DNA from: a virus
Virus record (IMG/VR): IMGVR_UViG_3300044622_000387
Coordinates: 1 to 41,293 of that record
Length of the DNA stretch: 41,293 nt
Direction: 5' to 3' (one strand)
Both the position numbers and the translations under genes were made by a program. The notes beneath the pieces were generated by a model. It was not told the DNA's origin. It made no database searches and was given only the letters and a program-made list of their open reading frames with translations. Shown one piece after another: positions 1-41,293 of the stretch. Each line of letters opens with the position of its first letter. Position 1 is the stretch's first letter.

Positions 1-127
1 TTGTGCTTCGTTCATGCTAATAGGTAGCAAGTCCTTTATATAATCAAACCAGTAACGCTGGTTAGCCCGCTAGTGGCGTTATGCCAAATCTTCGTTATTA
101 GTCAAGCCATTTAATTCTCTTGCTTGC
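1..127. repeat. Terminal direct repeat, left copy (genome closure)
   Basis: These 127 bases are identical to the last 127 bases of the window. This is the overlap expected when a circular or circularly permuted genome is assembled with k=127, so it is probably an assembly closure rather than a biological terminal repeat. The unique genome length is 41,166 bp. The copy holds the first codons of the scaffold gene (start ATG at 15 reading leftward) and the last codons of the small gene at 79-330. Confidence 0.95.
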
Positions 128-330
128 CTTCTTAATTCAATAAGCGTGCTCAAAGTAAGATTAATGCCATCAGCTTGCCCCGCTGAATGTATTCTATCTT
201 CTCCTTTGCAGTCTTTACTTATAGCCATCATCCAGTGCTGTTCTTGCAACTGCTCGATAACTTTAAGCACTTCGCTCCAGGTATTGTTTTTCCCTGAAAA
301 GCCAAAGGCGTCCTTTTGATTTTCCGTCAT
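79..330 (-). CDS. Small conserved-looking protein between portal and scaffold genes
   Basis: This 83-residue protein is not one I can name. It is hydrophilic, with a predicted helical segment around residues 18-32 and another around residues 59-75, and it has no membrane segment. Its ATG overlaps the stop codon of the portal gene in an ATGA arrangement at 327-330, so the two are translationally coupled and it belongs to the head-morphogenesis operon. The next gene in the operon, reading across the circle junction, is the scaffold. Position suggests a head-assembly accessory role, but this is inference only. Confidence 0.75.
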   Translation of the reverse strand: MTENQKDAFGFSGKNNTWSEVLKVIEQLQEQHWMMAISKDCKGEDRIHSAGQADGINLTLSTLIELRRQARELNGLTNNEDLA

Positions 331-2432
331 TGTTGAGATACAGGAGTTACGCCAATCCGGCCAATCTGCGCGTTTTGCTGCTGCATAACTGACATTTGCA
401 GGCTCTTAACGTAGTTCTCAAACAGCGCCTTGAAGTTCTCATCCTGCTGCAACGCAGCCTGCGCTTTCGGGTTAGACTGCAACACCTGCTGCGCGTATTG
501 CAGCTTTGTCTGTGCAGCCGGGTCGTTCTCTTGGTACAGCGCCTCGTTGCCAAGGAGCATCATGCCGATGTCACTTTGCACGTCCTTGAACATTTGCACG
601 CTGGCCTGCTGTTGGTTGACGATAAGCTCGCTTGCCATCTCAGGCGCGATAGCTTGAATCATCATCTCGGTAAGGCGCGTCCTGTTAAGCACGCCGCCCG
701 TGTCGAGCTGCGCAACCTTGGTAAGGAAGTCGATCTTCTGCGCAATGTACTCCTTGTCCATGTCCATCACGTCAAAGCGGACGTTAAGGTCGAACTCGTT
801 GTGTATCTCGGACAAGCTCTGCGGCAACTGACCGCCAGTGACGCGCAGGATCTCTTCCGGGCTCATGTACTGGCAGCACAACGCAAACATCTGCCGGTAG
901 ATGTTACGCCAGCTAAGCAGCCAGCTATTGACGAGCAACTGCTGCAACATCTGCGTCTTGGCCGGTGGCACAAACGCATTAATTGTACCGAAGTACGCAG
1001 CGTGATTGGCTTCCACACGCTCAATGAGCTTAAACGCCACCGTGGGTTCACGCGCAGGCGGCTCCATGAAGCTGTAGTCCGTTGGGCTTACGACAGGCAA
1101 CTGCACTCCTGGTCCCACCTTGTTGATGGCACCAATTCGTTTGACGACTTTGATGGGAGGTAAAGTCGAGAAGGCAGTATGATCCCGGATCGAATCGTGC
1201 TGGGCCTTGACTTCGTCTTGATCAGTGCTAGCCAACTCGGGTATACCACGAGTATCAGTAATAGCGCGGCGCAACTGTTCACGACGGAATTCAACAAACG
1301 GGTATTCGCCGTGAGCGTAATCAAGTCGCTGATGGATAGCCCACGAGGCTGCATCTTCTTTTCGATTGGACGCAGCTTGCGGACAAAAAACGGTGAAGTA
1401 GATGGCGGGAGCTTTTCCGTCGAGGCTTTTCGTGTAAGCATAAACAACCTCCACCATGTTCATGTAGTTTACGCCGTTGTAAACCAACATGGTCGTTGTT
1501 GGGAGCAGGTTGATGTTGTAGAAGGTGCTGCTCTTGCCGATCTGCTGAAGCGCACGTTCAACCCAATCTGGATCCCAGCCTTCTGTGGTGATCTTCTCGC
1601 GCAACTCAACCTCGGACATCCATGTCCTACGGTAGATTACCCGTGATCGCTGCAAATCAGCCGTCTCTGGCGGAACGATGATTTCGTCCCAGGGCTTGAG
1701 CGCAACGATCTCGGGAAGATTGCGGCTGACGTATTCTTGGTCGTACGTCGCACGGCCAGTCGTAGCCATCTCGTTAACCATGCGCTTGGCTTCCGAAGCG
1801 TCCAAGTCAGGTATCGCAGCTTGAAGTATCGCAGCAGCTTGATCTGGAGCGTCCAAGATCATCTGTGGCAGCTCGGCCAACACAGATCCCTGTGCCTGCG
1901 CAGCCATCTGGAAAAGTTCTTCAGCGGTAATCTCCTGTGTACGCTTGCTGATGTTCTGCTGCCAGCCTACAAAGAACGCGCTCCAGCCGTACTGCAAAGC
2001 GTACTGCGCCCCAAGTTCAGCCTCTTTACGAAGCTCCTGCGGCATTTTAGAGTCGCGAATCCAGTGCAAAAGGTTCGTCGCAATGCCGCTCACCGGCGCA
2101 TCGTCAAGCGTCACGCCAGATGCCCGGATGGTTGCACGCTGGAAGGCCGTGACAAGCAGTGCGGAAAGCTCGTTGCAAGACGAGTCGATAAGACGGTTAC
2201 GAACGTCGCTTGCACCTTCAAACGGCCAAGCCGGGCTGCCTTCTGGACGGGAATCACTATGCTTTTTCCCGTCATCAGTCTGTCCTGCCCAACGAGCAAA
2301 ACGGATGTTATCAAACTTCGTCACCAAGTTACCCTGTGACGAGTTAATCATCGAACGATTGTACTCGCTCAATAGCTCGCCGATGTCAGGCGTATCAGAA
2401 GCAATAGCTAAAGGGTCAACTGGTGAGATCAT
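327..2432 (-). CDS. Portal protein (podovirus type, ~700 aa)
   Basis: This 701-residue protein is the likely portal, the dodecameric ring at one vertex of the head through which DNA is packaged and to which the tail attaches. Its length fits the long portals of P22-like short-tailed phages rather than the ~400-550 aa portals of HK97-like phages. It lies directly downstream of the large terminase gene (one base apart) and upstream of scaffold and capsid genes, the canonical portal position. The N-terminal part is rich in Trp, Arg and Asp around an 'AWPFEGASDVRN' segment, which I associate with this portal class. The C-terminal ~60 residues are Gln-rich and helical, as in portal barrels and crowns. 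No frameshift is seen. Confidence 0.85.
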   Translation of the reverse strand: MISPVDPLAIASDTPDIGELLSEYNRSMINSSQGNLVTKFDNIRFARWAGQTDDGKKHSDSRPEGSPAWPFEGASDVRNRLIDSSCNELSALLVTAFQRATIRASGVTLDDAPVSGIATNLLHWIRDSKMPQELRKEAELGAQYALQYGWSAFFVGWQQNISKRTQEITAEELFQMAAQAQGSVLAELPQMILDAPDQAAAILQAAIPDLDASEAKRMVNEMATTGRATYDQEYVSRNLPEIVALKPWDEIIVPPETADLQRSRVIYRRTWMSEVELREKITTEGWDPDWVERALQQIGKSSTFYNINLLPTTTMLVYNGVNYMNMVEVVYAYTKSLDGKAPAIYFTVFCPQAASNRKEDAASWAIHQRLDYAHGEYPFVEFRREQLRRAITDTRGIPELASTDQDEVKAQHDSIRDHTAFSTLPPIKVVKRIGAINKVGPGVQLPVVSPTDYSFMEPPAREPTVAFKLIERVEANHAAYFGTINAFVPPAKTQMLQQLLVNSWLLSWRNIYRQMFALCCQYMSPEEILRVTGGQLPQSLSEIHNEFDLNVRFDVMDMDKEYIAQKIDFLTKVAQLDTGGVLNRTRLTEMMIQAIAPEMASELIVNQQQASVQMFKDVQSDIGMMLLGNEALYQENDPAAQTKLQYAQQVLQSNPKAQAALQQDENFKALFENYVKSLQMSVMQQQNAQIGRIGVTPVSQQ

Positions 2433-2433
2433 G

Positions 2434-4152
2434 TTAATAACTTCCTGTCATAGACATTCGTTTAGATTGTTTTTCCCAATCTAAGCCGCCAAAATAGGCT
2501 GGCTGCATGACAACCATATAGCCTAAAGCGTCGATAGGATCTTTACTAGCACCTTTTTGTCCATCTTGTCCAGTCCATTCCTTTAAACTATAAATTAAGT
2601 TCTGACAAGACTCATGTATCATTAGTTTTGGATGGTTTACACCTTTTTCCATTGGTTTTTCTCTGTCCCATGACAAAAGATCATTAATTAAGAGCACTCG
2701 CTCCTCAATTGGCAGGGCTGCGGCAGGGGTAAATATGAGCGGATTGTCAGCCTGACTAAGCAAATCAAGCACGGTGACACCGCCGTCTTTAGTGATCGTC
2801 TCAGTTCCAGCCGTTCGCGGGTCAATCCAACGGTCCACGATCATCTCACGCTTGTCCCCGGCAGTCTCAAGGCTCCAGATAAGCTCAGTGTACTCGTTTA
2901 CCCCACGGCCAGCACCCGCCTTCTGTGCCGGGCCAGCTCGACCGTCGGGCTTGTCACTTGGCAACGCCCATTCCCCGTAGCTTTGATCGGGCCATTCACG
3001 GTAGACCCATAGTATACCGTGCTTGTCTACCCTAGCCCAAAGCATAAACCAGTTACGCGCACCTGCTGGATCGATAGCCATGTAGTTGCTGCCCTCGGGA
3101 ATGACCTCTTCAGCGTCACCTTTCCATAGGTTATGGTCACCGAACATAGGGAACTCTGAACCAGCCGTCTGATCTGCCCAGCCATAAGCGCGGATCTTGA
3201 TGTCGTGGCTAGAGCGCCCCGAAAGCTCCTGCTTCATGCGCTCCCAGTTGTTATACGGGTTTAATTCGGTATGATACCAGATGCAGGCGTGTCGTCCGTA
3301 GAGGTTCTCCGCTTGATACGGCATCTCACCCTTAGGGACCGTTAGGACGTTGTTATTGGGCAATAACGGACTTTTGCGGCTAACGGTAACCTTGGCACTG
3401 TTGATGTACTCCTTCACGACCTGGGTGTAGCCTTGTACCGGCGTAAAGGTGACAATCAGCTTGCCGGAGCGGGTAACCAAACGGTAGCGAAGCGTCTCCA
3501 GCCAGTTTTGCGGAACAAGTTCGTCACACCAGACATAGTCCACCTCACCACCTTCGACGACTTTAATGTCCTGGGCGTAGTTAAGGAACCAGATCTGGTT
3601 ACCCATGTACACCGCCGTATTGTCGCTGAAGCCGTTTTTCTGGCTAAAGCTAATCTGCGTATGATTAGTGCGCTTGATGTTGCGTATCTCTGGCGGCAGG
3701 TACTTATAGAAGACGTTCTGCTGGGCAGAGACGCTGGTCATGTGGGTCGTGTGTAAGCACCAGATGCGGATGTTGCGCTTACCGTGACGCTCCTTTACCC
3801 AGTCGGGGGCTTGTCCATTCAGGTCAGTGCCGATGAAAGCTTGGGCCATACGCTTGGCGGCAAACTCAGTCTTGCCACTTCTGTTCCCACCAAGGACGAC
3901 CAGTTCATTGTAGCGGCCTAGCAGCTTATCCGCATCCGGCCAGTGCGGCAGCTCGTGGCCATACCGCATGGGGTCGTTCAGTTCCGCCTTAATCTTGTTC
4001 TCCCGCATCAAGAACAAGTCGAGTACCTTCTCCGGGCCAATGTTCTCGATCATCTCCAGGCGCTGCCGCTTATTCGGCGACGGAAGCGTAGGATGTTCCT
4101 CCAGCTTATAGGCTAAGACTTTTTCGATAATTTCTTGATTTTTTTCATCCAT
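2434..4152 (-). CDS. terL: Terminase large subunit (packaging ATPase-nuclease)
   Basis: This is the motor that translocates DNA into the prohead and cuts the concatemer. From the ATG at 4152 it is 572 aa; an upstream in-frame GTG at 4170 would add six residues. A Walker A motif GGNRSGKT is at about residues 88-95. A Walker B-like segment 'VDYVWCDE' and a coupling motif 'FTPVQG' follow. The C-terminal RNase H-like nuclease half begins at 'YMAIDPAG', which supplies the first acidic ligand, and ends with 'DPIDALGY', which supplies the last one. A non-coding stretch of about 500 bp lies upstream where a small subunit gene would often sit, and the portal gene follows immediately. Confidence 0.93.
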   Translation of the reverse strand: MDEKNQEIIEKVLAYKLEEHPTLPSPNKRQRLEMIENIGPEKVLDLFLMRENKIKAELNDPMRYGHELPHWPDADKLLGRYNELVVLGGNRSGKTEFAAKRMAQAFIGTDLNGQAPDWVKERHGKRNIRIWCLHTTHMTSVSAQQNVFYKYLPPEIRNIKRTNHTQISFSQKNGFSDNTAVYMGNQIWFLNYAQDIKVVEGGEVDYVWCDELVPQNWLETLRYRLVTRSGKLIVTFTPVQGYTQVVKEYINSAKVTVSRKSPLLPNNNVLTVPKGEMPYQAENLYGRHACIWYHTELNPYNNWERMKQELSGRSSHDIKIRAYGWADQTAGSEFPMFGDHNLWKGDAEEVIPEGSNYMAIDPAGARNWFMLWARVDKHGILWVYREWPDQSYGEWALPSDKPDGRAGPAQKAGAGRGVNEYTELIWSLETAGDKREMIVDRWIDPRTAGTETITKDGGVTVLDLLSQADNPLIFTPAAALPIEERVLLINDLLSWDREKPMEKGVNHPKLMIHESCQNLIYSLKEWTGQDGQKGASKDPIDALGYMVVMQPAYFGGLDWEKQSKRMSMTGSY

Positions 4153-4303
4153 ACACGTTGACGTTTTCACTACGATGCTCTATATTCGCTCTGTCGTCAA
4201 ATAACGACCGTGTACCTTCTGCGCCACCTGAAACATCGGACGCACGAGCGACTAAATGGTTCCAGCCATCCCTCTTGGGCTGGATTAAACATCTGCTTCG
4301 GCT
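4145..4303 (-). other. Open frame without a start codon, ending on the terL start
   Basis: On the minus strand a 52-codon frame is open between an upstream TGA (4304-4306) and a TGA that overlaps the terL start region. Its translation has a normal protein-like composition (for example 'RDGWNHLVARASDV' and 'SLFDDRANIEHRSE'), but it has no ATG, GTG or TTG. It could be the 3' end of a decayed gene such as a lost small terminase, or chance. A competing 57-codon ORF with an ATG (4197-4370) has an unusual Arg/Ser/Cys-rich composition and looks spurious. Confidence 0.3.
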
Positions 4304-4651
4304 TCAAAGTTGCAGAGTGCTGACAGTCACGCCTACGAGAAGGGCAAGAGTTTCCCGAACGGGTAGCCATCACTCATGACTGTAATTGCGAAACGAACGA
4401 CGACACTTATACGGATCGTTGATCTCATTTTTGTATAGTATTCCCCCAAGATAGGCAGTAATGCTGAGTCTTGGGGGTACTATGCTCACTCGCAACTCTC
4501 CTTGCCGGATTGTTTATCTCCTCCGGTGAGCAGCTTGCTGCGAGAGTGAGCATCTGGGCGAAGCCTAGTGCGAACGGCAACACGGAGCAAGAGCAAGGGA
4601 AGATCACTAGTGAAGGGAAATATCACTAGAGAGTAAGAACTTCTCCTCAGC
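4153..4651. other. Gene-poor, structured stretch upstream of terL
   Basis: About 500 bp without a convincing gene. It contains a 6-bp inverted repeat CCAGCC/GGCTGG (loop of 10) near 4262-4283. A long hairpin lies at 4435-4483. A nested dyad follows at 4484-4551, with GCTCACTCGCA facing TGCGAGAGTGAGC and an inner CCGGA/TCCGG. A perfect palindrome TCACTAGTGA is at 4604-4613, and the sequence ATCACTAGWGA occurs twice (4603-4613 and 4622-4632). None has a U-tract that would make it an intrinsic terminator on the minus strand. A packaging (pac) site or regulatory RNA is possible given the terL neighbour. Confidence 0.6.
4435..4483. other. Long hairpin, 15 bp stem with one bulge
   Basis: The arm ATAGTA-tt-CCCCCAAGA (4435-4451) pairs with TCTTGGGGG-TACTAT (4469-4483). 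This gives 9 plus 6 base pairs interrupted by a 2-nt bulge, with a 17-nt loop that can itself form a short CAG/CTG stem. No poly-T follows on either strand, so it is not a normal terminator. It lies about 280 bp upstream of the terminase gene. Confidence 0.6.
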
Positions 4652-4846
4652 TTAAGAACAGATAATCCAGAGTATAGCCAACTCAAACGTGTTAAGCTGC
4701 ATCTCTTGCGCGTTCACCAAGCTTAAGCACCACTTAAGTGCGATATGCAGAACATAACCCGCACTTAACGCGAACATAAGCGACTTAAGCTTACTCTTAA
4801 GCTGCTCAAGCTTGTCATATACCGCTAACTTGTCCTTAAGCGTCAT
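4652..4846 (-). CDS. Small membrane protein, unknown function
   Basis: I chose the ATG at 4846 because it overlaps the stop of the upstream gene as ATGA (4843-4846), giving 64 residues. The N-terminal third is a Lys/Leu-rich helix with repeated LK pairs. A hydrophobic segment around residues 25-43 and a second near the C terminus ('FELAILWII') could span the membrane. The gene is the second of a two-gene unit that begins the leftward run from the divergent region. It contains five CTTAAG hexamers (a sixth is cut by its stop codon), mostly from CTT-AAG Leu-Lys codons. I do not recognise the family. Confidence 0.55.
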   Translation of the reverse strand: MTLKDKLAVYDKLEQLKSKLKSLMFALSAGYVLHIALKWCLSLVNAQEMQLNTFELAILWIICS

Positions 4847-5250
4847 CTTATGCATAGCGTCTTGTTCTTAACCCAAATACGTTGACCCTGACGAAAGTTG
4901 ACGCCCTTCATGCCGACAAACACCATATCCTCGACGTCTGTGCGTACCCAACGCTTATTCGGATACAAGTACACGATCCTTTGCTCCATAGACTCGTTAT
5001 GTATCGGGATGTAACGAGGCTCCGTAACAGGTAACTCTGGTGTCACCGGTGTAGGCTCATCCACCGGCTGCTCCTGCTCGGCCACTTCACCGGGTAGCGT
5101 TCCATCAAGCAGGTTGCTGCGGTAGATACGGCGAATACCCTTGAAAGCCTTACGCTCGATATAGTCCTCGTCGAGCTTGTACGACAATGGTCGATATGCG
5201 CTCCCTAGATGCGCCTTAACAGTCTTTTCGCTTAGTGTGTACTTGGTCAT
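4843..5250 (-). CDS. Hypothetical protein, first gene of the leftward run
   Basis: From the ATG at 5250 this is 135 aa. Longer upstream extensions in frame are Cys/Arg/Ser-rich and look non-coding. The N-terminal ~55 residues look folded ('HLGSAYRPLSYKLDEDYIER'). A Pro/Glu/Thr-rich linker at about residues 58-75 is followed by a C-terminal domain with a basic beta-rich look that ends 'WVKNKTLCIR'. Bipartite proteins with an acidic linker can be virion or regulatory proteins, and nothing here decides it. It sits immediately left of the 739-bp non-coding divergent region, so its promoter must lie there. Confidence 0.65.
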   Translation of the reverse strand: MTKYTLSEKTVKAHLGSAYRPLSYKLDEDYIERKAFKGIRRIYRSNLLDGTLPGEVAEQEQPVDEPTPVTPELPVTEPRYIPIHNESMEQRIVYLYPNKRWVRTDVEDMVFVGMKGVNFRQGQRIWVKNKTLCIR

Positions 5251-5454
5251 AGTACAAGCGACGGTACAGGAAAAGAAGCGGCAGCGCAAGCTTACGCCCA
5301 ACAAGGGCCAGCTAGCCGGGCGCCCGCTCGACGTGTACCCCCACAGAAACACGTCTATTGCTCCCAGCGGCACAGCATGTACACACGCTGCCACGAGCAG
5401 GCTAGGCCAAGCTACGAGCGTAGGGCAAGTGCGAAGGGGGCCAGTTGGCGAAAA

Positions 5455-5513
5455 AAAATCTGAGGGGGGCTATGCGTCGCCGTTGCCGTCGCCAGGCGCT
5501 ATCGAACCCCCTC
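5455..5513 (-). terminator. Possible terminator or attenuator for leftward transcripts
   Basis: On the minus strand GAGGGGG and CCCCCTC form a 7-bp stem around a 38-nt GC-rich loop, and AGATTTTTTTT follows directly. The loop is long for an intrinsic terminator. If real, it would attenuate transcription that enters the gene at 5250 from a promoter further right. Confidence 0.35.
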
Positions 5514-5772
5514 CGCCCCTATCGCCGGTTTCTCAGAGTAAAAACCCCATTCCATATGACGTGTGTTGTAAACTGTTATGGCCAACCCGCTCAGCCGCAA
5601 CAGCTTGCAAGGGTGGCTCAAACGTGACGTGCCGGAAGCGCCGCTTTGGTGCTCGGCGAGGTCGCTTTTGGCGGGCCGATGGGACGTTGACGGGTGAGCT
5701 GGGCGGGGCGTGCGTGGGCGCGCGGTCGTTGCTTGTGACGTGGGGGCGGTAACGCATTTTCCTCACCCTATT

Positions 5773-5810
5773 GCAACTCACTTGCATCTGCTAACGCAAC
5801 TCACTTGCAT
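5773..5810. repeat. Duplicated operator-like 15-mer
   Basis: GCAACTCACTTGCAT occurs at 5773-5787 and again at 5796-5810, with start points 23 bp apart (about two helical turns). Each copy contains the dyad (T)GCAA-N5-TTGC(A). Such spacing fits a pair of dimeric repressor sites or iterons between divergent transcription units. Confidence 0.6.
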
Positions 5811-5857
5811 TAGCCCGCTCGCTCCGTCACGTCACCACGTACCACACTCGCATCGTC

Positions 5858-5907
5858 CGTGCATCCGCCGAGCTACACGCACGCACCGGGATGCACGCTT
5901 TTCTTTG
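5858..5907 (+). terminator. Inverted repeat followed by T-rich tract
   Basis: CGTGCATCC (5858-5866) is repeated inverted as GGATGCACG (5889-5897) with a 22-bp spacer, followed by CTTTTCTTTG. It could stop rightward transcripts before the promoter at 5932, or act as an operator. The long loop makes it uncertain. Confidence 0.35.
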
Positions 5908-5931
5908 CCCATCGTTTCTTTTTTGTTGCCA

Positions 5932-5940
5932 TGCTATACT
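5932..5940 (+). promoter_or_regulatory. Extended -10 promoter candidate for the rightward genes
   Basis: TGCTATACT matches the extended -10 pattern TGnTATAAT with one mismatch. A T-rich stretch precedes it, but no good -35 is seen at 16-18 bp. Transcription would begin about 40 bp before the ATG at 5990. Confidence 0.45.
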
Positions 5941-5989
5941 GCACGGCCTAGTTTTTCCCTCGTCAGTCCAACTTTAACTCATACCTACT

Positions 5990-6136
5990 ATGTCACCTGA
6001 TCAGATGAACTCACTCGAGTACGCTGCATACGTGCGCCTTGCACTTTTCTGCCTTATGGGCGGATGCACGCTCATCCTCGCATGTTTCGCAGTCTCAATA
6101 CATTCCGACTACCGCAAAGCAAACCGCAACAAGTAA
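5990..6136 (+). CDS. Small single-span membrane protein
   Basis: This 48-codon gene starts at ATG 5990. The product has a short polar N terminus, one hydrophobic helix of about 22 residues (around residues 15-37, including Cys and Gly), and a basic C-terminal tail ending 'YRKANRNK'. That orientation predicts the tail in the cytoplasm. It is the first gene of the rightward unit, about 50 bp after the promoter candidate, and the next gene starts 16 bp later. There is no Shine-Dalgarno sequence, like its neighbours. Function is unknown; early membrane microproteins often alter the host or exclude other phages, which is inference here. Confidence 0.6.
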   Translation: MSPDQMNSLEYAAYVRLALFCLMGGCTLILACFAVSIHSDYRKANRNK

Positions 6137-6152
6137 ACCAACAACGCAACAT

Positions 6153-6371
6153 ATGGAACACGAACCATTAACACTAGACCAAATCCTCGGCCTATACCCA
6201 TCGTTAGACCGCGCTTACTACCGTATGCAAACCCTTGATGCTAATGGTGCTACGATTGTAGCCAACGAGATCGAGGACCTGTTTTGCTTTGGTAATGGGA
6301 ACGATGAAACCGCCCAACGGCTCGCTGACAGCATCCAAGCAACCTGTGACAGCATTAAAAACCAAGCCTAA
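6153..6371 (+). CDS. Hypothetical protein, rightward unit
   Basis: This 72-residue acidic protein starts at ATG 6153 (MEHEPLTLDQ). An upstream in-frame ATG at 6039 lies inside the previous gene and gives a low-complexity extension, so I rejected it. The sequence looks helical and soluble with no known motif. It is the second gene of the rightward unit and has a CA-rich leader without a Shine-Dalgarno sequence. I do not recognise it. Confidence 0.65.
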   Translation: MEHEPLTLDQILGLYPSLDRAYYRMQTLDANGATIVANEIEDLFCFGNGNDETAQRLADSIQATCDSIKNQA

Positions 6372-6405
6372 ACCTCAACCCTAACACACTACAAAACACA
6401 CACTT

Positions 6406-6711
6406 ATGACAATTCCTTTTGTTTACACGTCCGGTTTTCCAATCACAATAGGTGACCGCATCAGGTGGAGTGCTGGCGGAAATTACGCAGGCGGAGGATC
6501 ATACCAAGAGTATGGCATTGGCACGGTAATAGAGTTTGGGCCAGCGTATGTAATGTTAGAGTGTGAGAGCGGACGGAAAAACTCTTGCTCTCAGCGCTTT
6601 GGGTCAGACGATAGGAATTTAAACGGAAAGCGGCATGCCCTTTGGTTTTTTGATTATGATGCCGAAAACGACGCTAGGATGTTTAATGGCGTAATCGAAA
6701 ACGCAGACTAG
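6406..6711 (+). CDS. Hypothetical beta-rich protein, rightward unit
   Basis: This protein has 101 residues. Residues 12-55 alternate hydrophobic and polar positions with Gly-rich turns ('WSAGGNYAGGGSYQEYG'), as in a small beta barrel such as an SH3-like fold. The C-terminal part is acidic and aromatic ('ALWFFDYDAEND'). The gene is preceded by the leader AACACACTACAAA (6383-6395), which recurs before the GP88 gene. There is no Shine-Dalgarno sequence. I do not recognise the family. Confidence 0.65.
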   Translation: MTIPFVYTSGFPITIGDRIRWSAGGNYAGGGSYQEYGIGTVIEFGPAYVMLECESGRKNSCSQRFGSDDRNLNGKRHALWFFDYDAENDARMFNGVIENAD

Positions 6712-6761
6712 GCTCCCACACTGCGTCTCTACGGGGGCGCAGCAGGGAGCAAAGACGCTCC
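6712..6761 (+). promoter_or_regulatory. Intercistronic hairpin with an alternative fold
   Basis: Directly after the stop codon at 6711, GCTCCC (6712-6717) pairs with GGGAGC (6745-6750) and the inner CTGCG (6721-6725) pairs with CGCAG (6738-6742). The same GGAGC (6746-6750) can instead pair with GCTCC at 6757-6761. There is no U-tract, so an mRNA-stability or attenuation element is more likely than a terminator. Confidence 0.45.
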
Positions 6762-6786
6762 GTTAAACACACTACAAACAAACCAT

Positions 6787-7392
6787 ATGCAAATTACACT
6801 GTCACAACCCTCAAAGATGCCTTGCCAAGGTTGGAGCGTTCCAGCTCTCGCATGCAAGACAGGCTCAAAACTCGCACAGGTTGAAGGTTCCGTATGCCAT
6901 GGCTGTTACGCCCTCAAAGGATTCTACCGCATGCCTAACGTCCAACGCACGCTTCAGGCACGCTTAGCCCTAATGGAATCGCCCGAATGGGTGCCAGCTA
7001 TGATTGCCAAGATACGCGAAACGGAAAAGAGCGGCTTCTTTCGTTGGTTCGATAGCGGCGACCTTCAGAGCATAAAAACGCTCAAAGCAATCGTCCGCAT
7101 TGCCATTGCATTGCCTGAGATTCGCTTTTGGTTGCCAACGAAGGAGTATGGCATCGTCTCCGAGTATGTTGAATTGTTCGGCAGCTTCCCACCCAACCTT
7201 ACAGTGCGTCTCTCCGCTTACATGGTAGACAAAGCGGGCCCCAATAGCCTAGCTGAAGGCCTCGGCGTCACCACAAGCGAAGTATCCTCCACAAGCGGTA
7301 CGTGTCCGGCACCTACACAAGGCAACAAATGCGGCGATTGTCGCGCTTGCTGGTCCAAAGACGTTCAGACTGTCACCTATCGCATGCACTAA
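6787..7392 (+). CDS. GP88-family cysteine-rich phage protein
   Basis: This 201-residue protein matches the phage 'gene product 88' family (function unknown) by my recollection of its conserved features. The N-terminal Cys cluster is C13, C23, C37 and C40 ('VCHGCYALKGFY'). It is followed by the core 'FFRWFDSGDLQS' and 'FWLPTKE', and by a C-terminal cluster 'CPAPTQGNKCGDCRAC'. Eight cysteines in two groups suggest a bound metal or an iron-sulfur cluster. The gene sits on the strand opposite almost all others, after a structured 75-bp spacer and the AACACACTACAAA leader. Early, host-interacting expression is plausible but not shown. Confidence 0.8.
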   Translation: MQITLSQPSKMPCQGWSVPALACKTGSKLAQVEGSVCHGCYALKGFYRMPNVQRTLQARLALMESPEWVPAMIAKIRETEKSGFFRWFDSGDLQSIKTLKAIVRIAIALPEIRFWLPTKEYGIVSEYVELFGSFPPNLTVRLSAYMVDKAGPNSLAEGLGVTTSEVSSTSGTCPAPTQGNKCGDCRACWSKDVQTVTYRMH

Positions 7393-7396
7393 GCTT

Positions 7397-7606
7397 ATGA
7401 GAACCCCATTACTTACTGAGGTCAAAATCGCGCTTGAGGCGGCCCTGTGGCATATCAAAGACAACGAAGGGGTGGTTGACCTTATGGAAGACGCTCTACG
7501 CTCGTTAGAGGCCGCCATTGAGGCCGTGAACGGAGCAAAAGAGGACGCGCATCGCATGGAAGGACGCGTCAACGTAGACACTGACCTATTGGAGGAGCTG
7601 GTCTAA
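7397..7606 (+). CDS. Small helical protein, last gene of the rightward unit
   Basis: This 69-residue protein is almost entirely helical by composition, with heptad-like Leu, Ala and Glu spacing and an acidic C terminus ('DTDLLEELV'). It starts 4 bp after the GP88 stop, so the two are co-transcribed. The strong terminator at 7614-7646 follows eight bases later. No family is recognised; a small coiled-coil partner of the GP88 protein is possible. Confidence 0.65.
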   Translation: MRTPLLTEVKIALEAALWHIKDNEGVVDLMEDALRSLEAAIEAVNGAKEDAHRMEGRVNVDTDLLEELV

Positions 7607-7613
7607 CCAAAAC

Positions 7614-7646
7614 GCCCCTAGGTTCGCCGCCTAGGGGCTTTCTTTT
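7614..7646 (+). terminator. Strong intrinsic terminator between converging units
   Basis: GCCCCTAGG (7614-7622) pairs perfectly with CCTAGGGGC (7630-7638) around a 7-nt loop, and TTTCTTTT follows. It ends the rightward unit. Read from the other side, the stem is followed by GTTTTGGTT, so it may also weakly stop the leftward run that ends at 7650. Confidence 0.9.
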
Positions 7647-7649
7647 ACC

Positions 7650-7832
7650 CTAATTCCGCCCCACTTCACGTACCTCACGCGCTACCCTGCGCAGACTCGC
7701 CAGCAACGTCGCGAGCTGGCGCGCTAACCTACTCTCACGCCTATGCGCTAGCTCATACATGCTCCGCCATTTCGCGGCCTCACTCGCATAAAACTCGGCC
7801 TCCTCTTCTAGGGCTGCGCAATCTTCGCACAT
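7650..7832 (-). CDS. Small coiled-coil protein, end of the leftward run
   Basis: From ATG 7832 this is 60 aa, starting MCEDCAALEEE. A longer version from 7889 would overlap the previous gene by 82 bases, so I prefer the shorter one. The N-terminal CxxC may bind metal or form a disulfide. The rest is a charged Ala/Arg/Leu-rich helix. It is the last leftward gene and faces the terminator. The function is unknown. Confidence 0.5.
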   Translation of the reverse strand: MCEDCAALEEEAEFYASEAAKWRSMYELAHRRESRLARQLATLLASLRRVAREVREVGRN

Positions 7833-8128
7833 CGCAAGTCGTTCTCTAACAGCGCGATGCGCACATGCTGCGCCTGAATGATGCGCCAATACCGCTCGGT
7901 AAGATCGCGCAGGTCGTGTACCTCATTGGCCAGGTCAATCCCGTTCGGTAAAACTAAATTTGAATTTTGAATTTGAGATTTGATTTTGAAATTTGAAATT
8001 TGATTTTCAATTTCGGATTTGGAATTTGAAATTTGATTTTTGAAGTCCACCTTGAAATTTAGAAGTTGAATGTCTGATTTGCAAGGTAGACCGGCCAGCG
8101 CATCACTCGTTTTCAATCGTTCCAACAT
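7808..8128 (-). CDS. Hypothetical protein with an inserted Asn/Ser/Lys/Ile repeat tract
   Basis: From ATG 8128 this is 106 aa and overlaps the end of the HTH gene by 26 bases. Residues 1-25 and about 60-106 look like ordinary coding sequence; the C-terminal part ('LRDLTERYWRIIQAQHVRI') is a coiled-coil. Between them, residues of the type 'NQISNSKSEIENQISNFK' are encoded by the AT-rich repeat at 7954-8043. The repeat tract is unlike the rest of the genome in composition and keeps the frame open. The function is unknown. Confidence 0.55.
   Translation of the reverse strand: MLERLKTSDALAGLPCKSDIQLLNFKVDFKNQISNSKSEIENQISNFKIKSQIQNSNLVLPNGIDLANEVHDLRDLTERYWRIIQAQHVRIALLENDLRCAKIAQP
7954..8043. 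repeat. AAATTTGA-type AT-rich degenerate repeat tract
   Basis: About 90 bp built from imperfect 7- to 8-base units of the kind AAATTTGA, ATTTTGA and ATTTGAG, with almost no C on the plus strand. It lies inside the gene at 7808-8128 without breaking the frame. Similar tracts are, as I recall, scattered in Planctomycetes, Verrucomicrobia and some cyanobacterial genomes, so it may have been captured from the host. Confidence 0.85.
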
Positions 8129-8687
8129 GATCGTCAGGGGCTTTCGGCGGCTTAAGGGCCGCCATGAAAGCGGCAGAGATGTCGTTGTTCGTATGCAGAT
8201 GCACATGCTGGTGCAACTGATCCGGCACCTTGTTCTTCTCTAGGTTAGCATACTTGTCCAGTGTAATCCCCAAGGCCAGCACAGCGTCCTTGGCGGACAT
8301 CTCCGGCATCAACTCCATGACACGCTGTGCAGCCCCATCGATCACCGATTGTAGTTTGGCCTTCAAGTTTGTGTTGAAGTACGCATTACGGAACTGCGAA
8401 TCCATGTCCAGCGCACTCACCTTGATCTCGTCCACGCTCCGCTCGCTGATGCCGAGCTGCATGGCGATGGCTCGGCTGTGCTGACCAGTGATGAACAGAT
8501 CGAGCACCTTCTTCTGTATCTCAGGCGGTATACCAGCAAGCGCACCGAGGCCATTCACCTTCTCCTGTATCACGCCTGGCACATGCTTCTCTATCTTCAC
8601 GCCAGAAAGCCCGGCTAGCTGCCTAGCACGGGACTCTGGACTGCGATAGACTGCGTTGCGCTTCTTGCGCTTGGGTGCCTCGCTCAT
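8103..8687 (-). CDS. HTH protein, candidate terminase small subunit
   Basis: This is a 194-residue protein with a basic N terminus ('KRKKRNAVYRSPESRARQLA'). A helix-turn-helix lies around residues 68-89 ('AIAMQLGISERSVDEIK'), followed by a long helical region and a His-rich stretch 'LHQHVHLH' near the C terminus. A DNA-binding N terminus followed by helices fits small terminase subunits, which recognise the packaging site. However, the gene is separated from terL by the rightward unit and the divergent region, and an HTH transcription factor is the alternative. Its ATG overlaps the upstream stop codon as ATGA (8684-8687). Confidence 0.6.
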   Translation of the reverse strand: MSEAPKRKKRNAVYRSPESRARQLAGLSGVKIEKHVPGVIQEKVNGLGALAGIPPEIQKKVLDLFITGQHSRAIAMQLGISERSVDEIKVSALDMDSQFRNAYFNTNLKAKLQSVIDGAAQRVMELMPEMSAKDAVLALGITLDKYANLEKNKVPDQLHQHVHLHTNNDISAAFMAALKPPKAPDDHVGTIENE

Positions 8688-8929
8688 TCTCGTTCGCTCA
8701 TAAATGACAGATCCTCAGCCGTAATACCGTGGATCTCGCCAAAGGCGCTCTCCTTGATAGCCTGAAGCTGCATGTAGTACTTATCTGCCTTAAGAGCGAT
8801 CTTCAACTGGATATCAGCCTCCTGTTGACGTTCCTTCTCAAGCAGTTCAATCCTAGCTTTTAGCCGGTCAATCTCTCGTTCAGCCTGTAGCAGTAGCATC
8901 TCCGTAGCGATCGCGTGTTCTGGTGTCAT
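8684..8929 (-). CDS. Small coiled-coil protein
   Basis: This protein has 81 residues. Residues 5-55 form a continuous charged helix with heptad leucines ('REIDRLKARIELLEKERQQE'), which suggests a dimeric coiled coil. It is linked by an ATGA overlap to the gene after it, and its start overlaps the stop of the gene before it (8926-8929). No enzymatic motif is present, and the function is unknown. Confidence 0.65.
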   Translation of the reverse strand: MTPEHAIATEMLLLQAEREIDRLKARIELLEKERQQEADIQLKIALKADKYYMQLQAIKESAFGEIHGITAEDLSFMSERE

Positions 8930-9129
8930 TTTTGTATTTGTTCTTTAAGCTGCTCAATGATCGCTGCCTGTGCGCTGTTCTCAAGACGCAAGTCATGGAT
9001 GTCCTCCATAAACCGATTGGTCAGCATTCGCCCATAGCGGATGATCGCGTCCTTTGTCCAGTCGTCTAGCTCAACGCCGTCGCATTGAAGACCAGCTTCA
9101 ATCCAGTAAATCTCTTCGTCTGGTGTCAT
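8926..9129 (-). CDS. Hypothetical 67-aa protein
   Basis: This acidic small protein starts MTPDEEIYWIEAG and ends in a coiled-coil-like helix 'AIIEQLKEQIQK'. It overlaps the next and previous genes by four bases each, as ATGA junctions. Its N terminus resembles its neighbour at 8684 only in the MTP start. I do not recognise it. Confidence 0.6.
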   Translation of the reverse strand: MTPDEEIYWIEAGLQCDGVELDDWTKDAIIRYGRMLTNRFMEDIHDLRLENSAQAAIIEQLKEQIQK

Positions 9130-9419
9130 TTGTTCTTTATGTACTCTATACCATGTTGATCAAGCAGCGCATACAGCCGCAATGCTTCGCACTTCCATGT
9201 CACCCGTTTAGGCGCAACCTCAATTCCAGCCAACGCCTTTAACTTGTTTATCGTACCAGCACCAATGCCATACACGTTCTTGGATGTCGTGAACGACCAG
9301 CGTAAGTCCTGCATGTTGCTGATGTTAAGCAGTTCAATGTACCGCGCCATCTTAAAGTCTAGGGGCGCAATCCCGCACCGAGCTTCAACTCGGCGTATCC
9401 ATAGCTGACGCTTATTCAT
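9126..9419 (-). CDS. Hypothetical protein with a helix-hairpin-helix-like segment
   Basis: From ATG 9419 it is 97 aa; an ATG at 9428 would add three residues. The middle segment 'NVYGIGAGTINKLKALAGIE' looks like a helix-hairpin-helix (GxG followed by a Leu/Ala helix), a non-specific DNA-binding motif. The N terminus is basic. It follows the dNMP kinase with a short overlap (9412-9419) and precedes a string of coiled-coil micro-genes. A role in DNA metabolism fits the context but is inference. Confidence 0.6.
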   Translation of the reverse strand: MNKRQLWIRRVEARCGIAPLDFKMARYIELLNISNMQDLRWSFTTSKNVYGIGAGTINKLKALAGIEVAPKRVTWKCEALRLYALLDQHGIEYIKNK

Positions 9420-9891
9420 TGCTGCCATATTTCTTAAGTTCGTGTAGTAGTATGTGTTTAAACGTCTCGCTGCCGTCGTTGATCAGCGTGAAGTCTGGGT
9501 TGATCTGCTCCTGTTCGGTCTCGGACACATGATCCATCGGATCTACGCCGAATCGCCTGACTCGAATGACGATGCCGCCAAGCTCGCGGATAGCCGCAGC
9601 TTCGTTGAGGAAGCGCACGTCGTCGATGACTAGTAGCCTGTCGGGCGGCATGAAGCTCACCCACAACTGCGGGTCATATGCTCGGCCTGCCATGCCTAGG
9701 TCTTGCAGAAGCTTGCGCCCACGCTCGTCCTTCTCGCCATCCCAACCCATGTAGCGGCCAGCAAGCCGCTTGATCTCGTGCGCAAACGAGAAGAGCCGAT
9801 AGGCGGGGTAGCAATCCTGAACAACCGAAGCTGCGTAACTCTTGCCTGAGCCGGACAACCCAGTGAAGCCAATAATTTGCGGCAGACTCAT
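9412..9891 (-). CDS. Deoxynucleoside monophosphate kinase
   Basis: This 159-residue P-loop kinase probably converts dNMPs to dNDPs for phage DNA synthesis. The Walker A GLSGSGKS is at residues 11-18. 'LLVIDDVRFLNEAAAIRE' gives the central strand with its acidic residues, and 'GIVIRVRRFG' the next strand, an arrangement I know from phage dNMP kinases. The C-terminal part ('FTLINDGS') also fits that family. A strong Shine-Dalgarno (AAGGAGG) precedes the ATG, one of the few in this genome. It is flanked by micro-genes with four-base or short overlaps. Confidence 0.85.
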   Translation of the reverse strand: MSLPQIIGFTGLSGSGKSYAASVVQDCYPAYRLFSFAHEIKRLAGRYMGWDGEKDERGRKLLQDLGMAGRAYDPQLWVSFMPPDRLLVIDDVRFLNEAAAIRELGGIVIRVRRFGVDPMDHVSETEQEQINPDFTLINDGSETFKHILLHELKKYGSNE

Positions 9892-10079
9892 TTCCCCTCC
9901 TTCGTTGTCAGCTTATACGCCTGCGCCAGCACAAGGTCAGCGTCGAGCAGTGCAGCCCGGTCGCTCACAAACGCAGAGTGAGCATCGTAGTGCTTGAGCA
10001 GGCAATGCTTGAGCTGCTCAATGGCCGATGCAGCTTGGACCAAAACGTGCCGGTACATGATTAGTTCGTTTGCGTCCAT
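9888..10079 (-). CDS. Small helical protein
   Basis: This is a 63-residue, mostly helical protein with no motif I can name. Its stop overlaps the dNMP kinase start as ATGA (9888-9891), so translation of the kinase may be coupled to it. Two His and one Cys ('KHCLLKHYDAH') lie near the middle. The function is unknown. Confidence 0.55.
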   Translation of the reverse strand: MDANELIMYRHVLVQAASAIEQLKHCLLKHYDAHSAFVSDRAALLDADLVLAQAYKLTTKEGK

Positions 10080-10080
10080 G

Positions 10081-10422
10081 TTAGTTATACTTGTGCCACT
10101 TGTTGTTTTGATTCACGCCCATTCGACGCAGAGCGGTTCTGTGTTCGTACCCGATGCTTAACAGCGCATCAACCATCTCCTCGTCAGTAGGGCACACTTC
10201 CTTGCGAAAAGTGCTAGGATGTGCGCGGAGCCACATGTCTAGCTCAGGCCACCGGTTCGGCACCGTCTTGTCCGCGAAGTAATCCCACCACACGATCTGC
10301 GCCACAAATACCTGCATCCGTGTTGGAAGCTCCATGATCCGCGCTCTCCATTCCCGTGGATCGATCTTGCGTAAGCGCGCCACCCAGCCGTTCGATTGTC
10401 TCTGCCTGTTTCTGATTCTCAT
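10081..10422 (-). CDS. Hypothetical protein overlapping the preceding gene
   Basis: This frame is 113 codons long from ATG 10422. Internal ATGs at 10335 (MELPTR) and 10317 are alternatives. The part from about residue 28 on is Trp-rich and convincing ('MQVFVAQIVWWDYFADK', 'RWPELDMWL'). The first 25 residues are Arg/Gln-rich and overlap, in another frame, the coiled coil of the gene starting at 10495. Either translation starts inside the frame, or a frameshift joins the two. No family is recognised. Confidence 0.6.
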   Translation of the reverse strand: MRIRNRQRQSNGWVARLRKIDPREWRARIMELPTRMQVFVAQIVWWDYFADKTVPNRWPELDMWLRAHPSTFRKEVCPTDEEMVDALLSIGYEHRTALRRMGVNQNNKWHKYN

Positions 10423-10495
10423 CTTTTAGTCTTTTGTTTTCTGTTGTTAGTACATGGATCTTCTCCATGAGGTTGTCGATTAGTTGAGCACTCAT
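10244..10495 (-). CDS. Coiled-coil protein whose tail overlaps the next gene
   Basis: This frame has 83 codons. Residues 1-38 are a convincing coiled coil ('DNLMEKIHVLTTENKRLKDE'), but residues 45-83 are Gly/Ala/Asp-rich and lie over the coding frame of the gene at 10081-10422, a 179-base overlap. The real product may be a fusion made by frameshifting, or the tail may be a by-product of the overlap. It starts with an ATGA junction (10492-10495) with a tiny membrane-peptide gene. Confidence 0.5.
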   Translation of the reverse strand: MSAQLIDNLMEKIHVLTTENKRLKDENQKQAETIERLGGALTQDRSTGMESADHGASNTDAGICGADRVVGLLRGQDGAEPVA

Positions 10496-10578
10496 TCTCT
10501 GTCGAGGATAAAGCTCAGCGCCAAAGCTATGATGCTCAAGATAGCAATAGCAACCTGAATTTTAGGTGGGTTCTTCAT
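10492..10578 (-). CDS. 28-aa single-span membrane micropeptide
   Basis: This short ORF starts at ATG 10578, inside the end of the zinc-ribbon gene, and its stop overlaps the next start as ATGA. The product is basic at the N terminus (MKNPPK), then has about 16 hydrophobic residues ('VAIAILSIIALALSFI'), and ends in the charged residues DRE. A longer frame from 10686 exists but lies over the zinc-ribbon gene and has non-protein-like composition. The tight overlaps on both sides and the clean membrane helix support it as real. The function is unknown. Confidence 0.5.
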   Translation of the reverse strand: MKNPPKIQVAIAILSIIALALSFILDRE

Positions 10579-10708
10579 TTTTCTTTGCGTCGCAGTCTTC
10601 GCAGATCCAGTCGTCGAACAAGTCTTGCGTAAGCCAGATTCCGCACTCGGGGCATGTGGGCAGCTCTGCCAGCGGATCGCTGTCACCGGGGTAACCTGTG
10701 CTGATCAT
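10562..10708 (-). CDS. 48-aa zinc-ribbon protein
   Basis: From ATG 10708 the product is 48 aa with two CxxC pairs, 'CPEC' and 'CEDC', 16 residues apart between pairs. This is a typical zinc ribbon. I chose this start because a GGAGG Shine-Dalgarno lies at the right distance and the ATG overlaps the previous stop codon (10705-10708); the upstream extension to 10795 lies inside the previous gene. A role as a small nucleic-acid or protein-binding factor is likely for such ribbons, but its target is unknown. Confidence 0.65.
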   Translation of the reverse strand: MISTGYPGDSDPLAELPTCPECGIWLTQDLFDDWICEDCDAKKNEEPT

Positions 10709-10974
10709 TTCGCCTCCTTCCATTTCCCCAGCGTTCTCAGGAATGCTTCTGCCCGTTGGCGAGCGGTTGCCCTGAAATACCATTGGTCTTCCCAATTTCT
10801 TTCAATCTGGCGAGCCATTATCCAAAGCTGATCTTCTGTCAGCGCAGCCTCCGCCTCATGCATGGCGTTGAGGTCGTTGCAAAAGTCCATCATTCTCCGT
10901 GTATCAGAACTGTATGGGTGATCCCATAAGCCTGTTACTTCCGTGATCCGCTCGTTAATTTGTTCGTCAGTCAT
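10705..10974 (-). CDS. Phage ABA-sandwich domain protein
   Basis: From ATG 10974, preceded by GGAGGGG, the product is 89 aa. The central 'FCNDLNAMHEAEAAL' and the C-terminal 'ATARQRAEAFLRTLGKW' are hallmarks of the small phage family annotated as phage ABA sandwich domain, of unknown function. It is a common accessory protein in early regions of phages. Its start overlaps the previous stop as ATGA (10971-10974), and its stop overlaps the zinc-ribbon start in the same way. Confidence 0.75.
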   Translation of the reverse strand: MTDEQINERITEVTGLWDHPYSSDTRRMMDFCNDLNAMHEAEAALTEDQLWIMARQIERNWEDQWYFRATARQRAEAFLRTLGKWKEAK

Positions 10975-11186
10975 TTGCCCCTCCATTCTTGCATGGCTGA
11001 TACCGCAAACGCTGCACTAGCCCAAAATAGGACGAGCAATACAATGGCCTCCCATAGCTCTTCAGCGAAGTAAGCGATGGCCAGTCCGTCAAAGACGGCG
11101 AGAGTAGCAAAGCCCCAGAGGTACGGGACGGCTTTGTTGGAGTTGTCAGGTTCAAGTTTCATGTAACTTTGGTAGTGTTTATTCAT
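10971..11186 (-). CDS. Small two-span membrane protein
   Basis: From ATG 11186 the product is 71 aa and overlaps the end of the helicase C-half by eight bases. Residues 22-40 and 43-65 are hydrophobic and can form two membrane helices, separated by a short acidic turn ('AEELWE'). The N terminus is polar and the C terminus basic. I do not recognise it; the position inside a replication block is unusual for a holin. Confidence 0.6.
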   Translation of the reverse strand: MNKHYQSYMKLEPDNSNKAVPYLWGFATLAVFDGLAIAYFAEELWEAIVLLVLFWASAAFAVSAMQEWRGK

Positions 11187-11763
11187 TATGGAACGTAGCG
11201 GTTTTGCCTGTAAAGCGCAGATTTGCACTCACGCCGCACGGGCCGTTTCGTTGGATGGGTATGCCAACCTCGCGGAACTCTGCGTCATCAGAGAGCTTCA
11301 CAACCATCACGGCTGTAGCGTCTTGTCCGATTGCGCGACTTTCGCGAGCTTTACCCTGTTCATTTAGTTGCGTAATCGAGATGACTAAGCAACCTAATTC
11401 GATGCCAAGTAAACGCAGGCTCCGGCTCACCTCGGCCACTTCACGCTCACGGCTGCTGTCCTTGCCAAGGTCACACCTGACAAGCTGGATGTAGTCAACA
11501 AACAGCACACCGAGTCCGTCCGGGCTCTTCGCCATAGCTCGTGCAGTGGCGCAGATGTTAGCGATGTCATAGAGATCGTCACGCACCACCAAGCGGCTGT
11601 TATTGAGCTTCTGGATGGCGCTGTGGACGCCTCTGATGTCGCGCTCGTGCTTGGCACCTTCAGCGAGCGCACGCAGGCTGACGTTGCCTAGCCGGGCGAC
11701 GAGACGGTCGATGATCTGGTTAGCTGGCATCTCCAACGAGATGACGAGTATTCCTTTGTTCAT
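11179..11763 (-). CDS. DnaB-type replicative helicase, C-terminal half (split gene)
   Basis: This 194-aa protein is the second part of a DnaB-like RecA-fold helicase. It starts at the beta strand after the Walker A helix ('GILVISLEMP', residues 4-13). It has the Walker B 'VLFVDYIQLV' (Asp90), the sensor 'ISITQLNEQGKARES' (Gln132) and the C-terminal 'QRNGPCG' segment (171-177) that carries the DnaB arginine region. It lacks the P-loop and the N-terminal domain, which are encoded at 14002-14712. Placed end to end, the two parts have the normal spacing between GKT and SLEM (20 residues) and a normal total length (430 aa). Its ATG lies inside the end of the methyltransferase gene (44-base overlap). 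The two products probably assemble into one ATPase. Confidence 0.88.
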   Translation of the reverse strand: MNKGILVISLEMPANQIIDRLVARLGNVSLRALAEGAKHERDIRGVHSAIQKLNNSRLVVRDDLYDIANICATARAMAKSPDGLGVLFVDYIQLVRCDLGKDSSREREVAEVSRSLRLLGIELGCLVISITQLNEQGKARESRAIGQDATAVMVVKLSDDAEFREVGIPIQRNGPCGVSANLRFTGKTATFHNE

Positions 11764-12685
11764 TTAGTAATGTGATAAAAGCTAATGCTGCTGTGGCTGG
11801 GACAACGCCGTTTCCAAGGAGGCGCAACTCGTCTGTGCGATTGTCACAGGTGACGTACAACTCGGCATCGTCCAGCCTATCGGTAATCCCATCAACGTCT
11901 CCACCCAGCGTGGGTTGAGCTTGCCTGCTTGCGTCCTCTCCACCATCAGAGTCAGCTCCTTGTAGTCCCGATCCTCCTTGCCCCTGCCGCTCTTGTGGTC
12001 GCGAGCCGTTGGCGTTGCCCACGACTCTAGGCGGCTCCCATGCGTGCTGTGGCTGTCCGGGGCGGGAGGGCCATGCTTGAGCACCACAGTAGTAAGTGAT
12101 TCCTGACTGCCCTTCATGCCCCGTGATCTGTCCTGAAAACCTTGTCGTACCTCCGATGCCACCGGCGACGGCCATGATAAAGACTCGCTTGCGCTGGTGT
12201 GGCGCGCCGCATTGAGCCGCGCTGAATATTCCCCACGACACTTTGTAACCCATTTCTTCCAGATCGCTGATAACAGTGGAGAGTCCCAGCGTAATATGTC
12301 CTTCGACGTTCTCAAATAGGCAAACTCTTGGCTTGAGAATAGCGATGCCTTTAGCAATGTGTGGCCACAAGTGTCGTTCGTCTTCTGTCCCGAGTCGCTT
12401 TCCTGCTGCGCTGAAAGGTTGACACGGGTAGCCGCCAGATAAGATATCCACCTTTCCAGAAAACTCTGACCAAGGGAATGATCGTAAATCAGTCCAGATC
12501 GGAGCCGCATCAAGTTGCCCGCCTTCCATTCTCGCAAGTAAGCACTCGATTGCGAAGGCTTCGATCTCCGCATAAGCGACTGTGCGCAGCGGGATGCAGC
12601 GTCTAAGTCCGAGGTCGATTCCGCCATACCCGGAACATAACGAGATGTGAGTGATTTCGGCAGTATCCACATTAGCGCGTTCCAT
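11720..12685 (-). CDS. C5-cytosine DNA methyltransferase
   Basis: From ATG 12685 this is 321 aa. Motif I 'SLCSGYGGIDLG' binds S-adenosylmethionine. The catalytic Cys is C88 in 'GGYPCQPFS'. 'FENVEG' (residues 124-129) is motif VI and 'HQRKRVFIMA' is motif VIII. The C-terminal 'LRLLGNGVVPATAALAF' is the conserved last motif. The middle recognition region contains 'WPSRPGQPQHAWEPPRVVGN', typical of phage enzymes. No cognate restriction enzyme is present, so it most likely protects phage DNA from host restriction. Almost its whole length is also open in another frame on the same strand (11782-12672). Confidence 0.92.
   Translation of the reverse strand: MERANVDTAEITHISLCSGYGGIDLGLRRCIPLRTVAYAEIEAFAIECLLARMEGGQLDAAPIWTDLRSFPWSEFSGKVDILSGGYPCQPFSAAGKRLGTEDERHLWPHIAKGIAILKPRVCLFENVEGHITLGLSTVISDLEEMGYKVSWGIFSAAQCGAPHQRKRVFIMAVAGGIGGTTRFSGQITGHEGQSGITYYCGAQAWPSRPGQPQHAWEPPRVVGNANGSRPQERQGQGGSGLQGADSDGGEDASRQAQPTLGGDVDGITDRLDDAELYVTCDNRTDELRLLGNGVVPATAALAFITLLNEQRNTRHLVGDAS
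11782..12672 (-). other. Overlapping 296-codon frame inside the methyltransferase
   Basis: The frame offset by one base from the methyltransferase is open for 297 codons on the same strand. Its translation has segments such as 'WKKWVTKCRGEYSARLN', 'SWPSPVASEVRQG', 'WATPTARDHKSGRG' and 'LNPRWVETLMGLPIGWT'. I recall these patterns from hypothetical proteins annotated beside C5 methyltransferases. It could be an overprinted gene or a systematic mis-annotation of methyltransferase DNA. I do not call it a CDS. Confidence 0.35.
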
Positions 12686-12914
12686 TGCCTGGCCTTGCAG
12701 ACGTGTGACTATGTTGCCCCGTATACGGTTCAAGCAAATACTTCACCTCGATGAGATCCGTCGATTGGTTCTCCGGCAGAAGCATAAGCGCCTCCATCTT
12801 CGAGCCAAGTGCAGCCTTCTCGCCAATAGCGACGATGTCCTGCGTCTTCTTTGGGCGTGGTAGCTCCACGTTTTGCAGCACGTTAGTGCGGCGGATGAGT
12901 ACCCAATCGCTCAT
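12672..12914 (-). CDS. Small hypothetical protein between exonuclease and methyltransferase
   Basis: From ATG 12914 it is 80 aa, with an ATGA overlap to the exonuclease stop (12911-12914), and it overlaps the methyltransferase start by 14 bases. The N-terminal half has a folded look ('SDWVLIRRTNVLQNVELP', then a helix 'KMEALMLLPE'). The last 20 residues are Ser/Thr/His/Gly-rich and may be dispensable. The upstream extension to 13154 lies over the exonuclease and is Arg-rich, so I rejected it. The function is unknown. Confidence 0.55.
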   Translation of the reverse strand: MSDWVLIRRTNVLQNVELPRPKKTQDIVAIGEKAALGSKMEALMLLPENQSTDLIEVKYLLEPYTGQHSHTSARPGNGTR

Positions 12915-13690
12915 GCCTCCTCCCATCTTCTTGGCAACATCACGCGCATCGTTGGTGGACCGGGCCACACATCTTGATCGAGGCACAGCTTGTACTGCGC
13001 CAGTGTCACGTCGAGTTGCTCGTTGGCGATGTCGATAAGTTCCGTGGACGCTTTCACCCACTGCGACAGATGGGGCGCTTGCATATCGACGACTAGGAAG
13101 TAGAAGTCGATGTCCTCTTGGCCGGTGATCTGCTCTAGGCCGTAGGTGTACCAAGCGGCCTGCTTATCGTAGCCGAAACCAAAGAACTTGTGGTCGAATT
13201 TCGAGAAGTCGCTAGTCGTCTTTAGGTCGACGATAGCCGGACGTCCCTTGATCTCGGTAATCATGTCAGGCCTGCCCTTGCATTGCACACCGTCACGTTC
13301 CCAGAACATGGATGCTTCGATGATCTTCTTTGCAGAGATCATGTTAAGCAGTGGCTCACAGGCTTTGACTGCACCTTCAATCCTTGCGGCTTCCTCGGCG
13401 TTGACTACGATCTTGCCTTGGTTCTCAAAACAGAAGTCATGCCACTCTTCCCTTCCGGCTTTAGTCTTGCGATTGATTTCTTCTGGTGCCTGCACGTACT
13501 CGCAGCGCCCCTCAAGAGCGAGGCTGTGGACAAGCGTGCCAAGCTCCATCTCGCGGGACGGCTTCCACTCTTGACGTTCTTTCCATTTGTAGTACGCCGG
13601 GCAGACTGCGAATGCGTCGAGGCTGTGCTTCGATAAACCGTGCATGCCACGGTACGTTGTCATTTCTAGGTTTTGTAGTTCTGTTTTCAT
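12911..13690 (-). CDS. PD-(D/E)XK exonuclease (RecE/Cas4-like)
   Basis: From ATG 13690 this is 259 aa. The features of the RecB/RecE-type nuclease are present in order: 'MELGTLVHSLALEG' with His55, 'GRPDMI' with Asp142, 'AIVDLKTT' with Asp155 and Lys157, and the QxxxY-type helix 'YDKQAAWYTYG' (Q177, Y181). It is closest to the family of phage exonucleases formerly called DUF3799. It would resect double-strand ends for recombination or concatemer formation. No Beta/RecT annealase is seen nearby, though the SSB-like protein lies 3 kb upstream. It starts four bases after the stop of the previous gene. Confidence 0.87.
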   Translation of the reverse strand: MKTELQNLEMTTYRGMHGLSKHSLDAFAVCPAYYKWKERQEWKPSREMELGTLVHSLALEGRCEYVQAPEEINRKTKAGREEWHDFCFENQGKIVVNAEEAARIEGAVKACEPLLNMISAKKIIEASMFWERDGVQCKGRPDMITEIKGRPAIVDLKTTSDFSKFDHKFFGFGYDKQAAWYTYGLEQITGQEDIDFYFLVVDMQAPHLSQWVKASTELIDIANEQLDVTLAQYKLCLDQDVWPGPPTMRVMLPRRWEEA

Positions 13691-13694
13691 TTTG

Positions 13695-14009
13695 TTATGG
13701 GTTGATTTCAAGCGCCCCGCAGCCGACGATCTTGCCAGCTCCGTCACGGATGAGTTTGGTTGGACTAGCCAAATCTGTCCTGTTGGGTAGTGCAGTACGC
13801 ACATAGCCAGGGACGATGTACAGGATGCCCTTCACGGGGTCAGGCAGGTTGCTCACTTTAGCGTCCTTGCAGCACATGATGGGTACACCATCAACGTCCG
13901 CTACCTTGCTCAGGTGTGAGTGTACTTTCACCGAGTAACCGCTCGGCTCGATCACGCCGTAACCAGTGATGGTAATGTCGTGAGGGGTTAGGTTTACGAG
14001 TTTATTCAT
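13695..14009 (-). CDS. Conserved phage protein with an NLTPHDI N terminus
   Basis: This 104-residue protein belongs to a widespread small phage family without a known function, recognisable from 'NLTPHDITI' at residues 6-14, 'GYVRTALPNRTD', and the C-terminal 'GKIVGCGAL'. It is beta-rich with no membrane segment. Its ATG overlaps the end of the helicase N-half by eight bases. It is the first of four genes that separate the two helicase halves. Confidence 0.75.
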   Translation of the reverse strand: MNKLVNLTPHDITITGYGVIEPSGYSVKVHSHLSKVADVDGVPIMCCKDAKVSNLPDPVKGILYIVPGYVRTALPNRTDLASPTKLIRDGAGKIVGCGALEINP

Positions 14010-14712
14010 TTATTAGATTTGCAATAATGTTGAGTGCCAGCATGGTTTTGCCGGATTTGGTTTCGCCACCGATGACAACAAAGTCACCAAAGCGTATAGG
14101 ACAGATGTTGTCGATAGCAGAATAACCAGTCTTTATCCGCATGGACTCGTCATCACCTGTCTCATAGCGTGTCAGTGCATTGAGCAGGAGCGCCTTAGTG
14201 TCCATCACCTTCGGCGGAGCAAGTTCACGACTTAACCCCTCGACCTTCATCACGACGTCGCTCAGAAGCTCAGGCGTCTGCACGGTGGCGTCGCTAATAG
14301 CCATAAGCGTCTCGTAGGCGACATGCTGCAAGGTGCGGCGCTTGGCTGTATTCTTGACTATGTCTACGAGGTCGCCGATGGCACCAGCGATGGGCATGAG
14401 CGTGTAGAGGTCGCTGAGTTGGTGGAACTCGGTCGCTGGTAGCGTCTCGCGACACTTCTCGAAGATCACGCGGATCTCGGATGAAGCGTTGCGAGACTGC
14501 TGCTGCAAGATAATCTCGCACACCCGGTGACTGAGCGGGTCGAAGATGTCGCTTACCTTGAAGTTCTTCTCGCTTATGTGGTGCAGAAACACCTCAGGAT
14601 GATTCAGCGCAATTGACGCTATGCCGCGCTCGGCCTCCAGTGCAGTTGGCACCACCGTGTCGGGTGGTAGCTCCACCGGCCTGCGCCTACCAGCTTTCTT
14701 GTGTGCTTCCAT
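14002..14712 (-). CDS. DnaB-type replicative helicase, N-terminal half (split gene)
   Basis: This 236-aa protein holds the DnaB N-terminal helical domain (residues 25-130, 'LEAERGIASIALNHPEVF'), the linker helix region, and the first part of the RecA fold. That part runs from 'GYSAIDNICPIRFGDFVVIG' to the Walker A 'GETKSGKT' (216-223) and its following helix, ending 'ALNIIANLINE'. A complete DnaB would go on for about 200 residues, and those are encoded 2.2 kb away at 11179-11763. The stop codon lies within TAAATGAATAAA, which also starts the next gene. As one chain it cannot hydrolyse ATP because the Walker B is missing, so it must act with the other half, or be defective. Confidence 0.88.
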   Translation of the reverse strand: MEAHKKAGRRRPVELPPDTVVPTALEAERGIASIALNHPEVFLHHISEKNFKVSDIFDPLSHRVCEIILQQQSRNASSEIRVIFEKCRETLPATEFHQLSDLYTLMPIAGAIGDLVDIVKNTAKRRTLQHVAYETLMAISDATVQTPELLSDVVMKVEGLSRELAPPKVMDTKALLLNALTRYETGDDESMRIKTGYSAIDNICPIRFGDFVVIGGETKSGKTMLALNIIANLINE

Positions 14713-15259
14713 TGGTAGACATTAAGCTGTCACGCTTGAGTAAGGTTTTGATCGGTGTCCGCACCATTGACGATGCACGGGATAGCCAGCCGTTCAGGAA
14801 GCGCCCCATGCCGCGTGGAGTCTTGCGTCTTGCAGGGTCAGCTTCGAGCCAAGCGTGGGCTTTCCATAACTCTTGCTCAACGGTCTTCTCGCCGTAGATC
14901 GTGATAAAGTCTTTCATTAGTCCAAGTGGTACCTTGTACTCCTTGCCGTCTTGAGTGATGTACGTGATATCGTACAGGCTCATTGTTCGGCCCACATCAG
15001 GGTCTTTCTTAAGCTCATCAATCATCTCTTGGACGGACGTATACCGTCTGCCGGATGGCTTAAGCAATTCGCGCTCCTCGTCCGTAAGCATGGGGATGCC
15101 GGCCATGGCATCCGCCAAGTCCTGCGCAGGCTGTACCGGCGTTGACTCTAGCTGCGACTCTGGCTGTGGTTCGCTGGCAATTTTGCAGGGCTCTTCCAAA
15201 GGAACGACAAGCTCAACCTTTGTGCCGGAAGTGTATGTAATGTTAATGGTTACATTCAT
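14687..15259 (-). CDS. Replication-associated protein with C-terminal AWL/RFLxxWL motif
   Basis: This 190-residue protein has an N-terminal beta segment, a Pro/Glu/Gln-rich linker (about residues 22-48), a middle domain ('KPSGRRYTSVQEMIDELKKD'), and a C-terminal helical motif. That motif runs 'ELWKAHAWLEADPARRKTPR' and then 'GMGRFLNGWLSRA'. I associate it with the C termini of phage replication initiator and helicase-loader-type proteins. It lies directly upstream of the helicase N-half and overlaps it by 26 bases. A helicase loader or initiator role is plausible. Confidence 0.65.
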   Translation of the reverse strand: MNVTINITYTSGTKVELVVPLEEPCKIASEPQPESQLESTPVQPAQDLADAMAGIPMLTDEERELLKPSGRRYTSVQEMIDELKKDPDVGRTMSLYDITYITQDGKEYKVPLGLMKDFITIYGEKTVEQELWKAHAWLEADPARRKTPRGMGRFLNGWLSRASSMVRTPIKTLLKRDSLMSTNGSTQESW

Positions 15260-15494
15260 GTTTTTGATATTTCAACGACCTCATTAGCCAGCACACAAGG
15301 AAACGAAAAACCGACTTCTTGTCTTTTTGCCTACTGCGATTTTTTATTAACCACGCGGATGCCTTAAGCAGTTCATTCTTAAGATCCAGCTTATGTGAAT
15401 ACCCATCAATCAAGGCCTGCATGCGGTCATCGCATATACAGTATGTGCCATCCTTTGACTCAAATTCTATCGTTTGTAATTCTTCGTTTATCAT
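15243..15494 (-). CDS. Paralogous small protein with the same C-terminal motif
   Basis: From ATG 15494 the product is 83 aa; a TTG at 15584 would lengthen it by 30 residues but would overlap the previous gene by 43 bases. Its C terminus 'ELLKASAWLIKNRSRQKDKK' followed by 'SVFRFLVCWLMRS' aligns with the end of the neighbouring protein at 14687-15259. The N-terminal half is short and acidic, with a CxC ('TYCICDD'). The two genes overlap by 17 bases. It may be a partner or a truncated paralogue. Confidence 0.6.
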   Translation of the reverse strand: MINEELQTIEFESKDGTYCICDDRMQALIDGYSHKLDLKNELLKASAWLIKNRSRQKDKKSVFRFLVCWLMRSLKYQKHECNH

Positions 15495-15541
15495 TTTGTA
15501 AATGTGCGCGTTGTGCAGTCGCACCCCTGCCTGGTGCAGAA

Positions 15542-15856
15542 TTATTCGAACTCTTCCTCGTTTGTCGTCTCTTGCTTTTGCCAAACCTTATGAAGCGTTG
15601 TTAAGGCAAACTCTAGTGCCTCTGCAAAAACCCGGCACTCTGCGTCTCCTCCAAAAACAATTTCAAGAGATTCCACGTGCTGTAGTTCTGGAGATGCGTC
15701 CGTTCTAACATTCATGTCTCCACTATCACACAGCAAACGCAAAACAGTTCTTCCGCCATGCCCGGAATCCCCTCCCTGTGGACAGTTTGTTCCAATTGAA
15801 ACTGTTAATGTGGCAAAGTCTTCAAATGTCTTTGTATGTAATTTAATCTTCGGCAT
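15542..15856 (-). CDS. Conserved small phage protein, first gene of the replication block
   Basis: This 104-residue beta-rich protein contains 'SIGTNCPQGGDSGHGGRTV' at about residues 20-38, a signature I recall from uncharacterised phage proteins. It ends in an acidic tail ('NEEEFE'). Copy 'a' of the 25-bp element lies 21 bases upstream of its start, so transcription of the replication block may begin or be regulated here. Its function is unknown. Confidence 0.7.
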   Translation of the reverse strand: MPKIKLHTKTFEDFATLTVSIGTNCPQGGDSGHGGRTVLRLLCDSGDMNVRTDASPELQHVESLEIVFGGDAECRVFAEALEFALTTLHKVWQKQETTNEEEFE

Positions 15857-15877
15857 ATTTTTATTTTAGTTGGTCTA

Positions 15878-15901
15878 GTCTCTCCCAGTGTCACGCCATT
15901 T
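15878..15901 (-). promoter_or_regulatory. 25-bp element, copy a (upstream of replication block)
   Basis: On the minus strand this reads AAATGGCGTGACAC followed by TGGGAGAGAC. It matches the three elements near 38.9 kb in both halves and is one base shorter in the middle. It ends 21 bases before the ATG at 15856. It may be a phage-specific promoter or a protein-binding site. Confidence 0.65.
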
Positions 15902-15922
15902 CAACATCGGCGTTCATGGCAT

Positions 15923-16285
15923 CTAGTATTCGCCGGACGACCCAGCGTTTCGCACTGCGAAAGTATCCATCCCATCCCTTAGTAGCCGAAAAAACAGTTC
16001 GCTGCTCATCGTCACTAGCCAAGGTGTACGGTTTTTCTTGTGAGCCACGATCCAATCCTTACCAGCGCCATCGCGCTCGGCCTGCTCTGTGGCCTTGATA
16101 AGGTTGAGGTTCTCGACAAACTTCACCTCTTGGTGGAGTCCGCGCAGCTCCTCGCAGATAACATCCGGGCTGTCCGTACCTCCGGCGAACTGCTGACCCC
16201 GCCTTGCGGTGAAGCCAGCAGCCCGGAGTTCGTCGCGCCACATGCGCTCGCCACGGCAGCCTTTAGCCCTGCTGTTTATTGGCAT
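15923..16285 (-). CDS. PD-(D/E)XK endonuclease, putative Holliday junction resolvase
   Basis: From ATG 16285 (MPINSRAKG) this is 120 aa, the normal length for the family. The N-terminal 'GCRGERMWRDELRAAG' has the conserved Glu13. The catalytic pair is Asp41 in 'DSPDVICEE' and Glu53/Lys55 in 'QEVKFVENL'. A further conserved block 'NRTPWLVTM' follows. Members resolve branched DNA before packaging. The start overlaps the end of the HTH gene by 23 bases. An upstream start at 16327 gives a poor extension and was rejected. Confidence 0.85.
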   Translation of the reverse strand: MPINSRAKGCRGERMWRDELRAAGFTARRGQQFAGGTDSPDVICEELRGLHQEVKFVENLNLIKATEQAERDGAGKDWIVAHKKNRTPWLVTMSSELFFRLLRDGMDTFAVRNAGSSGEY

Positions 16286-16442
16286 CGCGTTTGGCCTGTA
16301 ACCAAGCGTTAACCTCACCCACATCAAACCGCAGGCAGCGTGCGCTGATACGGTGATGAGGGATCTTCCCTTCGCGGCACCACTTCAGGATGGTCTGAAG
16401 CGTGACGCCGCACAGTACGGAAATGTCTTTAGCTTTTACCAT
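16263..16442 (-). CDS. Excisionase/AlpA-type helix-turn-helix protein
   Basis: This short gene encodes 59 aa. The product is a MerR/excisionase-like winged HTH: 'MVKAKDISVLCGVTLQTILK' as the HTH, the conserved 'WCREGKIPHHRI' wing, and 'RFDVGEVNAWLQAKR' at the end. Its ATG overlaps the SSB-like stop (7-base overlap) and its end overlaps the resolvase start. In a phage without an integrase it is more likely a transcription regulator or replication accessory factor than an excisionase. Confidence 0.75.
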   Translation of the reverse strand: MVKAKDISVLCGVTLQTILKWCREGKIPHHRISARCLRFDVGEVNAWLQAKRDANKQQG

Positions 16443-17077
16443 TTGAGATCGTCCTCCTCAAGTTCAACGGGTTCGTCCTTCTTCACCGGCTTCGTCTGCG
16501 CTGAAGGGAATGCCTTCGCAAACCCAGCACGATCTGCGGAGATAAACAAGCTGGTAGCGATAGCCTGAAGCTGTTCTGGTGTAACCTGCGCCTGTGAGCC
16601 AACCCACTCGGCAGCCTTGATGGCTTCAGCCATGAGCTGGGCTGCTTGGAAGAGCGCGCGCTTGGCGTCTGCCACCGTCAACGAGACTGGCGACGAAGCC
16701 TGCACTGGCTTGCGCGGGCCTGCTGCGGCTACGGCTGCACCAGCGTCGTCGATGATCGCGCATTGATCGGTGATCTTAAGTTCATTCTCGCCGCTATGGG
16801 TCGAGTGCTTCACGCTAATGCCCTGCAAGCCCTTCTTGCCTGCTTGGCTCTTGAGGGTCACCATCTGTCCCTTGAGGTCACCCATCTCGTCTGGCAACCA
16901 GAAGGATGCCCGGCACTCGCCAGTGCTGTCCTGCAAGACACAGTTCTGTACGCGCCAAGGGCCAAACTTGCCCTCGCCAGTTTTAGGCGGGAACGTCGCT
17001 TTGATCGTCACCCGCATTTCTCCGATGACGCTGCCATCGGCCAAGTTCTGAATGTCGCTAATTTGTGCTACTTTCAT
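16436..17077 (-). CDS. ssb: Single-stranded DNA-binding (OB-fold) protein
   Basis: This protein has 213 residues. Residues 8-95 look like an OB-fold of the nucleic-acid-binding type ('WRVQNCVLQDSTGECRASFW' and 'LKGQMVTLKSQAG'). It is followed by an Ala/Pro linker and a helical middle region. The last ten residues are strongly acidic with a terminal Trp ('VELEEDDLKW'), as in SSB tails that recruit replication partners. It begins the replication-protein group and is preceded by a 71-bp intergenic region with a dyad. It would coat single-stranded DNA during replication and recombination. Confidence 0.72.
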   Translation of the reverse strand: MKVAQISDIQNLADGSVIGEMRVTIKATFPPKTGEGKFGPWRVQNCVLQDSTGECRASFWLPDEMGDLKGQMVTLKSQAGKKGLQGISVKHSTHSGENELKITDQCAIIDDAGAAVAAAGPRKPVQASSPVSLTVADAKRALFQAAQLMAEAIKAAEWVGSQAQVTPEQLQAIATSLFISADRAGFAKAFPSAQTKPVKKDEPVELEEDDLKW

Positions 17078-17095
17078 TTTTGTTGTGTTTCATCA

Positions 17096-17128
17096 GTGAA
17101 CCATTCACCGAATGCCTAGCAAAGTATA
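17096..17128 (-). promoter_or_regulatory. Possible promoter and operator upstream of the SSB-like gene
   Basis: On the minus strand TATACT (plus-strand 17123-17128) could be a -10 box, and the dyad GTGAA-N3-TTCAC (17096-17108) lies between it and the ATG at 17077. No good -35 box at the right spacing is seen. The 71-bp gap is one of the few in the leftward run. Confidence 0.35.
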
Positions 17129-17148
17129 CGTTGGTCTACTACGCGCAA

Positions 17149-17433
17149 CTACTTTTTTGATTTTATTTCATCGTCGTCATCCTCATCATCGTCATCATCC
17201 TCATCCCCACACTCTTCTATCCAAGAATGTTCCAGCACTCTTTCTTTGTGCATGAGGTTGATGTGCATGTCCCGGGCGAAACGATTGCCCCAGCCGCTCT
17301 CGTAACGGTTCGTGTTGTCGCTATCGTTCTCGTCCTGCGCTTGTACGAGGATCTCGCCACAGTCAAAGTGCTCGGACAGAATGTCCTTTGCACGCTGGAT
17401 GATGGCTTGGCGTTCTTGTTCCTGAGGAGTCAT
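17149..17433 (-). CDS. Hypothetical protein with a polyacidic C-terminal tail
   Basis: This protein has 94 residues. The first ~70 form a compact domain ('KDILSEHFDCGEILVQAQDE', then 'WGNRFARDMHINLMHKER') that I recall as a small conserved phage family. The end is a run of Asp/Glu (about residues 75-89) followed by KSKK, encoded by a GAT/GAC repeat. Acidic tails can mimic DNA or contact basic proteins; no function is known. Its start overlaps the previous stop as ATGA (17430-17433). Confidence 0.65.
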   Translation of the reverse strand: MTPQEQERQAIIQRAKDILSEHFDCGEILVQAQDENDSDNTNRYESGWGNRFARDMHINLMHKERVLEHSWIEECGDEDDDDDEDDDDEIKSKK

Positions 17434-17687
17434 ATTTTGTAGTGTACTGTAGGCACAATTCTTCCGTCAGTCGTTTTGTGGTAAAACTTCTGTCGTACAG
17501 CTTTCTTTTGAGCAAGGATGTTCCGTGTAGCGGTTCTGCCAATTCCAAGCCGTTGAGCAATTTGTGAGAGTGTATACCACCCCGGAGGTGCGGGTTGAAT
17601 CTCTAGGTTCTGCGCAAGTTGCGAGAGCCAGTCCCCTTCTACAGGGGCAGCTTGAAGCTTCCGTCCTTTAGTTCTTTTGTCAGCCAT
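17430..17687 (-). CDS. Helix-turn-helix DNA-binding protein
   Basis: This is an 85-residue protein with a basic N terminus (MADKRTKGRK). A helix-turn-helix lies around residues 43-62 ('TLSQIAQRLGIGRTATRNIL'), and a basic beta wing ('VRQKFYHKTTDGRIVPTVHY') follows. It overlaps the end of the phosphoesterase gene by 49 bases. It is a candidate regulator of the replication block, whose first intergenic dyad lies about 330 bases downstream. Confidence 0.65.
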   Translation of the reverse strand: MADKRTKGRKLQAAPVEGDWLSQLAQNLEIQPAPPGWYTLSQIAQRLGIGRTATRNILAQKKAVRQKFYHKTTDGRIVPTVHYKI

Positions 17688-18391
17688 ACAATTGTCTCGT
17701 TGTCAGTATATTCGCCCCACGCCCAGCCTCTACTCCAAGCGGTGGTTGCAATTCTATTTTCCGCGTAGCCAGCCATTTCGGGATCTCCCAGCCACCCAAC
17801 AGAGTAGCCAGTCACCCCCTTAATGCGTCTGCCTTCAGCGATTTGTACACGGTGGATATGCCCCATGACAAGCTTAGTGTACTTACCGTGACACATACGC
17901 TCGGCGGAATCACGCAAGGCGTTCTCGCTGTGCAAGTATCCATGCTGGAAGAGCGCGTCACCCAAGCCAACAAAGCCGGTCTTGAGCTTGTAGTCGTAGA
18001 CCTTGCACCTAATCGACTTGGCTCGGTCGTGGATCTGATGATAGACGCGAGTCGCTAGGGCCGAAATGATCGCTTTAGGATGGCTCATGAGCGTCACGAG
18101 CCGAGCTTCGTGATTGCCAAGCAGGTAGTGCTGTGGTCTCAGCGCCGAGATAAATGCTAGGCCATCGTTGAGATCAGCCTCGGGATCTACGGTAGCGTCG
18201 TGACTATCAGCGGTGATCGCGCCACTACGCAAACACGTCATGTCGATGGCATCACCAAGATGCAGCACCGTGTCCGGCTTCCATCGGTCACGAAAGCGTA
18301 AGACTTCCTTGAGTACAGCTTGGTCCGCCATGAACCCATGGCTGCAACTAACTGCAAGGAAGCGTTTCCACTTCCGTGTTATGTTTGCCAT
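17639..18391 (-). CDS. Calcineurin-like metallophosphoesterase
   Basis: This protein has 250 residues. Motifs in order are 'SCSHG' (C16-S17-H18), 'HLGDAID' (D47, D50), 'LLGNHEA' (N93, H94, E95), 'FQHGYLHS' (H150) and 'VMGHIHR' (H178, H180). The first motif is normally DxH and has Cys in place of Asp, so one metal ligand is altered; I recall the same SCSHG/GCSHG form in phage relatives, so it is likely a family trait. It would hydrolyse a phosphodiester, of nucleic acid or nucleotide. It follows the small basic protein gene by three bases. Confidence 0.85.
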   Translation of the reverse strand: MANITRKWKRFLAVSCSHGFMADQAVLKEVLRFRDRWKPDTVLHLGDAIDMTCLRSGAITADSHDATVDPEADLNDGLAFISALRPQHYLLGNHEARLVTLMSHPKAIISALATRVYHQIHDRAKSIRCKVYDYKLKTGFVGLGDALFQHGYLHSENALRDSAERMCHGKYTKLVMGHIHRVQIAEGRRIKGVTGYSVGWLGDPEMAGYAENRIATTAWSRGWAWGEYTDNETIVWLTKELKDGSFKLPL

Positions 18392-18394
18392 AGG

Positions 18395-18547
18395 CTATTT
18401 GCGCTTGGCGGCAGCAGCTTTCTTCGCAGCCTCACGTTGGACGCTGTATGCGATAGCGACGGCCTGCCTCTGTGGCTTACCAGCGCCAATTTCGCGCTTG
18501 AGGTTTTCTGTGAAAGCTTTGTCTGATGCGGATTTCTTTAGTGGCAT
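18395..18547 (-). CDS. 50-aa basic protein (MPLKKS... type)
   Basis: This short gene starts at ATG 18547. The product is highly basic: 'MPLKKSASDKAFTENLKREI', then the core 'GKPQRQAVAIAYSVQRE', and it ends in an Ala/Lys repeat (KKAAAAKRK). Small proteins with GKPQ(R/K)QAVAIA are very common in phages; the function is unknown and nucleic-acid binding is likely. It lies between the large internal-virion gene (three bases) and the metallophosphoesterase (three bases). Confidence 0.75.
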   Translation of the reverse strand: MPLKKSASDKAFTENLKREIGAGKPQRQAVAIAYSVQREAAKKAAAAKRK

Positions 18548-18550
18548 AAG

Positions 18551-20767
18551 TTATTTGGCCTGCTTTAATTCTCGCTTGATTCTGGCGACAATTTCTTTGT
18601 TGGCTTTATCTCTTGCCTCTTGCTCAGAAGCAAAAACGCCAACGAGCCTACCACTGCCGTCAAAAAGCTTGTGTGACGCATTATCTTTACTGACGATCTT
18701 CATGTTATTAACCGGGTCAGAAAGCACATAGCCATTACCAAGCGCCTCTCTGCTGCTTGCTTGCTGCATGAATGCCACCGGCATCTTCTTGCGCTCAATC
18801 TCGCTAACGGCCTGCTCTTGCACGGTAGACTGAATTGCCTGCGTGATGCGCTTGGATAAGGCAAACTCTTCAGGCGAGCCAGACGCAAGCTTTGGCAGCT
18901 TGAGTAGCAGTTTGCGAACGGCTGGCGTTTCGTATGCGCGGCCTAATGTATAAACTCCCGCATAAGTTGCAGCAGCGCCAGTTAAGCCAATGGCTCCAGC
19001 CAAACCTCCAGTTATGGTTGGAATTAACAATCTTTGACCAGTGGCTGGGTCGATGTTGAACTCGCCAGCTCGCGAAGTAAGCTTCAAATAACGAACAGTG
19101 GCATCAAGTGCATTCTTGTCTGCGCCGCTAAAAAACACGCCGGTTTGCTGCTCTGCCTTTTGCAGGTTGGTTAAGAACCGTCTTGGAACAATCTGATTAG
19201 ATTGAGCGTCAATTGAGTTGTTTGCAACGTTCTCAAGAATCGCAGCACGAGCGTTTGCTTTGCCAGTGTCATCAAGATTTTTGTACAGCAGCTGAACTTC
19301 ACTCTTGGCTTTGCTGAACAACAACTTACCAGCGGCTTCTGGGTTTACTTCTCCTTTATTCAGAGCTGCTCTAAGCGCGCTGTCCTGCAACTCTTTCGCC
19401 ATTTCGTGTAGGTTTGCATTTGCGGTAGCCCAAGCGTTTCGATCTCTGCCGCTGGCTTCAATAAAGTCTCCTATATCTTGTTTGATAGCGCCATAGACTC
19501 GATTCATCGACTTGCCAGAAAGGCCCTTTAACGAAGCAAGACCCGGATCTTCAAGCAAATCTCCAACAAGTTTAAGATTACTATCTACTTGAGATGCAGT
19601 CTTGTTTTGCAAAGACTTCTTAAAAGCCTCTAGTCTTGCGGTAACTGGAGCAAGCGCATCCTCATTGACTCCATTAAGATATTTAATCTCATCATCAATT
19701 GCCTTGATGGAATTAGCTGTTGGAACAGTAACATTAGTGCTGTCCAAGTCTTGCAGGATGCCAGTAACAATACCTTTATTTGCGGCAATCTCTGCCGCTC
19801 TTGTTTTGTTAAGGTTAGCCGTAACATCACGAATGGCATCGCCCCCAACGGTTGCGCTAAATTGTCCAAGCAAATCTTGAACATCTTGAGATCTTTCTTC
19901 AACCTGTCTGACTAAAGCCGGTCTACCGCCAACAGCTTCACGCAAATCCTGTGCTCGCTTACTAATCGGCCCACCTGGCTGAATGACATCAGATGTACGA
20001 ACAAGCCTTCCAGCAGTTTCAGCTTCAACAACAGCTTGGGCCGTTTCTGCTGCTGTCATGCCTGCTACTGCTGGAGCTGTGCGTGCAGTTGGCCGTAGTC
20101 CAGCCAGTTTAGCTCCCGTTAACCCGCCAGTGATGCCGCCAACTAATGACGCAGCAATCTGCCCCTTAGTGCCTGCTCCAAGCTCTTCTGCGCCGTACCG
20201 AGCAAGTTCAGCCGTAGCTCCGCCAGCCGTAGCGGATGCAAGCTGTTGAAGTGGCTTTTCCGCAAGCACAGCACCAATTTTCTTAGCGGTTGCGGATGCA
20301 GCACCCTTAAGCACGTTGCCTAGTCCAATCCCAGCCGCAGTAGACGCAATCGAGCTACCAACAGATTCTGCAACTCGACCAGCCTCGGTGCTAGTTGGAT
20401 CAATGCCAAGCTGAGTAAAGAGTTCGCCAAAGAGTTCCGTGGGCGTCTTGAGATTAGTGCCCATGAAGTGGTTGAGGCCAAGCACCAGCGGATCTCCAAT
20501 AAGCTGGCCTGCTGCTACTGCTGTCGCGCCCATCGCCGCTCCTCCGGGAATAGGGCTAACCAATCCAGCTGCGGCACCCATAGCAACCGGCCCCATCCCG
20601 CGAGCTAGGCCACGAGCAACGTCGCCGGTCGTGCTGACAGGCTCTTGGGCTGCTTCAGGCTGAGACTGCATTTGACGTATGGCATCAGCAAGAGCTTTAG
20701 CGTCCTGCGTATTACCAGCAGCGTCAGCCTTTACCAGCGCATCACTAAGCTCTTGGATTGTAGCCAT
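18551..20767 (-). CDS. Large internal-virion/DNA-ejection-type protein
   Basis: This protein has 738 residues. An N-terminal segment 'ALVKADAAGNTQDAKALADA' is followed by about 180 residues of Gly/Ala-rich hydrophobic helices with small-residue spacing (about 55-230). Such helices are typical of proteins ejected from short-tailed phage heads to form a trans-envelope channel. The middle is a long helical region (about 240-560), followed by a second Gly/Ala hydrophobic segment near residues 595-620 and a basic C terminus. No lytic transglycosylase motif is visible. It closes the structural part of the leftward run; its ATG overlaps the previous stop as TAATG. Confidence 0.6.
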   Translation of the reverse strand: MATIQELSDALVKADAAGNTQDAKALADAIRQMQSQPEAAQEPVSTTGDVARGLARGMGPVAMGAAAGLVSPIPGGAAMGATAVAAGQLIGDPLVLGLNHFMGTNLKTPTELFGELFTQLGIDPTSTEAGRVAESVGSSIASTAAGIGLGNVLKGAASATAKKIGAVLAEKPLQQLASATAGGATAELARYGAEELGAGTKGQIAASLVGGITGGLTGAKLAGLRPTARTAPAVAGMTAAETAQAVVEAETAGRLVRTSDVIQPGGPISKRAQDLREAVGGRPALVRQVEERSQDVQDLLGQFSATVGGDAIRDVTANLNKTRAAEIAANKGIVTGILQDLDSTNVTVPTANSIKAIDDEIKYLNGVNEDALAPVTARLEAFKKSLQNKTASQVDSNLKLVGDLLEDPGLASLKGLSGKSMNRVYGAIKQDIGDFIEASGRDRNAWATANANLHEMAKELQDSALRAALNKGEVNPEAAGKLLFSKAKSEVQLLYKNLDDTGKANARAAILENVANNSIDAQSNQIVPRRFLTNLQKAEQQTGVFFSGADKNALDATVRYLKLTSRAGEFNIDPATGQRLLIPTITGGLAGAIGLTGAAATYAGVYTLGRAYETPAVRKLLLKLPKLASGSPEEFALSKRITQAIQSTVQEQAVSEIERKKMPVAFMQQASSREALGNGYVLSDPVNNMKIVSKDNASHKLFDGSGRLVGVFASEQEARDKANKEIVARIKRELKQAK

Positions 20768-22089
20768 TATTTGTATTTCTCTAAGAGAGATTGAACACTT
20801 GGAGCAGCCATTTGTTTTGTTGGCTGTTTTCCATTAAGTTCTGATTCAATATCAAACTTAAACAATGGAAGTTCTTTAACTCCAGTTTTACTAAACCACT
20901 CAGGTGAAGTTCTGTTTTGAAATTCTTCTACAACGCTATTTCTTGCAGACGCAATTACGTTGTATTTTTCTTTTACCTTTTGAATAAACGCTTCTGGATC
21001 AGCAGTCTTTTTAAACTGACTTGAATTTAACCATTGATAGTAAGTTCCGCTTGAGAGTGGATCTTTGCCAATTGATGCAGCATATTCTGCGTAGCCATTA
21101 ACAAGCTCTGGAGCAAGCTTCATAAATTCTTGCATCTGAACTGCGTCAGATCCACCGGAGGCGGCAGACTGAATCATCTTTGGAAGAATTGTCTGAAGCG
21201 AAATAACAAGACGAGCTTTATTTGTTGGATCGTCCTTTTGTATCTTTTCAGCCTGCAATATGTCTTCGCGAATTGTTTTAACAAAGTCGCGCTCTTTTCT
21301 TAAAGATGGCAATTCAGCCCACACTGACTTAGCGGCATTGCTTTCATCAAAAGACTTAAGCTGTTCTAAATCAGCAAATGTTTCAATGTTTCGCTTTAAA
21401 CTGGATTGAATTGCGTCTGCATATTGTGGATTTTGCTGAATCATTAATCCAGCAACTTGATTGGCCTTTGCAATCTTGGCGCGAATATCTTGCCTGCGAA
21501 GTTCATGCTCTCGTTCTGGATACATCGGCGCTGCCTCTTGTTGCTGTTGAACCGGCCCTTGCGCAAAATTGTTGCGTGCATTAAATGCCGCCAACTCTTC
21601 TGGGGTTAATTCCACAACGCGACTTGGGGCTGCTTGCGCTGGTTCTTCTGCGCCAAAGTCTGCACCTGAACCGCTGTAGCTTGCGTCAACAACATCTGGA
21701 CGCACAGCAGGCTGAGATGTTGCTAGTTCTGCCGGCGTCAATGGAACAACGCGGCGCGGAGATGCCTGCGCGTACATGGCCTCTTCTTGAGGCGTAAGCG
21801 GATAGCCCATGCGATCTACTACTGGCAACACTCTACGTCCGCCCATAGCTTCTTCTGGCCATCCAGTAAACGGAGCTTGTCCTGCATTAGCCCTAGACGC
21901 ATTTATTGCAGAAAGATATTGCTCGCCAGCAACAAACTTAGCTTTCTGTGCTTCTTGTAGTGCATCACGATAAGCAGCAAGATTTTGATTTAATCCCTGC
22001 AAACGGTTAATATCAGCCTCTGCATTCATGTAATCGCCATAAGCGATATCACTCTGCATTCTGTTTGGAAGAATATCTCGAAAAGCCAT
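20767..22089 (-). CDS. Putative internal virion protein
   Basis: This is a 440-residue protein with a helical N terminus (residues 20-65), a Pro/Gln/Glu-rich low-complexity middle (about 75-190), and a helical C-terminal half. The middle contains a short duplicated phrase: 'RRVVPLTPAELAT' and 'SRVVELTPEELAA'. Its A+T content is higher in the C-terminal half than in neighbours. By position, between other inner-virion-like genes, it is likely a virion protein. No family is recognised. Confidence 0.55.
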   Translation of the reverse strand: MAFRDILPNRMQSDIAYGDYMNAEADINRLQGLNQNLAAYRDALQEAQKAKFVAGEQYLSAINASRANAGQAPFTGWPEEAMGGRRVLPVVDRMGYPLTPQEEAMYAQASPRRVVPLTPAELATSQPAVRPDVVDASYSGSGADFGAEEPAQAAPSRVVELTPEELAAFNARNNFAQGPVQQQQEAAPMYPEREHELRRQDIRAKIAKANQVAGLMIQQNPQYADAIQSSLKRNIETFADLEQLKSFDESNAAKSVWAELPSLRKERDFVKTIREDILQAEKIQKDDPTNKARLVISLQTILPKMIQSAASGGSDAVQMQEFMKLAPELVNGYAEYAASIGKDPLSSGTYYQWLNSSQFKKTADPEAFIQKVKEKYNVIASARNSVVEEFQNRTSPEWFSKTGVKELPLFKFDIESELNGKQPTKQMAAPSVQSLLEKYK

Positions 22090-22092
22090 ATG

Positions 22093-22743
22093 TTATTGAC
22101 CTGTTAGTGCATTCCATTCAGCCATTAGCGCAGGTGGGATTACGCTGGGGATATAACCGAGACGCCGTCTTATAAAACCCGCAAGGTCTGTTGCTGGCTG
22201 AGTAGTGTCTTGTCCTGATTGATCTACCGGCACAACCGCTGCGGGAGTTTTTGGTGCAACTGGTGTGCCTGAGAAAATTGATCCAAACACTTCATCTGGA
22301 TTACTTGACATAGGCGGCTTCTGTGCGGCCTTGGCTCTGTCATACAGCCCCTTTTGCTCCGCTCCAATCTGTTCCATCTTGTACTTCTGCCCAATGGCAG
22401 CACCCAAGTACCCTTTAGCGGATTGATAGAACTGCTGCTTATCCAGCAAGCTTGCCTTTGGGTCGTTCTCCATTGTTTGCTGTAAGCCCACAAATTCAGC
22501 CGGAAGATAGTCCTTAAACGAATTGAATGCAGCCGCATCAGCCTTCACCTGCGACGACATCTTCTTGTAATCAGCAACTGCGCCGCCTATTGCGGTAATC
22601 CCCTTGGCAATTCCTTCACCCATGGCAGCGTAGCCCTGCCCTTCGATCCTACCTACGTTAGCATAAGCGTCAGCAATGCCTTGGCCCATTTGGCTCATTG
22701 CCTGTGGGGCTGGAGTATTAAAAAGTTCGCGAGGTCTTGCCAT
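22093..22743 (-). CDS. Putative internal virion protein (216 aa)
   Basis: The N-terminal ~70 residues are Gly/Ala-rich with repeated 'GQGIADAYANVGRIEGQGYA' and 'GEGIAKGITAIGGAVADY', which resembles the hydrophobic part of ejection proteins. The middle is helical, and the last 60 residues are Pro/Thr-rich with a compact end ('RRRLGYIPSVIPPALMAEW'). It lies 3 bases from one virion-type gene and 5 from another. No enzyme motif is present. Confidence 0.55.
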   Translation of the reverse strand: MARPRELFNTPAPQAMSQMGQGIADAYANVGRIEGQGYAAMGEGIAKGITAIGGAVADYKKMSSQVKADAAAFNSFKDYLPAEFVGLQQTMENDPKASLLDKQQFYQSAKGYLGAAIGQKYKMEQIGAEQKGLYDRAKAAQKPPMSSNPDEVFGSIFSGTPVAPKTPAAVVPVDQSGQDTTQPATDLAGFIRRRLGYIPSVIPPALMAEWNALTGQ

Positions 22744-22748
22744 AAGAA

Positions 22749-23804
22749 TTACCGTTTAATCTTTGAGTCCATCCACAGCTTGATAAACCACTTTACGCGA
22801 GGCTTATCTTTAATAAAGGCTGCAAATTGCTGTCCATACTTAATGTAAGCGTTAAGAAGCCACTTTGGAGCATTTTCTAGCATCCACTGACGGAATGACA
22901 GCCAATTAGGATTAGCTTCCCCGTAAACCTCTCTAGCTACCCAGCAGAATGCCAATCCAGCCCCAATTAACGCTCCGCCGCCAAGTGATCCAAACATTGC
23001 ATTCTTGCCAGCACTCTTTGCGGCGTTAGCTTGAGCCATGCCAGCGGCATACTGCATCTGTGCGTTGTACGCACCGTAGATCGAGCCCATGCCAGTCTGT
23101 GACTCTGGGTTGAAGTACTGTGGTCCAGCCTGCTGCTGACCCATCATTGCATTCTGTGCAGCCTGACCGCCAAACGAACCAGCGTACATAGGCTGTTGGT
23201 AGAACGAGGTCAGCGCAGGAGCGGCCTGTTGCTGGAAGTAACCTCCCAAACCTGTGCCAAGAGCCACAAGCTGCTGTTCCCGGGCCTGACGAGCGTTGTA
23301 GCGGTTCATCACCTCGGCAAGGTTACTCTGCCCACCTAGCGACGTTCCCCGAGCTGCATAGCCTGCTCTGGCCTGCTGATCGAGCATGCGCTGCTCTTCT
23401 GGAGAAAGGTTTGCGCCATTAGCCTGCAATCCGCCGAGCTTCTGCTCTGTGTACTTCTGGAGAGCTTGATTGATGCCGCCAACACCCTGGGCCTGCTGGA
23501 AGGCCTGGATATACTCTGGAGCACGCTCCTGCAAGCCGCGCAACTGCGCTGCCTGCTGTGCCTTCATGTAATTTTCTTCTAACTGCGAGTATTGAGGCTG
23601 AAGTTGCCTGTACAGATTAATTTGGCTAGTAGCAGCCTGACTGGCAATCTGATCTTGTAAGGCTTGATATTTAGGCTGATAGATCTCCTCACTGGCATAC
23701 ACCTTCGGAGCAAGATCAATCTGCGCTTGCAGAATTGACCGCATGGACTCCTGATAGTTAGGAGCCGCTGGTGCCGATACAACTTGAGTTTTACCTCCGC
23801 CCAT
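22749..23804 (-). CDS. Internal virion-type protein with a conserved C-terminal domain
   Basis: This protein has 351 residues. The first ~270 are Gln/Ala/Tyr-rich and low in complexity. A glycine-rich membrane-like stretch ('AMFGSLGGGALIGAGLAF') precedes the last 65 residues, 'CWVAREVYGEANPNWLSFRQ' and onwards. That domain has conserved Trp, Tyr and Phe and ends in basic residues; I recall it from many phage virion proteins of unknown function. The Gln-rich part fits a flexible inner-head or tail component. It overlaps the previous gene by 14 bases. Confidence 0.6.
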   Translation of the reverse strand: MGGGKTQVVSAPAAPNYQESMRSILQAQIDLAPKVYASEEIYQPKYQALQDQIASQAATSQINLYRQLQPQYSQLEENYMKAQQAAQLRGLQERAPEYIQAFQQAQGVGGINQALQKYTEQKLGGLQANGANLSPEEQRMLDQQARAGYAARGTSLGGQSNLAEVMNRYNARQAREQQLVALGTGLGGYFQQQAAPALTSFYQQPMYAGSFGGQAAQNAMMGQQQAGPQYFNPESQTGMGSIYGAYNAQMQYAAGMAQANAAKSAGKNAMFGSLGGGALIGAGLAFCWVAREVYGEANPNWLSFRQWMLENAPKWLLNAYIKYGQQFAAFIKDKPRVKWFIKLWMDSKIKR

Positions 23805-24189
23805 ATAAAAGTCTTTCTAGTTTTTGAGGAGTGACTTGTGTGGCATGATCATGTCTCCATGCCCACACTTGCGTGATTGGTGATTTGCGTTCAAAGAACT
23901 GGTTAAACATTTGAGCAACCGCTTCAGGTTCACTTGCCCATGCCATGTGGATCGTCCACAGGCCATCCTGCTTGCGCCACTTCCAATTAAAGTCGCTAAC
24001 GCCCGGATGTGTAGTTGAGATGCCCGTGATGACGCCGTTGCGGCGAGCCACATAAATACTGTCATGCACACCATAGAAGCTAAGATAGCCGTCAACGTCA
24101 TCTCGGGAGACTTGTCCAAGAAGCTGTAGATGATTTCGGCATTGTTCATATAGTGTATCGACAAGTTGTTCCCAGTCTTGGACTGTCAT
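23791..24189 (-). CDS. Conserved 132-aa protein in the virion gene cluster
   Basis: This alpha/beta protein has a pattern like an acyltransferase-fold fragment ('SIYVARRNGVITGI' strands, then 'WTIHMAWASEPEAVAQMFNQ'). The latter phrase and 'VWAWRHDHAT' are familiar from phage proteins encoded next to internal virion genes and sometimes labelled acetyltransferase-like. No acetyl-CoA binding loop (R/QxxGxG/A) is visible, so I do not call an enzyme. It shares one base with the gene before it (TAATG). Confidence 0.6.
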   Translation of the reverse strand: MTVQDWEQLVDTLYEQCRNHLQLLGQVSRDDVDGYLSFYGVHDSIYVARRNGVITGISTTHPGVSDFNWKWRKQDGLWTIHMAWASEPEAVAQMFNQFFERKSPITQVWAWRHDHATQVTPQKLERLLYGRR

Positions 24190-24935
24190 TAGGTTTTGAC
24201 TATGAACATCAAGGCTACGTTGCGGGGACGGGTTTCTGTGCCGCCATAAAATCCAGTTTTATCTGTACTCCCAGCCACCTCTGCCCCTTGAGTATAAGGG
24301 CCACCGCCATTAGGGGATCCGCCACGTTGATTAAACATGTCATGCCTGTGTGATTCAATTGAGGCAGCTTGAGAAGATCCAAGTACACGCCCAACATCCA
24401 CCTCAGGTCTTCCATTGCTCCAACCACGAACAAACTCACCACGAAGATCAGGCAGTGTTGCTCCATAAATTGACTGTAATGAGGAAGGCGCGGCTTGCCC
24501 ATTGCACTCAAGCCATCCTGTTGGAATTGTTGCTCCGCCCCACATGACAATTGCGCCCGGTAATGTTGCCACTGCCGCTGCCGCTGTTGCCGCCGCTGAA
24601 TCAACATATCCCTTGCTTGCCGCAACATTTGCGGCACTTGGAACGCTGCTAGAAAGTATTAACTCTCCAGTCATTGAAGAGCCAGACCGCAATGGAAAAT
24701 AAGTAGACAATAAATCTCTAATGCTATTTATTGTGTATTTAAATAAAGCTGCGCCTCGTGCAGCAAGAATGTAGTCATTGCCTTGAGGAGAGCTTTCATT
24801 TTGCGCGGAAATGGCACCGGGAAGTAGTTCCGCATTATCAACATGAGCATTCAAGTTTGCGGCAGTTACTTGATTAGTGCCCGGAGCTGGGTAATCGACG
24901 TAAGTTGTACCTTTTTTGATCTGTAATCCGGGCAT
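24189..24935 (-). CDS. Tail fibre with phage tail-collar domain
   Basis: This protein has 248 residues. An N-terminal part (1-60) probably attaches to the tail. A short helical Ala-rich stretch (about 118-128) precedes the collar domain, 'PTGWLECNGQA' to 'LPDLRGEFVRGWSNGR' (about 140-180). The C terminus ends 'TETRPRNVALMFIVKT', the standard end of this domain. The middle motif 'MTGELILSSSVPSAANVAAS' is common in fibres. Such proteins are short tail fibres or fibre tips that bind the host surface. Confidence 0.82.
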   Translation of the reverse strand: MPGLQIKKGTTYVDYPAPGTNQVTAANLNAHVDNAELLPGAISAQNESSPQGNDYILAARGAALFKYTINSIRDLLSTYFPLRSGSSMTGELILSSSVPSAANVAASKGYVDSAAATAAAAVATLPGAIVMWGGATIPTGWLECNGQAAPSSLQSIYGATLPDLRGEFVRGWSNGRPEVDVGRVLGSSQAASIESHRHDMFNQRGGSPNGGGPYTQGAEVAGSTDKTGFYGGTETRPRNVALMFIVKT

Positions 24936-24938
24936 AAG

Positions 24939-26870
24939 TTACTCCTGAGAAATCATTGGTCTATTGGTTGCTATAGCATAAACAGCAACACTCTTCAAGG
25001 CTGGTCTTCCAACTACAAAATTAACTGTGCAGGCTATCGATGTTCCGCGAGCCGCAATTCGAGGACGCAAAGTTCCGTCCGAGGTGCCGCTAAAGCTGTA
25101 CTCAAGGACAGTCTCAGTGGCATCTGGGTCATAAGTGGTCGAGTCAATTCGCACAAAGTCGTTTGCGACGTTGTTGAAGGTAAACTCCCCTCGACTAAAC
25201 CGCTTCTCTGAAGTTCCTCCAAAAGCGTATTCTCTAGTCTTTACGGACGCAGGAATGTGAGTAAAGTTCTGGGTGCTAACTATTAACGTAGACTCGGTAA
25301 CTTGACTGGAGGCTGGAAACAAATTAAATGGCAACAGTGGCGTAGCGTCAGAGTAATTAAACTCATCTCCTTGTGTTTGTTCTTCTGATAGAAACACGCC
25401 ACCGTACTGGCCAGATCCAGCAAAGTTGGTGATGATCATCAATCGGCGTTGATTGATATACGCAGACAAGATCAAGTTATCTGAGAATAACCCAACAGGA
25501 TAATAGTCAATCGACTCCCAGTTCTGGTTGAGCGTATTGTATACAAGGATCTTATCGTTCCTAGTCGCCGTGCCAGTAGGTATCGCAATGTAGAAGCGGT
25601 TGTTATAGTAAGTTGCTACTGAGCCTTGAACGGTGTCGTAATTAACTGTGTCAAAGAAGTCTGCAATTGGCTCACTAAGTGGCAGCGTGTTACCTAGCAA
25701 CTTTAAATCAAGCTGGGGCGTCAGCATGTGTACGCCGTTAGCAGACAGGAAGAACACGAATTGCCCCGCTGATACAATAGACCTTCTAGCCAAGCAGCCA
25801 ATCTCGGTTGTTATGACAGTTGTAGAACTGTTGGCTCCGGGCGGTGAGTTGATGTTAAAGTTGTCAGTCTCTACGAAAACAACGTAGATGCTGTTGGTCA
25901 TAAAGACCAAGAACTGGTCTTGCACCCACGGCAGCACCCCTACAATTGAGTCGTTCCCGCCTGTGTTGATAACAAAGTTGTTGAGCGTCGTGTCGCACTG
26001 TTCGCTCAGGATGTCACTAACGAGCATCTGGTAATCACCGTACTTAAGGATAAGCCGGTTCTGAAAGTACAAGCCAAAGTCAGCGCATGGAACAGATTGC
26101 GTGATGCCTGTCACCGTACCGCCATCCACAGTGAACTTCTGCTCTGCATAAGTCAGATCCGAAAGGCCATCTTGCCAGATAAGTGGCGGCAATCCCCGTC
26201 GAGTTGTCCACCCCGGATCGTTTGTCCGTGCCGCAAACGTCGAGCCAGTGTTGTTATTCCACTCAAAAGTAAATGTAGTTGGGCTAGTTACCGTGATAAC
26301 ATAACTTCCAGTAACCGCTTGTCCGGGGCCATCCCCGCCATCCGTAAGGCCAACTGTAACTTCATCATTGGTCGAATAACCGTGTGGCGTTTCAGTCGTG
26401 ATTGTAATTATACCCGTTGCGTCATCTAATATACTGGCATTTGATTCGGTAGCTAAAAACGTCTTTTTATCGTACTTACCGCGAAAGATAAATATCTTGT
26501 TTAATGCCGTAACAACGTCACAAATGCCACCTTCTTGGATTACACGATCTGGAGGAAAGTCATAAGGCCCATACAGCACCTCGGTGTTCTGCCCTTGGGC
26601 GGGCTTGTACAGGTACAGCTTGTCCGTAAAGACCATGACAATGTTGTCGTGACCGTCAGCGTCAACGTACAAGCCAGAGCCAACCATCGTTAAACCGATA
26701 AGTTCAGTCTCGGTCAACCGCTTGGTGCCCCTGCGGGGCTGGGCAATACCGCGTTGCAATCGAGTGTTGAAGCTCGCTTGCAAGATGCCAGGCTGCAAGT
26801 TTGCAGGGTCGAGACGACTCGCAAATCCGATGAACATGTCATCACCTTCAGCTTGAAGTTCTTCTGCCAT
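24939..26870 (-). CDS. Putative tail nozzle/stabilisation protein
   Basis: This 643-residue protein is beta-rich throughout. The first part ('MFIGFASRLDPANLQPGILQ', then 'LQRGIAQPRRGTKRL') resembles the beginning of phage proteins that form the tail tube or nozzle of podoviruses, such as the P22 stabilisation protein group. Repeated strand-turn blocks follow, as in a propeller. An insert around residues 140-210 ('TITTETPHGYSTNDEVTVGL') looks like a small immunoglobulin-like or beta-sandwich domain. It is flanked by a zinc-ribbon gene (one-base overlap) and the collar fibre. Confidence 0.6.
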   Translation of the reverse strand: MAEELQAEGDDMFIGFASRLDPANLQPGILQASFNTRLQRGIAQPRRGTKRLTETELIGLTMVGSGLYVDADGHDNIVMVFTDKLYLYKPAQGQNTEVLYGPYDFPPDRVIQEGGICDVVTALNKIFIFRGKYDKKTFLATESNASILDDATGIITITTETPHGYSTNDEVTVGLTDGGDGPGQAVTGSYVITVTSPTTFTFEWNNNTGSTFAARTNDPGWTTRRGLPPLIWQDGLSDLTYAEQKFTVDGGTVTGITQSVPCADFGLYFQNRLILKYGDYQMLVSDILSEQCDTTLNNFVINTGGNDSIVGVLPWVQDQFLVFMTNSIYVVFVETDNFNINSPPGANSSTTVITTEIGCLARRSIVSAGQFVFFLSANGVHMLTPQLDLKLLGNTLPLSEPIADFFDTVNYDTVQGSVATYYNNRFYIAIPTGTATRNDKILVYNTLNQNWESIDYYPVGLFSDNLILSAYINQRRLMIITNFAGSGQYGGVFLSEEQTQGDEFNYSDATPLLPFNLFPASSQVTESTLIVSTQNFTHIPASVKTREYAFGGTSEKRFSRGEFTFNNVANDFVRIDSTTYDPDATETVLEYSFSGTSDGTLRPRIAARGTSIACTVNFVVGRPALKSVAVYAIATNRPMISQE

Positions 26871-27112
26871 TAGGAAATAAGCTTACTGAGCTTGTCCACA
26901 ACCCGCTGAAGATCGTCACGTAGTTCAACCATGCGCTCCATATGACCTTCATCCTCGCCCTCTTCCTCTCCCTCGTACTCTTCCTCTTCGCCGTAACCGC
27001 ACTCGGAACAAGTGCCGTCAGACTCCATTGGGGAATCGCATTCGGGACAGGAGCGGCTTTTGCCGCCCATAGGGCCACCAAGGATGGCCAGCATTGCTTT
27101 CATCGATTTCAT
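26870..27112 (-). CDS. Zinc-ribbon protein with acidic stretch and coiled coil
   Basis: This protein has 80 residues. A Gly/Lys-rich start is followed by 'CPECDSPMESDGTCSECGYG' (two CxxC pairs, residues 22-41). A run of Glu/Gly (42-56) and a C-terminal helix 'RDDLQRVVDKLSKL' follow. The combination suggests a small adaptor that binds metal and a partner. It lies between the endolysin and the nozzle-like gene. I recall similar proteins in phages but no function. Confidence 0.65.
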   Translation of the reverse strand: MKSMKAMLAILGGPMGGKSRSCPECDSPMESDGTCSECGYGEEEEYEGEEEGEDEGHMERMVELRDDLQRVVDKLSKLIS

Positions 27113-27116
27113 AGAG

Positions 27117-27593
27117 TTAGGCGATTAAGGATTGTCCCTTGGTCCGGCGAACACGCAGATCAGCAAGAGAATAAGGAGTATCATACTCAAAATGAGGCGC
27201 ATCGTATAGCTTCTTGAATTTGCCGCCCCAACGCAGCTTGTGCTTTGCACACAAGGTTGAGGCGTGTTTATGCATAAGGTCAGCGAGCTTTGCGTCAGCG
27301 GGTGTGCTGCCATCCATGTACACTTTACCCTTGAACACGCCACAGTCGATGGCGAGTCCGAAGTTGTGCATGGACGATCCTGGTTTGGCATTAGTCACCT
27401 TTGGCCCCGGAGCCGTGCGCCCCTTGGCGTACAGCGCCGCTTGTTCCTCGAACGTCCTAGTTCCACAGATGACCTTGTAGTCCAGTCCATTTTGAGCAAC
27501 CAGTTCTTTAGCGTCTACGATGAACGCAATAAAGGCGTCCCTGACTTCAGGTGACAGCGTTGCTATGAACTTGGCTGACCGTTCGTCAATCAT
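27117..27593 (-). CDS. Endolysin, M15-family peptidase
   Basis: This protein has 158 residues. It cuts peptide cross-bridges of peptidoglycan (L-alanyl-D-glutamate or D-Ala-D-Ala type). The zinc site is visible: 'SSMHNFGLAIDCGVF' gives His76 and Asp83, and 'DAPHFEY' gives His134 with Asp131 and Glu136. The N-terminal part ('TRTFEEQAALYAKGRT') is the substrate-side block of the family. There is no signal peptide, so it needs a holin. Its ATG overlaps the stop codon of the small membrane protein gene (27590-27593). Confidence 0.9.
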   Translation of the reverse strand: MIDERSAKFIATLSPEVRDAFIAFIVDAKELVAQNGLDYKVICGTRTFEEQAALYAKGRTAPGPKVTNAKPGSSMHNFGLAIDCGVFKGKVYMDGSTPADAKLADLMHKHASTLCAKHKLRWGGKFKKLYDAPHFEYDTPYSLADLRVRRTKGQSLIA

Positions 27594-27766
27594 TTGTGTA
27601 ACAGCTTGTATATCTTGGTCAGCGTATAAAAGATTGCGGCAATGCCACCCAGAATGCGAACTGTTTGCTCGATCTCGCTTAAAGACAACGCAATTGCGGC
27701 TACGTTTATGCCCAAAACAGAGCCAATTTCTTTGAGATCGTCTAACATTTCACCGGGGCTTTCCAT
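27590..27766 (-). CDS. Small membrane protein in the lysis cassette
   Basis: From ATG 27766 this is 58 aa, with the next gene overlapping it by four bases. Residues 1-35 are helical and acidic, and residues 36-54 ('ILGGIAAIFYTLTKIY') form one membrane helix with a basic end. It sits between the spanin-like gene and the endolysin, so it may be a second holin or an antiholin. An upstream start at 27811 would overlap the spanin gene and is less likely. Confidence 0.55.
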   Translation of the reverse strand: MESPGEMLDDLKEIGSVLGINVAAIALSLSEIEQTVRILGGIAAIFYTLTKIYKLLHK

Positions 27767-27770
27767 TGCA

Positions 27771-28022
27771 TTACCTGTGTTGAGATTGTTTGGCGACAGA
27801 AGTGGCATCAATCAACTCCAGCTCAAGTTGCTGGTATCGGGAGTCTGAATGCCATTTCTGTGCCACCTCGGCAGTGTACGTCTGTCCAGCCTGAAGCTCA
27901 AGTATCTCCTTGCTGGGTGGATATAAGTATCTTGCTTGATCGCGTGAACTGGTAGCGCAACCTGTCAGCCAAAGCATCACGGCCACTGGCCCTAGCCTCA
28001 AGGATCTGAGTTTCGACATCAT
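27771..28022 (-). CDS. Spanin lipoprotein (Rz1-like)
   Basis: This is an 83-residue protein with a lipoprotein signal: basic n-region (MMSKLRSLR), hydrophobic core 'LGPVAVMLWL' and lipobox LTGC. The mature part is Ser/Gln-rich and helical. An outer-membrane spanin would fit a Gram-negative host and the position in the lysis cassette. The gene overlaps the end of the next gene upstream (27898-28119) by 125 bases in another frame, as Rz and Rz1 often do. The start could also be the second Met. Confidence 0.65.
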   Translation of the reverse strand: MMSKLRSLRLGPVAVMLWLTGCATSSRDQARYLYPPSKEILELQAGQTYTAEVAQKWHSDSRYQQLELELIDATSVAKQSQHR

Positions 28023-28119
28023 CGCAGTACTTGGCTATGTCACGCTCTAGCTCCCATGATGCCCGTTTAGCCTTGATCTCCAACCACAGGCGCAGGATTT
28101 GCAGTAGGTTTTGTATCAT
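27898..28119 (-). CDS. Candidate inner-membrane spanin (Rz-like), weak
   Basis: This is a 73-residue protein whose frame overlaps the Rz1-like gene. The N-terminal 18 residues ('MIQNLLQILRLWLEIKAK') are partly hydrophobic, and the rest is a charged coiled coil ('SWELERDIAKYCDDVETQIL'). Coiled coil plus overlap with an Rz1-like gene fits an i-spanin, but the N-terminal segment is short for a membrane anchor. It overlaps the holin gene by 53 bases. Confidence 0.5.
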   Translation of the reverse strand: MIQNLLQILRLWLEIKAKRASWELERDIAKYCDDVETQILEARASGRDALADRLRYQFTRSSKILISTQQGDT

Positions 28120-28282
28120 TGGACTCCCTGCGGATGACGTTGATTAGCCCGATAAGCGCCAGCCCAGTGGTCAGAATAGCCTCTTGCATCTCTGGGTGCA
28201 GCTTAATCCCGACTGCGGTAAGTAGCGCAAACACGCCGCGCCATGTGGATGGTTCTTTGATTCGCTCAAGTATGTATTTCAT
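28067..28282 (-). CDS. Holin
   Basis: This protein has 71 residues. It starts 'MKYILERIKEPSTWRGVFAL', which matches a recurrent phage holin pattern (KEPSTW followed by a membrane helix). A second hydrophobic segment ('AILTTGLALIGLINVI') and a polar Pro-rich tail follow. It would form the lesion that lets the endolysin out. It starts three bases after the stop of the small basic protein gene and is followed by spanin, second membrane protein and endolysin genes. Confidence 0.75.
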   Translation of the reverse strand: MKYILERIKEPSTWRGVFALLTAVGIKLHPEMQEAILTTGLALIGLINVIRRESNDTKPTANPAPVVGDQG

Positions 28283-28284
28283 AA

Positions 28285-28431
28285 TTACTTCTTCTTGGCT
28301 GTCTTGGCCGATTGTCTAAACGCCTTTGCGGTTGGCGCACCCTTCGATCCGGGCTTCCGCATACGTTCTTTGCTGCCAGCGGCAATACGCTCGCGCTTGG
28401 CGTGGATGTTGGCGTAGAGTCCTCGTTTCAT
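28285..28431 (-). CDS. 48-aa basic conserved phage protein (MKRGLYANIHAKR type)
   Basis: This short gene starts at ATG 28431. The product 'MKRGLYANIHAKRERIAAGS' continues 'MRKPGSKGAPTAKAF' and ends in Lys-rich sequence. This family is found in many phages, next to structural or lysis genes; the function is unknown, and DNA binding or head packaging is a guess from its charge. It lies four bases downstream of the DUF6321-type gene and just upstream of the holin. Confidence 0.8.
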   Translation of the reverse strand: MKRGLYANIHAKRERIAAGSKERMRKPGSKGAPTAKAFRQSAKTAKKK

Positions 28432-28435
28432 AAAG

Positions 28436-28696
28436 TTAGCACTTCCAGCGTCTCATGCTTGCTCTAGCCCGTTCTGCTGGGCCTTTAGCCTTGGCTACGA
28501 CACCAGCCATCCTAGCACAGAATGACTTCTTGCGTCCAGCGTCAGCTTTTGTCTTTGGGTTGGGAGCAGGAGCCTTTAAATTACTGCCTGTGGCCCTGTT
28601 GTATTTGGCTCGACCTTTGGCGGTAAGCCCGGCGCCTTTAGACACAGGCAGCTTTTCACCTCGGCCAACTGCTAGGGATACGGATTTTCTTGGCAT
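28436..28696 (-). CDS. Small basic protein (DUF6321-like)
   Basis: This is an 86-residue, strongly basic protein. The central 'GAGLTAKGRAKYNRATGSNL' and 'GRKKSFCARMAGV' segments match, by recollection, the DUF6321 family of phage and bacterial proteins of unknown function. Two Cys ('SFCAR' and the terminal 'RWKC') are conserved in relatives. It lies in a group of small conserved genes between the fibres and the lysis cassette. Confidence 0.75.
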   Translation of the reverse strand: MPRKSVSLAVGRGEKLPVSKGAGLTAKGRAKYNRATGSNLKAPAPNPKTKADAGRKKSFCARMAGVVAKAKGPAERARASMRRWKC

Positions 28697-28699
28697 AAA

Positions 28700-29032
28700 T
28701 TAAGAAACAGCAACCCAAGACAAGGACTCTTCGTTCCATGCATATGCATTGCCATCCGCTGGATACGGTGTTGGTGGATTCCAGAAGCATGTCTCTTCAT
28801 CGAGCGTCCACGAAGGATGTGGTTGGGGCGCATAGAAGGCATCTCGCACACTGTCGTAGACATGGCCAATACCAGCATAGTTCTTGCGTAAAGGACGGCC
28901 TTCTGGATGTTGCCCAGCGTGTGTGTTGTAGCTAGTCTGAACCCATTGACCGGGAATAGAGTCAATGAAGTCTTGTTCCGCAACGATAACTCGCTGCACT
29001 ACACCGTCGATAATTTCAGCAAAGTGTGCCAT
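28700..29032 (-). CDS. Conserved phage structural-region protein (110 aa)
   Basis: This protein starts 'MAHFAEIIDGVVQRVIVAEQ' and contains 'YDSVRDAFYAPQPHPSWTLD', a pattern well known from phage virion-associated proteins, especially in cyanophage and T4-like genomes, of unknown role. It ends in Trp-rich repeats ('CFWNPPTPYP', 'AYAWNEESLSWV'). It lies three bases after the LamG-type fibre gene and is probably co-expressed with it. Confidence 0.72.
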   Translation of the reverse strand: MAHFAEIIDGVVQRVIVAEQDFIDSIPGQWVQTSYNTHAGQHPEGRPLRKNYAGIGHVYDSVRDAFYAPQPHPSWTLDEETCFWNPPTPYPADGNAYAWNEESLSWVAVS

Positions 29033-29035
29033 GTG

Positions 29036-31204
29036 TTAAAATTTGGCTAGCGCATACTTAAATGGGGCTTCTGCAAAGGCTGCAACTAAAACATCGCCAA
29101 CATTTACTGGGCTACCCCCAGCTGATAGAAGTTTAAACCCATTAGAAGTTATCTGAAAAGAAACCGCTGTAGAATCAACGCCTGCATCGTTTGGTGCAAT
29201 AGAAAAACTGCCCCCTCTAGCTGCATCAAATGCAACCCACCTATTTCTAAATGCTGAAGTATAAGTTTTTAGGAGAAAAAATTTAGGAGAAAAATTACAA
29301 TATGTAAACGGCTTGGTTGCACTGTCGTTGCCGGGATATTTTGTAAATTTGCTAAATCCCGAAATTTCAGCAAAACAATACGCAATGTAATTTACGCCAG
29401 AAGTATTTACGCCTGCAACTGCTGCGAGAGTAAATTCACTTAAAGTTGGAGCTGTGTTGTTCCAAGAGCCAGCACCTGCACTGAAGGTGTCATTAAGAAT
29501 TAATGAGTTATTTGCAGAAACATTTTTATGATACACTATTCCATTTTCATTGGCTCCTGCGCTAACTCGCTTAATAATAATCATTGAAGGAGCAATTCCA
29601 AGATTATGAGAAACTGTTCTAACTACTCCAGTTCCAGTGTATGAAACAATATCTAATCCCGGAACAATTCCTTTTTTCCACTGCCAAGCAAAATAATCAA
29701 CTCCAGTTGCGTTTGTTAGTGTGTTGTCTATTCCTAAATTAAATCCGTTTGAATTAAACCCAGTCAATGTATTTGCGTTAATTGTCTCAGGCGTTGTAGT
29801 GTTGGAAGAAACATATCTTTCCGCTCCTCTCACAGAATCAAACAAAACATGGTTTGTTGTGGCGTTTCTAGCTTTAATCCAAACCAAATCTGGCTGGAAT
29901 GACACACTATTTACTGTGTTGTTAATCGAACGAATGGCTTCATTTCCAGTATAAAGATTTACAGCCATATAATTGGCTGAATTAATAATTGACGGAACTG
30001 GAAGGCTATTTGTGTTAAGCGCATTAAATCCAACAGGTCTAGCATACGCAAACGGACGCTGCCCAAAGTTGGCGTAAATAATTTTTGCGTTTGTCGCAGA
30101 AGCTGCGTATGGAACATATCCTCCACCAGTAAGACCCGTAGCAATTGATGTGTATGTTGTTCCATCAACAGTATAATCCAACGCTCCTGTATCGGCGTTA
30201 AATCTTAAGCCAATAACGCTAGTTGTTGGCGTAATTGTGGCAGTAGTTGCAGTAACTGTAGGAGATTGGTATATTCCAATTATTTGATCCGCAACTGCGG
30301 AATTGTATTGTGTTTCCCAATACCAACTTCCACTGTCCATTAAAATACTTCCAACAGCAACAGCTGTAGCAAGGTTTTGTGATTCAAGATTTCCCGCAAG
30401 AGGGACTGCGTTTGGTATTGCGACTATTCCGTTTAATACAGCATAATTGCCCCTTCCGTTTCCGTCGTCACTGTAGTTTACCGGGACATCGATCATGCTG
30501 TCGTACGTTACGCCAGCCGTCAGCGACACGTTGCTCACCGTCCAAGTGTTGTTATTCCCCGAGCTGTCTGTGCCCAGCGCCGCTAAAGATGATGTGCTGT
30601 TAAAACGCAATCTAAACCCATTGTTTCCGTAAGTTCCTGTGTATTGCTTTGGCGACCATACTCCGGTTGTGGAGTTAATTTCCCCAAAAGAAGTTGGAGT
30701 TAATGCTTGGCCATCAATAAAGTTTACTTCAGTAAGATACCCATCAAAAAAGTTTGAACCTCCATTGCTTCCTATTGAATGGGCTATATTTGTATTAAAC
30801 GCCGCAGGTGCAGTTGTTCCAGTGCCAACTACATTTCCATTTACATAAATTGTTTGAGATGTTTCGTTTTGAGAATAAACGACATGATACCAAGCAAATT
30901 GATCACGAAAAACCGCAGTTGTTAATACTGCCTGAACATTATTTATAAAAAGAGCAATAGCATTCGAGGTTGTAAATCTTAAATACGTTGTGCTGCTAGT
31001 TCCAAACAATGAAATATTCAGGCCTATTTGTCCGCGCTTTACCCATCCCGACCAAGTGTACACGCTTGCATTTGTTGGCGTGCCAAATGTTCTTGTTAAA
31101 TTTGCAGATGCAGTTCTACGAAACCTAAGTGAATTGGTTATCAGGTTAGGATCTGGCGGAGGAGTAACTCCGGCTTTTTTAAGGCTTCCAAGTAGAGCTA
31201 ACAT
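29036..31204 (-). CDS. Tail adhesin with LamG/concanavalin A-like domain
   Basis: This protein has 722 residues. Residues 23-200 form a laminin-G/concanavalin-like jelly roll ('TFGTPTNASVYTWSGWVKRG', 'FAWYHVVYSQNETSQTIYVNG', 'FFDGYLTEVNFIDGQALTPT'). A second lectin/SPRY-like region ('DSGSWYWETQYNSAVADQII', about residues 285-345) follows. The C-terminal region has two similar modules: 'PDLVWIKARNATTNHVLFDS' and 'PSMIIIKRVSAGANENGIVY', then 'PKFFLLKTYTSAFRNRWVAF'. It is a glycan-binding fibre or tip protein that follows the long fibre gene by three bases. Its DNA is A+T-richer than the replication genes. Confidence 0.8.
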   Translation of the reverse strand: MLALLGSLKKAGVTPPPDPNLITNSLRFRRTASANLTRTFGTPTNASVYTWSGWVKRGQIGLNISLFGTSSTTYLRFTTSNAIALFINNVQAVLTTAVFRDQFAWYHVVYSQNETSQTIYVNGNVVGTGTTAPAAFNTNIAHSIGSNGGSNFFDGYLTEVNFIDGQALTPTSFGEINSTTGVWSPKQYTGTYGNNGFRLRFNSTSSLAALGTDSSGNNNTWTVSNVSLTAGVTYDSMIDVPVNYSDDGNGRGNYAVLNGIVAIPNAVPLAGNLESQNLATAVAVGSILMDSGSWYWETQYNSAVADQIIGIYQSPTVTATTATITPTTSVIGLRFNADTGALDYTVDGTTYTSIATGLTGGGYVPYAASATNAKIIYANFGQRPFAYARPVGFNALNTNSLPVPSIINSANYMAVNLYTGNEAIRSINNTVNSVSFQPDLVWIKARNATTNHVLFDSVRGAERYVSSNTTTPETINANTLTGFNSNGFNLGIDNTLTNATGVDYFAWQWKKGIVPGLDIVSYTGTGVVRTVSHNLGIAPSMIIIKRVSAGANENGIVYHKNVSANNSLILNDTFSAGAGSWNNTAPTLSEFTLAAVAGVNTSGVNYIAYCFAEISGFSKFTKYPGNDSATKPFTYCNFSPKFFLLKTYTSAFRNRWVAFDAARGGSFSIAPNDAGVDSTAVSFQITSNGFKLLSAGGSPVNVGDVLVAAFAEAPFKYALAKF

Positions 31205-31207
31205 AAA

Positions 31208-34200
31208 TTACGTTGTTGCATCGCCGCCAACGATCCAGCTATTTGCAGCCACTTTGATTAGCGAAATGATTGCGTATTGTCCAGAAGTCTTTAAGCCGTT
31301 CTTGCCGTTTACAGCAGTCGTCCCCGGAGTAACCGCCGAAACTGTCACTTGACCAGCGCCAAGCTGCATCACAAGGATTTGTGTGCCGATAGGAATGTCT
31401 GGCGTTGCATCTACTGGAATTGTTAGCGAAATTGCAGCATCGTTGTTTGCGGTGATCAGCTTGCCTGCGTCAGCTAGAGCAGGCGTGTAACTTGTGCCAG
31501 TCTGCGCGTTGATTAGCACCGTAGCTGTAGCAATTGGGTTGCGGTTAAGCAAAGCAAACTGCGTGGACGAAGTGATGTAGAGCTGCTGGTTATCCCACTC
31601 AATCGCACCAAGCTGCCGCGTGGACAGCAATGTAGCCGCTGCCGTGCTAAAGCTAACTGGATTTACACTTGCAGTGTTTGCCGCAAATGTTTGACGACCA
31701 GTGAATGTGTTTGAAGTTAGCGTTGGAACAGTCCCGCGCTGGTAAATCAAATGCGACCCAAGCCCCTGCAATCCAACTTGAATGTCATTATTGCTGGCGG
31801 TTGCTGAAGTAATTGCAGTGATGTTGCCTTGTGCGGTATTGCCCTTTAAAGACTGCACCAGAATTGGCGCAGCGGAGCCAGTAAACCAAGCTGGCCTTGT
31901 CATTACCTGCGATACTCCTACAGCACCTGCAACAGTGCATACCCAAGGCCCATTTGTTGGAGTTGGCGTTTGAGAGCTAAATGCAATAACGTCACCAACA
32001 ACTGTTGAATAGCCATCATTTGGCGGTTGTACCCCCGGGGCATACGTAAATGTCGTTGGCGTGGTTGCAAAAACCGTAATAGCAGCCGCCGTTGCTTGCG
32101 TTGTGGATGGACTTGCGTTGACGACAAATTGAGTTGAATTTGTGATCGAGACAATTGCTGTGCCAGCAAGTCCTCCAGCGCCAAAGGTGTTACCTTGCGA
32201 AAACAGTGATGTGTCTCCAGTTGCTAAGGTCACTGTTGTTGATCCTGTAGACCATGTTGCCGTATATGATCCAGATACAGCCAATGGCGTCTGTGCGTTT
32301 CCTGTCCGCAGTGTCACATAATGCAATGAACTGCCAAGGTTTTTCAGTGCATCATCGCCGGTGATTGCCCCAGTTCCACCCTTGTTAATCGCAAGTGGAG
32401 CAGCCGTCGTAAGTGCAGGCTGATAGGCCGCCAATTGGCTCGTAGAAGCGTACCCAGACAGTGCGTCAGTGGTGATGCCGCCGAGGTTGCTAAGGGCTGC
32501 TACAGCAGTTGTAGCGCCTGTTCCACCATTACTGATGTCCAGCACACCAGTCAGGTTGAATGTGCCATTGTCAGTGATCGCGCTTGTTGGCGCGAAAGAC
32601 AAACCAGACACTTGGCTCGTCATCGCAATGCTCGTAACCGTGCCAGCACCAAGCTGAGACAAAGAAGCCGTCTCAAGTGCGCTAATGCGGCCATAAGCGT
32701 CTACACTAATGACTGGCACCGCCGCGCTGGAACCTACGTTCGTCAACACGCCCGGCCCAGCAGTCTCAAGGGCAATGATGCCGTCTGTCGTGATCGTGCC
32801 ACCTGTAAGGCCCGTGCCAGCCGTAATGGACGTTACCGTGCCAGATCCGCCAACAGCAATAGCCTCAGTCGTGAGTGCGGTGATTTGACCGTAGATGTTG
32901 GTCGTAATAACAGGCACTACCGAAGATGACCCTGCGGTGATGGCAGAGATCCCAGTAGTAGCTAGTGCAAGCGTGCGACTCGTCGAAAGATCGCCCCCAC
33001 CAGTCAAGCCGTTCCCTGCAAGGACACTTACTTCAGACATGGCTAGCTTACTCAGCGAGATAGCCGCGTTGGTAGCTACATCTTCGTTAAGCAGCTTCGA
33101 TGCAGGAGACTGGAACACGCCATTGATGACCTTTACGAGGCCACTGCCGCCCACAGATGGGATAGTTGTGTGAACGTGCGAAGGCTGTGTTGCGCCAAAG
33201 TTAAACGTGATCGTCTTATTATTCTGTGTGGCTTTCCCTAAGAACTGGATGTACAAACGATCATTGAGCGCAACAGTTGTCTGCGGCAATACCACCGAAG
33301 CGATGTACTGTGCGGTTACCGTTGGATCGTAAATCGAGATGTCGTCTGATGTGGCAAGTAGTGTTGCAGTCGTGCCGTCATACTTGAAGACCTTAAGTTG
33401 GACGATTGTCTCATTTGACGTAGTTCCAGTTGATGACGCCCAGAAGTTGAAGTCAAACAGCCCGGCTGGAATGGCTGTAATGTTCGGATCAAGAACATCA
33501 GTGACAAAGTGGACTACTAGGTCATATCCAGTTGTAGACAAATCACCAGATGTATAACTAGTTCCAGTCGTGTCTGATACGCGGCCCAGTTCTTTAACAA
33601 GCGTTGGCGTTGTGGGAAGCCCGGTCGTTGGCGCGTCTGCTGCCGTATTGTAGTTGAAGAAGAACATCTGTCCTCCACCACCAGATCCACCATTTGGCAC
33701 TGCTCCCGCTATCCAAGTTGACGTTGCCGTGTCGTACTGTAGCACCTGCCCATCGAGCGGAATTGCGTTGGTGACAGAAATACCTTGCAGCTTTGCCACC
33801 GTTGGGTTCGGGTAGTTGCCAGACAGATCTCCGCCAGCAGCAGCCGTAGCAGACAGTGCCCCGAGATTAGACAACGCAGCGACCGCAGTCGTTGCCCCGG
33901 TTCCACCCTGCGAAAGCGCAAGGGGCGCGGCAGATGTCAGTGCAGGCTGAAGCGTGCTAATCTGCGTTGTGGTTGCGTAGCCTTCAAGCTGTGTCGTTGT
34001 AGCAAACCCAGACAACTGTGAGGTTGTAGCAATTCCAACAATCTGCGAAGTAGTCGCGTATCCGCCAAGCTGAGTGGTTGTAGCAAGCCCTGAAAGCTGT
34101 GCTGTGGTAATCGCGTTCTGGTTGTAGTTAACAACTGAAACAACGATATCACTAGACCCAACAGTAATTAATCCGTTTGTGGCTTTCCCACAGGTGTAAA

Positions 34201-35278
34201 TGTATCCAGACCTTATGTTGCCTTGACCAACACTGATTGTGACTGCCTGTCCAATTGCTCCACTAAACCAAGTAGGGCGAGTTAAAACAAACCCAGATAC
34301 CCCAGAAACATTTGCCTGAGTTGCAATCCAAGGCCCATTCTGCTTTGGATCAGCTTGTGCAGTAAAAAGCAAAAGGGTGCCAACAGAAATCGAAATAGAA
34401 TCAACCTGTACACCACTAGTAGTAGAGTAAGTAAACGTGTTTGGTGTAGGTACCGTATTGGAAGTCCCGGCTTGATTTGATGTGGCAGCTAAGTCTACTG
34501 CGTAATGACGAGTTGCTCCAGACTGAGTCGTGTTGTCGTAAAACAAGATTCCTTTGCTATCCACGGACAACGCAGCACCTGTGCCGCTCTGTGTAATTGC
34601 AACAGCAGGAACAGTGCTGTTTGCCGCAAAAGTTGCTGCCCGACCTGTGCTGCTTGGATTAACCACAAGCGAGGTTACCGCTGTGCCAGCGCCAATAGTT
34701 TGCTGTTGATTAAATTGGTTGGACTGAGTAAGTCCAGCAACAGCCACAGCAGTTCCTGTGGTTGGAGAAAATGTAAGTTTGCTTTGATTGCTAATCCAAA
34801 GGTCGCCGCCAATAGTCGAGTTTACTGTAGCACTAGGCAAAGCACTGCCAATGTTGGCTTTTGGTTGATCTGTGGTTGCCGCCATAACAAGGCGACCTTC
34901 CATTGTCGAGCCAGACTTAAGCACATAAGCATTTAGCTGCTGTGTATCAAACGCAGGCACTTGAGCGGAAGTAATCCCGCCAAGGTTGGTCAGCGCACTA
35001 ACAGCGTCTGTCGCTCCAGTTCCGCCTTTGCTGATAGCAATGACATCACTAGTTGCTACAGCTCCAATTGAAGCAGGCGTGATGGCAGCAATCTGTGCTG
35101 ACGCTAGGGCTTCGACCTGTGCGCTATTAAGTCCAGATAGTTGAGCTGTTGTTGCTAATCCAGCAACAATAAGGCTCTTTGCAGCGGTCTTTGTGTCGCC
35201 TCCTTGGTTTAAGACAACAATGTCATTGTCATTAACAATGCTTGCTACAGGAAGTTGTGAGATCTTGATGTCTGGCAT
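31208..35278 (-). CDS. Large tail fibre with GGTGAT repeats
   Basis: This is the largest gene, 1356 aa. The N terminus 'MPDIKISQLPVASIVNDNDI' is shared with the fibre at 36168-37088 and is probably the tail-attachment or trimerisation start. Four copies of the fibre repeat 'GGTGATxAVxALxNLG' (or close forms) are spread along the chain. A run of nine-residue ATTxQLxGx repeats lies around residues 390-440. The C terminus has the strand-rich look of 'FALLNRNPIATATVLINAQ'. It would form a long trimeric fibre for host recognition. No chaperone or peptidase tail is recognised. Confidence 0.85.
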   Translation of the reverse strand: MPDIKISQLPVASIVNDNDIVVLNQGGDTKTAAKSLIVAGLATTAQLSGLNSAQVEALASAQIAAITPASIGAVATSDVIAISKGGTGATDAVSALTNLGGITSAQVPAFDTQQLNAYVLKSGSTMEGRLVMAATTDQPKANIGSALPSATVNSTIGGDLWISNQSKLTFSPTTGTAVAVAGLTQSNQFNQQQTIGAGTAVTSLVVNPSSTGRAATFAANSTVPAVAITQSGTGAALSVDSKGILFYDNTTQSGATRHYAVDLAATSNQAGTSNTVPTPNTFTYSTTSGVQVDSISISVGTLLLFTAQADPKQNGPWIATQANVSGVSGFVLTRPTWFSGAIGQAVTISVGQGNIRSGYIYTCGKATNGLITVGSSDIVVSVVNYNQNAITTAQLSGLATTTQLGGYATTSQIVGIATTSQLSGFATTTQLEGYATTTQISTLQPALTSAAPLALSQGGTGATTAVAALSNLGALSATAAAGGDLSGNYPNPTVAKLQGISVTNAIPLDGQVLQYDTATSTWIAGAVPNGGSGGGGQMFFFNYNTAADAPTTGLPTTPTLVKELGRVSDTTGTSYTSGDLSTTGYDLVVHFVTDVLDPNITAIPAGLFDFNFWASSTGTTSNETIVQLKVFKYDGTTATLLATSDDISIYDPTVTAQYIASVVLPQTTVALNDRLYIQFLGKATQNNKTITFNFGATQPSHVHTTIPSVGGSGLVKVINGVFQSPASKLLNEDVATNAAISLSKLAMSEVSVLAGNGLTGGGDLSTSRTLALATTGISAITAGSSSVVPVITTNIYGQITALTTEAIAVGGSGTVTSITAGTGLTGGTITTDGIIALETAGPGVLTNVGSSAAVPVISVDAYGRISALETASLSQLGAGTVTSIAMTSQVSGLSFAPTSAITDNGTFNLTGVLDISNGGTGATTAVAALSNLGGITTDALSGYASTSQLAAYQPALTTAAPLAINKGGTGAITGDDALKNLGSSLHYVTLRTGNAQTPLAVSGSYTATWSTGSTTVTLATGDTSLFSQGNTFGAGGLAGTAIVSITNSTQFVVNASPSTTQATAAAITVFATTPTTFTYAPGVQPPNDGYSTVVGDVIAFSSQTPTPTNGPWVCTVAGAVGVSQVMTRPAWFTGSAAPILVQSLKGNTAQGNITAITSATASNNDIQVGLQGLGSHLIYQRGTVPTLTSNTFTGRQTFAANTASVNPVSFSTAAATLLSTRQLGAIEWDNQQLYITSSTQFALLNRNPIATATVLINAQTGTSYTPALADAGKLITANNDAAISLTIPVDATPDIPIGTQILVMQLGAGQVTVSAVTPGTTAVNGKNGLKTSGQYAIISLIKVAANSWIVGGDATT
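33958..34107 (-). repeat. Tandem 27-bp repeats in the fibre gene
   Basis: Five to six successive 27-bp units encode variants of A-T-T-(T/S)-Q-L-x-G-(Y/F/I/L). The protein repeat is stronger than the DNA repeat, so it is an old duplication held for structure, probably a coiled or beta-helical shaft. Confidence 0.7.
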
Positions 35279-35319
35279 AGCTTTAAGTGTACTGCAACAG
35301 CAATACTATTAATGTGTAC

Positions 35320-36168
35320 TTACGAAGTAAATGTAATTGTTCCAGAGGTGATAAATGTGTGCACTGTATTTGATGAAACAGTTGTAGTGGTATTACCTGT
35401 TCCAGTAATGGTTGCACGCGGTGTTGTGCCTGCGTACCAAATTTTAACAATTCCCGATCCTCCTGAGCCTGAAATATTATCAAACCCATTATATCCACCA
35501 CCACCACCTCCACCTGTATTGACTGTACCGTTTCCTGCGGTTGTATTTGTGCTTCTTGCCCCAGCTCCACCGCCTCCAGTTCCACCTGCTCCACCTGCAC
35601 TTGAATTAATCATCACTCCTCCTCCTCCTCCAGCATAGGTTGTTGCAGTACCTGCAACTGTCACAGATCGGCCTGCGCCGCCTGCACCTGCTGCCGTTGA
35701 TGTTCCATTTACTCCAACTGCTCCCGCGCCTCCTCCACCTCCTGCGCCGCCTCCAATAAATGCATTTCCGCCATTATTTCCTTGTGCTGGAGTTAATGCA
35801 GGAACATTTCCAAGGCCGCCATTAGGATAATCAGAGTTGGTCGGCCCACCGCCGCCACTGCCTCCAGATAAAGCAACTCCCCAGTTATTTGACCCACCAC
35901 CACCGCCACCGCTTGTTAAGATTTGAAAAAAAGAAGAATTTGAACCGCTAAATCCTGAGCCTTGACCAAAGCCACAAGCTCCGCCTCCAGCGCCAACAAT
36001 TACTTCTATTGGAATGTTGGCTGAAACAGCAAAATTAGTTTGCGAAAACACACCTCCACCACCACCTCCTCCGCCATCAAAGCCACCTCCAGCTCCACCC
36101 GCAACAACCATTGCGTTTATTGGGGCAGTGTCAGAAAGGCTTAAAGCAAATAATGATTTAGCAAACAT
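35320..36168 (-). CDS. Glycine-rich tail adhesin
   Basis: This is a 282-residue protein with about ten runs of glycine (for example residues 24-38 and 86-92) separated by short Asn/Ser/Thr/Val segments. Such poly-glycine helices stack in adhesins at the tip of phage fibres, such as the S16-type gp38, and loops between them bind receptors. The N-terminal 30 residues ('MFAKSLFALSLSDTAPINAM') are not glycine-rich and may attach to a fibre. The C terminus (about 245-282) is a Thr-rich beta segment. It lies between two fibre genes. Confidence 0.75.
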   Translation of the reverse strand: MFAKSLFALSLSDTAPINAMVVAGGAGGGFDGGGGGGGGVFSQTNFAVSANIPIEVIVGAGGGACGFGQGSGFSGSNSSFFQILTSGGGGGGSNNWGVALSGGSGGGGPTNSDYPNGGLGNVPALTPAQGNNGGNAFIGGGAGGGGGAGAVGVNGTSTAAGAGGAGRSVTVAGTATTYAGGGGGVMINSSAGGAGGTGGGGAGARSTNTTAGNGTVNTGGGGGGGYNGFDNISGSGGSGIVKIWYAGTTPRATITGTGNTTTTVSSNTVHTFITSGTITFTS

Positions 36169-37088
36169 TAGTATGTGTAATTTTTAATGTAAGCTCCATA
36201 CCATTTTGCTCCATCGGAAACAAAGGAAAATATATCAAGCCTTGCAGCTGTGGCAGTCATTACTGGTGCAGCTCCACCGGGCCAAGCAACACCCGTAAAC
36301 GTAGCTGTTCCATTTCCTGTTGTTGGTGCTTGTTTTAAGTAAAGCACAAATGACTTTCCAGCACCTACTGGAGGCATTGTAAACGTACATGCCGTTGAGG
36401 CTGTAAGAGTGGCAGTAAGCACGGTGCTGCTGGCAATGCTAAGGGTCGCAGATGCCCCCACAACGCCGATATCGGAGTTTCCTTCAATGTACCCGTTGAT
36501 AGTAGGAGTCGAAATTGTAGGCGTTGCAATCGTTGGGCTTGTATTAAGCACAGCAGACCCAGATCCAACAACTCCGCTTGCAAGTACAGCAGACCCAGAT
36601 CCAACAACTCCGCTTGCAAACACAACTGATCCGCTGCCAACTTCATCTGTAAGCGCGGTAGCCAAGTTTGCACTTGATGGCGTAGTCAAGAACGTCGAGA
36701 CGTTTGATCCAAGCTGTGATGTTGCGAGCGCACCGATGGCAGCAGGCGTAATTGCAACAGCAGCCGCGCTTGTGATACGCCCCTTGTTATCTACCGTGAA
36801 CTGACCAACTTCGCCTGCTGACCCGTAAGTAAGCGCAACAACTCCAGTCGTCGTCAGTGCAGGGCCGGGATAGTTGCCAGTCAAATCACCGCTTGCGGCA
36901 CCAGTTGGCGTGCGAGAATCACTTAAACGAGCATCGTTACCCTCGCAGGCGGTATTAGCGGTAGTTCCATAAGCTGGCCGCACCAAGACTGCTGTTGCTC
37001 TTTTGGTAACACCATTCTGGACAATCGGAACAAGATCCTCATTGTTTACAGCAACGGCTGCTGGAAGGTTAGAAATTTTGATGCTCAT
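36168..37088 (-). CDS. Tail fibre (shares N terminus with the large fibre)
   Basis: This protein has 306 residues. The N terminus 'MSIKISNLPAAVAVNNEDLV' aligns with that of the large fibre gene. A 'GDLTGNYPGPAL' fibre segment is at about residues 67-78. An internal tandem repeat 'ASGVVGSGSAVL' (two full and one partial copies) is encoded by the 36-bp DNA repeat. The C-terminal beta-rich region ('CTFTMPPVGAGKSFVLYLKQ') is like a trimeric fibre head. It shares one base with the glycine-rich gene (TAATG). Confidence 0.78.
   Translation of the reverse strand: MSIKISNLPAAVAVNNEDLVPIVQNGVTKRATAVLVRPAYGTTANTACEGNDARLSDSRTPTGAASGDLTGNYPGPALTTTGVVALTYGSAGEVGQFTVDNKGRITSAAAVAITPAAIGALATSQLGSNVSTFLTTPSSANLATALTDEVGSGSVVFASGVVGSGSAVLASGVVGSGSAVLNTSPTIATPTISTPTINGYIEGNSDIGVVGASATLSIASSTVLTATLTASTACTFTMPPVGAGKSFVLYLKQAPTTGNGTATFTGVAWPGGAAPVMTATAARLDIFSFVSDGAKWYGAYIKNYTY
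36550..36621 (-). repeat. Two near-identical 36-bp tandem repeats
   Basis: Copies at 36550-36585 and 36586-36621 are almost identical, and a third partial copy follows. They keep the frame and encode 12-residue units. High DNA identity suggests a recent slippage event that can change fibre length. Confidence 0.8.
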
Positions 37089-37091
37089 GGA

Positions 37092-37289
37092 TTATCCAAT
37101 GTTAATGCGCTGACTAGCTTCAGTATTAAGAAAATCATCTGCCTGTGTCAATATTCTAGCAGAAATTGGAATGTCCGTCTTTTTATACTGAAATGTCTGA
37201 GAATTGCCTCTGACTTGAATGCGGGCAAAGTTTTTGTTTACATCAAGCGCCACATTTGGATTCCGCTTTCTTAAAAATCTCGTAATCAT
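37092..37289 (-). CDS. Small protein before the fibres
   Basis: This 65-residue protein has a basic N terminus (MITRFLRKRNP) and beta-type segments ('ARIQVRGNSQTFQYKKTDIP'). It begins one base after the connector gene and ends three bases before the fibre gene. Size and position suggest a head-tail or tail-fibre connector, but I see no family signature. Confidence 0.55.
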   Translation of the reverse strand: MITRFLRKRNPNVALDVNKNFARIQVRGNSQTFQYKKTDIPISARILTQADDFLNTEASQRINIG

Positions 37290-37290
37290 T

Positions 37291-38499
37291 TTAGTAGGTG
37301 TATGCCATGTTTAGACGCTGATTCTGCGCTTGCTGGCGGATAAGAACGTCAATCTGTTGCTGGATTGCAGCCTCAGCCAATTGTTCAAGCACGACAGCTT
37401 CTTCAGTGCGGCCTTCAGACTTAAGAAAGTCAGACGAAACAGAGTTAGCCAAGTAATCCCTGAACCTAGCTGGAATCTCAACCTGCTGCCAAACGTCCGT
37501 GGTTTGGTTGGCCGGTGTAACACCAGCAATTACAGTTGTTGTAGCAAAAAAGAAATTGCCATTGCTTGCCCTGGTTTTGTCATTAATGCTGTAGCTGCCA
37601 CTATTTTGGCCAATGTCAAAGTAAATCTGTGACCCCGTGGAGTACACTGATGTGTTGTCATGCTTCACGCCAAACATGCGCGGTGGCGTCAGCCTGTATT
37701 GCACAAACTGCTTCGACGTGTTAAAGGTGCGCAGGTAGTTAACGTCATCACCGAAGTCCTGCGGAGTCTGATCGGCAAAGTCCTCTGCAATAAATGGCAG
37801 CGGAATAGCCTTGGTTGTCTGCCTTGGGTCGTTCGTATAAATAGCCAAGCCTTGCAATGATCCTTCTGGGATCTGGATCAACAATTGCTGGTTGTCCATG
37901 AACAACACCTTGGTCGTCAATGGCGAATTCGGGCCGTTATAGGTGAAGTAATTGGTGCTAGTGAACTCAGTCTCAATCACAACATTTGTGATGTATTCGC
38001 CAAGGCTGTCAGTAGCTGTTGAGTAAGTGAAGTTATATTGGTTCTCGCCAACTGAAGTAAGTGGACCGTCGTCTGCGGAGCCGTAGAACGGGTTCAAGAA
38101 CTTTACATACGACTCACCAACTGTACCAAGTTTGTACCTGTCGTGTAAAAAGTCTTGCAGGTAGATACGCTTGAAGTTGGTGTCAAAGTTAACACGAGTC
38201 GTGTTCGTGTTGAGGTCGTTTTCGGTAAAGAAGTCTTGGTCATCTTCAGTAGAAAGCGGAATGTTGCTTTCCGTAGCAAGAATGTTTAGCCCGGACTCAA
38301 TCGACGACACCGGCATCCCGGGCCATGTGTACATGTATCTTTGCACATCAGGCCACTCTTCACGATCCCACACAACCGACAACCGGCGACTTGTGAAGTC
38401 GCGTATTGCGCCGAAAGATTTATCGTTTAGCGTAGCGCGATCCAGACCAACAAGTTGGCAGACAGAAGCAAGAATGTCGCTAAACGGAACGGTCTTCAT
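37291..38499 (-). CDS. Putative head-tail connector/adaptor protein
   Basis: This protein has 402 residues. The N-terminal ~60 residues form a helical bundle ('ILASVCQLVGLDRATLNDKS'), and the centre (70-330) is beta-rich. The C terminus is helical and Gln-rich ('FLKSEGRTEEAVVLEQLAEA'). This arrangement is typical of podovirus adaptor or tail-tube proteins that sit below the portal. It is translationally coupled by an ATGA overlap to the preceding gene. Confidence 0.6.
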   Translation of the reverse strand: MKTVPFSDILASVCQLVGLDRATLNDKSFGAIRDFTSRRLSVVWDREEWPDVQRYMYTWPGMPVSSIESGLNILATESNIPLSTEDDQDFFTENDLNTNTTRVNFDTNFKRIYLQDFLHDRYKLGTVGESYVKFLNPFYGSADDGPLTSVGENQYNFTYSTATDSLGEYITNVVIETEFTSTNYFTYNGPNSPLTTKVLFMDNQQLLIQIPEGSLQGLAIYTNDPRQTTKAIPLPFIAEDFADQTPQDFGDDVNYLRTFNTSKQFVQYRLTPPRMFGVKHDNTSVYSTGSQIYFDIGQNSGSYSINDKTRASNGNFFFATTTVIAGVTPANQTTDVWQQVEIPARFRDYLANSVSSDFLKSEGRTEEAVVLEQLAEAAIQQQIDVLIRQQAQNQRLNMAYTY

Positions 38500-38840
38500 T
38501 GATAAACGGTACGGGAACGAACATTGGTTGGTGTCCAGCCAACGTGGATTTCTTTAGTCCCTCCACTATTGACTCGACACTCGGGATTGTCACGCAAAAA
38601 TTCATCCATGAACGCTTTATCGTTCCAGCACTCGTATCCGAGTTTCTGTCCCCAGAAGTGATACGCAGTGGGAGGAATCCTTGCTGTAAGCTGACCCAAT
38701 CCTTCTATTGACTTATGCCGCTGACGGTTGATCTTCTCGTTTTGCTTGGCCTGAACCTGCGCTTCAATGCGGTTCTTCTGCCAGCCTTTACGCAATTCTT
38801 GCTCAAGCTGAGGCACTAAGTCAGTAGGGATTGTAATCAT
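38496..38840 (-). CDS. Small head/tail protein after the capsid gene
   Basis: From ATG 38840 (MITIPTDLVP) this is 114 aa. The N-terminal helix is Lys/Gln/Arg-rich ('WQKNRIEAQVQAKQNEKINR'), and the second half is folded ('AYHFWGQKLGYECWND'). The 25-bp element (copy b) lies 15 bases upstream of this start. The longer start at 38897 overlaps that element and is rejected. The gene is coupled to the adaptor gene by ATGA. I suspect a head-completion protein. Confidence 0.6.
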   Translation of the reverse strand: MITIPTDLVPQLEQELRKGWQKNRIEAQVQAKQNEKINRQRHKSIEGLGQLTARIPPTAYHFWGQKLGYECWNDKAFMDEFLRDNPECRVNSGGTKEIHVGWTPTNVRSRTVYQ

Positions 38841-38855
38841 AGTAAAATTGTCCCC

Positions 38856-38880
38856 GTCTCTCCGAGGTGTCACGCCACTA
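38856..38880 (-). promoter_or_regulatory. 25-bp element, copy b
   Basis: On the minus strand: TAGTGGCGTGACAC, then CTCGGAGAGAC. It lies 15 bases before the ATG at 38840. Confidence 0.65.
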
Positions 38881-38924
38881 AGAGGTGCGTTCCCCACAAC
38901 GATTCATGGCCGTTGCCGACAGTT

Positions 38925-38949
38925 GTCTCTCCAGCTAGTCACACCACTA
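38925..38949 (-). promoter_or_regulatory. 25-bp element, copy c
   Basis: On the minus strand: TAGTGGTGTGACTA, then GCTGGAGAGAC. It is 69 bp upstream of copy b. The first half differs from the consensus at its last two bases. Confidence 0.65.
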
Positions 38950-39020
38950 ACTCAACTAGCTTTCGCTTAATCAAGCCCTAGCGGCATGGAGCCACTGGCA
39001 GGTGTCGCAAAGTTGCCTCT

Positions 39021-39045
39021 GTCTCTCCAGAGTGTCACACCACTT
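39021..39045 (-). promoter_or_regulatory. 25-bp element, copy d
   Basis: On the minus strand: AAGTGGTGTGACAC, then TCTGGAGAGAC. It is 96 bp upstream of copy c and 47 bp after the end of the capsid gene. Confidence 0.65.
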
Positions 39046-39087
39046 CAAGAAACGCTTTCGCGTCGGGGTAGGTGTCACCGATCAACA

Positions 39088-39105
39088 ACTACTAGGAGGA
39101 GTAGT
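39088..39105 (-). other. Hairpin at the 3' end of the capsid gene
   Basis: ACTACT and AGTAGT are inverted around CCTCCT on the minus strand, overlapping the last codons and stop of the capsid gene. TTGTTG follows rather than a T-run, so it may protect the 3' end of the mRNA rather than terminate it. Confidence 0.35.
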
Positions 39106-40147
39106 CGAATTTCCCAAGGCCGAGCGGGTTGCCGACAACCAAGCCAGCAACTGCTTCGATCAAGCGAGCAGGGCCACCACCGTAATCTGGCAGTGCAGTG
39201 ACGTTAGCGACGTTTCCGCCGTAGCGAACCTCGATAAGGTTCATGTCAAGCACAAGACCTTTGTAAGGAGTTGGCGTCCAGGTCGTGCCGGACACGGTTC
39301 CGATGAACGTGGAAGGATGCAGACGCACCGTTCCGAAGTCACCCTGGAACACGTCCAAGCTCTGGATGAAGGTGTCAGCCGCAGCGTCACGCTGGAAGGT
39401 CTGCACCTTGGTAGCACCAGCAGCAAGCGTGTTGCTGGAGTTGCTGACCGTGGTCAGAGCCGTCGTGCCAAGCAGGCCAGTGAAAGCACGCTTCAGGTCA
39501 GTTCCGACGATGGCATCGAAGCTGGTGTAGTGACCAGTCTGGTCGAAGATCGACTTCAGAAGTCCCTGCACACCTGCGTCCGTCAACCCGCTGGATGCAC
39601 CAGTAAGGATCGAGGTCGAAGGAGTACGGAAGATCGAAGGGATGTCTCCGGGAGTTGGCGTTCCAGTACCAGCGGTGCTGATCCAGGTCTGCACACCAGC
39701 GGTGCGGTAGGCCTGAGTCGTGCCGTTGTCCTGCTGCGAGAGCTGGTTCGACGTGAAGGTCGCTTCCATGTCACGCTTGATGCCAGTGATGCCCTTGCTG
39801 ACGTTGTCAGCCAGTTCGTCACGCACACCTGCGACATCAGCGATGTCCTGAGTGAGGCGGGACACGCGCACTGCACGGCGGAACACCTGTGCGTAGTTCG
39901 CGAGTTCAGCACGGTAGCCAACGACGTAGTTGTCGTAGGTGGAAACGTCCGTGCCGTCAACCACACCACCTACCTGAGGGGTAGGAAGCGAGTCAGACTG
40001 CCAGCGGAAGTACATATTTCCGGGCTTGCTGCCTTTGCGAGCCATCGACGTAAAAGGAGTGTCCTTTGCGTCAACGAGCGCAATCATGTCCATCAAGTCT
40101 TCGCGTAGACCGCGACCGCTAAGTTGGGGTTCAGTAAGAATAGCCAT
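39092..40147 (-). CDS. Major capsid protein (SU10-like, DUF5309)
   Basis: This is a 351-residue HK97-fold-type capsid protein. The pattern is that of the SU10 major capsid family: 'GLREDLMDMIALVDAKDTPF', then 'FRWQSDSLPTP', then the long helix region 'YAQVFRRAVRVSRLTQDIAD' and 'ELADNVSKGITGIKRDMEA', and a C-terminal beta part ('FGTVRLHPSTFIGTVSGTTW'). It assembles into the head with the scaffold encoded just upstream. No Shine-Dalgarno is present; the leader is A/T-rich. It lies 35 bases after the scaffold stop and ends before the spacer with the repeated elements. The long open frame on the opposite strand is a shadow. Confidence 0.92.
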   Translation of the reverse strand: MAILTEPQLSGRGLREDLMDMIALVDAKDTPFTSMARKGSKPGNMYFRWQSDSLPTPQVGGVVDGTDVSTYDNYVVGYRAELANYAQVFRRAVRVSRLTQDIADVAGVRDELADNVSKGITGIKRDMEATFTSNQLSQQDNGTTQAYRTAGVQTWISTAGTGTPTPGDIPSIFRTPSTSILTGASSGLTDAGVQGLLKSIFDQTGHYTSFDAIVGTDLKRAFTGLLGTTALTTVSNSSNTLAAGATKVQTFQRDAAADTFIQSLDVFQGDFGTVRLHPSTFIGTVSGTTWTPTPYKGLVLDMNLIEVRYGGNVANVTALPDYGGGPARLIEAVAGLVVGNPLGLGKFDYSS

Positions 40148-40182
40148 AAATAAGAGTAAAACTAAGTTTGATTGTTAAGGAC

Positions 40183-41181
40183 TTACACAAGTCCCATTGC
40201 TTTAATCACGTCAGTCATCCCATCTCTTGAATTGTTCCGAATGAACGATTGCTTGGCTTTCTGAAGGTCCGTCTGAGTCGTCCGCGCAGGAGCCGCCTTA
40301 ATAGACGGTTGCACTGGCGCACGCTTGATTGGTGCAGTTGGTTTCTTCTGTGCTTTCTTTTCGCCGTAGGCTTTGATTCCCATAACTAATAATCCAGCAA
40401 CATGTTTCCAGTCTGCTCTGCGCTTCTTTAGCTCCGGGAACTCACGCAGAATCTGTTGAGCAGTTTGATACTCCTCAGTCTCTGGCTTGCTCCACCAAGG
40501 AAAGTCTTTTACTACTTCACCCTCGACGTACGTCTGCTGTTGCAGGTACTCTTCTCGGGCTGGCAGCTCGATTTCCTTGCGCCGAATTGCCAATCGCTTC
40601 ATGCTGCGAACTTCCTGATCGGTTAAATCCTTCTCAGTTCCATCCGGCAGGGTAATTACTCCTCCATCTGGGTTCTCTTCGCACCACAAAATGACATCCA
40701 ATGCTCTCTGGCGCTCTTCCTTCACCTGTTCGATGGTGGACAAGCGTTCGACTGCATCGGATACGTCCACCTGCTTTGCCGGGGCCGAAGACTTTGCAGT
40801 CTCTAGCTCCCTCTGCAACTCAGACAGACGGGCTTTTTGCGCTTCCAATTCAGCTTGAGCGGCCTTCTTCGCAGCAACTAACTTGTTGATACGCTTCTGT
40901 ACGCCCTTGCTTAACGAACTTTCTTCAGCTTCAGCTTCTTCTTCAATGGGCTGATCGGCTTGCACCTCAGCTTCCACTTCCGAGTCCACAATTGGCTCCT
41001 CAGTGTCAACTTCAAGTTCAGCCTGCTCCTCTTTGGCGGGAGTCGCCTCCTTCTCGTCAAGGAAACCAGATTTAAGCAAGTCACTGAGACTTTGCTGATC
41101 CAGCAAACCGAGTTTTGATGCAACGGGTGTCGTTCCTGCCTCCTGACTCCCGGCGTCAGGCTGTGATTGTGCTTCGTTCAT
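40183..41181 (-). CDS. Capsid scaffolding protein
   Basis: From ATG 41181 this is 332 aa; a TTG at 41196 would add five residues. Residues 40-85 are strongly acidic ('ELEVDTEEPIVDSEVEAEVQ'). Residues 90-130 form a Lys/Ala/Glu-rich coiled coil, and the C terminus is basic and helical ('RTTQTDLQKAKQSFIRNNSR'), the normal capsid-binding end of scaffolds. It lies immediately upstream of the major capsid gene. The first five codons are also present at the left end of the window (positions 1-15). Confidence 0.85.
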   Translation of the reverse strand: MNEAQSQPDAGSQEAGTTPVASKLGLLDQQSLSDLLKSGFLDEKEATPAKEEQAELEVDTEEPIVDSEVEAEVQADQPIEEEAEAEESSLSKGVQKRINKLVAAKKAAQAELEAQKARLSELQRELETAKSSAPAKQVDVSDAVERLSTIEQVKEERQRALDVILWCEENPDGGVITLPDGTEKDLTDQEVRSMKRLAIRRKEIELPAREEYLQQQTYVEGEVVKDFPWWSKPETEEYQTAQQILREFPELKKRRADWKHVAGLLVMGIKAYGEKKAQKKPTAPIKRAPVQPSIKAAPARTTQTDLQKAKQSFIRNNSRDGMTDVIKAMGLV

Positions 41182-41293
41182 GCTAATAGGTAGCAAGTCC
41201 TTTATATAATCAAACCAGTAACGCTGGTTAGCCCGCTAGTGGCGTTATGCCAAATCTTCGTTATTAGTCAAGCCATTTAATTCTCTTGCTTGC
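41167..41293. repeat. Terminal direct repeat, right copy (genome closure)
   Basis: This is an exact copy of positions 1-127. It contains the start of the scaffold gene, and from 41245 on a second, truncated copy of the C-terminal codons of the small gene at 79-330. When the genome is counted, these bases should be counted once. Confidence 0.95.

Follow-up and report, generated by a model that had tools for sequence, protein, structure and literature searches.

A rightward cargo slot with a GP88-family protein in an otherwise leftward phage genome

What holds together a short run of rightward genes in a phage genome that otherwise reads leftward, and what might it do for the phage? The question is raised by a 41,293-nt stretch of viral DNA (IMG/VR record IMGVR_UViG_3300044622_000387; hereafter the window, meaning the whole stretch), in which a rightward block occupies positions 5990-7606 (Table 1). 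On comparison with related loci we conclude, with high confidence, that this block is an exchangeable cargo slot. The best explanation overall, to which we give somewhat better than an even chance, is an accessory cargo slot with a divergent, radical-SAM-like GP88 protein.

The rightward block, its edges and its changing cargo

The block consists of five consecutive ORFs of 48, 72, 101, 201 and 69 aa, all on the + strand, as a first-pass annotation of the sequence had described. Its claim that these are the only rightward genes is roughly true: elsewhere, longer - ORFs cover under 40% of each of three + ORFs of at least 80 aa, namely 5177-5752 and 5710-6000, both just upstream of the block, and 26942-27217 (91 aa, 37% covered). 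The perfect terminator noted at the end of the block was confirmed as a perfect stem followed by a T tail. Any such terminator occurs in 0.1% of shuffles, and a CCCCTAGG-core stem lies 37-41 nt before the end of m7650 in 19 of 52 loci, window included. The promoter was not confirmed. No promoter upstream of TM48 came out of a consensus scan, whose 4 hits are at the level of shuffles (4.3). The element read by eye, with 3/6 matches in its second hexamer, sits in a block present in 8 of 24 aligned upstream stretches (the 24 include that of L047, whose TM48 match has an E of 0.06 and which is probably not a true TM48 locus), and is retained as a weak promoter candidate.

Table 1. Features of the rightward block and its flanking genes in the window
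Feature	Position	Strand	Remark
Promoter candidate TTGCCA-N17-TAGTTT	5926-5954	+	Upstream of TM48; by-eye reading; weak
TM48, 48-aa membrane protein (one span, by eye)	5990-6136	+	Constant first slot gene
p2, 72-aa ORF, cargo	6153-6371	+	ORF call
p3, 101-aa ORF, cargo	6406-6711	+	Weak phrog_2251 match
GP88, 201 aa, PF17338 and phrog_1392	6787-7392	+	Pfam E 3.5e-25
Codons C23-x13-C37-x2-C40, then Y41: first cysteine site	6853-6906	+	Candidate [4Fe-4S] ligands
Codons D89-S-G-D92	7051-7062	+	Invariant (43/43 rows); candidate radical SAM GGE-strand counterpart
Codons C173-x8-C182-x2-C185-x2-C188: second cysteine site	7303-7350	+	Invariant in 43/43 rows
p5, 69-aa acidic ORF, probably helical (by eye)	7397-7606	+	Partner candidate
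Intrinsic terminator	7614-7638	+	Between converging p5 and m7650
m4843, left leftward neighbour	4843-5394	-	Many relatives' matches begin near residue 42
m7650, right leftward neighbour	7650-7889	-	Stop is the right slot edge
m8103, conserved leftward gene, basis of tree	8103-8687	-	Weak HTH and terminase small subunit matches

Relatives of the block were collected from IMG/VR by TM48 alone, without use of GP88, giving 62 loci in which leftward neighbours lie on either side of TM48 wherever they were detected. TM48 itself has 14 invariant residues across 13 sequences. The window-type GP88 occurs in 37 of the 62 loci; 22 of the 25 loci without it extend to the right neighbours. For clustering of ORFs, 51 of the 62 loci were combined with the window, the other 11 being excluded (10 show no right neighbour in the part of the locus analysed, and L253 shows part of m7650). 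The ORFs of these 52 loci fall into 40 clusters, a figure that counts TM48 and a few artefacts of overlap. The cargo consists mostly of short ORFs without matches, of which some may be spurious. The ORF caller was a simple one: in 7 of the 52 loci it called a longer ORF overlapping TM48 in place of TM48 itself, and it missed the cluster F2 gene of L230, which directly follows GP88. A 130-aa ORF of L255, wrongly placed in cluster F6, was excluded by length before counting.

Comparison of the loci shows constant edges: TM48 forms the left one and the m7650 stop the right one, which has a terminator in some relatives. The cargo between these edges, p2, p3, GP88 and p5 in this phage, is swapped among close relatives, which contradicts a fixed five-gene module. 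The earlier description as a five-gene unit is thus misleading: the combination was seen in no other locus, p3 has two relatives (at 87%), both in loci without GP88, and a scan of viral contigs found no relatives of p2. As to whether the genes travel together, TM48, GP88 and p5 do keep their position and orientation in relatives beyond chance, but the whole set was seen in no other locus. GP88 presence on the tree of the neighbouring gene m8103 is as scattered as shuffled labels, with 16 changes of state (window type, F6 or none) vs a shuffled mean of 16.7; the starred branches by themselves force 8 changes for the window type. This tree has 47 rows (37 different) from 47 of the 52 loci, with 5 of the 7 that carry F6 among them, and recombination of m8103 itself is possible.

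GP88 and its probable relation to radical SAM enzymes

The cargo gene at 6787-7392 belongs to the GP88 family by a PF17338 score of 89.6 bits (curated cut-off 24.4; E 3.5e-25). None of the family's libraries (PF17338, phrog_1392 and phrog_1617) gives a function, and relatives in Caulobacter, Roseobacter, Pelagibacter, Acinetobacter and Streptomyces phages are annotated 'hypothetical'. Among the papers listed by searches of open-access PubMed Central, none deals with the function of phage GP88; in the passages of PMC5987705 and PMC11797047 that mention gp88, it is a gene number only. NCBIfam and PADLOC gave zero matches, and the GP88 profile gave chance hits only against PDB sequences.

The protein has eight cysteines, as first annotated. 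Six are strictly conserved in an alignment of 43 diverse rows, with 17 invariant columns over these, and a seventh, C23, is nearly so. They form two sites, C23/C37/C40 and C173/C182/C185/C188. C37 and C40 are invariant in 43/43 rows; C23 is invariant in 31/31 closer rows and shifted by one column in the divergent rows shown. The canonical CxxxCxxC is absent, C-x13-C-x2-C being found instead, and GGE is absent. Other three-cysteine motifs are said to support radical SAM chemistry too, in a passage of PMC3742179. The AF2 model of GP88, for which the structure alignment (A1) contained 31 of the 57 distinct sequences found, has a pLDDT of 89.5 and a pTM of 0.88. Its best VIA match is QueE (Z 6.9, under the tool's warning level of 8), and radical SAM enzymes fill the first six VIA rows (Z 5.8-6.9), with a chitotriosidase in row 7 tying row 6 at 5.8. 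The 50 VIA matches listed do not include spore photoproduct lyase, an absence that excludes nothing, and Foldseek gave a best E of 0.036, with no match below 0.001. The model thus appears weakly radical-SAM-like.

A further connection is offered by DUF5131 (PF07505), also called Gp37/Gp68. The Pfam GP88 model is matched by 7 of 13 DUF5131 proteins at E<=0.01 (best 9.4e-8, over the cut-off); 3 of the 13 (L139-L141) came via the GP88 search, and at least 4 of the matches are among the other 10. A profile comparison of the families scored 41.5 vs a maximum of 25.4 in 150 column shuffles, placing CxxCYA on CxxCYA, and hhalign gave a probability of 77% over 96 columns with wider alignments and 37% with narrower ones; the global alignment is poor. 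PF07505 gives no match to the window GP88 at E<=1, so GP88 is taken as related to DUF5131 and not as a member. Both have a three-cysteine site ending in CxxCYA and a T-K strand, whereas GP88 is shorter (201 aa), has a spacing of x13 instead of x6, and is phage cargo found with p5 or F2 and without a PADLOC match. A hit to rSAM_mob_pairA was obtained for one DUF5131 protein (E 3.3e-27, under the cut-off of that model). A DUF5131 model (pLDDT 91.5) has spore photoproduct lyase as its best solved match (Z 14.1, 198 aligned, identity 10-14%), which is not the best match of GP88 itself, and GP88 has no CxxxCxxC; a viperin-like structure comes second (Z 12.0). Common ancestry of GP88 with DUF5131 and radical SAM enzymes is likely on these comparisons, and the chances that GP88 retains the chemistry appear even. 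The conserved DSGD may correspond to the GGE strand of radical SAM enzymes, a correspondence that the profile alignment does not reproduce, since DSGD there pairs with no DUF5131 counterpart.

The second cysteine site has the spacing of the zinc motif of QueC, given as C(x)8CxxCxxC in a passage of PMC13329287. GP88 is not itself a QueC: its Pfam QueC match is very weak (E 0.16, 11.8 bits vs a cut-off of 22, over 145-190), the ATP-binding SGGxDS is absent, and the cysteine spacing alone agrees. DSGD and the QueC-like cysteines also prompted a search for DpdA/7-deazaguanine modification, which was rejected, as queuosine-pathway enzymes were found in 0 of the 20 other leftward ORFs of the window (Pfam, E<=0.01).

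Homology, cysteine spacing and the order of the genes together make it most likely that GP88 belongs, as a small and divergent member, to the same superfamily as DUF5131 and spore photoproduct lyase. In such an enzyme, a [4Fe-4S] cluster bound by C23, C37 and C40 would cleave S-adenosylmethionine and so start a radical reaction on a macromolecule, perhaps a nucleic acid. The site C173-C188 would bind another metal, probably zinc, and a small partner or adaptor would be supplied by p5 or, in other phages, by F2.

Two GP88 forms and their neighbours

The 266-aa cargo protein F6 also belongs to the GP88 family (E 5.9e-45). It keeps a three-cysteine site, as C-x6-C-x3-C, and lacks the C-terminal four-cysteine site of the window form. 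This difference bears on the possibility that GP88 binds zinc but performs no SAM chemistry, serving to regulate or inhibit through binding of a host factor, with its radical SAM likeness a remnant of the fold. The QueC-like spacing and the very weak QueC match would fit such a protein, as would the weak fold match and the non-canonical spacing of the first site. We nevertheless hold it to be unlikely: the three-cysteine site and DSGD are conserved too, and retention of the first site in F6 without the second makes the first the shared one.

Among the 50 of 62 TM48 records that were scanned whole, 28 have one copy of the window-type GP88, 7 have one copy of F6, 15 have neither, and none has two. 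The two forms occur together in 0 of the 52 loci (P 0.0013) and in 0 of 39 distinct gene strings (P 0.005); the former count includes near-identical loci and the latter collapses equal gene strings only. Such exclusion is not special to the two forms. Cluster F9, used as a control, is found with the window-type GP88 in 0/7 cases, with the same P of 0.0013, F15 in 0/5, and F14 with either form in 0/5 (P 0.0012). As these clusters behave alike, slot size or lineage may explain the absence of co-occurrence.

Both forms have a small gene behind them. F2 is directly downstream of one or other GP88 form in 13/13 called cases; when loci are found by F2 itself, 2 of 9 are without an adjacent GP88. In the window, p5 starts 4 nt after the GP88 stop, and loci found with p5 have GP88 directly upstream in 7/7 others. 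Taken by itself, the tie of p5 to GP88 loci is not significant (6/6, P 0.11), and p5 is considered a candidate partner on the basis of gene order. These neighbours also matter for a different account of the block, an ordinary early operon led by TM48 for host takeover or superinfection exclusion, in which the remaining small ORFs turn over neutrally. TM48 is indeed the sole constant gene, and the short, unmatched and possibly spurious cargo ORFs would be expected from such turnover. The account is rather improbable, as GP88 is strongly constrained and recurs in phages of other hosts, and F2 mostly lies directly behind it.

A possible role in counter-defence

ArdA is a known antirestriction family. 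It was found among the slot cargo (PF07275, E 3.8e-23) in 6 of the 50 TM48 records; two pairs of these have equal gene order, leaving about 4 distinct. It is the sole recognised anti-defence gene among 35 cluster representatives, and none was recognised in the window itself by Pfam, phrog and PADLOC searches. In the four annotated phages examined, GP88 relatives belong to small-gene clusters. In CRP-603, HTVC033P and AM24 they are found at the left end or close to it, and in Seuss next to a regulator with replication genes a few kb away. The first reading of the block as an early host-takeover or defence module gains from this small-gene context and from ArdA in related slots; as to a module, the gene set is exchangeable and not fixed. 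Because some relatives carry ArdA there, the slot most likely delivers early products against host defence or for host takeover, and the block is probably an early accessory cargo slot of this kind. For counter-defence in particular, we put the chances at a little below even. The slot resembles the leading regions of plasmids, where anti-defence islands consist of clustered small accessory genes including ardA, as described in a passage of PMC11541004, and differs from them in its fixed edges and membrane-protein leader.

A different use of radical SAM chemistry would be DNA repair: GP88 would reverse UV photoproducts in the DNA of the phage, and general fitness cargo would fill the slot. Spore photoproduct lyase, which repairs a thymine dimer via radical SAM chemistry according to a passage of PMC3742179, is the solved structure that the related DUF5131 model matches best, but that match belongs to DUF5131 and not to GP88, at low identity. 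Moreover, record titles of relatives include a '90cm' sample and 'SulCav' isolates, which by name alone would not be from sunlit water, and the scattered presence of GP88 together with ArdA in the slot fits an arms race better. We consider repair of this kind quite improbable.

Cellular DUF5131 proteins offer another parallel. TcmP adjoins DUF5131 at one locus scanned, and the PADLOC candidates PDC-M30/M41 match one DUF5131 and one TcmP protein; in the part of PMC12445080 that names TcmP, it is a gene in a table only. A speculative reading, which we advance with considerable doubt, is that the slot accepts either of two radical-SAM-type enzymes of very small size, namely the 201-aa GP88, which has a zinc-like tail, and the 266-aa form. 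Each would be paired with a tiny adaptor, p5 or F2, and would chemically modify nucleic acid or some component of host defence at an early stage of infection, as a phage counterpart of the cellular DUF5131-TcmP candidate defence pairs.

In conclusion, GP88 spans phages of many hosts, and its families are without a function in the libraries searched. The link to DUF5131 and spore photoproduct lyase, the two forms with a common neighbour and the slot with ArdA together lead to a concrete, testable proposal, that GP88 may be a compact Fe-S enzyme acting against host defence or in nucleic acid modification. The slot with its fixed edges, holding about 35 clusters of small, mostly unknown proteins, would be a place to seek new anti-defence genes.

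The rightward genes and their boundaries

The window, a 41,293-base virus record with a G+C content of 50.5%, holds five rightward ORFs between leftward genes; no tRNA genes were found in it, and an Rfam search gave no match at gathering score. The first-pass annotation described the five ORFs as a unit bounded by a promoter candidate and a perfect terminator. The terminator is borne out by the terminator scan. The promoter scan, with 4 hits in the window vs 4.3 in shuffles, lists no hit upstream of TM48, the 48-aa membrane protein encoded first; the by-eye motif is a weak candidate for its promoter and sits within a block common to 8/24 upstream stretches. The five-gene arrangement likewise stands, but not as a fixed module, since the contents exchange among relatives.

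Features of the window
Feature	Position	Strand	Remark
m4843	4843-5394	-	left flank of rightward ORFs
TTGCCA-N17-TAGTTT	5926-5954		weak promoter candidate upstream of TM48, by eye
TM48	5990-6136	+	rightward ORF
p2	6153-6371	+	rightward ORF
p3	6406-6711	+	rightward ORF
GP88	6787-7392	+	rightward ORF, PF17338
p5	7397-7606	+	rightward ORF
Perfect stem with T tail	7614-7638		terminator scan
m7650	7650-7889	-	right flank of rightward ORFs
Kinase-like ORF	9415-9891	-	partial match (E 3.6e-5, under the cut-off) to phage deoxynucleotide monophosphate kinase
Helicase part	11182-11763	-	DnaB-like profile positions 49-255, E 4.5e-31
PDDEXK/DUF3799 ORF	12914-13804		between helicase parts
Helicase part	14005-14712	-	ends with DnaB-like profile positions 2-44, E 0.0017
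Phosphoesterase	17642-18391	-	calcineurin-like
Probable tail fibre	29039-31204	-	DUF7483 and lectin-like domain
Major capsid protein	39095-40147	-	SU10-type

Elsewhere in the window, two ORFs separated by about 2.2 kb each hold part of a DnaB-like helicase domain, with a 296-aa ORF also lying between them; an insertion, an intron or a split gene is possible.

An exchangeable cargo slot

Relatives chosen by GP88 kept TM48 and GP88 throughout and varied in the remaining genes. Because this choice is biased, we searched with TM48 alone and obtained 62 loci. Window-type GP88 (201 aa) is present in 37 and absent from 25, 22 of which extend to the right neighbours. The leftward gene m4843 precedes TM48 in 57/62 loci and the leftward m7650 comes after it in 52/62; where one of the two is missing, the stretch is short on that side. 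At the right edge the same TAATTC, by eye the m7650 stop region, opens the sequence in 19/19 printed loci, with one or two later T positions varying. For the count of contents, 51 of the 62 loci were taken together with the window. A terminator with a CCCCTAGG core precedes the right edge in 19 of these 52 loci (vs 0.1% of shuffles); in most other printed loci, which are without it, a cargo ORF extends to the m7650 stop. Between these fixed edges lie 40 clusters of rightward ORFs, counting TM48 and a few overlap artefacts, including window-type GP88 in 30 loci and F6, a 266-aa GP88-family protein, in 7. Beyond the window, the p3 cluster recurs in two loci, which have the same gene string and lack GP88; p2 has no relatives in the viral contigs scanned or in the slot loci and was found only in the window. 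The real feature is thus an exchangeable phage cargo slot.

The pace of exchange was read from a tree of the conserved leftward gene m8103 (47 rows, of which 37 differ). Scored as three states, window-type GP88, F6 and none require 16 changes, against a shuffled-label mean of 16.7 and with values as low in 84/200 shuffles. For window-type GP88, the starred branches imply no fewer than 8 changes. Therefore, unless m8103 itself recombines, the cargo is swapped on a short time scale.

A rival reading takes the slot genes as neutral early cargo. Pfam (E up to 0.01) names two of 35 cluster representatives, F6 (GP88 family, E 5.9e-45) and F12 (ArdA, E 3.8e-23; placed by its PHROG matches). ArdA occurs in 6/50 TM48 records scanned whole, and in the loci of these six (L236, L243, L275-L278; about four are distinct) the slot holds F12. 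For plasmid leading regions, ArdA is one of the anti-defence proteins named in PMC11541004, which terms clusters of such genes anti-defence islands. In PHROGs, F19 matches a family labelled DNA ligase (5e-12), and there are weaker cluster matches as well. The 182-aa F22 (L237, L238, L264) bears a very weak likeness to two families, one with the label DNA polymerase processivity factor (E 0.0095), the other RusA (0.002), and the acidic 113-aa F14 (L224, L237, L238, L264, L272) matches phrog_9974, of no assigned function (E 5.7e-21).

Two GP88 forms and their neighbours

A PF17338 scan of 50 of the 62 TM48 records, taken whole, found one window-type GP88 in 28, one F6 in 7 and none in 15; no record, though records may be fragments, holds two. 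The two forms never occur together (P 0.0013 over 52 loci; P 0.005 over 39 distinct gene strings). As a control, all clusters present in three or more loci were compared: F9 (0/7, P 0.0013; P 0.012 over gene strings) and F15 (0/5) also never accompany window-type GP88, and F14 occurs with neither form (0/5, P 0.0012). Exclusion alone is therefore no proof of equal function.

Both forms share a neighbour. F2 (68-76 aa) lies directly behind F6 in 7 and behind window-type GP88 in 6 of 13 called loci, so that all of these have one form or the other (P 0.0056). F2 likewise stands behind GP88 in L048 and L052, both from phages that are more distant. In loci found by F2 itself, 7/9 have a GP88 form directly before it, the exceptions being L296 and L297. 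About 1.5 kb before the F2 relative, L297 encodes a third GP88-like protein (1657-2511; DUF7227, E 6e-4, below cut-off), whose four-Cys tail has, by eye, the same spacing as that of GP88. The window's own p5 follows GP88 directly in 7/7 other loci found with p5, and in L049 a 46% relative comes after GP88 at a distance of about 175 nt; by itself, the confinement of p5 to loci with GP88 lacks significance (6/6, P 0.11).

GP88 and radical SAM proteins

GP88 matches PF17338 (E 3.5e-25) and phrog_1392 (E 1.1e-14); TM48, p2, p3 and p5 gave no convincing match in Pfam or PHROGs. Relatives are present in 19 phage records, in viral contigs (156 stretches fitting the search patterns, the best 80 retained) and at 32 loci in genome contigs, 15 on contigs <10 kb. 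Of 398 genomes sampled in the phylum of G003, a genome itself picked for its GP88, 4 exceed the GP88 cut-off, two of them with a DUF5131 (PF07505) protein; GP88 proper is therefore rare in cells.

Across 43 diverse sequences, C37, C40, A42, R86, W87, D89-S-G-D92, W115, N137, R141, S143, C173, C182, C185 and C188 are invariant, and K10 and H201 nearly so. Conservation does not extend to C13; C23, invariant in the 31 closer rows, is shifted by one column in the divergent rows shown. The second cysteine site, C-x8-C-x2-C-x2-C, equals in spacing the zinc motif described for QueC (PMC13329287); on a rival reading GP88 would be purely a zinc protein. By eye, F6 has the three-Cys site C-x6-C-x3-C and no four-Cys tail.

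A sequence bridge joins GP88 to DUF5131. With E up to 0.01, Pfam GP88 matches 7/13 DUF5131 members, the strongest at 9.4e-8 and over the cut-off; three of the 13 came through the GP88 model, and at least 4/10 independently fetched ones match. Profile-profile comparison scores 41.5 (E 1.9e-5, probability 77%); 150 column-shuffled alignments reach no more than 25.4 and reversed ones no more than 17.1. The 96-column alignment places CxxCYA on CxxCYA and pairs a T-K strand, with no DUF5131 motif opposite DSGD. One DUF5131 protein matches NCBIfam rSAM_mob_pairA (E 3.3e-27; 95 bits vs a cut-off of 355), the neighbour of another matches TcmP, and PADLOC candidate models PDC-M30/M41 match both a DUF5131 protein and the TcmP-like neighbour.

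The predicted DUF5131 structure (32 phage-contig sequences, pLDDT 91.5) has as its best solved match the radical SAM enzyme spore photoproduct lyase (Z 14.1, rmsd 3.0, 198 aligned), followed by viperin-like (12.0), SuiB (11.5), lysine 2,3-aminomutase (11.1), and RlmN and lipoyl synthase (10.9); unrelated barrels start at Z 9.4. A DNA repair role for GP88 is a rival reading here. For the GP88 model (31 sequences, pLDDT 89.5, pTM 0.88) matches are weak: QueE (Z 6.9), viperin-like (6.3), lysine 2,3-aminomutase (5.9) and PFL activating enzyme (5.8). Unrelated barrels set in at Z 5.8, and the best Foldseek match is NifB (E 0.036). The fold of GP88 itself thus adds only lightly, and the radical SAM link rests on the DUF5131 bridge and the cysteine site. 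GP88 is plausibly a compact radical-SAM-like enzyme.

In four annotated phages inspected, GP88 lies in small-gene clusters; three of these are close to the left end and the other is close to a regulator, which suggests that the slot genes may be expressed early. As a radical-SAM-like enzyme, GP88 would bind a [4Fe-4S] cluster and cleave SAM, and p5 and F2 may be its partners. The slot may serve the phage in counter-defence.
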